From the NCBI GenBank assembly GCA_963422465.1, contig OY730172.1, forward strand, positions 2,480,001 through 2,544,000: a DNA stretch of 64,000 bases. The letters run 5' to 3'. This DNA comes from Lichina pygmaea. Taxonomy: Eukaryota > Ascomycota > Lichinomycetes > Lichinales > Lichinaceae. The translations under genes and the position numbers were made by a program. Positions 1 through 64,000 of this stretch are shown here, in pieces (position 1 is the first letter of the stretch; each line of letters starts with the position of its first letter). Below the pieces are notes generated by a model. It was not told where the DNA came from and searched no databases. It saw only the letters and a program-made list of their open reading frames with translations.

Positions 1-681
1 CTCTCTGGATAGAGAGGTGTTCCGGACGTACCGGAGGTGCGGGAGGAGGGGGTGTAGCCCCCCGTGGCACGGGTATACTGTAAAACATCCTCGTAAATGT
101 GTACCCTTCTGTTGTACTGCAGCCGGCTGAGTCTGGAATGAGCTTCTCACAATCGGCCCAAGGTTGCTACTCGTCGACGGCAGAAAAGCCGAAAGAACAG
201 GGAAACAGATACCGTATCGACCAAGCTCGTCACGAGACGTACACGTTGAGAAGGGAGATGGAGAGAGGAAGGATGGACAACGCTGGGGCGAGCTGTGGGA
301 CAAGAGGCGGTTGTGCAATTGCAATCGCAACCAAACAAGACTCGTTGCCCTTGTCGGCGATCGAGCGTAAACATCCATGTCTCGGCTCGGGCTCACAAAA
401 GAAACGCGCTGCCTCTGCCACCGTCTCTGCTCGTACAAAGATAGCGGGACCTTTCATCTGCATTGTGCTAAGAGGATATCCGCGAGCGATAGCACTCTGA
501 CCGATACCAACATACTCGGGACCTTTTGATCACCACCTCTGGTTTCCCTCTTCTGATTTTAGAACAACCCATTCCGGCGCACACGGTCGAAGGAAAGGGG
601 GACGTCCTTCCGACAATCGTGGCATGATCGAGATGGGTGTGCCAGTATCCTGCAACGAAGAAGGGACTCGCCGTTGGCCGC
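1..681. other. Intergenic, no gene recognised
   Basis: No reading frame here resembles a known protein. The longest frames overlap on both strands, have no clear start context or splice partners, and look like chance openings in GC-rich DNA. The stretch lies downstream of the reticulon gene and probably holds its 3' UTR and terminator, but I cannot place a poly(A) signal. Confidence 0.5.
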
Positions 682-2398
682 TCATGATGCCATCAGAGGC
701 TCCTGGAGCTTGGTCCCGTACGGCTCGTCCGCGACGGATCCTGGATTCGGCTCGGATTCGGGAGCCGACGGGAAATCGGAGGCCGAGTAGTCAGCGGCTC
801 CCGACGACTGGGACCCACCGAGACCGGTGGCCGACGCGACACGGTCCTTGGCGGCGCCCGCGTACTCCTGCCCCTTGGCCGAATATTCGCCGGTGGCGGA
901 GACGGTACGGTCCTTGACGGACTGGCCCTGCGTGGGTGTCGTCTTGGGCTGACGGGCCGACCCGATGAGATCCTGAGCCTTGGTGGAGTAATCTCGCGAG
1001 TACGTCTTCACCTTCTCGGTCGCACGCGCCGTGTGCTGACCGGCCATGGCCTTGGCCCGAACCGCCTGCTCGTTCATGATGTGGGACATGCGGTCAAGCC
1101 GTTCGTCGATGAACTCCTTGTTGCTGACGTAGACCAAGGGCGCCAGATACAGGATCGTGGTGCCGAGGAGGCTCAGACCCCACTTGGGCAGGACTTTGGT
1201 CAGGTAGTACGCGATCAGGGAGCCGAAGAAGGCCTGCGGACAGGTCCCCCTTGGATCAGCGAGCGTCTCGGACACATGGGAGGGGAGGGACGAGGGACCG
1301 TCCCGCGCACGCGTGCAAACTCACGGCGACGGTGTAGGCGACGTTCTCGGCGAAGACAAGGCGCTGGAACTCGATGACGAAGAAATTCATGAGCTCGTGA
1401 GCGTCGTCGAGCAAACGATCGACGGCCCCCTTGGGTAGGGTGTAGTAGCGCCGCGGGCGGACCTGGGTTGCCAATCCATTGTTGAAGAGCACCTTGCCCG
1501 CGATCTCAGCGGTCGCGGTCACTAGGACACCGTGGGTGAGCAACTACCGAGGACGACGCGTTGGGGGAGACAGGCGACCCTACCACCAAGGCATACATAG
1601 AGCAGCCTGAAGACGGTGCGGATGACCGGGAGATAGCGGGTTGCGAAGATGGCGGCTACGGTCAAGAGATAGGCGATGGCCGTGGCCCGAGGATTCTCCC
1701 ACTTGTCCAAGTCAGTCGGTATGTTCACCGGCGAGATGTTCCAATCGATGACCAGTACTTACGCTTAGCAGGTTATAGAACATCGAGTGGTAATCTGTGA
1801 CAGGTCAGCCTTGTATCAGCCTGGACTGGCGGATCCTGACATACGGGTCAAGGGCTGGCCAGTGCCAGTGGTCTGGGATGGACGTGTGCGAGTGCTGGCA
1901 AGGTTCCGGAACTCGTTGGCCGTGCTGGCGTACTCGGACTTGACCGACTGCGCAACGGGGCCTGTGGCCGGCTCAGTCAACTGCACCACCAAAATACCAC
2001 AAGGGCCAATACCGCTACTGTATCACCATCAGCGATCTTTCTCGACACGTGAACTTCGAGCCGGGAGTTGCTGAGACATACCTCACCATCGGCAACGGTA
2101 TTGTTAAAGTCTTGAGCCGCCGGGTTGGTCTGGACCGAGTCCAGAGCTGCTTGAGCATCTGCATAGGTGCTTCTTTAGTACCGAGTCATGAAAGTTCCAG
2201 CAACGGGCGAGAGGAGGCCGAGCTGGAAACATGTGAAAGTCAGTCACGAGACATGGCCCGACGAGGTGGACGACAACTCGCCTTACTGGCCATGAACGAG
2301 TCTTTGGCGGTCGAGTGGCCGTTCTCTGCGGGTCGGTCTGCCGTTGTCAGGTCACCGGCGTCTGGGCCGGGATAGTAGGGAGAATTGCCGTCGGACAT
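682..2398 (-). CDS. RTN1: Reticulon-like ER membrane protein (Rtn1)
   Basis: Seven exons read on the minus strand: 2398-2287, 2158-2082, 1980-1845, 1794-1763, 1701-1584, 1521-1325 and 1233-682. All introns are GT-AG (50-128 bp) and all phases agree, giving 407 residues. The start is the ATG beginning MSDGNSPYYPG. The reticulon homology domain runs from about residue 117 (FYNLLSWENPRA) through a first hydrophobic hairpin (AYLLTVAAIFATRYLP), the conserved stretch AEIAGKVLFNNGLA, FFVIEFQRLVFAEN, and a second hairpin (FFGSLIAYYLTKVLP, LLGTTILYLAPLVYVSNKEFID). Reticulons insert wedge-like hairpins that curve ER tubules. The C-terminal ~130 residues are polar, Ser/Ala/Lys-rich and weakly repetitive, as in other fungal Rtn1 proteins. 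Exon borders come from my reading of splice signals and frame. Family assignment is firm. Confidence 0.9.
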
Positions 2399-3030
2399 TG
2401 CTGAGGGGTTGCCTGGTAACAGCGATTCGTGCCTTGCACGGTCGGCCTCTCCAACGATTCTTCAAGCAGAGATGAGCAAAGGAAGCAGAACAAGACGGAG
2501 GGGTGGGGTAGACTAACAGTCTTTGAGCTGCGATGAGCTTCGACGATGATGGCGGAGCGTCGAGGTTGATGTCGATGACGGTTGAGGCGAAGTGGAGTTG
2601 GAAGAAAGAGAAAGACGGGGAAAGGCTGTTGGGGAACTATGTGTGTGATTTCAAGAGAGGCGCCGAATGACGGCAGTGCCAAGTTTACTACTTTATCACC
2701 GATACCTGTCACGCAGGTGAAGAGTGTATTGTGATCTAGGTAGCTGTTAGAGGTGCTTGGTTGCCGAGTCTTGTGGGGGGGGGGGGGTGAAACGGTGTCG
2801 TGTGCCGAATCTTTTCCGCCGCTTCCTGAATTCGATGTAAGGTACGGAAGTACTGTACGTATGGGTACGTATTTATGGGATGTACGGAAGTACGTAACGT
2901 ACCGATTGCTGACTAACTAACTTTACCGGTGAATAGGAACACCGAAAGATGCCTTGAAGCTGTTCACTGAAGCTTTACAGTACGTACCACGAGGACGTAC
3001 TCATAGAGTACTATATACGTACGTACGATG
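2399..3030. other. Reticulon upstream region with poly-G run and GTAC-rich DNA
   Basis: No gene seen. The part nearest the reticulon ATG (about 2400-2700) should hold its promoter and 5' UTR. A run of about 13 G lies near 2776-2788. From about 2835 onward the sequence is full of GTAC/TACGTA words, such as tacgtaacgtacc near 2889. Confidence 0.5.
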
Positions 3031-3221
3031 TGTCTAGCGGATATAATGTTAAGTAGATACAAGCCAAAGTCGATTGTAGAGCCACACCACCAAAGCTCTT
3101 GAGACATGTAGATGCTTGCACTCGTACCTTACATACGTACGAGTACGTACGGGTCTTTTGATTCTACTGCAGAATTCTCAGCTTACTAAGCGTATCTACT
3201 TAACATTATATCCGCCAGACA
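3031..3221. repeat. 30-bp inverted repeat flanking ~130 bp
   Basis: Bases 3031-3060 and 3192-3221 are inverted copies that match at 29 of 30 positions (left arm begins tgtctagcggatataat). The 131 bp between them contain no convincing ORF. I see no obvious target-site duplication outside the arms. It could be a small MITE-like element or a hairpin-forming relic. Confidence 0.6.
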
Positions 3222-4437
3222 CCTCGTACTTCCCATATGTTACGTACATTTGCCTTGTGATAGCCGAACGATGTCAAAAGTCAAGTCTGCTTCAATCCCT
3301 GTTAAAGGGACCCAAGTCCACCTTTTGGGTTGTCCAGTGACGATGACGTTGCTGTACGTTGCGTACGTACGGAGTACATTCGTACGAGGTACATTCCTAC
3401 AACGGAGTAGCGGGACAGTCGTGCGAGCAGCTTAGTCAGCAGTAATGACGTGTGAAGCTTCAAGCAAGCGGCTCTTAAACTTAGGATTAATGACTGATAC
3501 AATTCAAATCAAAAAGGTCAAGTGGCATGCGATTCCGGGCTCATGACTGTTGAGCGGCCAGGCGACTGCGGCGCCGGCGTCGTACGGAAGAGCAGCGCGT
3601 AAGACTCTTTATTCCCTGTGTCGCTACGTTACGTACGTATGTATCGGAAAATTCTCTTCATCTCACGTGACCTCGCCTCTAGCAGCGAGCGAGGACTGGT
3701 CTCTCCCACCCATCGAAGTGGTGATCGCTTGACAGGCTTCGCTGTCGAAGCTGCAAAACATCTGGCCAGGGGCATCAAGATCAGTGCTAAGATAAGCTAC
3801 GGTACTGTAGCGAGGCCCAGATCAAGGCTTCAGGTCACGTACGTATGTACGGAGGTACTTGTACTTCGTCTAACGGCAACATGGAGTCTCATGTAAAGTG
3901 ACCCCATAGGTCCATGTGACTGGCCACTGCCCCACCGTCGCCCTCCTTCCTCCTCCTGCAACCAGCACTTCATGACTCCCAGTAAACTGTAAACAGAACC
4001 ATTGTCTGGAGCTGCTCCTGAGCCAGCCCTGCAATACTTCTTTATTAAGATCATGAGTCGAGATTTGTCGCACTGTCAGGAGCAAGGCTGGAGACCAAAA
4101 AAGCATTGGTGAAGTTGAGAGTTGCAGTTCGATCGACCCTCGGCACTTTTACCCGAAAACTTCTGGCTCAAACCAGACTACAGCTCTACGGCGAACCCAC
4201 TTCTTTTTCTTCTTCCCATGAGCTGCTGAGTTCTTATATCAGCTGATAATTTTATTCTCGTCATGAAGCACTGGCCGGTTGACTGGCAAGCATAGCGGTA
4301 AGTGAAGCTTTGGTTGTGCATCTTGCCCCAGAACTTTGCTTGGAGTCGCTCTTCCTTACCCAGCTTCACATCACAGTTATCGACAAGCTGTCGGGATTCT
4401 TTGCCCTAAAGTGTCTTGCAGACTTCTTTGTGTTCCC
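3222..4437. other. Intergenic, no gene recognised
   Basis: AT/GTAC-rich to about 3640, then mixed composition. The open frames are short and overlapping, and none has a recognisable domain. The region ends at the target duplication of the LINE derivative that follows. Confidence 0.5.
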
Positions 4438-4451
4438 TACTGTATATGATA

Positions 4452-6042
4452 TTGTATTGTATTGAAGTCCTACTCCATTCTAAAACTAGCTAGGCTAGAT
4501 TATGCTGGGAAAACTGTAAGCTGGTAAGGAAACCTCCAGGTCAATTGACCCTAGGGCAAAAACCTCCCCTGTGGCCTCTAGGCGGGTGCCCTCCTACCGA
4601 GATGCTTTAAACAAGGGAAGGGACTGCTAGGCAGTCAAGCAAGAGGAGAGGGGAGTTGATCCCGGGCCCATGAGAACTGGGCTAAGAGGTTGAGGCGGAG
4701 AAACCACACCGCCGAGGCGGCGGCTGGCCGGTGGTCCGATGTCAGCTGCCTGATGTTGGATATCAGTAGGAATCTGAAGGTGCTGAGTGCTAGGCCATAG
4801 TACTTGAGCCCAGTTTGTTGTGGAGGTGGCCTGGCGTAGGGCCGGCCACTCCCTGGAGAAGCGCGGGCAATGGCCTGCAGTCGTTCAATCTCCGCACTGC
4901 GCACTGGGCATGCTTTCATCCAGGCAGTGTGGCCAGGTTGGCGGCAGTTGGCGCAGCGCCCCTTCGATCGGTCGTCCGCCCGTCGGCACTCCTTCGTTCC
5001 ATGGTCACCTGCGCAATGGGCACACTTTTCGCTGCTCTTGCAAGCTCTAGCCACATGGCTGTAGGCTTGGCATCGGAAGCACTGCGTGAGCCTGGCGGCC
5101 CGGTTGAACGCCTCGCAGGTGTGGATGCAGAGGTCCTCCAGTAGGCCCTCGTCGAGCAGCCTGTTTGCCGCTTTCGGGCACATCAGGTCGATGTGCAACG
5201 ATGACGCTGGTTTGCCCTCTGCAGATCGTGGCCAGGTGAGGCGCTCGATGCGCAGCCCCTGGTGAAGGGCGCGGTTCTGTCGCTCCAGGTCGGCGATCGC
5301 CTCAGCCTGGGATGCCGTGTTGACCCTGGTTAGCCGGATCCCATGTGCCACGACCGTGTATATCTTGCGCTTAATGATTGCCGATCCTGATAGGGCCTGT
5401 AGCCACTGTTGGTTGTCTTCGAGACCCTGTCGCGCCGCCTCCGTGGTGGTTCCTACGAGCAGGTCCCCGCTGGCCATCCTTCGGACCTCCACAATCTCTG
5501 CTGTGTGGCTGTTGCCAGCAGACTTCATTCTGCTGAGAAGCTCTGTCCGGGCTACCCGACGGATGCCTGCCGCGTCGTTTGCGTCCTTGACCTGGACTAC
5601 CAGGCTCTTGAGCTCCCGGGGGGTTGGCTGCTGTGCTGCTTCATGGGGGGTCCTGGCCTGTGTCGTCTCGGCGCCTCTCCGGGCTGCTGCTGCGTATGTT
5701 ACCGGTTGGTGCCTGGCCTCTAGCTTCTGCTCTGTCCGGGTCACGATGTCCAGTATCTGTTCCAGGGGTGGTTTGGCGCCGGGGGGTCGCTGGGTTGCCG
5801 CTGGGTTGCCGCTGGGTTGCCGCTGGGTTTGTGGTGACCCAGTCTAGAAGCTTCACGATGTTTGCTAGATCTCCGCCCTCCAGCTGGGCACCCTCCTCTC
5901 CTTGCTTGACTGCCTCTATGTGTGCTACTACTCGCTGGCGGAGCGCATGCACTGCGCCAGTTTCAATCGGTGTTGGTAGCATTTTTTCGATAGCCGGGAT
6001 TCCGACTTTTTTGTAGTTTTGTGAAAGTGTTCCGAGAGCCTT
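4452..6042 (-). mobile_element. Non-autonomous Tad-like LINE derivative (ORF1 only)
   Basis: A 1.59-kb insertion flanked by the 14-bp direct repeat tactgtatatgata at 4438-4451 and 6043-6056. On the minus strand it has a 5' region, a gag-like ORF1 and a short 3' end finishing in a caatacaatacaa-type tail. No endonuclease or reverse transcriptase sequence is present, so it looks like an internally deleted copy that a full LINE would have mobilised. It is a different family from the LINEs of the central cluster: its ORF1 differs and its tail is not the aatcaaatcaaa type. Confidence 0.8.
4635..5982 (-). pseudogene. LINE ORF1 (gag-like, triple zinc knuckle), frameshifted
   Basis: Encodes the nucleic-acid-binding ORF1 protein of a Tad-like LINE. 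After a Pro/Gln-rich N-terminus the frame contains a basic RNA-binding region and three knuckles in series: CFRCQAYSHVARAC, CAHCAGDHGTKEC and CANCRQPGHTAWMKAC. The N-terminal part (5982 downward) and the main part (open from about 5840 to 4635) are in different frames. The switch falls in a tandem array of the 11-bp unit tgggttgccgc near 5788-5830. Because 11 is not a multiple of 3, a change in unit number by itself shifts the frame. After the third knuckle the frame runs into non-homologous sequence, consistent with an internal deletion. Confidence 0.75.
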
Positions 6043-6056
6043 TACTGTATATGATA

Positions 6057-7037
6057 AGATTATTATAACGTCTTCTTCATCGAACTCAGAATCTCTACTT
6101 ACATGTTGGTTACTTGTACCAGTGATGCCTGGTCCCAGTCACGGAGAACCAGACTATCTCGGACCTCATAAGTCCAGACTATTCTGATAGTGGTGGTCTG
6201 GTGGTGTGTATGTGGCGTTGACTGTAAATTATCACTGGCGTTAGTGCCAATAGGGGTAGTAAGTCTGGTACTGGCGATCTTACCAGTCTTGCTGATGCTA
6301 ATACTGCCACTACTGCTTGTGGTGGTGGTGGTGAGAAGTGCTGGTGAGAAGTAGTGCTGGTACTGGTGATTATTCTTCCGGTACTCTTGCTGACACTGCC
6401 GCTACCGGTGCCGCAAGCTAGCCCCTTCCTTCGGTGGAAGATGCTAGCTTACGGCACCGGTAGTGCTGCTGTCGGTCGTTTCTCGTACTGGTACTGGTGC
6501 TAGTGCGAGAAATGTGCGGGTGGGGTGCGGGGCGAGATTGTCGGTTTACATAAGCAGCGCTAGGGAGAAATCCATGGGTTCCGAAGGTGGGGTCGAACCC
6601 AGCCCCACCTCCAACGGCAGCAACGCCGTGACAAAGAGACAACATTCTCCAAGGGCAGAGCAGGGCTGTCTAACGCCGTCTACGACGCCCAGCAAATTCT
6701 TTGACCAATACTAAGATGCTATATGTACGCGATAACAGTGAAGATAGTCAAGGAGAGAAGCCTTGGGCAGCGTATCTTTCAAAGAAGGATATTCCATGGT
6801 CACGTAAACGCCAGGTACTGTACAAGCAGCCATGATGATGAAGACAGTGAGGAGGCAGAGGAGGAGGAGGAGGAGGAGAAGGAGGAGAAGGAGAAGAAGG
6901 AGGAGGCTCTAAAGACGCTCGATGCCGAGATATCTTTTGAAAAGCGGTAGGGGAAAGAGCATCGTACAGGCGAGAGCAGTAGGAAAGATAGGGAACGTGA
7001 GAAGGGACGTCGAACATGCGTTGGTGCGTTCCACCGG
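6057..7037. other. Intergenic; trinucleotide-like and GGA-rich DNA
   Basis: About 6110-6520 is full of degenerate ctggt/actggt words and holds two hairpins (see 6402-6463). A purine-rich GGA/GAA tract runs from about 6845 to 6907. No gene was recognised. The last ~100 bases should be the 3' UTR of NCS-1, which is read on the minus strand. Confidence 0.5.
6402..6463. repeat. Strong hairpin, 21-bp arms
   Basis: Arms 6402-6422 and 6443-6463 are inverted copies with one mismatch, separated by 20 bases. A second smaller fold, with arms tttctcg and cgagaaa, lies at about 6478-6511. No terminator-like U tract follows, and the function is unknown. Confidence 0.6.
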
Positions 7038-7933
7038 CTATACCAAGCCGTCGTAGAGCGATAGGGCCGACACAATCGTCTCGTCGCGGATGCTGCCCTC
7101 CTTGAACTCGGCCATGTCGAGGCTGCCATTCTCATCCTTGTCCATCATCCGGAAGATCTTCTTGACCCGCTTCTCCGGCGTGTCTTCGTCTTCTGGGAGC
7201 TTGACCATCGATCCGACCTGGACACCCCTCGCGGTCAGCTAATGCTTGATCGGGACACGGCCGCGCGGTCGTAAGGGAATGCCTGGCCGTCACGGAACGG
7301 CAAGACGCCCCTCGATCCTGGCCAAACCGACCATCTTGTATATGGCCTCGACGATGGCCAGCATCTCGTCATAGCTGATCTTGCCGTCGCCGTCGATGTC
7401 GTACAGCTGGAAGGCCCAGTCGAGCTTGTCCTCCATCTTGCCCCGTGACGTCACCGACAGCGCGCAGATGAACTCCTTGAAATCGATCGTGCCGGACCGG
7501 TCGCTGTCGAAGACGTTGAAGACGTAGTCGGCGAACTTGCTCGGGTCGCCAAACGGGAAGAACTGATGATATATCTTCTGGAACTCATCCTTGCTCAGAT
7601 TCCCCGACGGGCAGTCCTTGAGAAAGCCTGCGTGCGCGTGGATCATGATCAGACGGGCCAGATGAGCGAGGTTGCGCCTTGTTAGAAGAAGCGCTGCGAC
7701 TCCACCTGCGACGTCGTACCTTTGTACCACTGTTGCAGCTCCTTCTTGTCGAAGTGAGTGGCTTTCTGGAGCTCGACCAGCTCTTGCTGACTCAGTTTCG
7801 ATTGGCTTTCGCAGACCACGCTCCCGGTCAGCCTTGATCCATGCGAGATATATATAGAGATGGGTCGCGCGACGGGCGGCCATCGATGACGACTCTGATA
7901 TTGTCGGCGCCGGGCGACTTACGACTTCCCCAT
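7038..7933 (-). CDS. ncs1: Neuronal calcium sensor 1 / frequenin homologue
   Basis: Four exons on the minus strand: 7933-7923, 7805-7720, 7627-7332 and 7217-7038. Introns are 92-117 bp GT-AG and the phases agree, giving exactly 190 residues, the usual length of NCS-1. The N-terminus MGKSQSKLS is a classic N-myristoylation signal. The body has four EF-hands: a degenerate first one containing CPSG (residues ~38-42), then [12 protein letters not shown] (~73-84), [12 protein letters not shown] (~109-120) and [12 protein letters not shown] (~157-168). In yeast, frequenin binds and activates the phosphatidylinositol 4-kinase Pik1 at the Golgi, and in filamentous fungi the family is linked to calcium tolerance. 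The 11-base first exon is typical of this gene. The donor of the last intron (gtcggt) is weak but required by frame. Confidence 0.95.
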
Positions 7934-8719
7934 CGCGACGATAACAACGGCGAGACACCGACCCACGCCACAGCGGACCTCGAAATCGGACTTCTCAGGC
8001 TAGAGCGGAGGAGTGGTCCGATTGTATTCCACCGCCACAGGCCGTTCGTATGGAAGGGGTCCGTTCTAGCGTGGGGTTCCAGCAGAGCCTCAAAATTTCG
8101 TTGATGGGTCTAGCACCGGTATGAGTATCGTATTATGAAGGCGGGCGCAGAACAACGAATGCCAGAAGCCGCTCAAGCGCGCAGTCTCTCAATTGTGATT
8201 AGTAGCTGCTGATGATGCTAAGGATAGCGATACGTAGGACGGTCTGTGGCGCAGCCGGTGGTGATTACTGTAGCTATGCCGGTGGCGGTATTTTCGCCTC
8301 CTCGGATATCGAACAGCGACGTCGATGGATAAGCGCGAACGCGGCGACCATCATCTTCGGACGGGGAGGTTTCTTTTTTGGTCGATCCGAGAATTCACTG
8401 GAGGGCGTCATCGCATGTGGCCCGACTCGGAAGCGACTGCCGACAGGAATCGGGAGAAACGCCAATTTGAGATGCGGTATTAGCCATTGACCATCGCGCC
8501 GGCGCGGATGAGATAATCGTGCATCGTCGCCTTGTTCTTGCGGCGTCTGGAAAGGGCGCCTCGCATCGTAGTACCTGTATCCATCAAACCAGGTCACTCG
8601 ACTTGCAGCTCCTCGAGGCAGCTACTTACAGGAGTTGTGGCCAGAGAGGTGCTCAAGCGACAACCCGCCGTGCCTGCTTCTGGTTGCAGGGTGCCCCCCT
8701 GGGCTTCCGCAACACCGCC
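7934..8719. promoter_or_regulatory. Shared upstream region of divergent NCS-1 and MED4
   Basis: The 786 bp between the two start codons must contain both 5' UTRs and promoters. Open frames here (for example 8274-8597 minus) have no recognisable domain or splice partners. I see no clear TATA box, which is common for fungal housekeeping promoters. Confidence 0.5.
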
Positions 8720-9881
8720 ATGAACGCCATCTTGCAGGCTCAGTTCCAGCGCGTCGAGGGCGCCCTGAACACCCTGATCGATTCGATTTCGACCTACACG
8801 CCGGACACGGAGGCTGCTGCGGTCCTGGTCGCCGCGGACGACGAGCTGTCCAAGGGCCTGGAACAGCGTATGTCGGCCACCGATGCCACCTTTTCCCCTT
8901 ATCCCATCGACCCGACACGTGATGATGCAGCTGGCTGACGTGTCTGATCAAGTCGCGGTGCATCAATCGAATTATGCAACTCTGACCCGACTGCATCAGA
9001 CGACGGCGGCCCTGTCTGAGCAGACGAGCCAGATTCTGACCCAGCTGGCCAAGACGCGTCAAGAGCTGATTGGGACGCCAGCGACCGATTTCCCCGACGA
9101 CAATCGCGATGTACCGTACAGCGACCTGCTAGGGTACGCGAAACGCATCAGCAAGTTCACCGTGCCTCCAACCGTGCGAGCCGCGAGCTCTCCGGCGGCG
9201 GCCGCACGTGCTCAGCAGAAGGAAGAAGCATCCCCGGAAAAGCAAGTCACAACCCCGGGGGACCAGGATGAAGGGTCCAGGGACGTCAGCGTGAAGGACG
9301 TGGGTACGCCGACGAGCGGCGCAGCTTCCACACCTGATGACTCGAATGCGAAGACAGGCGTGGAATTGACATCGTCACCGCCTGAGGACGTGCAGACGCT
9401 CGATCCCATCGCGAGCCTTCCATTTTCGCCGTGGCCAACAGAAGAGACGATCCGACGAGGCGCGCTGGCGAGAATTCAGGTCATGCTGGAAGCCGGAGAA
9501 GATCCGGCTTCTGTCGTCGATGCTCTACCACCGGACAGCATGGCCACCGATGCCGACGGCATGGCATCAGCTCAAGCACAGCCGGGAACGGAGGAAACGT
9601 CATGGCGGCGAGCTGGCGACGACATGGGATTGGCCCTCGATCGAACAAACAGACACGGGGACGGCGGACGGGGAGACACTTCTACGGGCCCGACGAACAG
9701 CACGAACAAAGTCGAGCCCGAAGGGTCAAGTACACGGCACAACGAGAGGGACGAGAAGAACGGCCACGAGAACGGGCGGCCAAGGGAACAGACGACAGAG
9801 AACGACAAGGGAAAGGAGAAGGAGGAAGAAACCCCGGCGGTCTTTGGCGGATTGGACCTCTACGATCCCGACGACGAATGA
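8720..9881 (+). CDS. MED4: Mediator complex subunit 4
   Basis: Two exons, 8720-8867 and 8953-9881, with an 85-bp GT-AG intron and matching phase, give 358 residues. The N-terminus MNAILQAQFQRVEGALNTL, followed by SISTYTP and ADDELSKGLEQLAVHQSNY, is the Med4 coiled-coil core. The motif DVPYSDLLGYAKRISKFTV is the diagnostic Med4 segment, and PWPTEETIRRGALARIQ is the second conserved block of fungal Med4. The C-terminal ~100 residues are charged and low in complexity, ending FGGLDLYDPDDE. Med4 sits in the Mediator middle module with Med9 and Med7/21 and links activators to RNA polymerase II. The ATG at 8720 is the first one compatible with the family N-terminus. Confidence 0.93.
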
Positions 9882-10256
9882 GATGTGTGTATGTAGCGAC
9901 GAATGAATGCATGAATGAACCAACGGAGCGCCGTCGACGTGGAATAGCTGTGCGTTGCTGTGCTGGTCATCCTCTCAGTCCATGCACGCGTACGTAACGT
10001 AGATCTAGCGTGCACCACACTTACTCCTACACGGATGCAATTACAGTACAGAGATATGTACTGTTCAGTCATGTCTGCCTACATCTACGTGTCTGGTACT
10101 GGACCTATAGGATAGGGGAGACGAGAGGAGGAGGAGGAGGAGAAGGAGAAGGAGAAGAGGAAGAGGAAGAGGAAGAGGAAGAAGAACGGGGATGAGCGAC
10201 GAGCAAAGAGATAGAGAGACAGCCAGATGAGTGGAACATTTTTCTGACGGAGAAGT
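9882..10256. other. MED4 downstream region with GGA/GAA tract
   Basis: This is the 3' flank of MED4. A purine-rich (GGA)n/(GAA)n tract runs from about 10128 to 10191. The transposon cluster begins right after it, in a TA dinucleotide run at 10257-10275. Confidence 0.6.
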
Positions 10257-10540
10257 TCTATATATATATATATATTTTTTATTTTATTTGATTCTTACAC
10301 TGATAGTAGCTTTTCAGCCATGCAGATCTTCTAGCTAAGAGTGATTTTCTTCAGAAAACCTTTAGAGGAATAAAAACTGAAGACTGGGGGTGACTAGAGG
10401 ATGTAGCAAAAGGAAATCTTGTAGTGACTGGTAGAAAGAAAACTTCTAGATATTAGAGTGTGAATAGTGGAGTTTGAAAGCCAGATTAAACTGGTTCAGT
10501 CTTTTCAAAGACATGAACCAGTATAGAAACTTCTGTAGAA

Positions 10541-11142
10541 TGTTGCGGTCCGTACCGTGCTGTCCTAACCGAGTATAGGATTAAGGGCAAGATGCGGAAG
10601 GCGGGTTGGTTCTCGCAGGAGAGGAGTGTCAAGGAGCGCGAAGGGGTTTGGTGGAACGTGGTGGTGGTGACACCTGATCAATAGCTTCGTACAAAAGGAT
10701 TGTATTGAAGTTGATCTAGTTGTCTGGATCACAACATAAGTTAAAGACGATCGTTCCATAGAGGAACTATCGTCGGACTATATAGTGCTGGCCTGTCAAG
10801 ACAATCAAGATTGTCTTGACAGTCTTGACGTCGAGACAGGTGAGATTGTCTCGACAGTCCCACCATGTTATGCACCCTGCGTTGAGACTGGTGAGATTGT
10901 CTCGATACTTCATGCATCCTGCGTCAAGACTGGTGAGATTGTCTTGATGCTTCATGCATCCTGCGTCAAGACTGGTGAGATTGTCTTGATACTTCATGCA
11001 TCCTGCGTTGAGACTCCCGTGTGTGTCTCGACAGTCACGTGACTCTTTGTTGGTTGGTCACTTGACTTCCATGGTGTCCTCTTGCCTGGCCTGCGGCCTG
11101 ATTGCCTATAAATAAGTGGCTCCCATCCCATGGGTCGTAACA
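10541..11142 (-). repeat. 3' LTR of chromovirus A
   Basis: 602 bp, same layout as the 5' LTR, starting directly after the TAGAA target copy. The tandem ~42-bp U3 units lie at about 10825-11020 on the plus strand. Confidence 0.9.
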
Positions 11143-11495
11143 CTACCCTCCTCTCCTTCATTCATCGTCCTGATGAATTCTTGAGTATGTCTGCAAAATC
11201 ACGTGCCTCTGCTTACCGAAAACAACTGGCAGCCCAGATCTGTGATCATAACTTCATGTTGCTTGCTCTGTGTGACTTCTGTGTTTTGAACCACAAGCCC
11301 TGCTTCCGAATGTCTGACGACAACAATAAGTTGAAGTGCGCTGAATGCACTTGTTGTGGGAAGTCCTGTGTGTCACTTTCTTGGGAGTCGCTGAACATGA
11401 CCCGAGATAACCTTTGTGAGGATTTGGCTGTTGATGAGGCCAAGCAGGATGCTCTTGTTGAGCAGCTTGCTGAGCTGCAGGCTTGTGTGTCCTGA
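11130..11495 (+). CDS. Antisense ORF of chromovirus A with Zn2Cys6-like cluster
   Basis: The frame runs opposite to gag-pol, beginning at the edge of the 3' LTR (a second in-frame Met is at 11187). A basic N-terminus is followed by a segment from CDFCVLNHKPC to CAECTCCGKSC. The spacing is C-x2-C-x6-C-x11-C-x2-C-x6-C, which fits the Zn(II)2Cys6 binuclear cluster of fungal transcription factors. Acidic, Leu-rich, coiled-coil-like sequence follows (SWESLNMTRDNLCEDL and on). Related sequence sits at the same place and orientation in element C (17997-17755) and element B (about 40860-40490). I recall many fungal 'hypothetical proteins' of this kind. Whether it is expressed or useful to the element is unknown. 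Confidence 0.55.
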   Translation: MGRNTTLLSFIHRPDEFLSMSAKSRASAYRKQLAAQICDHNFMLLALCDFCVLNHKPCFRMSDDNNKLKCAECTCCGKSCVSLSWESLNMTRDNLCEDLAVDEAKQDALVEQLAELQACVS

Positions 11496-12141
11496 AAGTG
11501 AAAGGTTCTCAAAGGTGCTAAGAGTCAAGCAAAGAAGAAGCTCCAGTGCCTTGTTGCTGAGATGGAGGTGGATAGTGAAGACTTGTCGGCGACAGTCATT
11601 GACGTGTCTGTGCTGCAGGCTGAGCTGTTCAGTCCTGCTGCTGCTGGAACTGCTGCAGAAGGAGCTGGCAGTTCGCGAGGTTCCTGAGTGGTTCCCAGGT
11701 ATTTTCTGAGTCTGGGTAGTTTTTCCACTTGACAAGGTATCACTGACTTTTTCTCTTCAAGATCTGTTTGACCTCGAATTCCTGTTCTTCCTCTGGTTAG
11801 TAATGAAATATTTCCTGCAAGGGTGTGCTCTGGTCGGCTAATTCGATCATTAAGATATGAAAGTTTAGGTGTACCCGAGCGTCTCTCGGTAGTCGCAGTC
11901 TGATGTTGACTGGTCTGGTTCTTTCTTCAACTGAAAATAGTCTGACCTTGACATAGTCCAGTTTCTTTGTTCTTGGTTTCTTGACTTTCCAATTTTTTGT
12001 GAGGAGGTAGACTTTATCCCCCTTCTTCAGCTGAGGTGCTATTTTTGATTTTTTGTCTATTTGGTGTTGCATCTTTTCTGAGGTCTCTTGAAGGTAATGC
12101 CTTATCATTGTGTGTGTTTGTTGTAGGAGCTTGTCATGTTG

Positions 12142-12771
12142 TGTTACGACCCAGGAGGAACACAGTCTTTATATACTCACAGAAAGCAGCAGACAGGATA
12201 CTGGACAGAAGTACCAGACAGCGTGACACGGGAACCGGTCACGTGACCGGCGAGACAAACCAGGGGGTGCTCGCCGCAGCATGCATATGCACGAACAAGT
12301 GAGCAAAGTGAGCAGAGCTCACCCAGCTCGCCGCAGCGTGCATGAAAAGTGAGCAAAGTGAGCAGAGCTCACCCAGCTCACCACAGCGTGCATGAAAAGT
12401 GAGCAAAGTGAGCAGAGCTCACCCAGCTTACCGCAGCGTGCATGAAAAGTGAGCAAAGTGAGCAGAGCTCACTTATCTCACCGAGTGAGCAAAGTGAGCA
12501 GAGCTCACTCTGCTCACAAACTGGGCACTATATAGCCAGGCGATAGTTCCCCTATGGAACGATCGTCTTCAACTCATGTTGTGATCCAGACAACTAGATC
12601 TACTTTAATACAATCCTTTTGTACAAAGCTGTTGATCAGGTGTCACCACCACCATGTTCCACCAAACCCCTTCGCACTTCTTGACACTCCTCTCCTGCGA
12701 GAACCAACCCACCTTCCACCTCTCACCCTAATCCTATACTCAGATAGGACAGTACGGTACAGACCGCAACA
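12142..12771 (+). repeat. 5' LTR of chromovirus C
   Basis: 630 bp, TG...CA. U3 contains the 16-bp palindrome ccggtcacgtgaccgg (12235-12250, with a CACGTG core). About four ~50-bp tandem units follow, each carrying the inverted repeat gtgagcagagctcac. TATATA is at 12529-12534. The region after it is shared with the A/B LTRs. Confidence 0.92.
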
Positions 12772-12773
12772 CT

Positions 12774-12781
12774 TTGAAGAC
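12774..12781 (+). promoter_or_regulatory. Candidate self-priming primer-binding site of C
   Basis: ttgaagac starts two bases after the 5' LTR. It is the exact complement of gtcttcaa at 12565-12572, about 31 bp downstream of the TATA box, which is where the transcript should begin. No tRNA-type tgg PBS is present. Tf1-like chromoviruses prime with the 5' end of their own mRNA, so this would fit. The assignment is inferred from position and complementarity only. Confidence 0.4.
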
Positions 12782-15700
12782 CCTCAAGGATGAGTACCTC
12801 AGGAGCAACCAACCCCAACTTCCCAGATGGAAAGATTAGCGTCACCAAGCCAGACCTGTTCTACAGTGAAAGGAACAAGGTCAACGACTGGCTCATGCAA
12901 CTCCAAGTCTACTTTCAATTCCAACCAGAGACAAAGCTGCCTAAGGAGAAGTGGCCCCTCTTCGCAACCACTTACATGAGAGGTAATGCTTATCGATGGA
13001 TCAAGCCCTACGTCAACAAACATCTCTCAGGAAACAGAGACCACGACAGCACAACAGAATGGATGACAAAATGGACATGATTCAAGGACAAGATCAAAAG
13101 GATCCTTGGACTATCTAACAAAGACAAAGTGGCTATACGAATGATCCAGCACATCAAACAACAACGCTCAGCCACAGAGTACACCACGCAGTTCAAACAA
13201 TACTCAGTACTGACTGACTGGGACAACGACACCCTGATGGTCATGTACTGACATGGACTCAAGGAAAACATGAAGGATGAAATCACCTTCAACGGACAAG
13301 CAGTCAACACACTGGACAAACTCATCGCACAAGCAATCAACATCGATGACAAGCTATTTGAGCGAGCGATGGAGAAACACCACGACAGAGGATACAGCCG
13401 CCCTGTATGGCATGTGAGCAACCACTACAAGCTGCCTAACAAGGCACCACCACATGACCCATATGGCTATGCACCCATGGAACTGGATGCAGTCCACCAC
13501 AAGGGAAGGTTCACGAAGGGAAGGAACAACAAAAAGGGGAAAGCACTGAAGTGCTATGCCTGTGGCAAGCTAGGCCACATGGCAAAAGACTGTTGTTCAA
13601 AGAACAAGGTGCACTGACAGCAACTTAATATGCTCGACAGAGACTGGAATGTCATCAAGCCAGAGGACCCACCAGGAGAGGCTCAGCTATCCCTCAAACA
13701 ATAGGACAACTACGATCAGACATTGGAAGCAGCCCACCAACTGGCAACATCAGGAGGCAAGGACCTACCAGAACAGACAGGTCAGGACAAGGGACAGGAG
13801 CCCTTAACCACCTCTGATGGGGACTGAGACAAACCCATGTCTATCAAAGAAGAAATACCACAAGGAAGCTATACTTACAGCATGGACTCATGAAATCTAC
13901 GGCACAGCAAACTACAGTGGAGGTTTTGCACAAAGCACTACTGCACCTACCACAAACAACTACAAAGGTACGGAGGACATTCACCCTACCACGCCATCTG
14001 CCACAAGCATTGGGTCAATTGCAAGAAGGATGCGTGTGAGATCCATCTTTGGGACAAACACCAACACACTGTATTCCCCAGGCACACACATGATTGGCAC
14101 GAACACCTCATGTTCCTACAGCAAGGCAACAACTACAACTGCTACGTCGACAATTGGCAGTACTGCCTCAAGCCTGGATGTGACAAGCATCAGCAAGACA
14201 AATTCATGAACAGATTCCTCAGAACTGATGGGAATGGCTGGACCCATTGCCCAGTCAGTGGTAAGACACTTTGATCAGGAAAAGACTGAACTCCCTTGTC
14301 AAGGGGTGACATCAGAAGCTCAACAACATGACCCCTAGCAACACAAAGCACCTGCGATTGCCTGTGTCACTACACGCCAACACGCCAGTACGGACATACG
14401 CACTTGTGGACTCTGGAGCCAGTGGAAACTACATCTCAAGACAACTTTATGATACCCTTGGCACTGGAAGAAGACGCAAGCAGCAGCCCTATCAGCTTGC
14501 GATGGCAAATAGACAGACAGAGCTAGTCTGCCATAAGACGCAGCCAATAGAAATAGTTACCAGACACCATGCTGAAAGGATCCACCTTGATATTGTCGAG
14601 TTGGCCACTCAGGATATCTATTTGGGGATGCCTTGGCTAAAGAAGCACAACCCAGTTGTTAACTGGAAGACAGGAGTACTCACATTTAGGAATTGCACTA
14701 ATAACACAGCTCAGACCTGTTACCAGCCGCAGAAGGTGTGGACAGATGAGGGAAGGAGTCCTCAGTGGAACCTCACTGACAGAAAGGACAACTCTCAAGA
14801 GAAGAGGTCTGCCTTGACAGGCACACCCCGGAACCAGGTGGCCAAACAGTCAGAGATGAAGAGAGAGGAAGTTGTTAACCCTCTGGAGATCTCTGAAGAG
14901 TACTGACCTGGGTATAATAACCTCTTTCAGGAAGAGACAACAACAGCAGTGTTGCCTAAGCACCAACCTTGGGATCATGAGATCAAGTTACAACCAGGGA
15001 CAGAGCCAGGATTTAGACCAATTTACCAGTTATCAGAGAAAGAGCTCCAAGTACTTCACGAGTACCTGGAGGAAAACCTGAAAAAAGGTTTCATTCGAGA
15101 ATCTCAATCACCAGCAGGATACCTGATACTATTTGCACTAAAGAAAGACAGAAGTCTTCGACTTTGTGTGGATTACAGGAAACTCAACAACATTACCATC
15201 AAGAACTGATATCCGTTGCCAAATGTGAACAAATTGCGAGACAGGATCAGCCAAGCTACAATCTTTACCAAGCTGGACTTGAAAGGAGTATACAACCTGA
15301 TACGCATGAAAGAAGGAGAAGAATGGAAGACAGCCTTCAGAACCCAATACAGACACTACAAGTATCTGGTTATGCCATTCAGACTCACGAACACACTAGC
15401 AACATGTCAAGCATTGATCAACAACGTCATCAGAGCACACCTGGACCAAACAGCTATCACCTACCTGGATGACATTCTTGTCTACTCGAACACACAACAG
15501 GAACATACCAAACATGTGAAGGATGTTCTACGATGCCTACAACAGGCAGGGCTCAAGCTCAACCCAAAGAAATGTGAGTTCAACAAACTGGAAGTTGAAT
15601 TCCTTGGATATGTCATAGGGATCAAAGGGATCAAGATTGACCCTGAGAAAATCAAAGTGATTTAGCAATAGCCAACACTGATGTCAGTCAAGGAAGTACA

Positions 15701-17754
15701 AGCCTTCCTAGGATTTGCCAACTTCAACTGACAGTTCATAAAGAACTACTCACAGATGGCAACACCACTGACAGAACTCACAAAGAAGGACGTGGAGTAC
15801 TGGTGGATGGAGAGACAACAAAAAGCATTCCAACAGCTCAAGAACACTTGCGCCAAGGAACCAGTTCTCCTCAACTTCAAGACAGGCCAACCAACACAAA
15901 TCAAGACAGACACTTCAGATCAGGCAGTAGGAGCATGTCTATGCCAACAGGCAGACGGCAAGTGGCACCCAGTTACCTACTACTCACAAAAAATAACACA
16001 AGCAGAATGAAACTATAATATCCACAACAAAGAGCTATTGGCAGTTGTCAACACACTCAAACACTGGAGAGTGTACACAGAAAGCAGTTCTGAACTCACT
16101 GTTCTCACAGACCACAAGAATCTGACAACGTTCACAACAACCAAGAAGCTGAACAGACAGCAAGTCAGATGGGCTGAACTCCTAGGGCAACACAAGTTCA
16201 AGATCTTGTACACCCCTGGACAAGACAACAGGAGAGCAGACACACTAAGCTGACAAAAAGACCACATGGAAGATGATGAACACCAAGGAATAATCTTACA
16301 GCAGGACCAGCAAGGAAACCTGGTGCCTCAGCCACAGATCAACAAGCTCACAGCAGAAGACACTGAAGAACTAATAAGGAACTACCACGACAATCCAGCA
16401 CATGGTCACCCAGGAATCTCCAAGACCACAGACCTTATCCAACAGGCAGGGAACAATGTCATTAACCTCTGACAACATGTCACAAACTACATCAGCAAGT
16501 GTCTACTATGCCAGAAAAACAAACATGGAAGACACAAGCCATACAGAGAAGGACACCCAAACATGATACCGAGAGGCCTGTGGGAAGACATGTCAATAGA
16601 CTTCATCACAAAGCTACTCAAGTCCAAAGACCCAGTCACAGGAATCACCTACAACTTGATTATGGTGATAGTGGACAGATTCACAAAATATCTAATAGTG
16701 GTACTATTCAAGGAGACCCACACAGCAGAACAGTTGGGACACCTTTTACTGGACAGATTGGTCAGAGACCACGGAGTTCTGATCATGATCATTACAGACA
16801 GAGACAAACTCTTCACATCCAACTACTGGAAGACAATCAGTGCAGCCATGGGAACAAAACCCAAAATATCTACAGCCTATCACCCACGAACTGATGGCCA
16901 GACAGAGCAAGCAAACCAAGTCCTGGAGACTTACTTATAGCATTACATCAACCAGACCCACAGCAATTGGGTACAGTTATTACCAGTGGCACAGCTGGCA
17001 ATCAACCAGCACAGATCAGACTCAACAAAGGAATCACTATTTTTTGCCAATTTTGGACAACATGCGAACATCGGGATACCAAGCAGAGCTTCACCAAACA
17101 CGGAGAAAGCACTCCAACATGACAAGCTCCTACGACAAACACACACAATAATAAGGCACTACCTTCAAGAGACCTCAGAAAGAATGCAACGTCAAATAGA
17201 CAAGAAATCGAAAATGGCACCTCAGCTAAAGAAGGAGGATAAAGTCTACCTTCTTACAAGAAATTGGAAAACAAAGAAACCAAAAACAAAGAAACTTGAC
17301 AACATCAAGGTTGGACTATTTTCAGTCAAAGAAAAAACAGGACCAGTCAACATCAAGATACAACTACCATGGGATGCCAGAGTCTATCCAAACTTTCATA
17401 TATCAATGATTGAACCAGCCGACCAGAGCACACCCTTGCAGGAAACATTCTATTACCAACCCGAAGAAGAACAAGAGTTTGAGGTTGAACAGATTCTGGC
17501 TAGAAAAGGTCAGCAATACCTTGTCAAGTGGAAAGGATACCCAGACTTGGAAAATACCTGGGAACCACTCAAGAACCTCGCGAACTGCTGGCTTCTTCTG
17601 CGACAGTTTCGGCAGGAGCAGGACTGAACAGCTCGGCCTGCAGGAGGGACACGTCAATGACTGATCAAGTCAAATCCTCGCCATCTGACTCTATCTCTTT
17701 CACCAAGCACTGAAGCTTCTGCCTTGCACAGACCTCGGCACCCTCCAACACCTT

Positions 17755-17997
17755 TCACTTCTGAGACAGACAAGCCTGCACTGTGGCAAGATGTTCAAAG
17801 AGTGCATCACATGTTGCCTTGTCAGTGGCAACATCCTCACAGAGGTTGTCCCGGGACATGTTCAAAGATTCCCAGGACACAGAGACACAAGACCTTCCAC
17901 GCCAAGTGCACGCAGCATATTTCAACTTATCATCTTCTCCCAGCATCTGGAAGCACAGACGACCACGGAGAACACAAAAGTCGCAGGGCATACACAA
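17755..17997 (-). other. Antisense ORF remnant of chromovirus C
   Basis: Same place and orientation as the antisense ORF of element A. It keeps CDFCVLRGRLCFQM and SWESLNMSRDNLCED but differs clearly in sequence from the A version. The neighbouring gag-pol regions of A and C are much closer to each other than this segment is. Confidence 0.5.
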
Positions 17998-18112
17998 AAC
18001 AAAACCCTGATCACAGATTTGAGTAGCCAGCTGAGTTCGGCTAACAGTCGTACATGACTTTGGAGGTATGACCAGATTTCATCAAGATGATGAAAGATGG
18101 AGAGGAGGATAG

Positions 18113-18656
18113 TGTTACAACCTAGGAGAAACACAGTCTTTATATACTCACAGAAAGCAGCAGACAGGATACTGGACAGAAGTACCAGACAGCGTGACAT
18201 GGGAACCAGTCACGTGACTGGCGAGACAAACCAGGGGGTGCTCACCGCAGCATGCATATGCACGAACAAGTGAGCAAAGTGAGCAGAGCTCACCCAGCTC
18301 GCCGCAGTGTGCATGAAAAGTGAGCAAAGTGAGCAGAGCTCACCCAGCTCACCGCAGCGTGCATGAAAAGTGAGCAAAGTGAGCAGAGCTCACTCTGCTC
18401 ACAAACTGGGCACTATATAGCCAGGCGATAGTTCCCCTATGGAACAATCGTCTTCAACTCATGTTGTGATCCAGACAGCTAGATCTACTTCAATACAATT
18501 CTTTTGTACGAAGCTGTTGATCAGGTGTCACCACCACCACATTCCACCAAACCCCTTCACACTCCTTGACACTCCTCTCCTGCGAGAACCAACCCACCTT
18601 CCACCTCTCGCCCTAATCCTATACTCGGATAGGACAGTACGGTACAGACCGCAACA
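18113..18656 (+). repeat. 3' LTR of chromovirus C
   Basis: 544 bp, the same type as the 5' LTR but shorter by 86 bp, because it has fewer ~50-bp tandem U3 units. It ends gcaaca directly before the TGTTG target copy. Confidence 0.92.
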
Positions 18657-20104
18657 TGTTGGAGTGCTTTCTCTGTGTTTGGTGAAGCTCTGCTTGGCAT
18701 TCTGATGTTTGCGTGTCACCCAAAATTGGCAAGGAATAGTGATTCCTTTGTTAAGTCTGATCTGTGCTGGTTGATTGCCAGCTGTGCCACTGGTAATAAT
18801 TGTACCCAATTGCTGTGGGTCTGGTTGATGTAATACTGTAAGTAAGTCTCCAGGACTTGGTTTGCTTGCTCTGTCTAGCTGTCAGTTCATGGGTGATAGG
18901 CTGTAGACATTTTGGGTTTTGTTCCTATGGCTGCACTGATTGTTTTCCAGTAGTTGGATGTGAAGAGTTTGTCTCTGTCAGTAATGACTGTGATTGGAAC
19001 TCTGTGGTCCCTGACCAATCTGTCCAGTAGGAGGTATCTCAACTACTCTGCTGTGTGGGTTTCCTTGAATGGTACCACTATTAGATATTTTGTGAATCTG
19101 TCCACTATCACCATAATCAAGTTGTAGGTGATTCCTGTGACTGGGTCTTTGGACTTGAGTAGCTTTGTGATGAAGTCTATTGACATGTCTTCCCACAGGC
19201 CTCTCAGTATTGTGTTTGGGTGTCTTTCTCCATATGGCTTATGTCTTCTGTGTTTGTTTTTCTGGCACAGTAGACATTTGCTGATGTAGCTTGTGACATG
19301 TTGTCAGAGGTTGATAACATTGTTCCCTGCCTGTTGGATAAGGTCTTTGGTCTTGGAGATTCCTGGGTGACTATGTGCTGGATTGTTGTGGTAGTTCCTT
19401 ATTAATTCCTCAGTGTCTTCTGCCATAAGCTTGTTGATCTGTGGTCAAGGCACCAGGTTCCCTTGCTAGTCCTGCTATAAGATTGTTCCTTGGTGTTCAT
19501 CATCTTCCATGTAGTCTTTTTGTCAGCTTAGTGTGTCTGCTCTCCTGTTGTCTTGTCTGGGGGTATACAAGATCTTAAACTTGTGTTGCCCTAGGAGTTC
19601 AGCCTATCTGACTTGTTGTCTGTTCAGCTTCTTGGTTGTCGTGAACATTGTCAGATTCTTGTGGTCTGTGAGAACAGTGAGTTCAGAACTACTTTCTGTG
19701 TACACTCTCCAGTATTCAAGTGTGTTGACAACTACTAGTAGCTCTTTATCATGGATATCATAGTTTTGTTCTGCTTGTGACATTTTGCGTGAGTAGTAGG
19801 CAACTGGGTGCCACTTGCTGTCTGCCTGTTGGCATAAACATGCTCCCACTACCTGATCTGAAGTGTCTGTCTCAATTCATGTCAGTTGGTCTGTCTTGAA
19901 GTTGAGGAGAACTGGTTCCTTGGCATTTTTTTTTTTTTGATTTTGATTTGATTCTTACACTGTTTGTAGCTTTACAGCCATGCAGATCTTCCAGCTAATA
20001 GTGAACTTCTTCAGAAAACCTTTAAAGGAATAAAAACTGAAGACAGGGAGGTGACTAGAAAGTGTAGCAAAAGGAAATCTTGTAGTGTCTGGTAGGAAAA
20101 GCTT

Positions 20105-23100
20105 CTAGATGTTGGAGTGTGAATAGTGAAGTTTGAAAGCCAGATTAAATTGGTTTAGTCTTTTCAAAGACATAAACCAGTACAGAAACTTCTGTAGAAG
20201 CTCTGGGTTTGAAATAATAGTAGTGAAATCTTGGGGGTTAAAGAGAGCATGTTGTCTTTGAATTGAGTAGAGAGAGCATGAAGAGGTGATATGCTTTACT
20301 GTCTCTTCTGCTTGACCACACATGCATAGGGGGGTAGGAAAGTCAGGGACTCCAGCTCTGAAAAGAAAACTTGCTAGACCAATTCTCCCAGTTCTGGTTT
20401 GCAGTAGTAGACTTGCCTCAGCTTTCTGTAGCTCTTTGTAGAGCTTTAGGTTGTTGTAGTGAGGTTTTTGGCAAAACACCTGCCATCCAGCATGGCCTTT
20501 TCTTTTCTTCTCCTCCCATTGGTTTTCCCACTCTTTAGTAAAGAGTATTTGTAGTTCTTTCTTTGAACTAGCCTGGTTAGTAGTTATTTGACTTAACCAA
20601 GTGAACTTCCAATTAGGAGAGATAGTTGAGCATTTCTTTAAAGGTTTCCTCAGTGAAGAAGTATAGGAAGAAATAGTAGAAAAGGTACTGTCAAGAAAGT
20701 CTTTCAGAGAGGAGGTTTGGATAGAAGATAGAAAACAAGCTGTGCGAAATTTAAAATAGAGATCTAGAGGTAAAAGAAAAAGCTCACTCTCTAATAGAAA
20801 AGAAGGAGTGGCTTTGAAAGCACCCCCAATAAGTCTCAGACATTTGTTTTGGAATATGATAAGAGGAAATATTAGAGGATTTTCTGAGTGGGTTGAACCA
20901 AATTCCCACTGCATAGCTCAGTACAGATCTGAGTATTGCAGTGTACACAAGGCGTGCTGTGAGAACTGGAAAGCCCCAGGTGGAGTAAGAGGTTCTAGAA
21001 AGAGAAGATAGTGCTTTTTGTGCTTTTTGAAGAATAATTCTCTGGTGTTTGTGCCAGTGGAGTTTGGCATCCAGGTACACTCCCAATACTCGCACTTCTT
21101 CTTTTGGTTTTAGAATCACATTCCCAAGTCTAAGCTTGAGCTGCAGATTGTCTGATCTTCTTCTGGAAAAATGAAGTATTTCATATTTCTCAGGAGAGAA
21201 GACTATTCCATGTCTTGCAGCCCAAGATAGACATTTAAGATGTGTATTCTTCAACTTCAGAAGGTTGCTTTTAAGAGAGTGTCCAAATGCAAGCAGATTT
21301 GTATCATCTGCAAATCCCAGAGCAGAAACACCAGTAGTAGGAGAATGTACAGTCTCATGAAGTTCAGAAATATAGAATAGAAAAAGAATAGGAGACAAAG
21401 GGGAACCTTGGGGAACTCCACAGTGAATAGGAATAGAAGAGGACTCAGAGTCATCAAAAACTAGAGTGGTGGTATGTCTGGTACAGAAAGAGAAGATCGA
21501 AGAAGTTAGCCAGAGAGGGATTCCTTTTCTCTCCAGAATCTTTTGAAGAATCTCTGGAAGAACTCTGTCATATGCTCCTGAGATGTCCAGAGAAAGTAGA
21601 GATGCAACCATGCCTTCTTTCCAGACTTTTTCCACTTGGGAAGTTAGAAGGAAAAGTGCTGATTCAGTTGATCTGCCTTTCCTGAACCCCATCTGGATTT
21701 CTGGCAAGAGTTTAGCCTCTTCTGCTACCTTGCTTAGTCTGGCTGCTGTAATAGCTTCCATCAGCTTGCCAGTTGTGTTTAGCAGAGCTATAGGGCGCCA
21801 GGCTTTAGCTTGGTTATAGATTCCCTTGCCAGGTTTTCTTAGACAGACTGTTTTTGCATTCTTGAATTTCTCTGGAAAGTATTGCAGTCTCCAGCATGTT
21901 GATGTGAGAACAGCTATAGCTTGGCAGAACTTGGGACCCAGAGCTTTCAGAAATCCATTTGGCAGCTTGTCTTTTCCTCCTGCTGTAAAAGGTTTCTTCT
22001 TGTTCAGAATTTGCTCCACTTCTTCAGTGGTAACCTCCTGAGAAAGCTGGATCTCTGGGGTACTCTGGTGACTTTCTGTACTTGGTTCTGGAACACGTGC
22101 TTCTGGAAAGAATTGAGCTGAGAAAGATTTTGTCTTCTCCTCAAAGCTTTTGGCTAGTCCTTCTTGAGTCTCCAGATCAGGGACCAGAGAAAGATCAGGG
22201 GTCTTGTTAGCTTTTGATTTTCCCCACTTTGCAAGCTTCCAGAATTTTGAGGAACTGGCTAGCTCATGAACTTGTTTTCTGAAGGTGTTCTGTTTGCCTT
22301 CTCTGACAGCTTTCTTCTTGAGCTTAGTTGCTTCTTCTAGCTCTTCTTGGCTTGCCTGTCCTCTGAGCACTTGTCTTCTTATTCTTCTTTCCTGCTTAAC
22401 TTTAGTTTGGATCTCTTGGTTCCACCAGGGGACTGAGTGGCTAGATTGCTTCTGGAGTTCTGTGCATCTGTCTGCTATTTCTTGGAGAAAGTGGTTAAGA
22501 TATTCCAAGTACTCATCCACTTCATGTTTATCTTGAAAGTGGAAGGGCAGCTGCAAATTATTACACTCTTGTTTTGCCAGGTTTGTGTCCAGTGTTTTCC
22601 AGTTCCTTTCTGGCTTCCAGGTTTTTCTTGGTGAGTCCAGGTCCAGGCTAGTTAGCACAGGTCTGTGGTCAGACCCATGAAAGAACTGCAAAGCAATTTT
22701 AGAAAAGATTAGAGAGTTAGAAAGAGAAGAAGATATAAAGGAAAGATCAATAGGTGAACAGAGTTTGTGGGAAAGAGATCTAGCTCTTGTGGGTGTAAAA
22801 GGTGCAATAGCTAACTCCAGATTTGAGTTTTTCATTAGAGTTTGGAACTTGTGTGCAGTGTCAGAATATAGTCTTCTTTTCTTTGACCAGTCAGGGTGGT
22901 GAAGATTTGAGTCTGTAAGAAGAATATGCTGCCCTTTTGCTTGTAAAGCATTTTGGAGTAGACAGAGAAGAGCTTCTGATGCTTGTAGGTAGTTCTCTTG
23001 ACTTGAGGGAGTGAAGTATAGATTATGCACCCACAGAGAAGTAGAGGTGTTTTCCAGATGAATTTCAAGAGAAACAAAGTCTTTACTCCAGAAAGTAGGG

Positions 23101-23345
23101 TGGAGAGATGACAGATTCAGGTTTTTGTTAATAAGAAAAAGAGTTCTACCAATCTCTGGAGAATATAAAGGAAGAAAAGAAGAAAAAACAGTTGAGGTGC
23201 TGGTTTGAAGGTGAGGATTCTTCCAGGGTTCTTGAAGTGCAATAATATCTACTTCTTGAAGAGTTGGGGTTGCTAGAAGTAGCTCTTGGACTGATTAGCT
23301 TTTCTGCACATTGTATTGAAGAAGTGTGAACTTTGTATTCTTCAT
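20105..23345 (-). pseudogene. LINE copy 2 ORF2 (endonuclease/RT), one stop and one frameshift
   Basis: Start at 23345. A CAA-to-TAA change near 23298-23296 stops the frame after about 15 codons. A 2-bp deletion near 20868 shifts the last quarter. Otherwise the sequence is nearly identical to the open ORF2 at 35117-38359, with endonuclease motifs (TDSNLHHPDW, FHGSDHRPV), RT motifs (SLDISGAYDR, GVPQGSPLSPILFLF, FADDTNLLAF) and the C-terminal CxC...H...C finger. Confidence 0.85.
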
Positions 23346-24742
23346 GTAGACATTTCATCTTCAAAGATCTTGAAGGGGTTGACTGACTGCTTTCCCCCTG
23401 TGTTTGTTGATCTTGTAGACAGAATTTGCACTTCTGGAGATCCTCCTCTGAGTCTCTCTGAGCTTCTAGTTGGCTCTGTGGTTTTCCGTCTTTTTCCCCC
23501 TGGAAGAGTCTGTATGAAGGGGAAAGTAACTGGAGACTGTGTGACTGGGACAGTGGTAGCAGTGGAGATCTCATACTTCCCTGGGCGGGAAATCCATGCC
23601 TCTCTTGCCTTCTTGACTGCTTCTTGGCGTACTGGGCATGTGCTAGCCCAGGCTGGGTGAGCTCCTTTGCAGTTGCTGCATTTTGGCTTTAGCAGTTGCT
23701 CAGGGATTTGGCAGGTTCTTCTTTCATGCTGGCCTCCACAGGCACCACATACAGCTTGATTCCTGCACAGGCGAGCTTGGTGTCCTTACCCAAAGCACTT
23801 GAAGTATTGTGCCACCACTGTGTTAGCCAGAAAAGGCTCTGCCTCATGCAATCTGTGGCCCAGCACTACTCCACTCTCAATTAGAAGATTGGCCTGTTCC
23901 GGGGTGGCCAGATCCAGGTGGAGTGAAGTAACTGGTTTCTTTTGAGCTATAGTCTTCTTTGACCAGTAGGCTCTTAGAATAGTGATTTGCTTGCTCAGGG
24001 ATGGGTTGCTGTTCTGGATAGTCTGGCGAGTTTTTTCCAGGTTTTCTGGCTGGATGTCTGTGGTTCTGACTCCATGAATCAACACTGGGAATCTCTTGGG
24101 TTGGATAGTTGCTTCCTTGGTAAAAATAGCTGATATCCAGGCAGAGTCTTTCTCCAGAAAACTCTTAGTCTCTTGGGTTTCAGTGTTAATAAGAATGTCC
24201 CCTGAGGGAAGTTTTCTCACTGCTCTGACTTGTTTATTATAGGGACTGGGGAGTCTGTCTTGGAGAGCTTGAAAAAGCTGGATGTGAGTCCTGTTGGCTA
24301 TATCAGGTGTCTGGTTACCAGGGTGGACAAGAACTTCCTTCAGAATCCTTGGAGCTAGAGGGATTTGAGCTGGGATATGTTTCTGAACAGCCTGGGCATA
24401 TGATGGCTTAGATTCTTGCTTGTCTAGCCGCTTGCTAATATTCTCCAGCTCCTGGAAAATCTTGTTGGTCAGACCAGTGGGGAGAGACTGGGTTTTGGTG
24501 GACTGGGCTTCCTTAGTACAAGAGTTTTTCTTAATATTCTCCCAGCTTTTCAGTACAGATTCTGGGGTAGCTTGAGTCTTGAGCCATGAGTCCAGTAGGT
24601 TGTAGTCATTCTGGAGAGCTGGATAGGGGGTAGAAGAACTAGGCTGAGTACCAGCAGAACTGGGAGCTGGCATTGTTGGAGAAGGTGTTGTTTTTCTGGT
24701 AGTGTTCTGGGAGGAGTCCGGTTTCTTCTTTTTGACAGGCAT
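23342..24742 (-). pseudogene. LINE copy 2 ORF1 (gag-like), one in-frame stop
   Basis: ATG at 24742 (MPVKKKKPDSS) to a stop at 23342 gives 467 codons. One TAA at about 23785-23783 falls inside the first zinc knuckle, right after FKCFG, where copy 1 has a Tyr codon. The N-terminal half is polar and Ser/Thr-rich, the middle has an RNA-binding-like fold region, and the C-terminal part holds three C-x2-C-x3/4-H-x4/6-C knuckles. The product would coat LINE RNA. The last codon overlaps the ORF2 start as ATGA. Confidence 0.8.
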
Positions 24743-27700
24743 AGGGTAGGTAACCTGCACAGTGGGTTGTTCACAAAGGGTCACCTGGTTCCTAGCAGTA
24801 ATTGCACAATCCTGGGACCACTCCCCAAGACTGTACTTTCCTGGGCAGTCTTTTCCAACTAGACTCTAGGGAAATCTGGCTGTATTAACTCAAGCTGGAG
24901 ACCACACCCCCTGCCTGAGCTTTCCTAGAGTTTTTCAACTCTACCAGCACTAGAGGCAAGCTCTAAACTATTTCTCTTATCCTGGGAGCCCTGATCTCCT
25001 TGATGCTAGATGTTTCTCTTGAGAGAAGTTCAAGCTGTTATCTGTCTGACTGGGAGTACTTGCTCAATCCTGGGACCACACCCCAAGACTGAGTGTTCCT
25101 AGGTAATTGGGGCCTGTCCCCAGTCTTTCAGAATCCCACTGGCCACTCTCTGCCTTGTTATAGATAGTCTGTTGGTTGTTGAAGTTGAAGATCGAAGATT
25201 CAGAGATCACAACTTTTGACAAACAAGCTGGGTTACCCAAAGTGATGGGTTTTCACCTTAAGGTTTTGGTGGTTCCCAACAGATACTCGCTTGGTTTCCA
25301 GAACTTCTGACAAAGTCCGGTGATTATCAGAAGTGATGGTCCTTGAACGTAGTGGTACTGGGAAGAGTTTTTGGTTCCTTGGCATAAGTGTTCTTGAGCT
25401 GTTGGAATACTTTTTGTTGTCTCTCCATCCACCAGTACTCCACATCCTTCTTTGTGAGTTCTGTCAGTGGTGTTGCTGTTTGTGAGTAGTTCTTGATGAA
25501 CTGTCAGTTGAAGTTGGCAAATCCTAGAAAGGCTTGTACTTCCTTAACTGATGTCAGTGTTGGCTATTACTGAATCACTTTGATTTTCTCAGGGTTGATC
25601 TTGATCCCTTCAATTCCTATGATGTATCTGAGGAATTCAACTTCCAGTTTGTTGAACTTGTATTTCTTCAGGTTGAGCTTGAGCCCTGCCTTTTGTAGGC
25701 ATCGTAGAACATCCTTCACATGTTTGGTATGTTCCTGTTGTGTGTTCAAGTAGATAAGAATATCATCCAAGTAGATGATAGCTGTTTGGTCTAGGTATAC
25801 TCTGATGATGTTGTTGATTAATGCTTGACATGTTGCTGGTGTGTTCGTGAGTCTGAATAGCATAACCAGATACTTGTAGTGTCTGTATCAGGTTCTGAAG
25901 GCTGTCTTCTATTCTTCTCCTTCTTTCATGTGTATCAGGTTGTATACTCCTTTCAAGTCCAGCTTGGTGAAGATTGTAGCTTGGCTGATCCTGTCTTGCA
26001 ATTTGTTCACATTTGGCAACAGATATCAGTTCTTGATGGTAATGTTGTTGAGTTTTCTGTAGTCCACACAAAGTTGAAGACTTCCATCTTTCTTTAGTGC
26101 AAATAGTATTGGGTATCCTGCTGGTGATTGAGATTCTTGAATGAAACCCTTTTTCAGGTTTTCCTCCAGGTACTCGTGAAGTACTTGGAGCTCTTTCTCT
26201 GATAACTGGTAAATTGGTCTAAATCCTGGCTCTGTCCCTGGTTGCAACTTGATCTTATAATCCCAAGGTTGGTGCTTAGGCAACACTGCTGTTGTTATCT
26301 CTTCCTGAAAGAGGTTATCATACCCAGGTCAGTACTCTTCAGGGATCTCCAGAGGGTTAACAACTTCCTCTCTCTTTATCTCTGACTGTTTGGCCACCTG
26401 GTTCTGGGGTATGCCTGTCAAGGTGGACCTCTTCTCTTGAGAGTTGTCTTTTCTGTTGGTGAGGTTCCACTGAGGACTCCTTCCCTTATCTGTCCACACT
26501 TTCTGCGGCTGGTAACAGGTCTGAGCTGTGTTGTTAGTGCAGTTCCTAAATGTGAGTACTCCTGTCCTCCAGTTAACAACTGGCTTGTGTTTCTTTAGCC
26601 AAGGCATCCCCAAATAGATATCCTGAGTGGCCAACTTGACAATATCAAGGTGGATCCTTTCAGCATGGTGTCCGGTAACTATTTCCATTGGCTGCGTCTT
26701 ATGGCAGACTAGCTCTGTCTGTCTATTTGCTATTGCGAGCTGATAGGGCTGCTGCTTATGTCTCCTTCCAGTGCCAAGGGTGTTATAAAGTTGTCTTGAA
26801 ATGTAGTTTCCACTGGCTCCAGAGTCAACAAGTGTGTATGTCTGTACTGGCATGTTGGCGTGTAGTGACACAGGTAATCGCAGGTGCTTTGCATTGCTAG
26901 GGGTCATGTTGTTGAGCTCCTGATATCACCTCTTGACAAGGGAGTTCAGTCTTTTTCTGATTGAAGTATTTTTTCACTGACTGGGCAATGAGTCCAGCCA
27001 TTCCTATCAGTTCTGAGGAATCTGTTCATGAATTTGTCTTGCTGATGCTTGTCACATCCAGGCTTAAGGCAGTACTGCCAGTTGTTGATGTAGCAGTTGT
27101 TGTTGTTGCCTTGCTGTAGGAACATGAGGTGTTTGTGCCAATCATGTGTGTGCCCAGGGAATACAGTGTGTTGGTGTTTGTCCCAAAGATAGATCTCACA
27201 CACATCCTTCTTGCAATTGACCCAATACTTGTGGCAGATGGCACAGTAGGGTGAATGTCCTCTGTAACTTTGTAGTTGTTTGTGGTAGGTGTAGTAGTGC
27301 TTTGTGCAAAACCTCCACTGTAGTTTGCCGTGCTATAGATTTTGTGAGTCCATGCTGTAAGCATAGCTTCCTTGTGGTATTTCTTCTTTGATAGACACAG
27401 GTTTATCTCAGTCCCCATCAGAGGTGGTTAAGAGCTCCTATCCCTTATCCTGACCTGTCTGTTCTGGTAGGTCCTTGCCTCCTGATGTTGCCAGTTGGTG
27501 GGCTGCTTCCAATGTCTGATTGTAGTTGTCCTATTGTTTGAGGGATAGCTGAGCCTCTCCTGGTAGATCCTCTGGCTTGATGATATTCCAGTCTCTGTCA
27601 AGTGTATTAAGTTGCTGTCAGTACACCTTGTTCTTTGAACAACAGTCTCTCACCATGTGGTCTAGCTTGCCACAGGCATAGCACTTCAGTACTTTCTTTT

Positions 27701-28463
27701 TTTTGTTATTCCTTCTCTTTGTAAACCTTCCCTTGTGGTAGACTGCATCCAGTTCCATGGGTGTATAGCCATATAGGTTATGTGGTGGTGCCTTGTTAGG
27801 TAGCTTGTAGTGGTTGCTCACATGCCATGCAGGGTGGCTGTATCCTCTGTCATGGCACTTCTCCATCACTTGCTTGAATAACTTGTTGTCGATGTTGATT
27901 GCTTGTGTGATGAGTTCATCCAGTGTGTCAACTGCTTATCTGTTGAAGGTGATCTCATCCTTCATGTTTTCCTTGAGTCCACGTCAGTACATGACTATCA
28001 GAGTGTTGTCATCCCAGTCAGTCAGTACTGAGTATTGCTTAAACTGTGTGGTGTACTCTGCGGCTGAGTGTTGTTGTTTGATGTGCTGGATTATTCGTAT
28101 AGCCACTTTGTTTTTGTTAGATAGTCCAAAGATCTTTTTGATCTTGTCCTTGAATCATGTCTATTTTGTCATCTATTCTGTTGTGCTGTTGTGGTCTCTG
28201 TTTCCTGAGAGATGTTTGTTAATGTAGGGCTTGATCCATCAATAAGTATTGTCTCTTATGTAAGTGGTTGCAAAGAGAGGCCACTTCTCCTTAGACAGCT
28301 TTGTCTCTGGTTGGAATTGAAAGTAGACTTGGAGTTGCATGAGCCAGTCGTTGACCTTGTTCCTTTCACTATAGAACAGGTCTAGCTTGGTGACACTAAT
28401 CTTTCCATCTGGGAAGTTGGGGTTGGTTGCTTCTGAGGTACTCATCCTTGAGAGTCTTCAAAG

Positions 28464-29061
28464 TGTTGCGGTCTGTACTATGCTGTCCTAACTGAGTATA
28501 GGATTAAGAGTGAGATGTGGAAGTTGGGTTGGTTCTTGCAGGAGAGGAGTGTCAAGAAGTGTGAAGAGGTTTGGTGGAACATAGTGGTGATGACACCTGA
28601 TCAATAGCTTTGTACAAAAGGATTGTATTGAAGTTGATCTAGTTGTCTGGATCACAACATAAGTTGAAGATGATTATTCCATAGGGGAACTATTATCAGA
28701 CTATATAGTGCTGGCCTGTCAAGACAATCAAGATTGTCTTGACAGTCTTGATGTCAAGACAGGTGAGATTGTCTTGACAGTCCCACCATGTTATACACCC
28801 TGCGTCAAGACTGGTGAGATTGTCTTGATGCTTCATACATCCTGTGTCAAGACTGGTGAGATTGTCTTGATACTTCATGCATCCTGTGTTGAGACTGGTG
28901 AGATTGTCTTGATGCTTCATACATCCTGCGTCAAGACTCCTGTGTCTCAACAGTCACGTGACCCCTTGTTGGTTGGTCACTTGACTTCCATAGTGTCCTC
29001 TTGCCTGGCCCATAGCCTGATTGCCTATAAATGAGTGGCTCCCATCCCATGGGTCGTAACA
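28464..29061 (-). repeat. 5' LTR of chromovirus A
   Basis: 598 bp, bounded TG...CA (tgttac and gcaaca in element orientation). U3 carries ~42-bp tandem units containing caagactggtgagattgtc (as seen on the plus strand). A TATATA box is followed by the R-U5 region shared with elements B and C. Confidence 0.9.
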
Positions 29062-30213
29062 TAGAAGCTCTGGGTTTGAAATAATAGAAGTGAAATCTTG
29101 AGAATTAAAAGGAGCTTGCTGTCTTTGACTTGAATAAAGAGAGCATGAAGAGGTGATATATTTCACTGTCTCTTCTGCTTGACCACAGACACATAAAGGG
29201 GTAGGAAAGTCTGGAACTCCAGCTCTGAATAGAAAACTTGCCAGGCCAATTCTCCCAGTTCTGGTTTGTAGTAGTAGACTTGCCTCAGCTTTCTGTAGCT
29301 TTTTGTAGAGCTTCAGGTTGTTGTGGTAAGACTTTTGACAAAACACCTGCCACCCAGAGTAGCTTTTTCTTTTCTTCTCCTCCTATTGGTTTTCCCACTC
29401 TTTAACAAAGAGTTTCTGCAGTTCTTTCTTTGAACTTGCCTGGTTAGTAGTTAATTGGTTTAACCAAGTGAACTTCCAATAGGGGGAGATAGTTGAGGAT
29501 TTCTTTAAAGGTTTCTTCACAGAAGAGACATAGTGGGAGATATTGGAAAAGATATTGTCCAGAAGTGTTTTCAGAGAGGAGGTTTGAATAGAAGAGAGAA
29601 AACAGGCTGTGCGAAATTTGAAATAGAGATCTAGAGGTAAAAGAAAAAGCTCACTCTCTAATAAGAAAGATGGAGTGGCTTTGAAGGCACCTCCAATAAG
29701 TCTCAGGCATTTGTTCTGGAATGTGCTAAGAGAAGAGATATTAGAAGATTTTCTTAGAGGATTGAACCAGATCCCCACAGCATAACTCAGTAAAGATCTG
29801 AGTATTGCAGTGTACACAAGACATGATGTGAGGACTGGGAAACCCCAAGTAGAATATGAAGTTCTAGAAAGAGAGGAAAGTGCTTTCTGGACTTTTTGAA
29901 GAATAATTCTCTGGTGCTTATGCCAGTGGAGTTTTGCATCCAGGTACACTCCTAATACTCGCACTTCTTCTTTTGGTCTTAGAATCACATTCCCCAGTCT
30001 GAGCTTAAGCTGAAGATTGTCTGATCTTCTTCTGGAAAAATGAAGTATTTTATATTTCTCAGGAGAGAAGACCATTCCATGTCTTGCAGCCTATGATAGA
30101 CATTTGAGGTGTGTGTTCTTTAACTTCAGAAGGTTGCTTTTTAGAGTGTCCAAATGCAAGCAGATTTGTATCATCTGCAAATCCCAGAGCAGAAACACCA
30201 GTGGAAGAAGAGT

Positions 30214-30772
30214 TGTTACAACCCATGGGATGGGAGCCACTTATTTATAGGCAATCAGGCCATGGGCCAGGCAAGAGGACACCATGGAAGTCAAGTGACC
30301 AACCAACAAGGGGTCACGTGACTGTCAAGACACACACAGGAGTCTTGACACAGCATGCATGAAGCATCAAGACAATCTCACCAGTCTTGACGCAGGATAC
30401 ATGAAGTATCAAGACAATCTCACCAGTCTTGACACAGGGTGCATAACATGGTGGGACTGTCAAGACAATCTCACCTGTCTTGACATCAAGACTGTCAAGA
30501 CAATCTTGATTGTCTTGACAGGCCAGCACTATATAGTCTGACAATAGTTCCCCTATAGAACAATTATCTTCAACTTATGTTGTGATCCAGACAACTAGAT
30601 CTACTTCAATACAATCTCTTTGTACAAAGCCATTGATCAGGTGTCACCACCACTATGTTCCACCAAACCCCTTCACACTCCTTGACACTCCTCTCCTACG
30701 AGAACCAACCTGTCTTCCACCTCTCACCCTAATCCTATACTCAGATAGGACAGTACAGTACAGACTGCAACA
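30214..30772 (+). repeat. 5' LTR of chromovirus B
   Basis: 559 bp, TG...CA, the same U3 type as element A (tandem ~42-bp units with caagacaatctcaccag), with a gtcacgtgac E-box-like word and a TATATAG box. Confidence 0.9.
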
Positions 30773-33700
30773 CTTTGAAGACCCTCAAGGATAAGTACCT
30801 CAGAAGCAACCAACCCCAATTTCCCAGATGGAAAGATTAGTGTTGCCAAGCCAGACCTGTTCTACAGTGAAAGAAACAAGGTCAACGACTGGCTTATGTA
30901 ACTCCAAGTCTACTTTCAATTCCAACCAGAGACAAAGCTGCCTAAGGAGAAGTAGCCTCTCTTCGCAACCACTTACATGAGAGGTAATACTTATTGATGG
31001 ATCAAGCTCTACGTCAACAAACATCTCTCAGGAAACAGAGACCATGATGGTACATCAGAATAGATGATAAAATAGACATAATTCAAGGACAAGATCAAAA
31101 GGATTCTTGGACTATCTAACAAAGATAAAGTGGCTATACGAATGATCTAGCACATCAAACAACAACACTCAGCTGCAGAGTACACCACGCAGTTCAAACA
31201 ATACTCAGTACTGACTGATTAGGATGACAATGCTCTGATGGTTATGTACCAACATGGACTCAAGGAAAACATGAAGGATGAAATCACCTTCAACAGACAA
31301 GTGGTCAACATACTGGACAAACTCATCGCACAAGCAATCAACATCAACAACAAATTATTCAAGTGAGTGATGGAGAAACACCACAACAGAGGATACAGCC
31401 ACCCTGTATAGTATGTGAGCAACCACTACAAGCTGCCTAACAAGACACTACCACATGACCTATATAGCTATGCACCCATGGAACTGGATGCAGTCCACCA
31501 CAAGAGAAGGTTCACGAAGGGAAGGAACAACAAAAAAAAAAAGCACTGAAGTGCTATGCCTGTGGCAAGCTAGGCCACATGGTGAAAGACTGTTGTTCAA
31601 AGAACAAGGTGCACTGACAGCAACTTAATATGCTTGACAGAGACTGGAATGTCATCAAGCCAGAAGATCCACCAGAAGAGGCTCAGCTATCCCTTGAACA
31701 ATAAGACAACTACGATCAGACATTGGAAGCAGCCCACCAACTGGCAACATCAGGAAGTAAGAACCTACCAGAACAGACAGGTCAGGACAAGGGACAGGAG
31801 CTCTTAACCACCTCTGATGAGGACTAAGACAAACCCATGTCTATCAAAGAAGAAATACCACAAGGAAGCTATACTTACAGCATGGACCTACGAAATCTAC
31901 AGCATGGTGAACTACAGTGGAGGTTTTGCACAAAGCACTACTACACCTACCATGAACAACTACGAAGGTACAGAGAACATTCACCCTACCACGCCACCTG
32001 CCACAAACATTGAGTCAATTGCAAGAAGGATGTGTGTGAGATCTATCTCTGGGACAAACACCAACACACCACATTCCCCAGGCACACACATGATTGGTAT
32101 GAACACCTCATGTTCCTACAGCAAGGTAACAACCACAACTGCTATATCAACAATTGGCAGTACTGCCTTAAGCCTGGATGTGACAAGCATCAGCAAGACA
32201 AATTCATGAACAGATTCCTCAGAACTGATGGGAATAGCTGGATCTATTGCCCAGTCAGTGGAAAAACACTTCAATCAGGAAAAGACTGAACTCCCTTGTC
32301 AAGAGGTGACATCAGAAGTTCAACAACATGACCCCTAGCAATGCAAAGCACCTGCAATTACCTGTGTCACTACATGCCAACACGCCAGTACAGACATACA
32401 CACTTGTTGACTCTGGAGCCAGTGGAAACTACATTTCAAGACAACTTTACAACACTCTCAGCACTGGAAGGAGACACAAGCAGCAGCCCTATCAGCTTGT
32501 GATAGCAAATAGACAGACAGAGCTAGTCTGCCATGAGACGCAGCCAATGGAAATAGTTACTGGACACCATGCTGAAAGGATCCACCTTGATATTGTCAAG
32601 TTGGCCACTCAGGATATCTATTTGGGGATGCCTTGGCTAAAGAAACACAAGCCAGTTGTTAACTGGAGGACAGGAGTACTCACATTTAGGAACTGCACTA
32701 ACAACACAGCTCAGACCTGTTACCAGCCGCAGAAGGTGTGGACAGATAAGGGAAGGAGTCCTCAGTGGAACCTCACTGACAGAAAGGATGACTCTCAAGA
32801 GAAGAGGTCTGCCTCAACAGGCACACCCCAGAACCAGGTGGCCAAACAGTCAGAGATGAAGAGAGAGGAAGTTGTTAACTCTCTGGAGATCCCTGAAAAG
32901 TACTGACCTGGGTATGATAACCTCTTTCAGGAAGAGACAACAACAGCAGTGTTGTCTAAGCATCAACCTTGGAATTATGAGATCAAGTTGCAACCAGGGA
33001 CAGAGCCAGAATTTAGACCAATTTACCAGTTATCAGAGAAAGAGCTCCAAGTACTTTGCGAGTACCTGGAGGAAAACCTGAAAAAGGGTTTCATTCAAGA
33101 ATCTCAATCACCAGCAGGATACCCAATACTATTTACACCAAAGAAAGACAGAAGTCTTCAACTTTGTGTAGACTACAGGAAACTCAATAACATTACCATC
33201 AAGAACTGATATCTGTTGCCAAATGCGAACAAATTGCAAGACAGGATCAGCCAAGCTACAATCTTCACCAAGCTGGACTTGAAAGAAGTATACAACCTGA
33301 TACACATGAAAGAAGGAGAAGAATGGAAGACAGCCTTCAGAACCTGATACAGACACTACAAGTATCTGGTTATGCTATTCGGACTCACAAACACACCAGC
33401 AACATGTCAAGCATTGATCAACAACATCATCAGAGCATACCTAGACCAAACAGCTATCACCTACTTGGACAATATTCTCATCTACTCAAACACGTAACAG
33501 GAACATACCAAACATGTGAAGGATGTTCTACGATGTCTACAAAAGGCAGGGCTCAAGCTCAACCCAAAGAAATGTGAGTTCAACAAACTGGAAGTTGAAT
33601 TTCTCAGATACATCATAGGAATCAAAGAGATCAAGATCAACTCTGAGAAAATCAAAGTAATTCAGCAATGGCCAACACTGATATCAGTTAAGGAAGTACA

Positions 33701-35116
33701 AGCCTTCCTAGGATTTACCAACTTTAACTGACAGTTTATCAAGAACTACTCACAAACAACAACACCACTGACAGAACTCACAAAGAAGGATGTGGAGTAC
33801 TGGTGGACAGAGAGATAACAAAAAGTATTCCAACAGCTCAAGGACACTTGCGCCAAGGAACCAGTTCTCCTCAACTTCAAGACAGGCCAACCAACACAAA
33901 TCAAGACAGACACTTCAGATCAGGCAGTGGGAGTATGTTTATACCAACAGGCAGACAGCAAGTGGCACCCAGTTACCTACTACTCACGCAAAATGTCATA
34001 AGCAGAACAAAACTATAATATCCACAACAAAGAGCTACTGGCAGTTGTCAACACACTTGAACACTGGAGAGTGTACGCAGAAAGCAGTTCTGAACTCACT
34101 GTTCTCACAGACCACAAGAATCTGACAACGTTCACGACAACCAAGAAGCTGAACAGACAACAAGTCAGATAGGCTGAACTCCTAGAGCAATACAAGTTTA
34201 AGATCTTGTACACCCCCAGACAAGATAACAGGAAAGCAGACACACTAAGCTGACAAAAAGACTACATGGAAGATGATGAACACCAAGGAATGATCTTACA
34301 GCAGGACCAGCAAGGGAACCTGGTGCCTTGACCACAGATCAACAAGCTCACGGCAGAAGACACTGAGGAATTAATAAGAAACTACCACAACAATCCAGCA
34401 CATAGTCACCCAGGAATCTCCAAGACCACAGACCTTATCTAATAGGCAGGGAACAATGTCATCAACCTCTGACAACATGTCACAAGCTACATCAGTAAAT
34501 ATCTACTGTGCCAGAAAAACAAACACAGAAGACACAAGCCATATGGAGAAGGACACCCAAACATGATACCAAGAGGCCTGTGGGAAGATGTGTCAATAGA
34601 CTTCATCACAAAGCTACCCAAGTCCAAAGACCCAGTCACAGGAATCACCTATGACTTGATTATGGTGATAGTGGACAGATTCACAAAATATCTAATAGTG
34701 GTACTATTCAAGGAAACCCACACAGCAGAGCAGTTGGGACACCTCCTACTAGACAGATTGGTCAGGAACCACAGAGTTCCAATCACAGTCATTACTGACA
34801 GAGACAAACTCTTCACATCCAACTACTGGAAAACAATCAGTGTAGCCATGGGAACAAAACCCAAAATGTCTACGGCCTATCACCCACAAACTGACAGCCA
34901 GACAGAGTGAGCAAACCAAGTCCTGGAGACTTATTTGTGGTATTTTGATTTGATTTGATTTGATTCTTACACTGTTTGTAGCTTTACAGCCATGCAGATC
35001 TTCCAGCTAATAGTGAACTTCTTCAGAAAACCTTTAAAGGAATAAAAACTGAAGACAGGGAGGTGACTAGAAAGTGTAGCAAAAGGAAATCTTGTAGTGT
35101 CTGGTAGGAAAAGCTT

Positions 35117-38100
35117 CTAGATGTTGGAGTGTGAATAGTGAAGTTTGAAAGCCAGATTAAATTGGTTTAGTCTTTTCAAAGACATAAACCAGTACAGAAA
35201 CTTCTGTAGAAGCTCTGGGTTTGAAATAATAGTAGTGAAATCTTGGGGGTTAAAGAGAGCATGTTGTCTTTGACTTGAGTAGAGAGAGCATGAAGAGGTG
35301 ATATGCTTTACTGTCTCTTCTGCTTGACCACACATGCATAGGGGGGTAGGAAAGTCAGGGACTCCAGCTCTGAAAAGAAAACTTGCTAGACCAATTCTCC
35401 CAGTTCTGGTTTGCAGTAGTAGACTTGCCTCAGCTTTCTGTAGCTCTTTGTAGAGCTTTAGGTTGTTGTAGTGAGGTTTTTGGCAAAACACCTGCCATCC
35501 AGCATAGCCTTTTCTTTTCTTCTCCTCCCATTGGTTTTCCCACTCTTTAGTAAAGAGTATTTGTAGTTCTTTCTTTGAACTAGCCTGGTTAGTAGTTATT
35601 TGACTTAACCAAGTGAACTTCCAATTAGGAGAGATAGTTGAGGATTTCTTTAAAGGTTTCCTCAGTGAAGAAGCATAGGAAGAAATAGTAGAAAAGGTAC
35701 TGTCAAGAAAGTCTTTCAGAGAGGAGGTTTGGATAGAAGATAGAAAACAAGCTGTGCGAAATTTAAAATAGAGATCTAGAGGTAAAAGAAAAAGCTCACT
35801 CTCTAATAGAAAAGAAGGAGTGGCTTTGAAAGCACCCCCAATAAGTCTCAGACATTTATTTTGGAATATGATAAGAGAGGAAATATTAGAGGATTTTCTG
35901 AGTGGGTTGAACCAAATTCCCACTGCATAGCTCAGTACAGATCTGAGTATTGCAGTGTACACAAGGCGTGCTGTGAGAACTGGAAAGCCCCAGGTGGAGT
36001 AAGAGGTTCTAGAAAGAGAAGATAGTGCTTTTTGTGCTTTTTGAAGAATAATTCTCCGGTGTTTGTGCCAGTGGAGTTTGGCATCCAGGTACACTCCCAA
36101 TACTCGCACTTCTTCTTTTGGTTTTAGAATCACATTCCCAAGTCTAAGCTTGAGCTGCAGATTGTCTGATCTTCTTCTGGAAAAATGAAGTATTTCATAT
36201 TTCTCAGGAGAGAAGACCATTCCATGTCTTGCAGCCCAAGATAGACATTTAAGATGTGTATTCTTCAACTTCAGAAGGTTGCTTTTAAGAGAGTGTCCAA
36301 ATGCAAGCAGATTTGTATCATCTGCAAATCCCAGAGCAGAAACACCAGTAGTAGGAGAATGTACAGTCTCATGAAGTTCAGAAATATAGAATAGAAAAAG
36401 AATAGGAGACAAAGGGGAACCTTGGGGAACTCCACAGTGAATAGGAATAGAAGAGGACTCAGAGTCATCAAAAACTAGAGTGGTGGTACGTCTGGTACAG
36501 AAAGAGAAGATCCAAGAAGTTAGCCAGAGAGGGATTCCTTTTCTCTCCAGAATCTTTTGAAGAATCTCTGGAAGAACTCTGTCATATGCTCCTGAGATGT
36601 CCAGAGAAAGTAGAGATGCAACCATGCCTTCTTTCCAGACTTTTTCCACTTGGGAAGTTAGAAGGAAAAGTGCTGATTCAGTTGATCTGCCTTTCCTGAA
36701 CCCCATCTGGATTTCTGGCAAGAGTTTAGCCTCTTCTGCTACCTTGCTTAGTCTGGCTGCTGTAATAGCTTCCATCAGCTTGCCAGTTGTGTTTAGCAGA
36801 GCTATAGGGCGCCAGGCTTTAGCTTGGTTATAGATTCCCTTGCCAGGTTTTCTTAGACAGACTGTTTTTGCATTCTTGAATTTCTCTGGAAAGTATTCCA
36901 GTCTCCAGCATGTTGATGTGAGAACAGCTATAGCTTGGCAGAACTTGGGACCCAGAGCTTTCAGAAATCCATTTGGCAGCTTGTCTTTTCCTCCTGCTGT
37001 AAAAGGTTTCTTCTTGTTCAGAATTTGCTCCACTTCTTCAGTGGTAACCTCCTGAGAAAGCTGGATCTCTGGGGTACTCTGGTGACTTTCTGTACTTGGT
37101 TCTGGAACACGTGCTTCTGGAAAGAATTGAGCTGAGAAAGATTTTGTCTTCTCCTCAAAGCTTTTGGCTAGTCCTTCTTGAGTCTCCAGATCAGGGACCA
37201 GAGGAAGATCAGGGGTCTTGTTAGCTTTTGATTTTCCCCACTTTGCAAGCTTCCAGAATTTTGAGGAACTGGCTAGCTCATGAACTTGTTTTCTGAAGGT
37301 GTTCTGTTTGCCTTCTCTGACAGCTTTCTTCTTGAGCTTAGTTGCTTCTTCTAGCTCTTCTTGGCTTGCCTGTCCTCTGAGCACTTGTCTTCTTATTCTT
37401 CTTTCCTGCTTAACTTTAGTTTGGATCTCTTGGTTCCACCAGGGGACTGAGTGGCTAGATTGCTTCTGGAGTTCTGTGCATCTGTCTGCTATTTCTTGGA
37501 GAAAGTGGTTAAGATATTCCAAGTACTCATCCACTTCATGTTTATCTTGAAAGTGGAAGGGCAGCTGCAAATTATTACACTCTTGTTTTGCCAGGTTTGT
37601 GTCCAGTGTTTTCCAGTTCCTTTCTGGCTTCCAGGTTTTTCTTGGTGAGTCCAGGTCCAGGCTAGTTAGCACAGGTCTGTGGTCAGACCCATGAAAGAAC
37701 TGCAAAGCAATTTTAGAAAAGATTAGAGAGTTAGAAAGAGAAGAAGATATAAAGGAAAGATCAATAGGTGAACAGGGTTTGTGGGAAAGAGATCTAGCTC
37801 TTGTGGGTGTAAAAGGTGCAATAGCTAACTCCAGATTTGAGTTTTTCATTAGAGTTTGGAACTTGTGTGCAGTGTCAGAATATAGTCTTCTTTTCTTTGA
37901 CCAGTCAGGGTGGTGAAGATTTGAGTCTGTAAGAAGAATATGCTGCCCTTTTGCTTGTAAAGCATTTTGGAGTAGACAGAGAAGAGCTTCTGATGCTTGT
38001 AGGTAGTTCTCTTGACTTGAGGGAGTGAAGTATAGATTATGCACCCACAGAGAAGTAGAGGTGTTTTCCAGATGAATTTCAAGAGAAACAAAGTCTTTAC

Positions 38101-38359
38101 TCCAGAAAGTAGGGTGGAGAGATGACAGATTCAGGTTTTTGTTAATAAGAAAAAGAGTTCTACCAATCTCTGGAGAATATAAAGGAAGAAAAGAAGAAAA
38201 AACAGTTGAGGTGCTGGTTTGAAGGTGAGGATTCTTCCAGGGTTCTTGAAGTGCAATAATATCTACTTCTTGAAGAGTTGGGGTTGCTAGAAGTAGCTCT
38301 TGGACTGATTGGCTTTTCTGCACATTGTATTGAAGAAGTGTGAACTTTGTATTCTTCAT
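35117..38359 (-). CDS. LINE ORF2: endonuclease-reverse transcriptase, open over 1080 codons
   Basis: Encodes the polyprotein that nicks DNA and reverse-transcribes LINE RNA at the nick. The APE-type endonuclease lies at about residues 1-230 (QYNVQKSQ, ALQEPW, TDSNLHHPDW, SDHRPV). The reverse transcriptase lies at about 430-760 (KPFTAGGKDKLPNGF, RPIALLNTTGK, SLDISGAYDR, GVPQGSPLSPILF, FADDTNLLAF with the catalytic DD). The C-terminal domain ends in a CMCGQAEETVKHITSSC finger. I see no RNase H domain, which many Tad-clade elements carry. The ATG at 38359 overlaps the ORF1 stop as ATGA. No stop or frameshift is visible, unlike the other copies. The upstream ORF1 is truncated by the chimeric junction. 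Confidence 0.92.
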   Translation of the reverse strand: MKNTKFTLLQYNVQKSQSVQELLLATPTLQEVDIIALQEPWKNPHLQTSTSTVFSSFLPLYSPEIGRTLFLINKNLNLSSLHPTFWSKDFVSLEIHLENTSTSLWVHNLYFTPSSQENYLQASEALLCLLQNALQAKGQHILLTDSNLHHPDWSKKRRLYSDTAHKFQTLMKNSNLELAIAPFTPTRARSLSHKPCSPIDLSFISSSLSNSLIFSKIALQFFHGSDHRPVLTSLDLDSPRKTWKPERNWKTLDTNLAKQECNNLQLPFHFQDKHEVDEYLEYLNHFLQEIADRCTELQKQSSHSVPWWNQEIQTKVKQERRIRRQVLRGQASQEELEEATKLKKKAVREGKQNTFRKQVHELASSSKFWKLAKWGKSKANKTPDLPLVPDLETQEGLAKSFEEKTKSFSAQFFPEARVPEPSTESHQSTPEIQLSQEVTTEEVEQILNKKKPFTAGGKDKLPNGFLKALGPKFCQAIAVLTSTCWRLEYFPEKFKNAKTVCLRKPGKGIYNQAKAWRPIALLNTTGKLMEAITAARLSKVAEEAKLLPEIQMGFRKGRSTESALFLLTSQVEKVWKEGMVASLLSLDISGAYDRVLPEILQKILERKGIPLWLTSWIFSFCTRRTTTLVFDDSESSSIPIHCGVPQGSPLSPILFLFYISELHETVHSPTTGVSALGFADDTNLLAFGHSLKSNLLKLKNTHLKCLSWAARHGMVFSPEKYEILHFSRRRSDNLQLKLRLGNVILKPKEEVRVLGVYLDAKLHWHKHRRIILQKAQKALSSLSRTSYSTWGFPVLTARLVYTAILRSVLSYAVGIWFNPLRKSSNISSLIIFQNKCLRLIGGAFKATPSFLLESELFLLPLDLYFKFRTACFLSSIQTSSLKDFLDSTFSTISSYASSLRKPLKKSSTISPNWKFTWLSQITTNQASSKKELQILFTKEWENQWEEKKRKGYAGWQVFCQKPHYNNLKLYKELQKAEASLLLQTRTGRIGLASFLFRAGVPDFPTPLCMCGQAEETVKHITSSCSLYSSQRQHALFNPQDFTTIISNPELLQKFLYWFMSLKRLNQFNLAFKLHYSHSNI

Positions 38360-38579
38360 GTAGACATTTCATCTTCAAAGATCTTGAAGGGGTTGACTGA
38401 CTGCTTTCCCCCTGTGTTTGTTGATCTTGTAGACAGAATTTGCACTTCTGGAGACCCTCCTCTGAGTCTCTCTGAGCTTCTAGTTGGCTCTGTGGTTTTC
38501 CGTCTTTTTCCCCCTGGAAGAGTCTGTATGAAGGGGAAAGTAACTGGAGACTGTGTGACTGGGACAGTGGTAGCAGTGG

Positions 38580-39696
38580 CCACAGTCGTAGTATGCCAGA
38601 ACATAGTGTAGAGTTGGCACCCCCCCACAGGGTCTCTACCACGCTTTCCCACAGTCCCGAGGTCTCTTGCACTCCGCCGTACGTGCTCACCCCTGGGATC
38701 CTGCTTCGGAGCGCTGGGTCACCAGCCCAGAGCCCACGCTCCAACTGTAGTTTGCTCCCTGAGCTCGTCGTTTGCAGCCTAATCCTGCACTCCGTACGAA
38801 CCGGCATGCGCATCCGTCCTCTCGGGCCATATAGACAGTCTCGTAGTAGGCCCAGGCCCTACCTCCGTCACTGCCATTATATGCCACGCCTCGCAGTTGT
38901 TAACTGTTTCGCGTTACCTTCGCAGATCTCTCGTACGAAGGCCGACCATGCCTCGCAGGCCTTACGGATCCTGCAGGCCGTGCCAGCACCTGCAGGGCCG
39001 CCTTTCCAGCCCACTAACCAAGTAGGGAGGAGTTCTCCTTGGTCCGCTGTCGCCTGTGGGGCCCCGGTTGCACCTGTTGGCCCACTGGATAACCCAGTCC
39101 CCTGGCCCCAGATTGTGGATCGTACGAAGAGACTTCGTGGCAAGGCCTTAGGCAAAACCATCAAGCCAGCACTTTGGCTATCACACGGCCCTTAGGCACT
39201 GGAGCGGCGACGTCTCCTCGTACGACCACTCTCCTTCTTTAACAGGTGGTCCCCGTTCGATTAACAACGCCGCGGTGCCAAGGCCACTCCCCCCCTAGCA
39301 GATCCTCACGCGTTAGCTGGAGACTCTGCTAGGAGGGTGACGTGACGAGAACTCCTCTCGACTACTCCAGAGGTGCCCTATCAGACGCCTAGACTTCACA
39401 TCCACCAGCTGTGGGGCTGGCTTCGGGCCGTAGCGTACACGGTAGTCGTCTGTCGGGTGGTTTTCCTCTCCCAAGCTTGGTCGCAGTCCTCTGTTCTGCT
39501 GTAGCTGTTTCACGGGGGCATCCAGGGTGCCTGCGCGACACCTCCGGTGGCCCGTCGCTCCGCAACACCAGCAGCTCGACCGGTGACTCGATTAGCTCTC
39601 GGTGCAGCGACTACGAGCAGCCTGGGAAGCCGCCCGCCATCGACTGCCCCGAGGTTCCCAGCCTGCACCACGTGGAGGTTCGAGTCGTTGCAGGCC
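38580..39696 (-). other. Foreign 5' module of chimeric LINE 1 (WEIRD-like)
   Basis: 1117 bp, starting ggcctgcaacgactcgaacc on the minus strand and ending cgactgtgg at the LINE junction. It aligns over its whole length with 43729-44852 and with nothing in the two full-length LINEs. It is GC-rich, unlike the LINE. A short frame in both copies encodes AYNGSDGG/SR...WAYYETVYMAREDG, and another encodes LLPTWLVGWKGGPAGAG. The position and ~1.1-kb size recall the WEIRD part of Magnaporthe MINE elements. I could not compare the sequences. Confidence 0.75.
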
Positions 39697-40878
39697 TATT
39701 TGTGGTATTACATCAACCAGACCCACAGTAATTGGGTACAATTATTACCAGTGGTACAGCTGGCAATCAACCAGCACAGATCAGACTCAACAAAGGAATC
39801 ACTATTCTTTGCCAATTTTGGACAACACACAAACATCAGAATGCCAAGCAGAGCTTCACCAAACATGGAGAAAGCACTCCAGCATAACAAGCTCCTACAA
39901 CAAACACACATGATGATGAAGCATTACCTTCAAGAGACCTCAGAAAAGATGTAACACTAAATAGACAAAAAATCAAAAATAACACCTCAGCTGAAGAAGG
40001 GGGATAAAGTCTACCTCCTCACAAAAAATTGGAAAGTTAAGAAACCAAGAATAAAGAAACTGGACCATGTCAAGGTCAGACTATTTTCAGTTGAAGAAAG
40101 AACTAGACCAGTCAACATCAGACTGTGACTACCGAGAGACACTCGGGTACACCCAAACTTTCATATCTCAATGATCAAATTAGCCGACCAGAGCACACCC
40201 TTGCAGGAAACATTTCATTACCAACCAGAGGAAGAACAGGAATTCAAGGTTGAACAGATCTTGAAGAGAAAAGGTCAGCGATACCTTGTCAAGTGGAAAA
40301 ACTACCCAGACTCAGAAAATACCTGGGAACCACTCAGGAACCTTGTGAACTGCCAGCTCCTTCTGCAGCAGTTCCGGCAGTAGCAGGACTGAACAGCTCA
40401 GCCTGCAGTGCGGATGTGTCAATGACTGTCACTGACAAGTCTTCACCATCCACCTCCATCTTAGCAACAAGGCACTGGAGCTTCTTCTTTGCTCAACCCT
40501 CAGCACCTTCAAGAACTTTTCACTGTCAGGACACACAAGCCTGCAGTTCGGCAAGCTGCTCAACAAGAGTGTCCCACTTGGCCTCATCAACAGCCAAATC
40601 CTTATGAAGGTTATCTTGGGTCATGTTCAGCAACTCCTAAGAAAGTGACACACAAGACTTCCCATGACAAGTGCATTCAGCACACTTTAACTTATTATTG
40701 TTGTCAGACATTCAGAAGCAGGGCTTGTGGTTCAAAACACAGAAGTCACACAGAGCAAGCAACACAAAGTTATGATCACAGATCTGGGCTGCCAGTTATT
40801 TTCAGTAAGCAGAGGCATGTGATTTTGCAGACATACTCAAGAATTCATCAGGACAATGAATGAAGAAGAGGAGGGTAG

Positions 40879-41438
40879 TGTTATGACCCATGGGATGGGA
40901 GCCACTTATTTATAGACAATCAGGCCGCGGGCCAGGCAAGAGGACACTATGGAAGTCAAGTGACCAACCAACAAGGGGTCACGTGACTGTCAAGACACAC
41001 ATGGGAGTCTTGACGCAGCATGCATGAAGCATCAAGACAATCTCACCAGTCTTGACACAGGATGTATGAAGCATCAAGACAATCTCACCAGTCTTGACGC
41101 AGGGTGTATAACATGGTGGGACTGTCAAGACAATCTCACCTGTCTTGACATCAAGACTGTCAAGACAATCTTGATTGTCTCAACAGGCCAGCACTATATA
41201 GTCTGACAATAGTTCCCCTATGGAACAATCATCTTCAACTCATGTTGTGATCCAGACAACTAGATCTACTTCAATAAAATCCTTTTGTACGAAGCTATTG
41301 ATCAGGTGTCACCACCACCACGTTCCACCAAACCCCTTCGCACTCCTTGACACTCCTCTCCTGCGAGAACCAACCTGCCTTCCGCATCTCACCCTTAATC
41401 CTATACTCGGTTAGGACAGCATGGTACAGACTGCAACA
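40879..41438 (+). repeat. 3' LTR of chromovirus B
   Basis: 560 bp, same layout as the 5' LTR. A purine-rich stretch (gaagaagaggagggtag) stands directly before it. It ends gcaaca before the AGAGT target copy. Confidence 0.9.
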
Positions 41439-42598
41439 AGAGTGTACAGTTTCATGAAGTTCAGAAATGTAAAATAGAAATAGAATAGGAGATAAAGAGG
41501 AATCTTGGGAAACTCCACAGTGAATAGGAATAGCAGAAGACTCAGAGTCATCAAACACAAGAGTGGTAGAATGACTGGTGCAGAAAGAGAGAATCCAGGA
41601 AGATAGCCAGAGAGGAATTCCTTTTCTCTCTAGGATTTGTTGGAGGATCTTAGGTAGAACTCTGTCATAGGCTCCTGAGATATCCAGAGAAAGTAGAGAT
41701 GCAACCATGCCTTCCTTCCAGACTTTTTCCACTTGGGAAGTTAGTAGGAAGAGTGCTGATTCAGTTGATCTTTCTTTCCTGAAGCCCATCTGGATTTCTG
41801 GCAAAAGTCTAGCTTCTTCTGCTACCTTGCTTAGCCTGGTTGCTGTAATAGCTTCCATCAGCTTGCCAGTTGTGTTTAGCAAAGCTATAGGGCGCCAGGC
41901 TTTAGCTTGGTTATAGCATCCTTTACCAGGTTTTCTTAGACAGACTGTCTTTGCATTCTTGAACCTCTCTGGAAAGTATTCCAGTCTCCAGCATGTTGAT
42001 GTGAGAACAGCTATAGCTTGGCAGAACTTGGAACCCAGAGCTTTCAGAAATCCATTTGGCAGCTTATCTTTTCCCCCTGCTGTGAAAGGTTTCTTTTTGT
42101 TCAGGATTTGTTCCACTTCTTCAGCAGTAACTTCCTGTGAAAGCTGGATCTCTGGAGTACTCTGGGAACTCTCTGTACTTGGTTCTGGAACAAGTGCTTT
42201 GGGGAAGAACTGGGCTGAGAATGCTTTTGTCTTCTCCTCAAAGGTTTTAGCTAGTCCTTCTTGAGTTTCCAAGTCTGGGACCAGGGGAAGATCAGGAGTC
42301 CTGTTGGCCTTTGTTTTTCCCCACTTTGCAAGCTTCCAGAATTTTGAAGAACTGGCTAGCTCATGGACTTGTTGTCTGAAGGTGGTCTGCTTTCCCTCTC
42401 TGACTGCTTTTTTCTTGTTCTTAGTTGCTTGCTCAAGGTCTTCTTGGGATGCCTGTCCTCTGAGAACTTGTCTTCTTACTCTTCTTTCCTCTCTAACCTT
42501 GTTTTGGATGTCTTGGTTCCACCAGGGAACTGAGTGACCAGATTGCTTCTGGAGCTGTGTACATTTGCTTGCCACTTCTTGGAGAAAGTTGTCCAGGT

Positions 42599-43039
42599 TT
42601 TTTTGATTTTTTTGATTTGATTCTTACACTGATTTGGCTGTTAAGTCATGCAGAACTTCTTGAAGGATTTTTGTCTCTGGTAGACTTGACTCGGGGACCT
42701 CACGCATTTACCGTACACCCCGTGGTTTGTAGTGTACGTACTGTGGGAAAACCCCAAACCCCGTAGGGGAAATAGGAAAACCACAGTAATGAGGGTTTTG
42801 TGGATCTTGACAGATATTGGGTGAGCTATTTCTTGGGGGTTTTCATACATCTTGCGAGGAGTACATCTTAGACAAGTTCTATGAATCTCGGGGGTTTTTG
42901 TGGCAGAATGTGGGGTGGGTCAGATTCGAACTGACGACTAGTTTAGTCAGGTTCTCCAGGCCTGACACCACTAGTTCCGGGTCATGGGTGCCACGTAGTG
43001 GGAAACTCTCACCAGCTTCCCGCTACACCATGCCGCCCC
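42599..43039 (-). mobile_element. tRNA-derived SINE with LINE-like 3' tail
   Basis: 441-bp insertion in LINE copy 1, with TSD aagttgtccaggt at 42586-42598 and 43040-43052. On the minus strand the head has an A-box-like tggtgtagcggg (43030-43019) and a B-box-like agttcgaatct (42932-42922). The spacing is wider than in a tRNA gene. The body has no ORF. The 3' end contains ctgcatg...cagtgtaagaatcaaatcaaa, nearly the same as the 3' end of the LINEs in this window. SINEs often borrow the 3' end of a partner LINE so that its RT recognises them, which explains the match. Confidence 0.8.
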
Positions 43040-43728
43040 AAGTTGTCCAGGTACTCCAAGTACTTATCCACTTCATTTTTGTCTTGAAAGTGGGAAGGTA
43101 GCTGTAGCTTCTCACACTCTACTCTTGTAAGGTTTGAGTCCAGTGTCTTCCAGTTCCTTTCTGGCTTCCAGGTTTTCCTTGGAGGATCCAGGTCCAGGCT
43201 AGTTGGTATAGGTCTGTGGTCAGACCCATGAAAGAACTGGAGAGCCACTTTAGAGAAAATCAGGGAGTTAGAAAGAGAAGAAGAAATAAAAGACAGATCA
43301 ATTGCAGAACATGGTTTTTCTGAAAGAGATCTTGCTCTGGTGGGAGTAAAAGGTGCAATAGCTAAATCCAGATTTAAATCTTTCATTAGACCTTGGAACT
43401 TGTTTGCAGTGTCAGAGTACAGTCTTCTTTTCTTTGACCAGTCTGGGTGGTGGAGGTTTGAATCTGTGAGAAGAATATGTTGTCCTTGTACTTGTAAAGC
43501 ATTTTGAAGTAAACAGAGAAGAGCTTCTGTTGCCTCTGTATAGTTTTCTTGACTTGATGGGGTAAAGTAAAGATTATGCACCCAAAGAGAAGTAGAAGAG
43601 TTTTCTAAGTAGATTTCAAGAGAAATAAAGTCTTTACTCCAGAAAGTAGGATGAAGAGAAGAGAGTTTCAGGTTTTTGTTAATAAGAAAAAGTGTTCTAC
43701 CAATCTCTGAACAGTAAAGAGGAAGAAA

Positions 43729-44852
43729 GGCCTGCGAAGACTCAAACCTCCACGCGGTGCAGGCTGGGAACCTCAGGGCAGCGATGGCAGGCAGTCTCCC
43801 AAGCTGCTTGTAGTCGCTGCACCGAGAGCTAATTGAGTCACCGGTCGAGCTGCTGGTGCCCGTGGAGCGACGGGCCACCGGAGGTGTTGTGCAGGCACCC
43901 TGGACACCCCCGTGAAGCGACATCAGCAGAACAGAGAACTTCGACCAAACTGGTTATGAAAACCACCCGACGGATGTCTACCGTGTACGCTACAGCCCGA
44001 AGCCAGCCTTGCAACTGGTGGATGTGAAGTCTAGACACCTGACAGGGCATCTCTGGAGTAGACGAGAGGAGTTCCTATCGCACACCCCCCTTCTGGCAGA
44101 GTCTCCAGCAGCTGATGCATCAAGGATCTTGTTCTAGGAGGGGAGCGATGTCTGTACCGCGGTGTTGTTAATCGAACAGGGACTACGTGTTAAAGAAGGC
44201 GAGCAGGTGGCACGAAGGGTTTCCGCCACTCCAGTACCTAAGGGCTGTGTGATAGTCAAAGTGCTGGCTTGATGGTTTTGCCTAAGGTCTTGCCACGGAT
44301 TCTCTTCGGGCCACCTACAGACTGGGGCTAGGGCACTGGAGGTTCTCCAGTGGGCCACCACGTACATCCGGGGTCCCACAGGCGACAGTGGGCAGACGGA
44401 GACTTCTCCCTACTTGGTTAGTGGGCTGGAAAGGCGGTCCTGCAGGTGCTGGCATGGCCTGCAGGGTCTGTAGAGCCTGCGAGGCATGGTCGGCCTCTGT
44501 GCGAGAGATCTACAGAGATAACGCGAAACAGCGAGAGCTGCGGGGCGTGGCATATAATGGCAGTGACGGCAGTAGGGTCTGGGCCTACTACGAGACTGTC
44601 TATATGGCCCGAGAGGACGGAAGCGCATGCCGGTCTGTACAGAGTGCAGGCTCAGGCTGCAAATGACGGGCTCAAGGAGCAAACTGCAGTTGGAGCGTGG
44701 GCTCCGGGCTGGCAACCCGGCGCTCCGAAGCAGGACCTAGGGGTGAGCGTACACAGCGGAGCGCAAAAGACCTCAGGACTGCGGGGAAGCGTGGCAGAGA
44801 CCCTGCACGGGATGTCGACTCTGCGCTATGCCTCGGCATAGCTCAACTGTGG
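43729..44852 (+). other. Foreign 5' module of chimeric LINE 2 (WEIRD-like)
   Basis: 1124 bp, homologous end to end with 38580-39696 (inverted). It starts ggcctgc and ends actgtgg, exactly as in the other copy, although the LINE sequence that follows is different. An ORF at 44388-44666 reads LLPTWLVGWKGGPAGAG...AYNGSDGSR, and the same peptide segments occur in the other copy. No known domain was recognised. Confidence 0.75.
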
Positions 44853-45368
44853 TCTGAAGCTCTACAAAGAGTTACAGAAAGCTGAGGCAAGTCTGCTACT
44901 GCAAATCAGGACTGGAAGAATTGGTCTGGCAAGTTTTCTTTTCAGAGCTGGAGCTCCTGACTTCCCTACCCCACTATGTGTGTGTGGCCAAGCAGAAGAA
45001 ACTGCAAAACATATCACCTCTTCATGCTCTCTTTATTCAAGACAAAGACAACAAGTCTCTTTTAATCCCCAAGACTTCACCACTATTATTTCAAACCCAG
45101 AGCTACTACAGAAGTTCTTGTACTGGTTTATGTCTTTGAAAAGACTAAACCAGTTTAATCTAGCTTTCAAACTCCACTATTCCCAATCCAATACCTAGAT
45201 TCTCTTCTCTTACCAGAAACTTCAAGATTCCTTTTGTTACATTCCCTAGTCACACCCTGCCTTCAGTTTTTATCCCTTCAAAGGTTTTCTGAAGGAGTTC
45301 ACTATTAGCTAGAAGATCTGCATGGCTGTAAAGCTACTACCAGTGTAAGAATCAAATAAAAAATAAAA
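43729..45368 (+). mobile_element. Chimeric LINE 2: foreign 5' module plus 0.5-kb LINE 3' end
   Basis: 1.64-kb insertion on the plus strand inside ORF2 of LINE copy 1, with TSD taaagaggaagaaa at 43715-43728 and 45369-45382. Bases 43729-44852 are the foreign module, starting ggcctgcgaagactcaaacc. From about 44853 it becomes the last ~0.5 kb of the LINE: the ORF2 C-terminus with CGQAEETAKHITSSC, then a 3' UTR ending gtgtaagaatcaaataaa. It was inserted in the opposite orientation to its host LINE. Confidence 0.9.
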
Positions 45369-45546
45369 TAAAGAGGAAGAAAAGAAGAGAAAACAGTAGA
45401 GGTGCTTGTCTCCAGGTGAGGGTTTTTCCAGGGTTCTTGAAGTGCAATAATGTCCACCTCTTGAAGAGCTGAGGTTGCTAGAAGTAGCTCTTGGACTGAT
45501 TGGCTTTTTTGCACATTATACTGGAGAAGTGTGAGCTTTGAGTCTT

Positions 45547-46941
45547 TCATGTAGACATCTCATCTTCAAAGATCTTGAAAGAGTTGGCTGATACTTTTCC
45601 CTTATTATTTGTTGATCTTGCCCCAAGAATTTGAACTTCTGGACAGCTTCCCCTGATTCTCTCTGAGCTTCTGGTTGGCTCAGCTGTTTTATGTTTTTTC
45701 CCCCCTGGGAGTGGCTGGGAGAAAGAGAAAGATGTAGCTGGAGATTGGGGTACTGGTGTCAGAGATGTAGAGATTGGGATCTCATACTTCCCTGGGCGTG
45801 AAATCCAAGCTTCCCTGGCTTTCTTGGCTGCTTCCTGGCGTACTGGGCATGTGCTAGCCCAGGCTGGGTGAGATCCCTGGCAATTGCAGCATTTTGGTTT
45901 CAGCAAGTTTTCAGGAATTGGGCATGCTCTCCTCTCATGTTGTCCACCACATGCTCCACAGGCAGTTCTGTTCCTGCAGGCATGAGCTTGGTGGCCATAG
46001 CCAAAGTACTTGAAGCATTGTGCAATAACTGTATTTGCCAGGAAGGGTTCCACTTCATGTAGTCTGTGTCCCAGCACTAGTCCATTCTCAATAAGAAGAT
46101 TGGCCTGTTGGGGAGTAGAGAGATCCAGGTGGAGAGAGGTGACCTGTTTCTTTTGAGCTATGGATTTCTTGGACCAATATGCTCTCAGAATAGTGATCTG
46201 TTTGCCAAGAGAAGGGTTGCTAGTCTGGATTTTTTTGCAGGTGTCCTCCAGATTCTCTGGCTGGATATCTGCTGTTCTGACTCCATGAACCAGAACTGGG
46301 AATCTCTTGGGCTGGACTATTGCCTTTGTGTTGAAGATAGTTGCAGTCCAGGAGGAATCCTTTTCCAGAAAAAGCTTAGTTTCCTGGCTCTCTGTGTGAA
46401 TAAGAATATCCCCTGATGGGAGTTTTCTCACTGCCCTGATCTGTTTGTTATAAGGGCTTGGGAGTCTGTCTTGGAGGGCTTGGAAGAGCTGGACATGGGT
46501 TCTGTTGGCCATGTCTGGAGTCTGGTGCCCAGGGTGTACCAGAACCTCTTTGAGAATTCTGGAAGCTAGTGGAATTTGAGCAGAGGAAGTTTTTGCAGCT
46601 GCCTGTGCATAAGATGGGTTTGCCTCTTGTCTATCTAGACGTTTGTTGAGGTTTTCAAGTTCCTGGATAATCTTGTTGGTAATGCCAGAGGGTAGAGGCT
46701 GGACAGTGCTAGTCTGCAGCTCTGCAGAGAGTTTTTGCTTGAGGTTCTCCCAGCTTTTTCTGACTGGTTCTGGAACTGTTTGGGTTTTTAGCCAGGAGTT
46801 AAGAAGTTCCCAGTCTTTCTGTATAGTACTTTCAGTGGTGGGAGAACTAGCTTGAGTGTTAGAGAGACTGGAAGCTGGTGTGGCTAGTGGTGCTCTGGGA
46901 TTGGTTTCTAAAGAAGTGGGTTTTTTCTTTTTTAGTGCTAT
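45547..46941 (-). pseudogene. LINE copy 1 ORF1 (gag-like, zinc knuckles), start codon lost
   Basis: The frame is open from beyond 47000 down to the stop at 45547, but the ATG used in LINE copy 2 (24742) is ATA here at 46941-46939. The protein has a polar, coiled N-terminus and a central RNA-binding region (RDILIHTESQE-like block). A C-terminal knuckle set follows: CFKYFGYGHQAHAC (second Cys replaced by Tyr), CGACGGQHERRAC and CCNCQGSHPAWASTC. It ends FKIFEDEMST. The last codon overlaps the ATG of ORF2 in the tetranucleotide ATGA (45550-45547). Confidence 0.75.
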
Positions 46942-47489
46942 GGTGGAGCTTGCTTGGCACAGGTCAACTGTTTCCAGTCTGTGAAGTAGTGCCAGAGAGA
47001 GAGGAGTCACCTGGTTTCCCAGCAGTAATAATCTAGTCCTGGGACCAGACCCCAAGACTAGACTTTCCTGGGCAGCTTATTCCAACTAAGCTCTGGGTAA
47101 AGCTAGGAGTATTTGCCTAGACTAGGGACCAGACCCCCTATCTAGACTTTCCTTGAGTCAAGGACTCTGCTAGCTCCAGAGTCAGTCAGACTCTAACCAT
47201 TCCTCTTATCCTGAGACTCTCTCTCTCTGGTTGTGGCTGGATTGCTGGTTGTTGAAGAAACAGATCGTGGATCCCAAGATCACAACTTTTGTCAATCAGG
47301 TGTGATTCTCAAAGGTGATGGGTTTTCACCTTAAGGTTTGGGTGGGTCGGGACAGGATGTCGGCTGTTTTCCAGAACATATGACAAAATGCCGTCTTTGC
47401 CAAAAGTGATGGTCCTTGAACAGCGTGGTTCTGGGAAGAGTTGAGGTGTCTATATATATATATATATATTTTTATCAAAAGCTAGGCTG

Positions 47490-49952
47490 CTAGTCGATTT
47501 TGATGGAGCCGTAGATCTTGTGCACGAATAGATAGCTCGAGAAGAAGCCGATTGTGCCTAGGGAGGTTGGACAAGGAAGAAAAAAAAAGGATTGGTTAGC
47601 GGGTGTTTGGTGACCTTAATTGGGGTTCGGATCAGGTGAAGCTTGATTGGAGAATGGTAGTTCCGAGGGGCAGAAGGAGGGAAATCTCAACAAGGGTGTG
47701 TGAGGGTAAAGTGAATGTCTTCCAGCAAAAGCTGGGAGGGAGGGGGAAGGCTTATGAAGAAGAGACAGGGTGGGCAAGAAGAAAGAGGCCAGGATAGTGG
47801 ACAGGGGAGTGACGATGGATGTAAAGAAAGCAAATACTCACCGGTCAAGATGAAGAACAAAAAGCTGATCAGGATGGAATAGCCGAGATACAGCACGTGG
47901 CCGGCGAGGCCGGACATCGAGACCTTGCCGAGCCAGTAGATGAAAGCGTTGAGGAAGACGTAGAGGGCGCTGGCGCCGGCGGTGAAGAAGGCACGCCACT
48001 GCCAATGGTAGTCCTCGGCGCAGAGCAGAAAGTAGACCATGAGGATGGCGATGGCGGCGCAGGTGATGGTCATGAGCCCGTAGCAGATGAAGAGGAAGCC
48101 GAACATGTAGTACACCTTGCTGAACCAGATGCTGTTCATGATGGGCTTGAGCTCGACGTAGATGGCCAGGAACGGCAGCATGCCGACGGCGAGCATCCAC
48201 AGTGTCGGTCGGAAATAGCCCGCCGACGGCGGGATCTGTCGCGGGATCTGGTTGGTTCGGACAGGGGCGTGGATCGGCTTTTTCGAGGGTCAGTCAACGT
48301 CACGCGGTCGAAGGGAGGTTGCACGCTATGGCGATAAGATGCCCGGTGGAGCATGAGAGGGAAGGGGCGGGGATCTCTGGGTCACAGGATAAAGATCACG
48401 TTACGCACAGCCTGTCTGAACCCGAGCCAGCTGCCGGCGACGCTGAGCGGCACCGTGATGACAAACCAGATGGCGATGATGACGAGCATGGTGGAGAACG
48501 GAACGGCGCCGCTGGAGCGCTTGGCCCAGAGGAAAAGGTTGAGCACGAAGAAGGTGGCGAAGACGACGCCGGGGATGAGCAGCGGCGTCAGGATGATGTT
48601 GGGCTTCCAGGATTCGCCGCCAAAGGTCTTGTAAGCCCGTGCCGAGACGTACCCGCCCACGAAGCCAAGGATGGTGTACAGCAGCACCGCGATCGTGCCG
48701 ATCGAGCCGCGGTTCGAGGGGGAGAGGAATCCCATGAGGGCAAAGACTGAGTAGACGGAAAGGGGAGAGAACTGGAGTCAGTATAGTGCCCATACTTTGT
48801 CGGATAGGAGGGGATGGAGCGAGTGGCGTGGCACTGACGGATGGTGACGGCCGTCATGACGAACAGCTGGGCACCGCTCCCGAGGAAGATGCTCAGAAGC
48901 AGCGGGCGCCTCGGGGCGCGAAAGACATCGCCGTGGACCAGCTTCCAGCCGGAGTCCTCCTGCACACCGCCGTCAAGGGCGGTGCCGGTGCCGGAGAGAT
49001 CGTCCAGGTCGATGCGGTCGAGGCGGCTGTACCGCGAAATGTCCTTCCGCAGCACGCGAACCAGCACTGCTGCGACCGTGCCGGACAGGATCAGCACGAG
49101 GACGGTCGTGCTCGTCAGCCACCACCAGTGGATCAGCGGATCGATGACGTGGAGATATCGGTCCCATCGCGTCGCCCAGGCCGTCGACGACTTCTGCCAC
49201 TTGACGCTGTACGTCCACGTGACCGGCGTCTCGCCCTTTTCTGAGAGGCCGAGAGGCTTCGATGGGTCCCCGCAGTCGGCCTTGCCACCGTCACGAGCCT
49301 TGGCGTCCCTGCGCGACGACGGCTCGACCAACACGCCGACGACCCGCATCCTCTTCCCACTCAGCTCGTGATAGTCGACGTGGATGTCGACGTGGTTGTT
49401 CAGCTGCGGCTCGTAGTCCGTTTCTGCTTCGTCGGGGAAGGTGCCCAGAGCGAAGCCCGGCACGTAGACTTCCGTCTCGGTGGCCGCATCGCCCGCCAAC
49501 TGCGCCGCGGGCAAGCCGTCGACGAGCCAGTTGAGATTGTACATTTCCCAGATGCGCGAATTCACGAATTTCGCGGAGGACTCGTCCAACGTCTGCTGCC
49601 CGCAGACGGCGCGGCAGTCCTCATCCTGGAGCATATGCAGCTCGTACGCCGAGGTCAAGATCCGGTCTCCGAACAGGATGCTCCCCAGACTCTCCGAGAC
49701 CGTCTTCGGGCCGCCTTCGGGTACGCAGAAATGGAAGGCCGGGTGGTAGTAATCGTACGAGAAGACGGAACGAAGGTGCGCGTCTTTGCTTGAGAAGCCA
49801 GGCGTGACGTGGTTGACGTTCAGCGGTACGCGGTCGCCCGGAGCGTAGGTGCTGGGCGCCACTCCCGGGAGGTAAAAGGCCGAGGCCGTCCATGGTCCTA
49901 GGATCAAAGCGGAGAAGAGGACAACGGTGGGATGCGATGCTCTGGCCCTCAT
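47490..49952 (-). CDS. TM9 family (nonaspanin / EMP70) endomembrane protein
   Basis: Four exons on the minus strand: 49952-48839, 48746-48409, 48277-47842 and 47557-47490. GT-AG introns are 92, 131 and 284 bp, and phases are consistent, giving 651 residues. A signal peptide (TVVLFSALILGPWTASA) precedes FYLPGVAP, the standard mature N-terminus of the family. A ~230-residue lumenal domain follows, then nine membrane segments starting at about residue 275 (STTVLVLILSGTVAAVLV). Family signatures include FLSPSNRGS, GSWLGFRQ, YVELKPIMNSIW, YYMFGFLFICYGLM and CAEDYHWQWRAFF. The C-terminus KIYGSIKID carries the KxD-type COPI/COPII sorting signal of TM9 proteins, which act in Golgi/endosome sorting. 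I chose the ATG at 49952 because it starts the signal peptide. The transposon cluster begins 41 bp beyond the stop codon. Confidence 0.94.
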
Positions 49953-50928
49953 CGTGAGCAAGTAGGTCGACTGGTAGCGAGTGAAATATTCATCGACAGA
50001 CGGGCGTAAAAACCTGGGCGCCGCCTGGAACGAATCTAGCCAGTCAGCTTCCGGTTACCTGCATGGCGCTAAGCGTGCAACGAGGGGGCCCCACTCAAAG
50101 AAGATCCAGCATCATTCCTCAATAGAATGTTGAGGGGGGGGATCAACGATGTGATGCGGCCATAGCGAAGAGCCTCCGGGACCTATTCGGTGTCAAGAAC
50201 AGGACGCCTTGTGCTCCGCAATTACGTAATGAGAAACTTTCTAAGGATGTGCTACAGCTCTGGAGCTGCGGTACGTATGTATGTACGTATGTCGTAACGT
50301 ACGTAACGGCTTCTCTGCCGCCGTTAGACGCTTGGCGCGTCTATACGGTACCGTACCGTACCGTAAGCGCCGCAGCTACGGTAATGTTACAGCACCGCAT
50401 TTGGGGGGGTACGGCGGACTGTTCGAGCCATGCTCACATCAGATACCGTACGAGTACTCGGTACATTGCGGCTAAGAGCCACAGACGCCAGGGACCACGA
50501 CGCCCCGGTGAGGTGAGCAGCACGGGTAGGTGGATTAGACAGAGAATTTGAGAAGTCTTTTTGATTCTCCTGACATATGGAGTGCTTCCCACGTGCTCCG
50601 TACAGGCCCAGTACGGTACGGTACGGTAATCAGTTCGATGGCTCTGAGACCGACGAACAACAAGCGGGTCCTATCAGGGCGTCAACTGCGGCAGAGACGC
50701 TTGTGGCGTCTGACTGGCCACGGAAGTCAACTCTTAGACAATGATTCCAAGGACCAAAAGGACCACAGCCAATGGGCCTTATAACGGGGAGATGTCTGAA
50801 GCCGTTTCGCGAGCGCCGTTCACAGCTGCGGATGTCTCAGTCGCGGGGCCTAAACGTGTCACGGCGACGGTATCTTGAATCGGAAGCCAACTCACTTGCT
50901 TCTGCAGGGCCGCCTGTCTTCGTCGGTT
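49953..50928. other. TM9 upstream region; GTAC-rich
   Basis: No gene recognised. It holds the TM9 promoter and probably the 3' flank of the secreted-protein gene. At 50270-50300 and 50340-50365 and again near 50610-50630 there are dense TACGTA/GGTACCGTACC words. A possible extra 3' exon of the neighbouring secreted protein cannot be excluded. Confidence 0.5.
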
Positions 50929-51603
50929 TCACGCCCTTGAGGTCCGGAAATCCCCTAGAGTACTTGCGGCGATCGGATTGCCAACACCTCTGCTGGTGTA
51001 CGGAGTCGGCAGGGGGAGCTCGCCCGCGTTGGGTTTGGCGACCGCGTCCTGATCGTAGATGTTGCCGCTGCTCCCGTTGTTGAGGGTGTAAGCCCCGGTT
51101 AGAACATCCACGCGTGAGCCGTCGGACGTCACGTATTCGCCGCGGACTATGGAGCCGTACGATCCATCGGGCAAGAAGAAGTTCGTGGTGAACTTGTCCT
51201 GAGGACGACACTCAGCATGCGGAGTGTCAGGAGGGCTCGACCTCGACATACGTAACAGAAAGGAACATCCCCTTTCTCCACCACGAGACACTGCATGCTT
51301 TCGACGCCTGCTAGAACTTAGCGACTTGTGCTGGGGGGGTGGAACCCATCAAGACCTACAGCACACTGATTCGGGACCGTCTCCTGTGTCCTCGGCCTCC
51401 CTGGTAACGACATCAAGCCTGCCCACATATAGAGATGAGAGTTCTCCTCCAATCTGCGGCGGGTTGCCAATGTCGTTACCTCTGGGATGGCACGCCTTGT
51501 AGCCATTTCCACACTATTGTCGCGCAAGGAGCTGCGCGGTGTACGCCAGCGAGGGGCCAACAAAGACAAGGACAACAGATACAAGCATCATTGCGAGCTG
51601 CAT
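50929..51603 (-). pseudogene. Secreted protein of a fungal Cys-containing family; one in-frame TAG
   Basis: Three exons on the minus strand: 51603-51360, 51307-51252 and 51198-50929, with introns of 52 and 53 bp and all phases consistent (190 codons). The start MQLAMMLVSVVLVFVGPSLA is a clear signal peptide. CGNGYKACHPRGND follows, then PQIGGELSSLYV, VCCVESMQCLVVEKGDVPFCY, KFTTNFFLPDGSYGS and LTGAYTLNNGSSGNIY, a pattern I know from predicted secreted ascomycete proteins of unknown function. One TAG (codon 30) interrupts the frame between ARQ and CGNGYK, in an otherwise perfect model. It is therefore either a recent pseudogene or a stop that is read through. The C-terminus (ASTLGDFRTSRA) is less certain. 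Confidence 0.65.
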
Positions 51604-52849
51604 CGCGGCGCAGGAGCTCACTCGTAACGGTCCGACAAATAGATCCACGAGGTGACAGTGTTGGTAAAATTGAAAGGGGTGACAGAACCAGCTAGGGTTC
51701 GAGAAGCCTGAGGTAGCCGGCACGTGCAAATAAACTCTATACCGACAGAGGACATGCAAGAGGACTTGATAAGACGAATCGAAACAAGAAGATAATTGCC
51801 AGAAGCAAGTCCTCGTCCGTAACGTACGGAAAGCAAAGCTCAAGAGCGCTTTCCAAGTTCCAGACCACAGCTCCGAAGTACGGTAGCTAGTATAGTCGTC
51901 GATAGCAAGAGAGAATGCCCAGGTGTGATTATTGTCTGGCTCTTCGTTGGCTCTATTCGAGGGCTAAAAGAAAGTGCAGGCCAGATGAGGGAAGCCAGAT
52001 GCGGTTGGGAGACTTGTGATTCTAGGCAATTAACCGGGTATTTACAATTGTAAATACGCTTTCAATCAAGAGAAATCTTCTATGGTCCTGGATCCACACG
52101 GATGGCCGGAATAAGGTAACGGTCTACCAGTACCGTATGGCAGACGATGAAACATGAAACATAAACCGGGGCCAATGCAGCCCCAGCCAGAGCTGGAACG
52201 TTCATTACGGTACCATACGGTAACGTGAACGATGTATTTAAGGAAGCACTGCTTAAGAGTAGACATCTTCTGAAATTATACGGTATGGACTGCAGCAACG
52301 CACTAGACATACTGTAGCTGCAGTGGTTACACCGAATCTTCTCCCTGTCGGTCTCCCTGTGTTGGAGCTGGGAGGCAGGGAAGAGCCGTTGTCAATTTCT
52401 CTAGGAAGAAACACTCGCTATATACACGAATTCAACCCCTGTTCAGTCCCTATTCAGCCTCTATTCTGCAGCCTGCCGTGTCCTTCCCGAGATGAGACCT
52501 TGGCAGTGTTGCAATCCTAACACCCTGCAGTCAAGTTGATCATGCACGTGACAGACACCTGACTTTGGATACAGGCCACTTTGTTGTCCGAGCACAATCA
52601 CATGCGACAGGCGTTTAACGCGGCTAGAGCGGCCGTCACTGACAGTCCCCTTTGCTATGCTTGTCAAACAAGCGCCAGTCCTTCTGCGGTCGTACGGTAT
52701 GTCGCATCAGGAACACGCCACCATGCCGCAGCTCTGCTAACCTGCGTGCTCTAGACCAAAGCCGACCACTCCGGTAGCGCTGAAGCGTAGCATGCAGTCC
52801 GTCGGTGTCTCCCCTCTCCGCGCATTATACCCCCGCCGCTCCTCCTACC
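51604..52849. promoter_or_regulatory. Divergent intergenic region
   Basis: 1.25 kb between the starts of the secreted-protein gene (minus) and the PCI-domain gene (plus), so it must hold both promoters. Open frames here have no recognisable domains. A TACGGTA/CCGTA-rich patch occurs at about 52120-52230. Confidence 0.45.
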
Positions 52850-54499
52850 ATGTCGACCCCCACCGTCGATGCGTTCCTTTCAGAGATATTCGACCTGTTG
52901 CACACGCGCGACGCGGCGCAATTACGCAACTATCTGCTGGTCGAACCTCCACTCCCGGACATCTACTCGAGGTTGACATCCGAGCTTCGACAGGCGTTGC
53001 CGGAGTCAAGAAACAATGCGCTCGAGGCGAAATGCGACGAGTTGCTTCTCGGTTCGCAGAATGACCTGGGAGCAGGGTCAGGGGGTGACAAGTCTGGCTG
53101 GGCTTGGCCCGCCTTCGTCGCGTTCGTCAAGGACTACTTGGTGTATCTGCGAGATGTCAATGTGCAGGACCTGTTGCAGACGCATCAATTGCTGAGCGGA
53201 GTGATCAAGTGAGCACACGTCGATTCTAGAGTGTCCTCGTGTGACCACCCAACAGCTAACATAAGATACTCGACCGTAGCCAATGCATCACGGCGCTTGC
53301 CAATCCCACCATGGGCATTGTCCTTCTTGAAACATGCTTGTCCCTCTGTGCCGCCCTTGCCAAGCTATCTGTCAGCTTGGACAGGCAACCAGAATTGACA
53401 ATGTACCTTGTCCACCGCCCGTCGGTTGTCGACGCGGATGGGGACCTCGAGCGGCCGAAGACGCTCATCGAGGACACGGCAGAGCTTATCCAGAGGGCCT
53501 TTACCGTTTGTCTGGCCGAGCGATCTGCCAGTGGCACCGGCGCGGACCGTGACGGACGACCCGAGGGGAGAAAGATAGGGATCTACTCGTTCGCGAACAT
53601 GGTACTGAGACTGGTCTTTCAGGTCAGGCATCCCTCCCGACGCGTTCTCCTCGGCGACCAATGCAGATTCCTTGTTTCCATCCATCGGCGCTGACGGCAG
53701 AGTAGTGCCGCAAGATTCGACTCGCCAGCCAGGTCTTCAGCAACGTCTCGCAGCACTCGCCCCCGCTGTCCATCTTCCCGGCCGCACAACGGGTGACGTA
53801 CCTGTACTACCTCGGACGCTTCCACTTCATGACGAACCACTTTATCCGCGCCCAGCTGGCGCTGGAGGGCGCGTACCAGCAGTGCCACGTGCGATGCGTC
53901 AAGCACCGGCATCTGATCTTGACGTATCTGATCGCCGCGAACATCGTGATCGGGCGGTTTCCGTCGAGGTCGCTGCTGCAACGTCCCGAGGCCGCCGGCC
54001 TTGGCCCGAAGTACTGGCCCGTGACGCAGGCCATCGCGCAAGGCGACCTAGCCAGCTTCCACCAAGCCCTGCACGGCATGCACTACGAGTGGTTCATGAA
54101 CCGCGGCGTGCTACTGCCCCTGCGCAACCGCGCCGTGGTCCTGGTCTGGCGGACGCTCGCCCGCAAAACCTTCATCATGGGCGGCGTGCCCGGCGGCGAG
54201 GATCGACGGGCGCCGACCATGGCGCTCGACGATCTATTGTACGCTGCCCGGATTCTCGAGCGGAGGTTGAACTCGTCACCGTCTGCCGATCCCGCATCAC
54301 ACCTCGCCCCAGCCCAAGGCCGGGTTCACACCAACACCATTTTCTTAGCACAGGCCAAATCATCCTCTGCCCCAGCCATGCCGCCTCCGGAAGTAGATCC
54401 GGACCTCGAAGGCGCCTCCTCGATATCCTCATCCTCATCCTCCCTCTTGGTGTCCTCTCGCTCCCCTCGTTCATCCTCCTCCTCTCCCTCCGCAGCCGC

Positions 54500-54545
<46 letters not shown>

Positions 54546-55238
54546 TTCTCCCTCGCCCCGCAACCCCGGTCCAGCAATCCTCCCAGTGTGAACATCACGG
54601 CGATGGTCGATGTTGAAGCCATCGTCGCATCGCTCATCGACCAGGGCTTGTTACATGGGTTTATCAGCCATCGCTCGTTACGTTTCGCCATCCTGGGGGC
54701 CAAATCCAAAGGCCCCTTGGCCGCCGGCTTTCCGACGGTTTGGCCCGTCTTGCATGCCAGGGCCCTGCGGAATCAAAACGACGAGGACGACGATCCCGAC
54801 GATGTTGACTTCAACGGTGTGAGCGCCGGCGAAGATATTGACGCAGATATGATGCCTTCCAGCATTCCCCCTCCATTCGGCGACGGCGAGCGGGACGTCC
54901 CGCGCTTCTCTACCGAGCCCGCCGGCCCCGGCCCCGACTCCGGCGCAGCACCGAAAAGCGATGAAATCTACGTCCCGGGCTGGGTCAAGGACGACGTCCA
55001 GCAGCAATTCTATAACCCCAACGATGTGTCTCTGCAGCCTCCAGATGGACCGGACGGCAGCTCGGCGGTCATACCACCTAGCATTTCGTTTCTCGGTGGG
55101 GTGGGGCCCGGGGCGAGAGCAGGCGGCGCAGGCGGCGCAGGCGCATCAAGAGAAGGGATAGGTGGCATGAGAATCGGCCCGGGCATGGTCATCAACCTAA
55201 AGGGTGCCAGACCCGTCGGGGCGCCTCCTACGGCCTGA
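52850..55238 (+). CDS. PCI-domain protein, Thp1/PCID2-like (TREX-2 type)
   Basis: Three exons (52850-53208, 53280-53622, 53706-55238), GT-AG introns of 71 and 83 bp, phases consistent, 744 residues. The N-terminus FLSEIFDLLHTRDAAQLRNY, PPLPDIYSRL and VQDLLQTHQLLSGVINQC are typical of fungal PCID2/Thp1 homologues. The helical PCI repeat contains QRVTYLYYLGRFHF, HRHLILTYLIAANIVIGRFPS and LARKTFIMGG. The winged helix is at about residues 535-590 (VDVEAIVASLIDQGLLHGFISH). In yeast, Thp1 with Sac3 and Sus1 couples transcription to mRNA export at nuclear pores. It is unusual that a Ser-rich stretch and a run of about 14 Asp (a GAC microsatellite, 54501-54543) separate helical repeats and winged helix, and that a ~150-residue acidic/Gly-rich tail follows. 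A CSN12-type paralogue is the alternative. Confidence 0.85.
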
Positions 55239-56301
55239 CATTCTCTACTGCAGCGTGTGGCACACACTTGTTTCGAGCACTTTTCAGACTTGATGATCAC
55301 GATGCGCGTCTTGAGCACACTCTGGATCTCTACGACCAGAGCATTTTTTATACTTTACAAGCGGAGCACCGGTTTTCGAGCACTCGTCCTGAACACTAAT
55401 CTTGAACACTCATCCTGCACACTCATCCCTGACACTCCTCTCCAACAACCCCTGATCTCAAGACCATATCCCACCTTCCCCGCCCCCACCCCTCCTCTTC
55501 GAGCAACCTCAACATCAAGATACCAACCACTACCCTCCCTCTTCTACCAACCCAACCCTTGGAAATACCAACAACACCCACTCTCTCTCTCTCCGAGCCA
55601 GCTCGTGCTGTCAATAGTCTGCTGTTGTGACACTAGTTTCCTTCAGCGCTGAGCTTGACCAACGAACCCTGGACCTTTTTTTTTTTGGGAGGACAACGAG
55701 AGTATGCCGAGAAATCTTCTTGAGCGGTGCTTGGATTATCAGTGAGGAATCTGTGAGGGGTTTGGGGGGTTTGGGGGGGGGGGGGGGGGGATGGGATGGG
55801 CTGTGTGGGAAGTGTGTGGGTACTCATTCTGATCACCTTGTCCGAGTACTTTTTTCTGAGCACTGGTTCCAAGCACTGATTCTACACACTGATTCCACAC
55901 ACACACACACACACACAACCCTTCCAAGCAAAAAACCCCCCAACATCAATACCGGCACCAACACCAGCACCAACACCAACACCAACACCAACACCCACAT
56001 CAATCGGTACCTGTTCAGAAGAGCCGTAACACAGACACTACTACTACCATATAATGACTATTTGTTGAAGAGGACTGATATCAGGCATGATTTTTTTCAC
56101 AAGAGACGCACATGTCTTGACTTTGGCGTACTCTGCGTACTTAGCTCGATTCTTCTTGGTGATGACATACACATGTATCCATACGTTCGACGTTGGAAAA
56201 GGAGATTGGATATCCCACGGAGCCGAGCACTCCGACATTCGCGGCGCTAGAATTACAAAGACAGCCTCACGGCAAGAGTGTCGTGCTGGGCATGCGTCTC
56301 C
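55239..56301. other. Convergent intergenic region with simple repeats
   Basis: The 3' flanks of the PCI gene (plus) and Lcp5 (minus). It holds CT-rich and CCAACAC-like repeats (55430-55600), a poly-G run near 55775-55790, an (AC)n run at about 55898-55917 and an ACCAAC tandem at about 55950-56000. No gene recognised. Confidence 0.55.
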
Positions 56302-57654
56302 TCATGCGGTTCGTACAGAGCGGCCTTTGCTCCTCTGCTTCATGACCACCTTTCGGCGCTTCTCGAAGCGCTCGCCGGGTCTGAACGCGGCGGCCGCCGA
56401 GCGCCCGGAATCGACTTCCCTCTCGCGTTTCCTGCTGCGCTCGAGGAGCCTGCTGCTGCTGCCTGCGGCGCCGCCGGATTTCCTCGCCGTCAGACGCTCG
56501 ATGCGATCCACGCCCTCCGTGAGCCCGCGCCATTCCTCGCCGCCGTAGCCGCCTCGTTTGCCACCGGCCTCGCCGATGCTCCCGATGCCTTCGTCCATGG
56601 CCCCGCCGGACCGGTTCTTCCTCGCGGCCGCGGCGCGTTCCTTGCGGCTTTCCTTGGGCAGACGCACAAAGTGCGATTCTTCGTACTCGCGCCGTTCGGC
56701 TTCCGCCGCTCGTTCTCGCGCCGTCTTGTGTCGCCGCCCGCCTGCCACGACGGTGGTGCCGATCGACGGCTCGGCCAGCGGAGCGCTCGAGAGCTCCGTC
56801 GCAATGTATTCGTCGAGCACGGCCGACTTTCTCGGCCGTCGCTGCTGGCGACGAGCCTCCTTGTCGAAGCTGGACACGTCGAGAGGTGGCGCCACCGGCG
56901 TGATCCGTGGAGGGCGGTACACTGCTCCCGGCGATGGGTCCGCACCGGAGCCGGATTTCGTAGTCGGTCTGTTGGAGGAGTGTCCTCCTCGGGACGGCCG
57001 TAGAAATGCTGCTGGGTTGGGACGATAAGACAGTTCGTCGATCTTGGCGGTCTGCGGTCCCGCGCTCTCCTCAGAGGTGTCATCATCGGACTTTTCGACA
57101 TCTGACATGTCGTCCTCGCCACGCCGTGCCCGGTCACTCTTCCGTCGCCCAGACTTTCGACCTGTGCCGTTTGTGTATGTGCTCGCACTCCTCGCCGAGT
57201 CGTCCGCGGCCCGCAGTACCTTGTCCATCTGGTACTTCAGTCGAGTCTCGAGCGGTCTGACACCCTTCTCCAGATAGATACGGCACTCGACCAGCTTCTT
57301 GACTATCCCCTGCTGGTCGATGGCATCCTCACCGTCGTCACCTCCGTCGGGCCCTGCTTGGGCAGCATCGCCGCTCTCGTGCCCATTGTCTCCGACAGCT
57401 GTCTCTACCCCATCACTGGCCGCAGTCTTCTTCGATTCTTTTCGTCGATCTGTCGTGCGCAGCTTGAGCAGGATCAGGAAAATCAAATGTTGGAGGTACG
57501 ACAGAAAAAGTTCATTTTTGACGTCGAGCAATGATATGCCATCCTTCGACGGGGCCAAAGACGAGTAGTCGGGTAAAGATGTTTGCGCAGAGGATAATGC
57601 GCTGGTCAGATCCTCGACGAGGTTCAGGATGGTTGGAGGCGCGGCAGTCGTCAT
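56302..57654 (-). CDS. LCP5: Lcp5 / neuroguidin, Sas10-Utp3-C1D family
   Basis: Single exon of 450 codons from the ATG at 57654. The N-terminal ~150 residues form the Sas10/Utp3/C1D helical domain: LLDVKNELFLSYLQHLIFLIL (hallmark), then VKKLVECRIYLEKGVRPLETRLKYQMDKVL. A long charged middle follows with the conserved block SYRPNPAAFLRP and then VYRPPRI. The C-terminus is very basic (RFEKRRKVVMKQRSKGRS), fitting a nucleolar RNA-binding protein. Yeast Lcp5 belongs to the U3 snoRNP/small-subunit processome and is needed for 18S rRNA maturation. The absence of introns and the length suit the family. Confidence 0.92.
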   Translation of the reverse strand: MTTAAPPTILNLVEDLTSALSSAQTSLPDYSSLAPSKDGISLLDVKNELFLSYLQHLIFLILLKLRTTDRRKESKKTAASDGVETAVGDNGHESGDAAQAGPDGGDDGEDAIDQQGIVKKLVECRIYLEKGVRPLETRLKYQMDKVLRAADDSARSASTYTNGTGRKSGRRKSDRARRGEDDMSDVEKSDDDTSEESAGPQTAKIDELSYRPNPAAFLRPSRGGHSSNRPTTKSGSGADPSPGAVYRPPRITPVAPPLDVSSFDKEARRQQRRPRKSAVLDEYIATELSSAPLAEPSIGTTVVAGGRRHKTARERAAEAERREYEESHFVRLPKESRKERAAAARKNRSGGAMDEGIGSIGEAGGKRGGYGGEEWRGLTEGVDRIERLTARKSGGAAGSSSRLLERSRKREREVDSGRSAAAAFRPGERFEKRRKVVMKQRSKGRSVRTA

Positions 57655-58674
57655 GATGACCCTTGTCTAGCAGGATGTTGCGATTTTGATAACTACCGGA
57701 GGATTTGTGGGTGCACGTGCTCGAATATCACTGTAGACCGGGATTTGAACCCAACGTGCGCGAGTTCCCCTTGCGCTTCACGCGGCTGTACCGCTACGAT
57801 ACAATACGGTACCGGTACGTACCAATAGCGGGGCAGCCAGCATTTACACAAGTCCTGATAAAACCCCACCGTCTCAAGGTGTTGAAGTGGGGCCGAGATG
57901 CGTGGGGGCACTCCGCATATTCGCTTCATCTACGGGAGTACTGTACAGAAATCCTTCTGTACTTTAGGCACTCGCAGCGCTATCAAAATAGCTTTCTACC
58001 CTTACAGTACGTATCACTGTCGCCCTTACTACTGTCATGCCTGCAGTCCTGTACTTTCACACAGTACGTAACGTACTCCGTACCCTACTCCGTACATGAG
58101 CCTGGAGATCTCTGTCATCAGCCCAGAGTCGCCGATCAGGGCTGAGCCTGCCAGTAGGATTTAACAAGGGACCAAGTGTACAACCGCTGCCATTTACCAT
58201 ACGGTACGTACGTACTTACATACGTATCATACGAGGGTACAGCATCACCGTCGTATGTCATGCGTACTCATACAAGCCGGTGGTGATGATCGAGTCCGCA
58301 GAATTTCGAGTCCAGGTAGACTGGCACATCTGGCACGTCTGGTTGCATATACCGTACCGCACGGTACATGTATGGATATATCTATGATCGTACGATTCTC
58401 TAAGAACAAGAATGAAAAGAAACAACCCCCCACAGGAGAATGAAGATACTTGCACGGCCGTGGGAAGGGATTTGGATCGAACTTTCAATATCATCGTTTT
58501 TGACATCTTCTTCTTCTTCATCGTGACAGCGTGTGACTCTTTCTCCGTGACACTCCTTCTCACACACCTCCCTTCCTGCCACAAATTCCATGGCGGAGAA
58601 GATTCCTCAGTTCCTCAACCTCCGCAGTATCGAACTGTAGAGGACAGAAAGGCAGGACTAGAATAGAAAGCGGA
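57655..58674. other. Lcp5 upstream region; GTAC-rich, no gene
   Basis: Contains the Lcp5 promoter and the 3' flank of the membrane-protein gene. TACGTAC and CGGTACC words cluster at 57800-57825, 58055-58095 and 58198-58240. A tRNA T-arm-like word occurs at about 57736-57752, but no tRNA fold goes with it. Confidence 0.5.
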
Positions 58675-60297
58675 CTATAGAACGAGCCAACTCAGCAACA
58701 TCCAAGCGCCGAGGAGAATCCAGCTCAAGAGGAGAACGAGGCCGGACAGGAGCACGCCGGTGGTGACGCGCGCTTCGACCGAGCCGACTCCCGTCTGGCC
58801 TTGTCCATCGATGCCAAAGACGATCCAGACGACCCCCGTAGCCAAGCCGAGCAGGGTCGAAAGCAGAAAGACGAGCACGAGCCGGACGACGGACCAGCTG
58901 TCGATGAACTCGACCGTCAACTTCGCGTGGTCCTCGTCCAGGTGGCCCGACGACAGGTGCTGCGACGACAGCTGACGCAGCCAGTCGCGCCAGAGATGCG
59001 CGCCCCTCGCCCGGCCCGGCCGCTTGAAGGCGTCTAGTAACGAGCTTCGCGTCAGATGAGGGTTGGTAGGCATGCTGGGCCGGCCGACGCGCGCGGCACC
59101 GACCTCGAGCGCGTTCGGGGTCGAGTAGACCAGGCTCAAGGACCGGATCGTGCGGAGGCTGAAGATGCGTCGGCCCCAACCGCGCCTCTTCCGGTACTCT
59201 GCCTTCAAGAGCCGGAAGAGCTTCTCGTCGTCGAAACTGGACGGGGACGACCCTCCCTTGAGATCCTTGTCGTCGCTGTCGAGTGGCTGGCGAGAGCTCG
59301 GGATCACGACGGTCCAATATCTTGCCGGGTCGCCGTTGCGTCGGTTCCAGCAGAGATGCAGCAGGACCGGTTCGGCGTCCTGCGGCGCGGCCAGCGTAAG
59401 TGGCGTGATCCCAGGTTCGAACCCGGGATACGGCGTGCGCGGGATATATTGCCGCGAGAAGTTGCTGGCGGAACTGGTGCTGAGGGGAGGTAGCAGATGG
59501 CTGAACCGTTTCGGGTTGGCCGACAGTGTGCTCAGTCGTTGTGGGTGTACCAGACTGCCGGGGTCCACAGGGTTCGATGATAGAGGGAGACGCGAGGACC
59601 GAAGAGAGGCGCTGCGGGATCTTCGCTCTTGGGTGCTCCCCGGACGTAGGACCTCTGGATGTTCGATGATGGTCTCGGGTATCGAGGACCGGTGACCGTC
59701 TGTTGCCGGTGGCCCTGTAGTCTTGTCCGTCGAAGGGAACCTGGTTCCGAGAATCTGCTCGGCCTTCCGGTGTGAGTTGACCTTCTGCTCCGGACTCGGC
59801 AAGAACGGGACCGTCGAGTGGGTCGGCATGGTGCGGCCATGAGCACCAGTTCGAAGTTCAAGCTGCGACGAGGTGCCCGGCGGCACGTCGATACGCACGG
59901 ACGCCGCAACGCCATCCGTGACCATGGCACCATGCTTCTGGTACATCGGAACCGATACGGCCTGACAGTACGCTGCTGCGTCATCGAGATCGATGGTACG
60001 CTGGACGACCTGAGGCGCTGATCGTGGGTCATTGTTGGGAGGCCCTCGAGCGATATACTCCTGTCCGCTATTGAATGTGTCGACAGATGCTCTGCCATTC
60101 TGGCTGTGTTTTAAAGCAAGAGTCAGAGACGATCGTGGATCGATGTCCGTGGGCCCTCGAGCGACGTGCTCCTCTCCATCTCTGAGCGTGTCCACAGACT
60201 CTCTCACGTCTTGAGTATGTTTGGAAGAAGTAAGAGCGCCGTCCAGAGCTTGGTCACTCCCAGCTGGCCCAGGAAGTCTTCCTGCAGTGTCAGCCAT
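58675..60297 (-). CDS. Unknown protein with two C-terminal membrane segments
   Basis: Single open exon; the first ATG in frame is at 60297 (MADTAGRLPG), giving 540 residues. I do not recognise the family. The first ~300 residues are polar, Ser/Pro/Arg-rich and probably disordered. They include two similar ~30-residue segments, DVRESVDTLRDGEEHVARGP and NGRASVDTFNSGQEYIARGP, each followed by DPRS. From about 310 to 420 there is a compact-looking part (RTPYPGFEPGITPLTL, LLHLCWNRRNGDPARYWTVVIP, LFRLLKAEYRKRRGWGRRIF). Two hydrophobic segments (about 465-490 and 513-540) end the protein, so it is probably an ER or other endomembrane protein with a long cytosolic N-terminus. An upstream exon cannot be excluded, because the frame stays open upstream without an ATG. 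Confidence 0.6.
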   Translation of the reverse strand: MADTAGRLPGPAGSDQALDGALTSSKHTQDVRESVDTLRDGEEHVARGPTDIDPRSSLTLALKHSQNGRASVDTFNSGQEYIARGPPNNDPRSAPQVVQRTIDLDDAAAYCQAVSVPMYQKHGAMVTDGVAASVRIDVPPGTSSQLELRTGAHGRTMPTHSTVPFLPSPEQKVNSHRKAEQILGTRFPSTDKTTGPPATDGHRSSIPETIIEHPEVLRPGSTQERRSRSASLRSSRLPLSSNPVDPGSLVHPQRLSTLSANPKRFSHLLPPLSTSSASNFSRQYIPRTPYPGFEPGITPLTLAAPQDAEPVLLHLCWNRRNGDPARYWTVVIPSSRQPLDSDDKDLKGGSSPSSFDDEKLFRLLKAEYRKRRGWGRRIFSLRTIRSLSLVYSTPNALEVGAARVGRPSMPTNPHLTRSSLLDAFKRPGRARGAHLWRDWLRQLSSQHLSSGHLDEDHAKLTVEFIDSWSVVRLVLVFLLSTLLGLATGVVWIVFGIDGQGQTGVGSVEARVTTGVLLSGLVLLLSWILLGAWMLLSWLVL

Positions 60298-60655
60298 GAT
60301 GGGTTGTGGAGACAGTACAACAGAGTCAACCACGTTGGTAGAGGGATACGGTGGAACAGAGTCAGGGTTCTGAGTGAAGCTGAGACGAAGTAATATGACA
60401 AGTTCATATCCTGTGCGAGGAGGCGCTTAATGCACATGACTGTCGTTGCCAGTTTCGTTGTCCTTTGTTCGTCGCTCATCGACGCATCTAGCTCCACCGA
60501 GATCTCCTGAGACATCCCACAAAGGGCTCTTTGAGCCGTTGAGGCGATGGGCCGCAACCGGCTGGTGCCTCTATAGGCATGTCCGTGTCCGGCAGCGACC
60601 GAAAGCAAACAATCCATGGCATTCGACTGTCGCAGGCCAAGAGAGTGGCGGCTGA
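60298..60655. other. Short gap between membrane-protein gene and TFIIIC gene
   Basis: 358 bp between two genes in the same direction. It must hold the 3' end of the TFIIIC transcript and the promoter of the membrane-protein gene. A minus-strand frame crosses it (60204-60728) without recognisable domains and was not called. Confidence 0.5.
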
Positions 60656-63842
<3,187 letters not shown>

Positions 63843-64000
63843 GACTGAATAGATGAACGTGGGTCAAGCGCTGGTTTTGACACGGAGAGAGATACGTGTT
63901 GCTAGTAACTTACCGGTACCAGCAATTTACAGCAAGGCCTTCACAAGAACCCTGACGCTCCTTAGATCCAAATTCTATCTTGCTGATGCAATCAGCAGAT
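63843..64000. promoter_or_regulatory. Upstream region of the TFIIIC gene, cut by window end
   Basis: 158 bp containing the 5' UTR and part of the promoter. No further feature seen. Confidence 0.4.

Follow-up and report, generated by a model that had tools for sequence, protein, structure and literature searches.

A 1.1-kb non-coding module with an HDV-like ribozyme fold is joined to 5′-truncated LINEs in Lichina pygmaea

The window, a 64,000-nt stretch of contig OY730172.1 from Lichina pygmaea, contains two insertions, A and B, in which a non-coding module is fused to a 5′-truncated LINE, and another LINE that lacks the module. Their features, in window positions, are as follows.

43729..44852, plus strand: module A, 1124 nt, non-coding, with its 5′ end at the predicted ribozyme cleavage site and its 3′ end at ACTGTGG
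44853..45368, plus strand: 5′-truncated LINE 3′ fragment fused to module A, 516 nt, 88% identical to LINE bases 4923-5441
43715..43728 (5′ copy) and 45369..45382 (3′ copy): target-site duplication (TSD) of insertion A, perfect, 14 bp, TAAAGAGGAAGAAA
38580..39696, minus strand: module B, 1117 nt, 83% identical to module A
34945..38579, minus strand: 5′-truncated LINE fused to module B, 3635 nt, from LINE base 1807 to the 3′ end, 99.5% identical to the LINE at 19930-23565
39697..39709 and 34932..34944: TSD of insertion B, perfect, 13 bp, AATACCACAAATA on the element strand
35117..38359, minus strand: open ORF2 of the LINE in insertion B (endonuclease and reverse transcriptase), 1080 aa, Pfam PF00078 (1.8e-34) and PF14529 (6.3e-15)
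19927..25371, minus strand: module-less LINE, the reference copy, with its own 14-bp TSD and its start in the ACTCTTCCC region
43729..43839, plus strand: HDV-like ribozyme fold of module A (P1, P2 pseudoknot, P3, P4, J4/2), Rfam RF00094 at 37.7 bits, E 0.0087, predicted to cleave before 43729
39585..39696, minus strand: HDV-like ribozyme fold of module B, RF00094 at 38.1 bits, E 0.0073
44794..44842, plus strand: two 3′-terminal hairpins of module A by fold and covariation, followed by a 10-nt tail ending CTGTGG
38590..38639, minus strand: two 3′-terminal hairpins of module B by fold and covariation, with one mismatch in the second

The two modules align end to end, and LINE sequence follows their common terminus ACTGTGG directly, with zero gap. 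At both sites one TSD encloses module and LINE as a single unit. The initial annotation had claimed a shared module left at the same bases, a single perfect TSD per insertion, LINE parts of 3.6 and 0.5 kb, and an ORF2 still open in insertion B, and all of this is borne out.

The partner is a LINE by its endonuclease and reverse transcriptase domains, its 5′ truncation and its TSDs, and we take it to belong to the Tad/MGL clade. Two ORF1-like ORFs gave zero Pfam matches. Two full-length LINEs with a different 5′ end had been named. The one at 19927-25371 indeed lacks the module and starts at ACTCTTCCC, where similarity among the compared LINE copies also begins, but the other, called copy 1, is not full-length, as its LINE part runs from base 1807 of the window LINE.

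Genome-wide, the exact pattern of the module 3′ end has 224 matches against one for the reversed control, which excludes chance, and the module 5′ end has 235 matches with up to three mismatches against none for its control. These 224-235 copies amount to about one fifth of the 1147 window-type LINE tails, a count that leaves the tails of other LINE families outside. Module length is 1117-1157 nt (20 copies), and a TSD of 10-14 bp between the 5′ flank and the LINE tail adjoins module base 1 in 14 of 21 chimeras. One set of module copies was selected for an intact start (positions 1-35). Searches for host marker genes yielded neither 5.8S rRNA nor scytalone dehydratase, the control for the latter also being silent.

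Junctions at the module 3′ end were read in 136 copies. The first 80 came from the top 40 + 40 by score among some 300 candidates, a choice biased toward full-length modules, and the other 56 were taken in pattern order along C1-C3. The module runs directly into a LINE in 130 junctions, into a second, 5′-truncated module in three, and into 252 nt of non-LINE sequence before a LINE in one (L037), while two are unclassified (L089 and L128). The exact 3′ end is kept in 132 of the 136. No clear solo module, which would be a LINE-free source gene, was found among these junctions, the two unclassified ones aside; of the 92 exact 3′ ends beyond this set, seven were viewed for a few dozen nt. Since a SINE has its own 3′ end recognised by the LINE machinery and leaves solo copies with TSDs, the module is not a SINE as far as these 136 junctions, two of them unclassified, tell. 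The possibility raised in the initial annotation that the module is an independent transposon at the two window sites is likewise refuted by TSDs that enclose module and LINE together. Among 20 copies picked by their 5′ end, four stop short of the regular 3′ end. L112 is joined to a LINE at module base 885; the modules of L108, L114 and L119 are interrupted near bases 345, 343 and 175 and continue in other sequence, perhaps through later insertions or rearrangements.

On the LINE side, the junctions vary. Of 100 breakpoints, 67 map within 5 nt of the junction and spread over LINE bases 894 to 5038, and the LINE parts of L014 and L058 start near base 350-365. The breakpoints are scattered across several LINE families. 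The fixed module border with variable LINE truncation, first proposed from two insertions, holds exactly in 132 of the 136 junctions. The first LINE dinucleotide is CC in 72, TC in 25 and CT in 22 junctions (together 119 of 136), compared with a window LINE background of 6% for CC and 31% for any pyrimidine pair. Trans-splicing was considered as the source of the join, but AG before the LINE breakpoint is not the rule. Microhomology of the module’s last G with the LINE was also set aside, since just 5 of 41 breakpoints are preceded by a G.

In nine groups, the copies are alike over the 40 nt that directly follow the module, as would be expected if chimeras mostly multiplied as units, with module and LINE RNA retrotransposed again together and few independent joins. 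This is very unlikely, because 124 different 40-mers directly follow the module in the 136 junctions and because modules at the same breakpoint can differ. One breakpoint is common to an A module (L038) and a B module (L069), and in another shared-breakpoint group the modules of L012 and L027 are 32 changes apart, indicating breakpoint hot spots. Conversely, the modules of L011, L012 and L013 show 0 differences over 1124 nt, although they are fused, at different breakpoints, to LINE parts with 73%, 81% and 99.7% identity to the window LINE. The module is therefore copied independently of the LINE.

The module 5′ end has a conserved ribozyme-like fold. RF00094 is the top Rfam match at the start of both window modules, with the predicted cleavage site at base 1. 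Scores of module starts are 32.3-43.9 bits, below the gathering cut-off of 50 bits, and the one match at E ≤ 0.001, among 86 of 1614 candidates scored, is a module copy. In the Rfam alignment, P1-P4 form a nested double pseudoknot, and J4/2 has a C, which is presumably catalytic, as in the HDV-like fold in general, and is invariant in 30 hand-picked sequences. In the pair-count alignment, for which 30 sequences were picked from those retrieved, 97.6% of cells are paired in 22 distinct sequences, and two pairs covary, one in P2 and one in P4. Pairs changed on both sides number two, not above shuffles (328 of 500 reach this); only the cell-based and covariation scores exceed shuffles, for this fold and the 3′ hairpins alike. 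We infer from this fold that the module 5′ end would be made by an active HDV-like ribozyme.

In the two 3′ hairpins, aligned with 38 sequences picked from those retrieved, one pair covaries in each, and two pairs are changed on both sides, again not above shuffles (346 of 500). The thermodynamic fold of the last 60 nt has a z of -2.3 (A) and -0.3 (B), and that of the last 140 nt has -1.0 (A) and +1.0 (B). Folds of four more 64-nt pieces gave nothing, the L117 and L126 pieces lying off the 3′ end. Support for the hairpins comes from the alignment-based counts, the thermodynamic folds by themselves being weak. A tRNA-like 3′ end with CCA as a landing site was dropped because a scan of the window with ARAGORN gave no tRNA and A shows no enrichment at the third position of the junction (30 of 100). 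An H/ACA-like end has the two hairpins, but by eye no ACA box. To the initial annotation, the analysis adds the ribozyme-like 5′ fold, the structure at the 3′ end, the genome-wide scale, partners from several LINE families, the preference for pyrimidines at the junction and the double modules.

Fungal variant HDV ribozymes number 230 in 26 species, with cleavage shown for two bimolecular constructs (PMC5640933); the word ‘retrotransposon’ is absent from the main text of that paper. According to the portion available, they share with the module fold an extra nucleotide between P2 and P3, whereas at the cleavage site the module has a G-U pair and the fungal variants typically have C-G (PMC5640933).

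HDV-like ribozymes are known at LINE 5′ ends, so the module could belong to some LINE family as its 5′ UTR, with the chimeras derived from it by internal deletion or recombination. The likeness is to R2 (PMC12203849) and trypanosomatid L1Tc/ingi-clade elements (PMC4035085), which have an HDV-like fold at the retroelement 5′ end. In the available portions of these papers, however, the ribozyme is part of the LINE or of elements sharing the LINE 5′ end, while here the window LINE has no ribozyme and a ribozyme-bearing RNA appears to join LINE RNA at variable points. Window-type LINEs start at ACTCTTCCC with no module directly before, breakpoints are scattered, identical modules sit on different LINE families, and the single RF00094 match at E ≤ 0.001, among the 86 of 1614 candidates scored, is a module copy. 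The module is thus not the regular 5′ UTR of the window LINE, a possibility that the initial annotation had weighed, and the wider idea is extremely unlikely.

A different origin would be a housekeeping non-coding RNA of the host, the source suggested for the WEIRD sequence of Magnaporthe, caught by LINE reverse transcription like mammalian U6 and leaving dead retropseudogenes. This concerns the origin of the module and is compatible with template jumping. Fixed ends and a structured RNA fit it, and the youngest A copies are almost identical to each other (36-module set), as if from one source. On the other hand, the seven chromosome-sized contigs yielded no clear solo gene in 136 junctions (two unclassified, and 92 of the 224 3′ ends outside), and the copies are as numerous as one fifth of the window-type LINE tails. 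There are also two lineages 15-20% apart (A and B modules are 80-85% alike in a 20-module comparison), both with recent copies; 12 A and 7 B modules are fused to LINEs at least 98.5% identical to the window copy. At least two host source genes would thus have been missed, making a host origin unlikely. U6/LINE-1 and other mammalian LINE-1 chimeras resemble ours in having a sense-oriented non-LINE RNA on a truncated LINE within TSDs, but in the available portion of PMC13174262 their 5′ partner is a host RNA, whereas here it is a 1.1-kb sequence with its own lineages and no gene found among 136 junctions.

The closest known system is MINE of Magnaporthe, in which the 1113-nt WEIRD is fused to the MGL LINE (PMC2104539). 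Of the parallel drawn in the initial annotation, the architecture stands: same orientation, one TSD (14 of 21), a fixed end of the 5′ part (132 of 136) and a varying LINE breakpoint. MINE likewise has a full-length non-coding 5′ part of about 1.1 kb and a 5′-truncated LINE 3′ part within TSDs, and the available portion also describes a double-jump chimera, no solo copy and breakpoint hot spots (PMC2104539). At the sequence level the comparison covered primer sites, where two WEIRD primers (40 nt in all) and a MINE primer fit the modules only as well as their shuffled versions do. By our own count of the 18 rows of its Table 3, the dinucleotide before the published site is CC in 11, TC in 4, CT in 2 and GC in 1 (PMC2104539), no different from our junctions (chi-square p 0.74, small numbers), although there it is annotated as lying outside the LINE part and here inside it, which may be a matter of annotation. 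The systems differ in scale, with 33 bipartite and one tripartite chimera against 224-235 module ends here, and in partner, mainly MGL, with Mg-SINE and another LINE named, against several LINE families here (PMC2104539). A ribozyme-like fold is present here, while none is mentioned for MINE in the available portion of that paper, and a literature search, with most subscription papers beyond reach, found no paper on a ribozyme in MINE or WEIRD. New here are the ribozyme-like 5′ fold and the 3′ hairpin structure, the architecture being already known from MINE.

A module of about 220 copies, welded to broken LINE 3′ ends in nearly all places read, suggests a genetic parasite. We conceive that the module is probably a selfish, LINE-dependent non-coding RNA, whose copying depends on the LINE reverse transcriptase jumping to its 3′ end from LINE RNA. 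It would be a retroelement that encodes no protein and lacks its own 3′ tail for priming, and existing chimeric copies would presumably supply its RNA. An HDV-like ribozyme would free the RNA 5′ end, making RNA base 1 the base 1 of the copies, while the 3′ end (...ACTGTGG) would be fixed and hairpin-bearing. The LINE enzyme would begin target-primed reverse transcription on LINE RNA, quit at a pyrimidine step (CC more than TC or CT), take up the module RNA at its 3′ end and run to its ribozyme-made 5′ end, leaving module and truncated LINE within one TSD.

The jump to a separate RNA was already proposed in the initial annotation and is supported here, the join itself being attributed to the reverse transcriptase by inference. 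Alternatively, a cellular RNA ligase could join module RNA to the 5′ end of cleaved LINE RNA, as reported for U6/LINE-1, and ordinary target-primed reverse transcription would then copy the chimera. This alternative bears only on how the two RNAs are joined and is compatible with a selfish module. It yields the same insertions, with the module in the same orientation and ending at its fixed 3′ border, the LINE starting at variable points, and a TSD. If LINE RNA were cleaved preferentially before pyrimidines, the CC/TC/CT rule would be explained too, and the rule could equally come from cleavage followed by ligation. However, ligation needs one ligatable RNA in the great majority of the 136 joins, plus an extra ligation for the double modules. 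Fungi have a Trl1-type RNA ligase and not an RtcB-type one, which would also count against it. Although the available portion of PMC13174262 weighs ligation against template switching in the case of U6/LINE-1, we consider it rather unlikely here.

Non-autonomous retroelements generally exploit LINEs by mimicking the LINE 3′ end, where copying starts. Such imitation is stated for Mg-SINE in the available portion of PMC2104539. The module appears to exploit a different step, the template jump. With evenly balanced confidence, we propose that the module represents a separate class of retroelement, namely selfish RNA whose sole route of replication is to serve as a template-jump acceptor. Its 5′ end would be made by a ribozyme and its structured 3′ end would be the landing site, and it would be parasitic on any LINE in the genome and without a host gene; WEIRD and some of the 230 fungal variant HDV ribozymes could belong to it. 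If true, this would account for the WEIRD gene never having been found, and the proposed answer to the nature of WEIRD would be a selfish RNA rather than a host gene. The natural joins, about 220 in number and marked by hot spots and a rule at the junction, offer material on how LINE enzymes swap templates, and the link between HDV-like ribozymes and LINE chimeras can be tested on the fungal ribozymes already catalogued.

Both insertions in the window have the anatomy claimed in the initial annotation: a non-coding module of about 1.1 kb is followed directly by LINE sequence, and one perfect target-site duplication (TSD) encloses each whole insertion (14 bp for A, 13 bp for B). The two modules align over their full length with 83% identity.

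43729-44852, plus strand, module A
38580-39696, minus strand, module B

In the LINE fused to module B, ORF2 is open and encodes endonuclease and reverse transcriptase domains. The window lies within contig C4; the genome totals 32.5 Mb in 8 contigs, and its gene and element content points to a fungal host. At about 10-35 kb of the window are nested copies of an LTR-type element, by eye gypsy-like with a chromodomain, and the LINEs and module B sit inside them; the copies at 12525-16944 and 30526-34944 are about 92% identical.

When the genome was searched with module A (best 40 of 302 candidates scored), all 40 main matches ended at base 1124, 38 beginning at base 1 and the rest at base 2. With module B (best 40 of 303), all 40 ended at base 1117, 39 beginning at base 1 and the other at base 2. 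These best-40 sets are biased to full-length copies, but pattern counts are not: genome-wide, there are 224 exact module 3′ ends (control 1) and 235 module 5′ ends with at most 3 mismatches (control 0). For the window-type LINE, 1147 tails were counted when up to 2 mismatches were allowed (control 1). On contig C1, 10 of 53 perfect LINE tails are preceded, at a distance of up to 5.8 kb and in the same orientation, by a module 3′ end, with intervening tails possible.

Module 3′ junctions were read at 136 sites (80 best-scoring, 20 on C1 and 36 on C1-C3). The exact 3′ pattern is present in 132, and the remaining 4 differ by one base. LINE sequence follows the module directly in 130 junctions. 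Of these, 100 were assigned by blastn to the module-less LINE copy of the window (window LINE) and 17 more through a translated search alone; the other 13 are tied, on weaker evidence, solely by nucleotide similarity to these LINE-assigned junctions. Breakpoints fall at bases 894-5038 of the window LINE, at most 5 nt from the join, in 67 of the first 100 junctions, and the LINE part starts farther 5′, near base 350-365, in two copies (L014 and L058). A GC-rich second LINE group (L088-L107, L128-L163; downstream GC mostly 55-68%) is also fused to the module, after A-type as well as B-type 3′ ends. The fixed module 3′ end with variable LINE starts fits a jump of the reverse transcriptase from LINE RNA onto the 3′ end of module RNA, and we infer such a step. 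For R2, a LINE-type reverse transcriptase is described as jumping between templates without requiring sequence similarity (PMC12203849). Ligation of module RNA to LINE RNA, discussed for U6/LINE-1 (PMC13174262), may instead account for this joining step.

Six junctions differ. In three (L026, L047, L064), a second, 5′-truncated module follows the first, which could reflect one more jump or a donor RNA that was already chimeric. In L037 (C1:1603-2002), the module is followed by 252 nt of non-LINE sequence and then by the start of a LINE, seen over 88 nt; possibly the LINE transcript had started upstream of the element. This module begins 540 bases from the contig end. The other two (L089, L128) are unclassified.

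The first two bases 3′ of the module are CC in 72, TC in 25 and CT in 22 of the 136 junctions, as compared with 6% CC and 31% pyrimidine pairs of any kind among dinucleotides of the window LINE. Binomial tails are below 1e-40, a figure inflated by related copies; among 124 distinct joins, CC is still found at 63. The dinucleotide belongs to the LINE donor, because another copy has the same bases there in 19 of 21 junctions compared (all but L012 and L027).

TSDs of 10-14 bp stand at the LINE tail in 14 of 21 chimeras. In L019 and L025 the repeat is found farther beyond the tail, L010 and L022 have just 8-9 bp matches distant from any tail, and a search of L020, L027 and L028 (the last at a contig end) found no TSD. 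Among 20 copies picked by an intact 5′ end, 16 reach the regular 3′ end, including L110 across an inserted element of about 446 bp. In L112 (C1:977340-978593) the join falls inside the module, base 885 being fused to the LINE near base 4415, and in L108, L114 and L119 the module stops and other sequence takes over. The module of L110 is interrupted at base 886 by a 96%-alike copy of an element of the window:

42600-43039, head on the minus strand, SINE-like element of about 440 bp ending in a LINE-type tail (TTTGATTTGATTCTTACACTG on the plus strand)

Its head looks tRNA-derived by eye, with A- and B-box-like motifs, and ARAGORN found no tRNA there; the element is probably a LINE-dependent SINE.

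Among Rfam families, the HDV ribozyme scores best at both window module starts (module B, 38.1 bits, E 0.007; module A, 37.7 bits, E 0.009), and the predicted cleavage point coincides with module base 1. In four other copies the score is 32.3-40.4 bits, and a genome-wide RF00094 search (86 of 1614 candidates scored) gave one match with E ≤ 0.001, a module copy at 43.9 bits; every module score falls short of Rfam's curated 50-bit cut-off. The ribozyme fold has 97.6% of cells paired across 30 picked copies (22 distinct), versus 28-35% with slid partners. P2 and P4 have one covarying pair each, and P1 and P3, invariant among these copies, carry no information on pairing. The last 60 nt of the module form two putative hairpins, each with one A-B covarying pair, in which 99.1% of cells pair versus 16-54% when slid (38 picked copies, 17 distinct). 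In shuffle tests, which kinship of sequences can beat without structure, cells paired and covariation score of the ribozyme fold were each reached by 4/500 and the hairpin covariation score by 0/500, while the number of covarying pairs was reached by 328/500 and 346/500, respectively. The slid controls speak against kinship alone explaining the pairing, but both folds were picked with the same sequences in view. The exact module 5′ end adjoining the TSD (14/21) fits a course in which module RNA would be cleaved by the ribozyme and then reverse transcribed to its end. Fungi commonly carry variant HDV ribozymes, whose gene associations are described as ‘widely variable’ and two of which have been shown to cleave (PMC5640933). 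Our literature search, with most subscription papers outside its reach, found no paper linking HDV-like ribozymes to LINE chimeras.

Because short insertions and deletions abound in the A-B alignment, a conserved protein encoded by the module is unlikely. Columns 540-569 and 720-749 are near-constant between the lineages (90% and 97% identical columns in a 20-copy alignment), compared with 80-85% identity overall, and are possible promoter or RNA-binding sites.

The Magnaporthe MINE, a chimera of WEIRD and the MGL LINE, has the same architecture, double chimera included, and its switch-site dinucleotides have the same make-up but are placed on the opposite side of the junction (PMC2104539). 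Two WEIRD primers (PMC3978060) gave no better matches to the modules than shuffled versions did, and at these primer sites homology is not supported. Solo WEIRD was absent there, and the authors attributed the missing WEIRD gene to an incomplete genome (PMC2104539). No solo module gene is evident among the junctions read here either, and seven contigs of this assembly are of chromosome size. The module could alternatively be a host RNA in origin. Confidence in this alternative and in RNA ligation overlaps that in our preferred reading, a selfish LINE-dependent RNA, because ligation concerns the join and host RNA the origin.

Module copying is independent of the LINE. Three modules (L011, L012, L013) are identical across 1124 nt, and their LINE parts have 73%, 81% and 99.7% identity to the window LINE and different start points. 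In a tree of 36 modules, young A copies radiate as a star, other A-type branches lie deeper and the B clade is distant; the A and B lineages are 15-20% apart. One LINE breakpoint is common to an A and a B module (L038, L069); therefore, breakpoints recur independently. LINE parts at least 98.5% identical to the window copy are fused to 12 A modules and to 7 B modules. Thus, two module lineages have been recently active.
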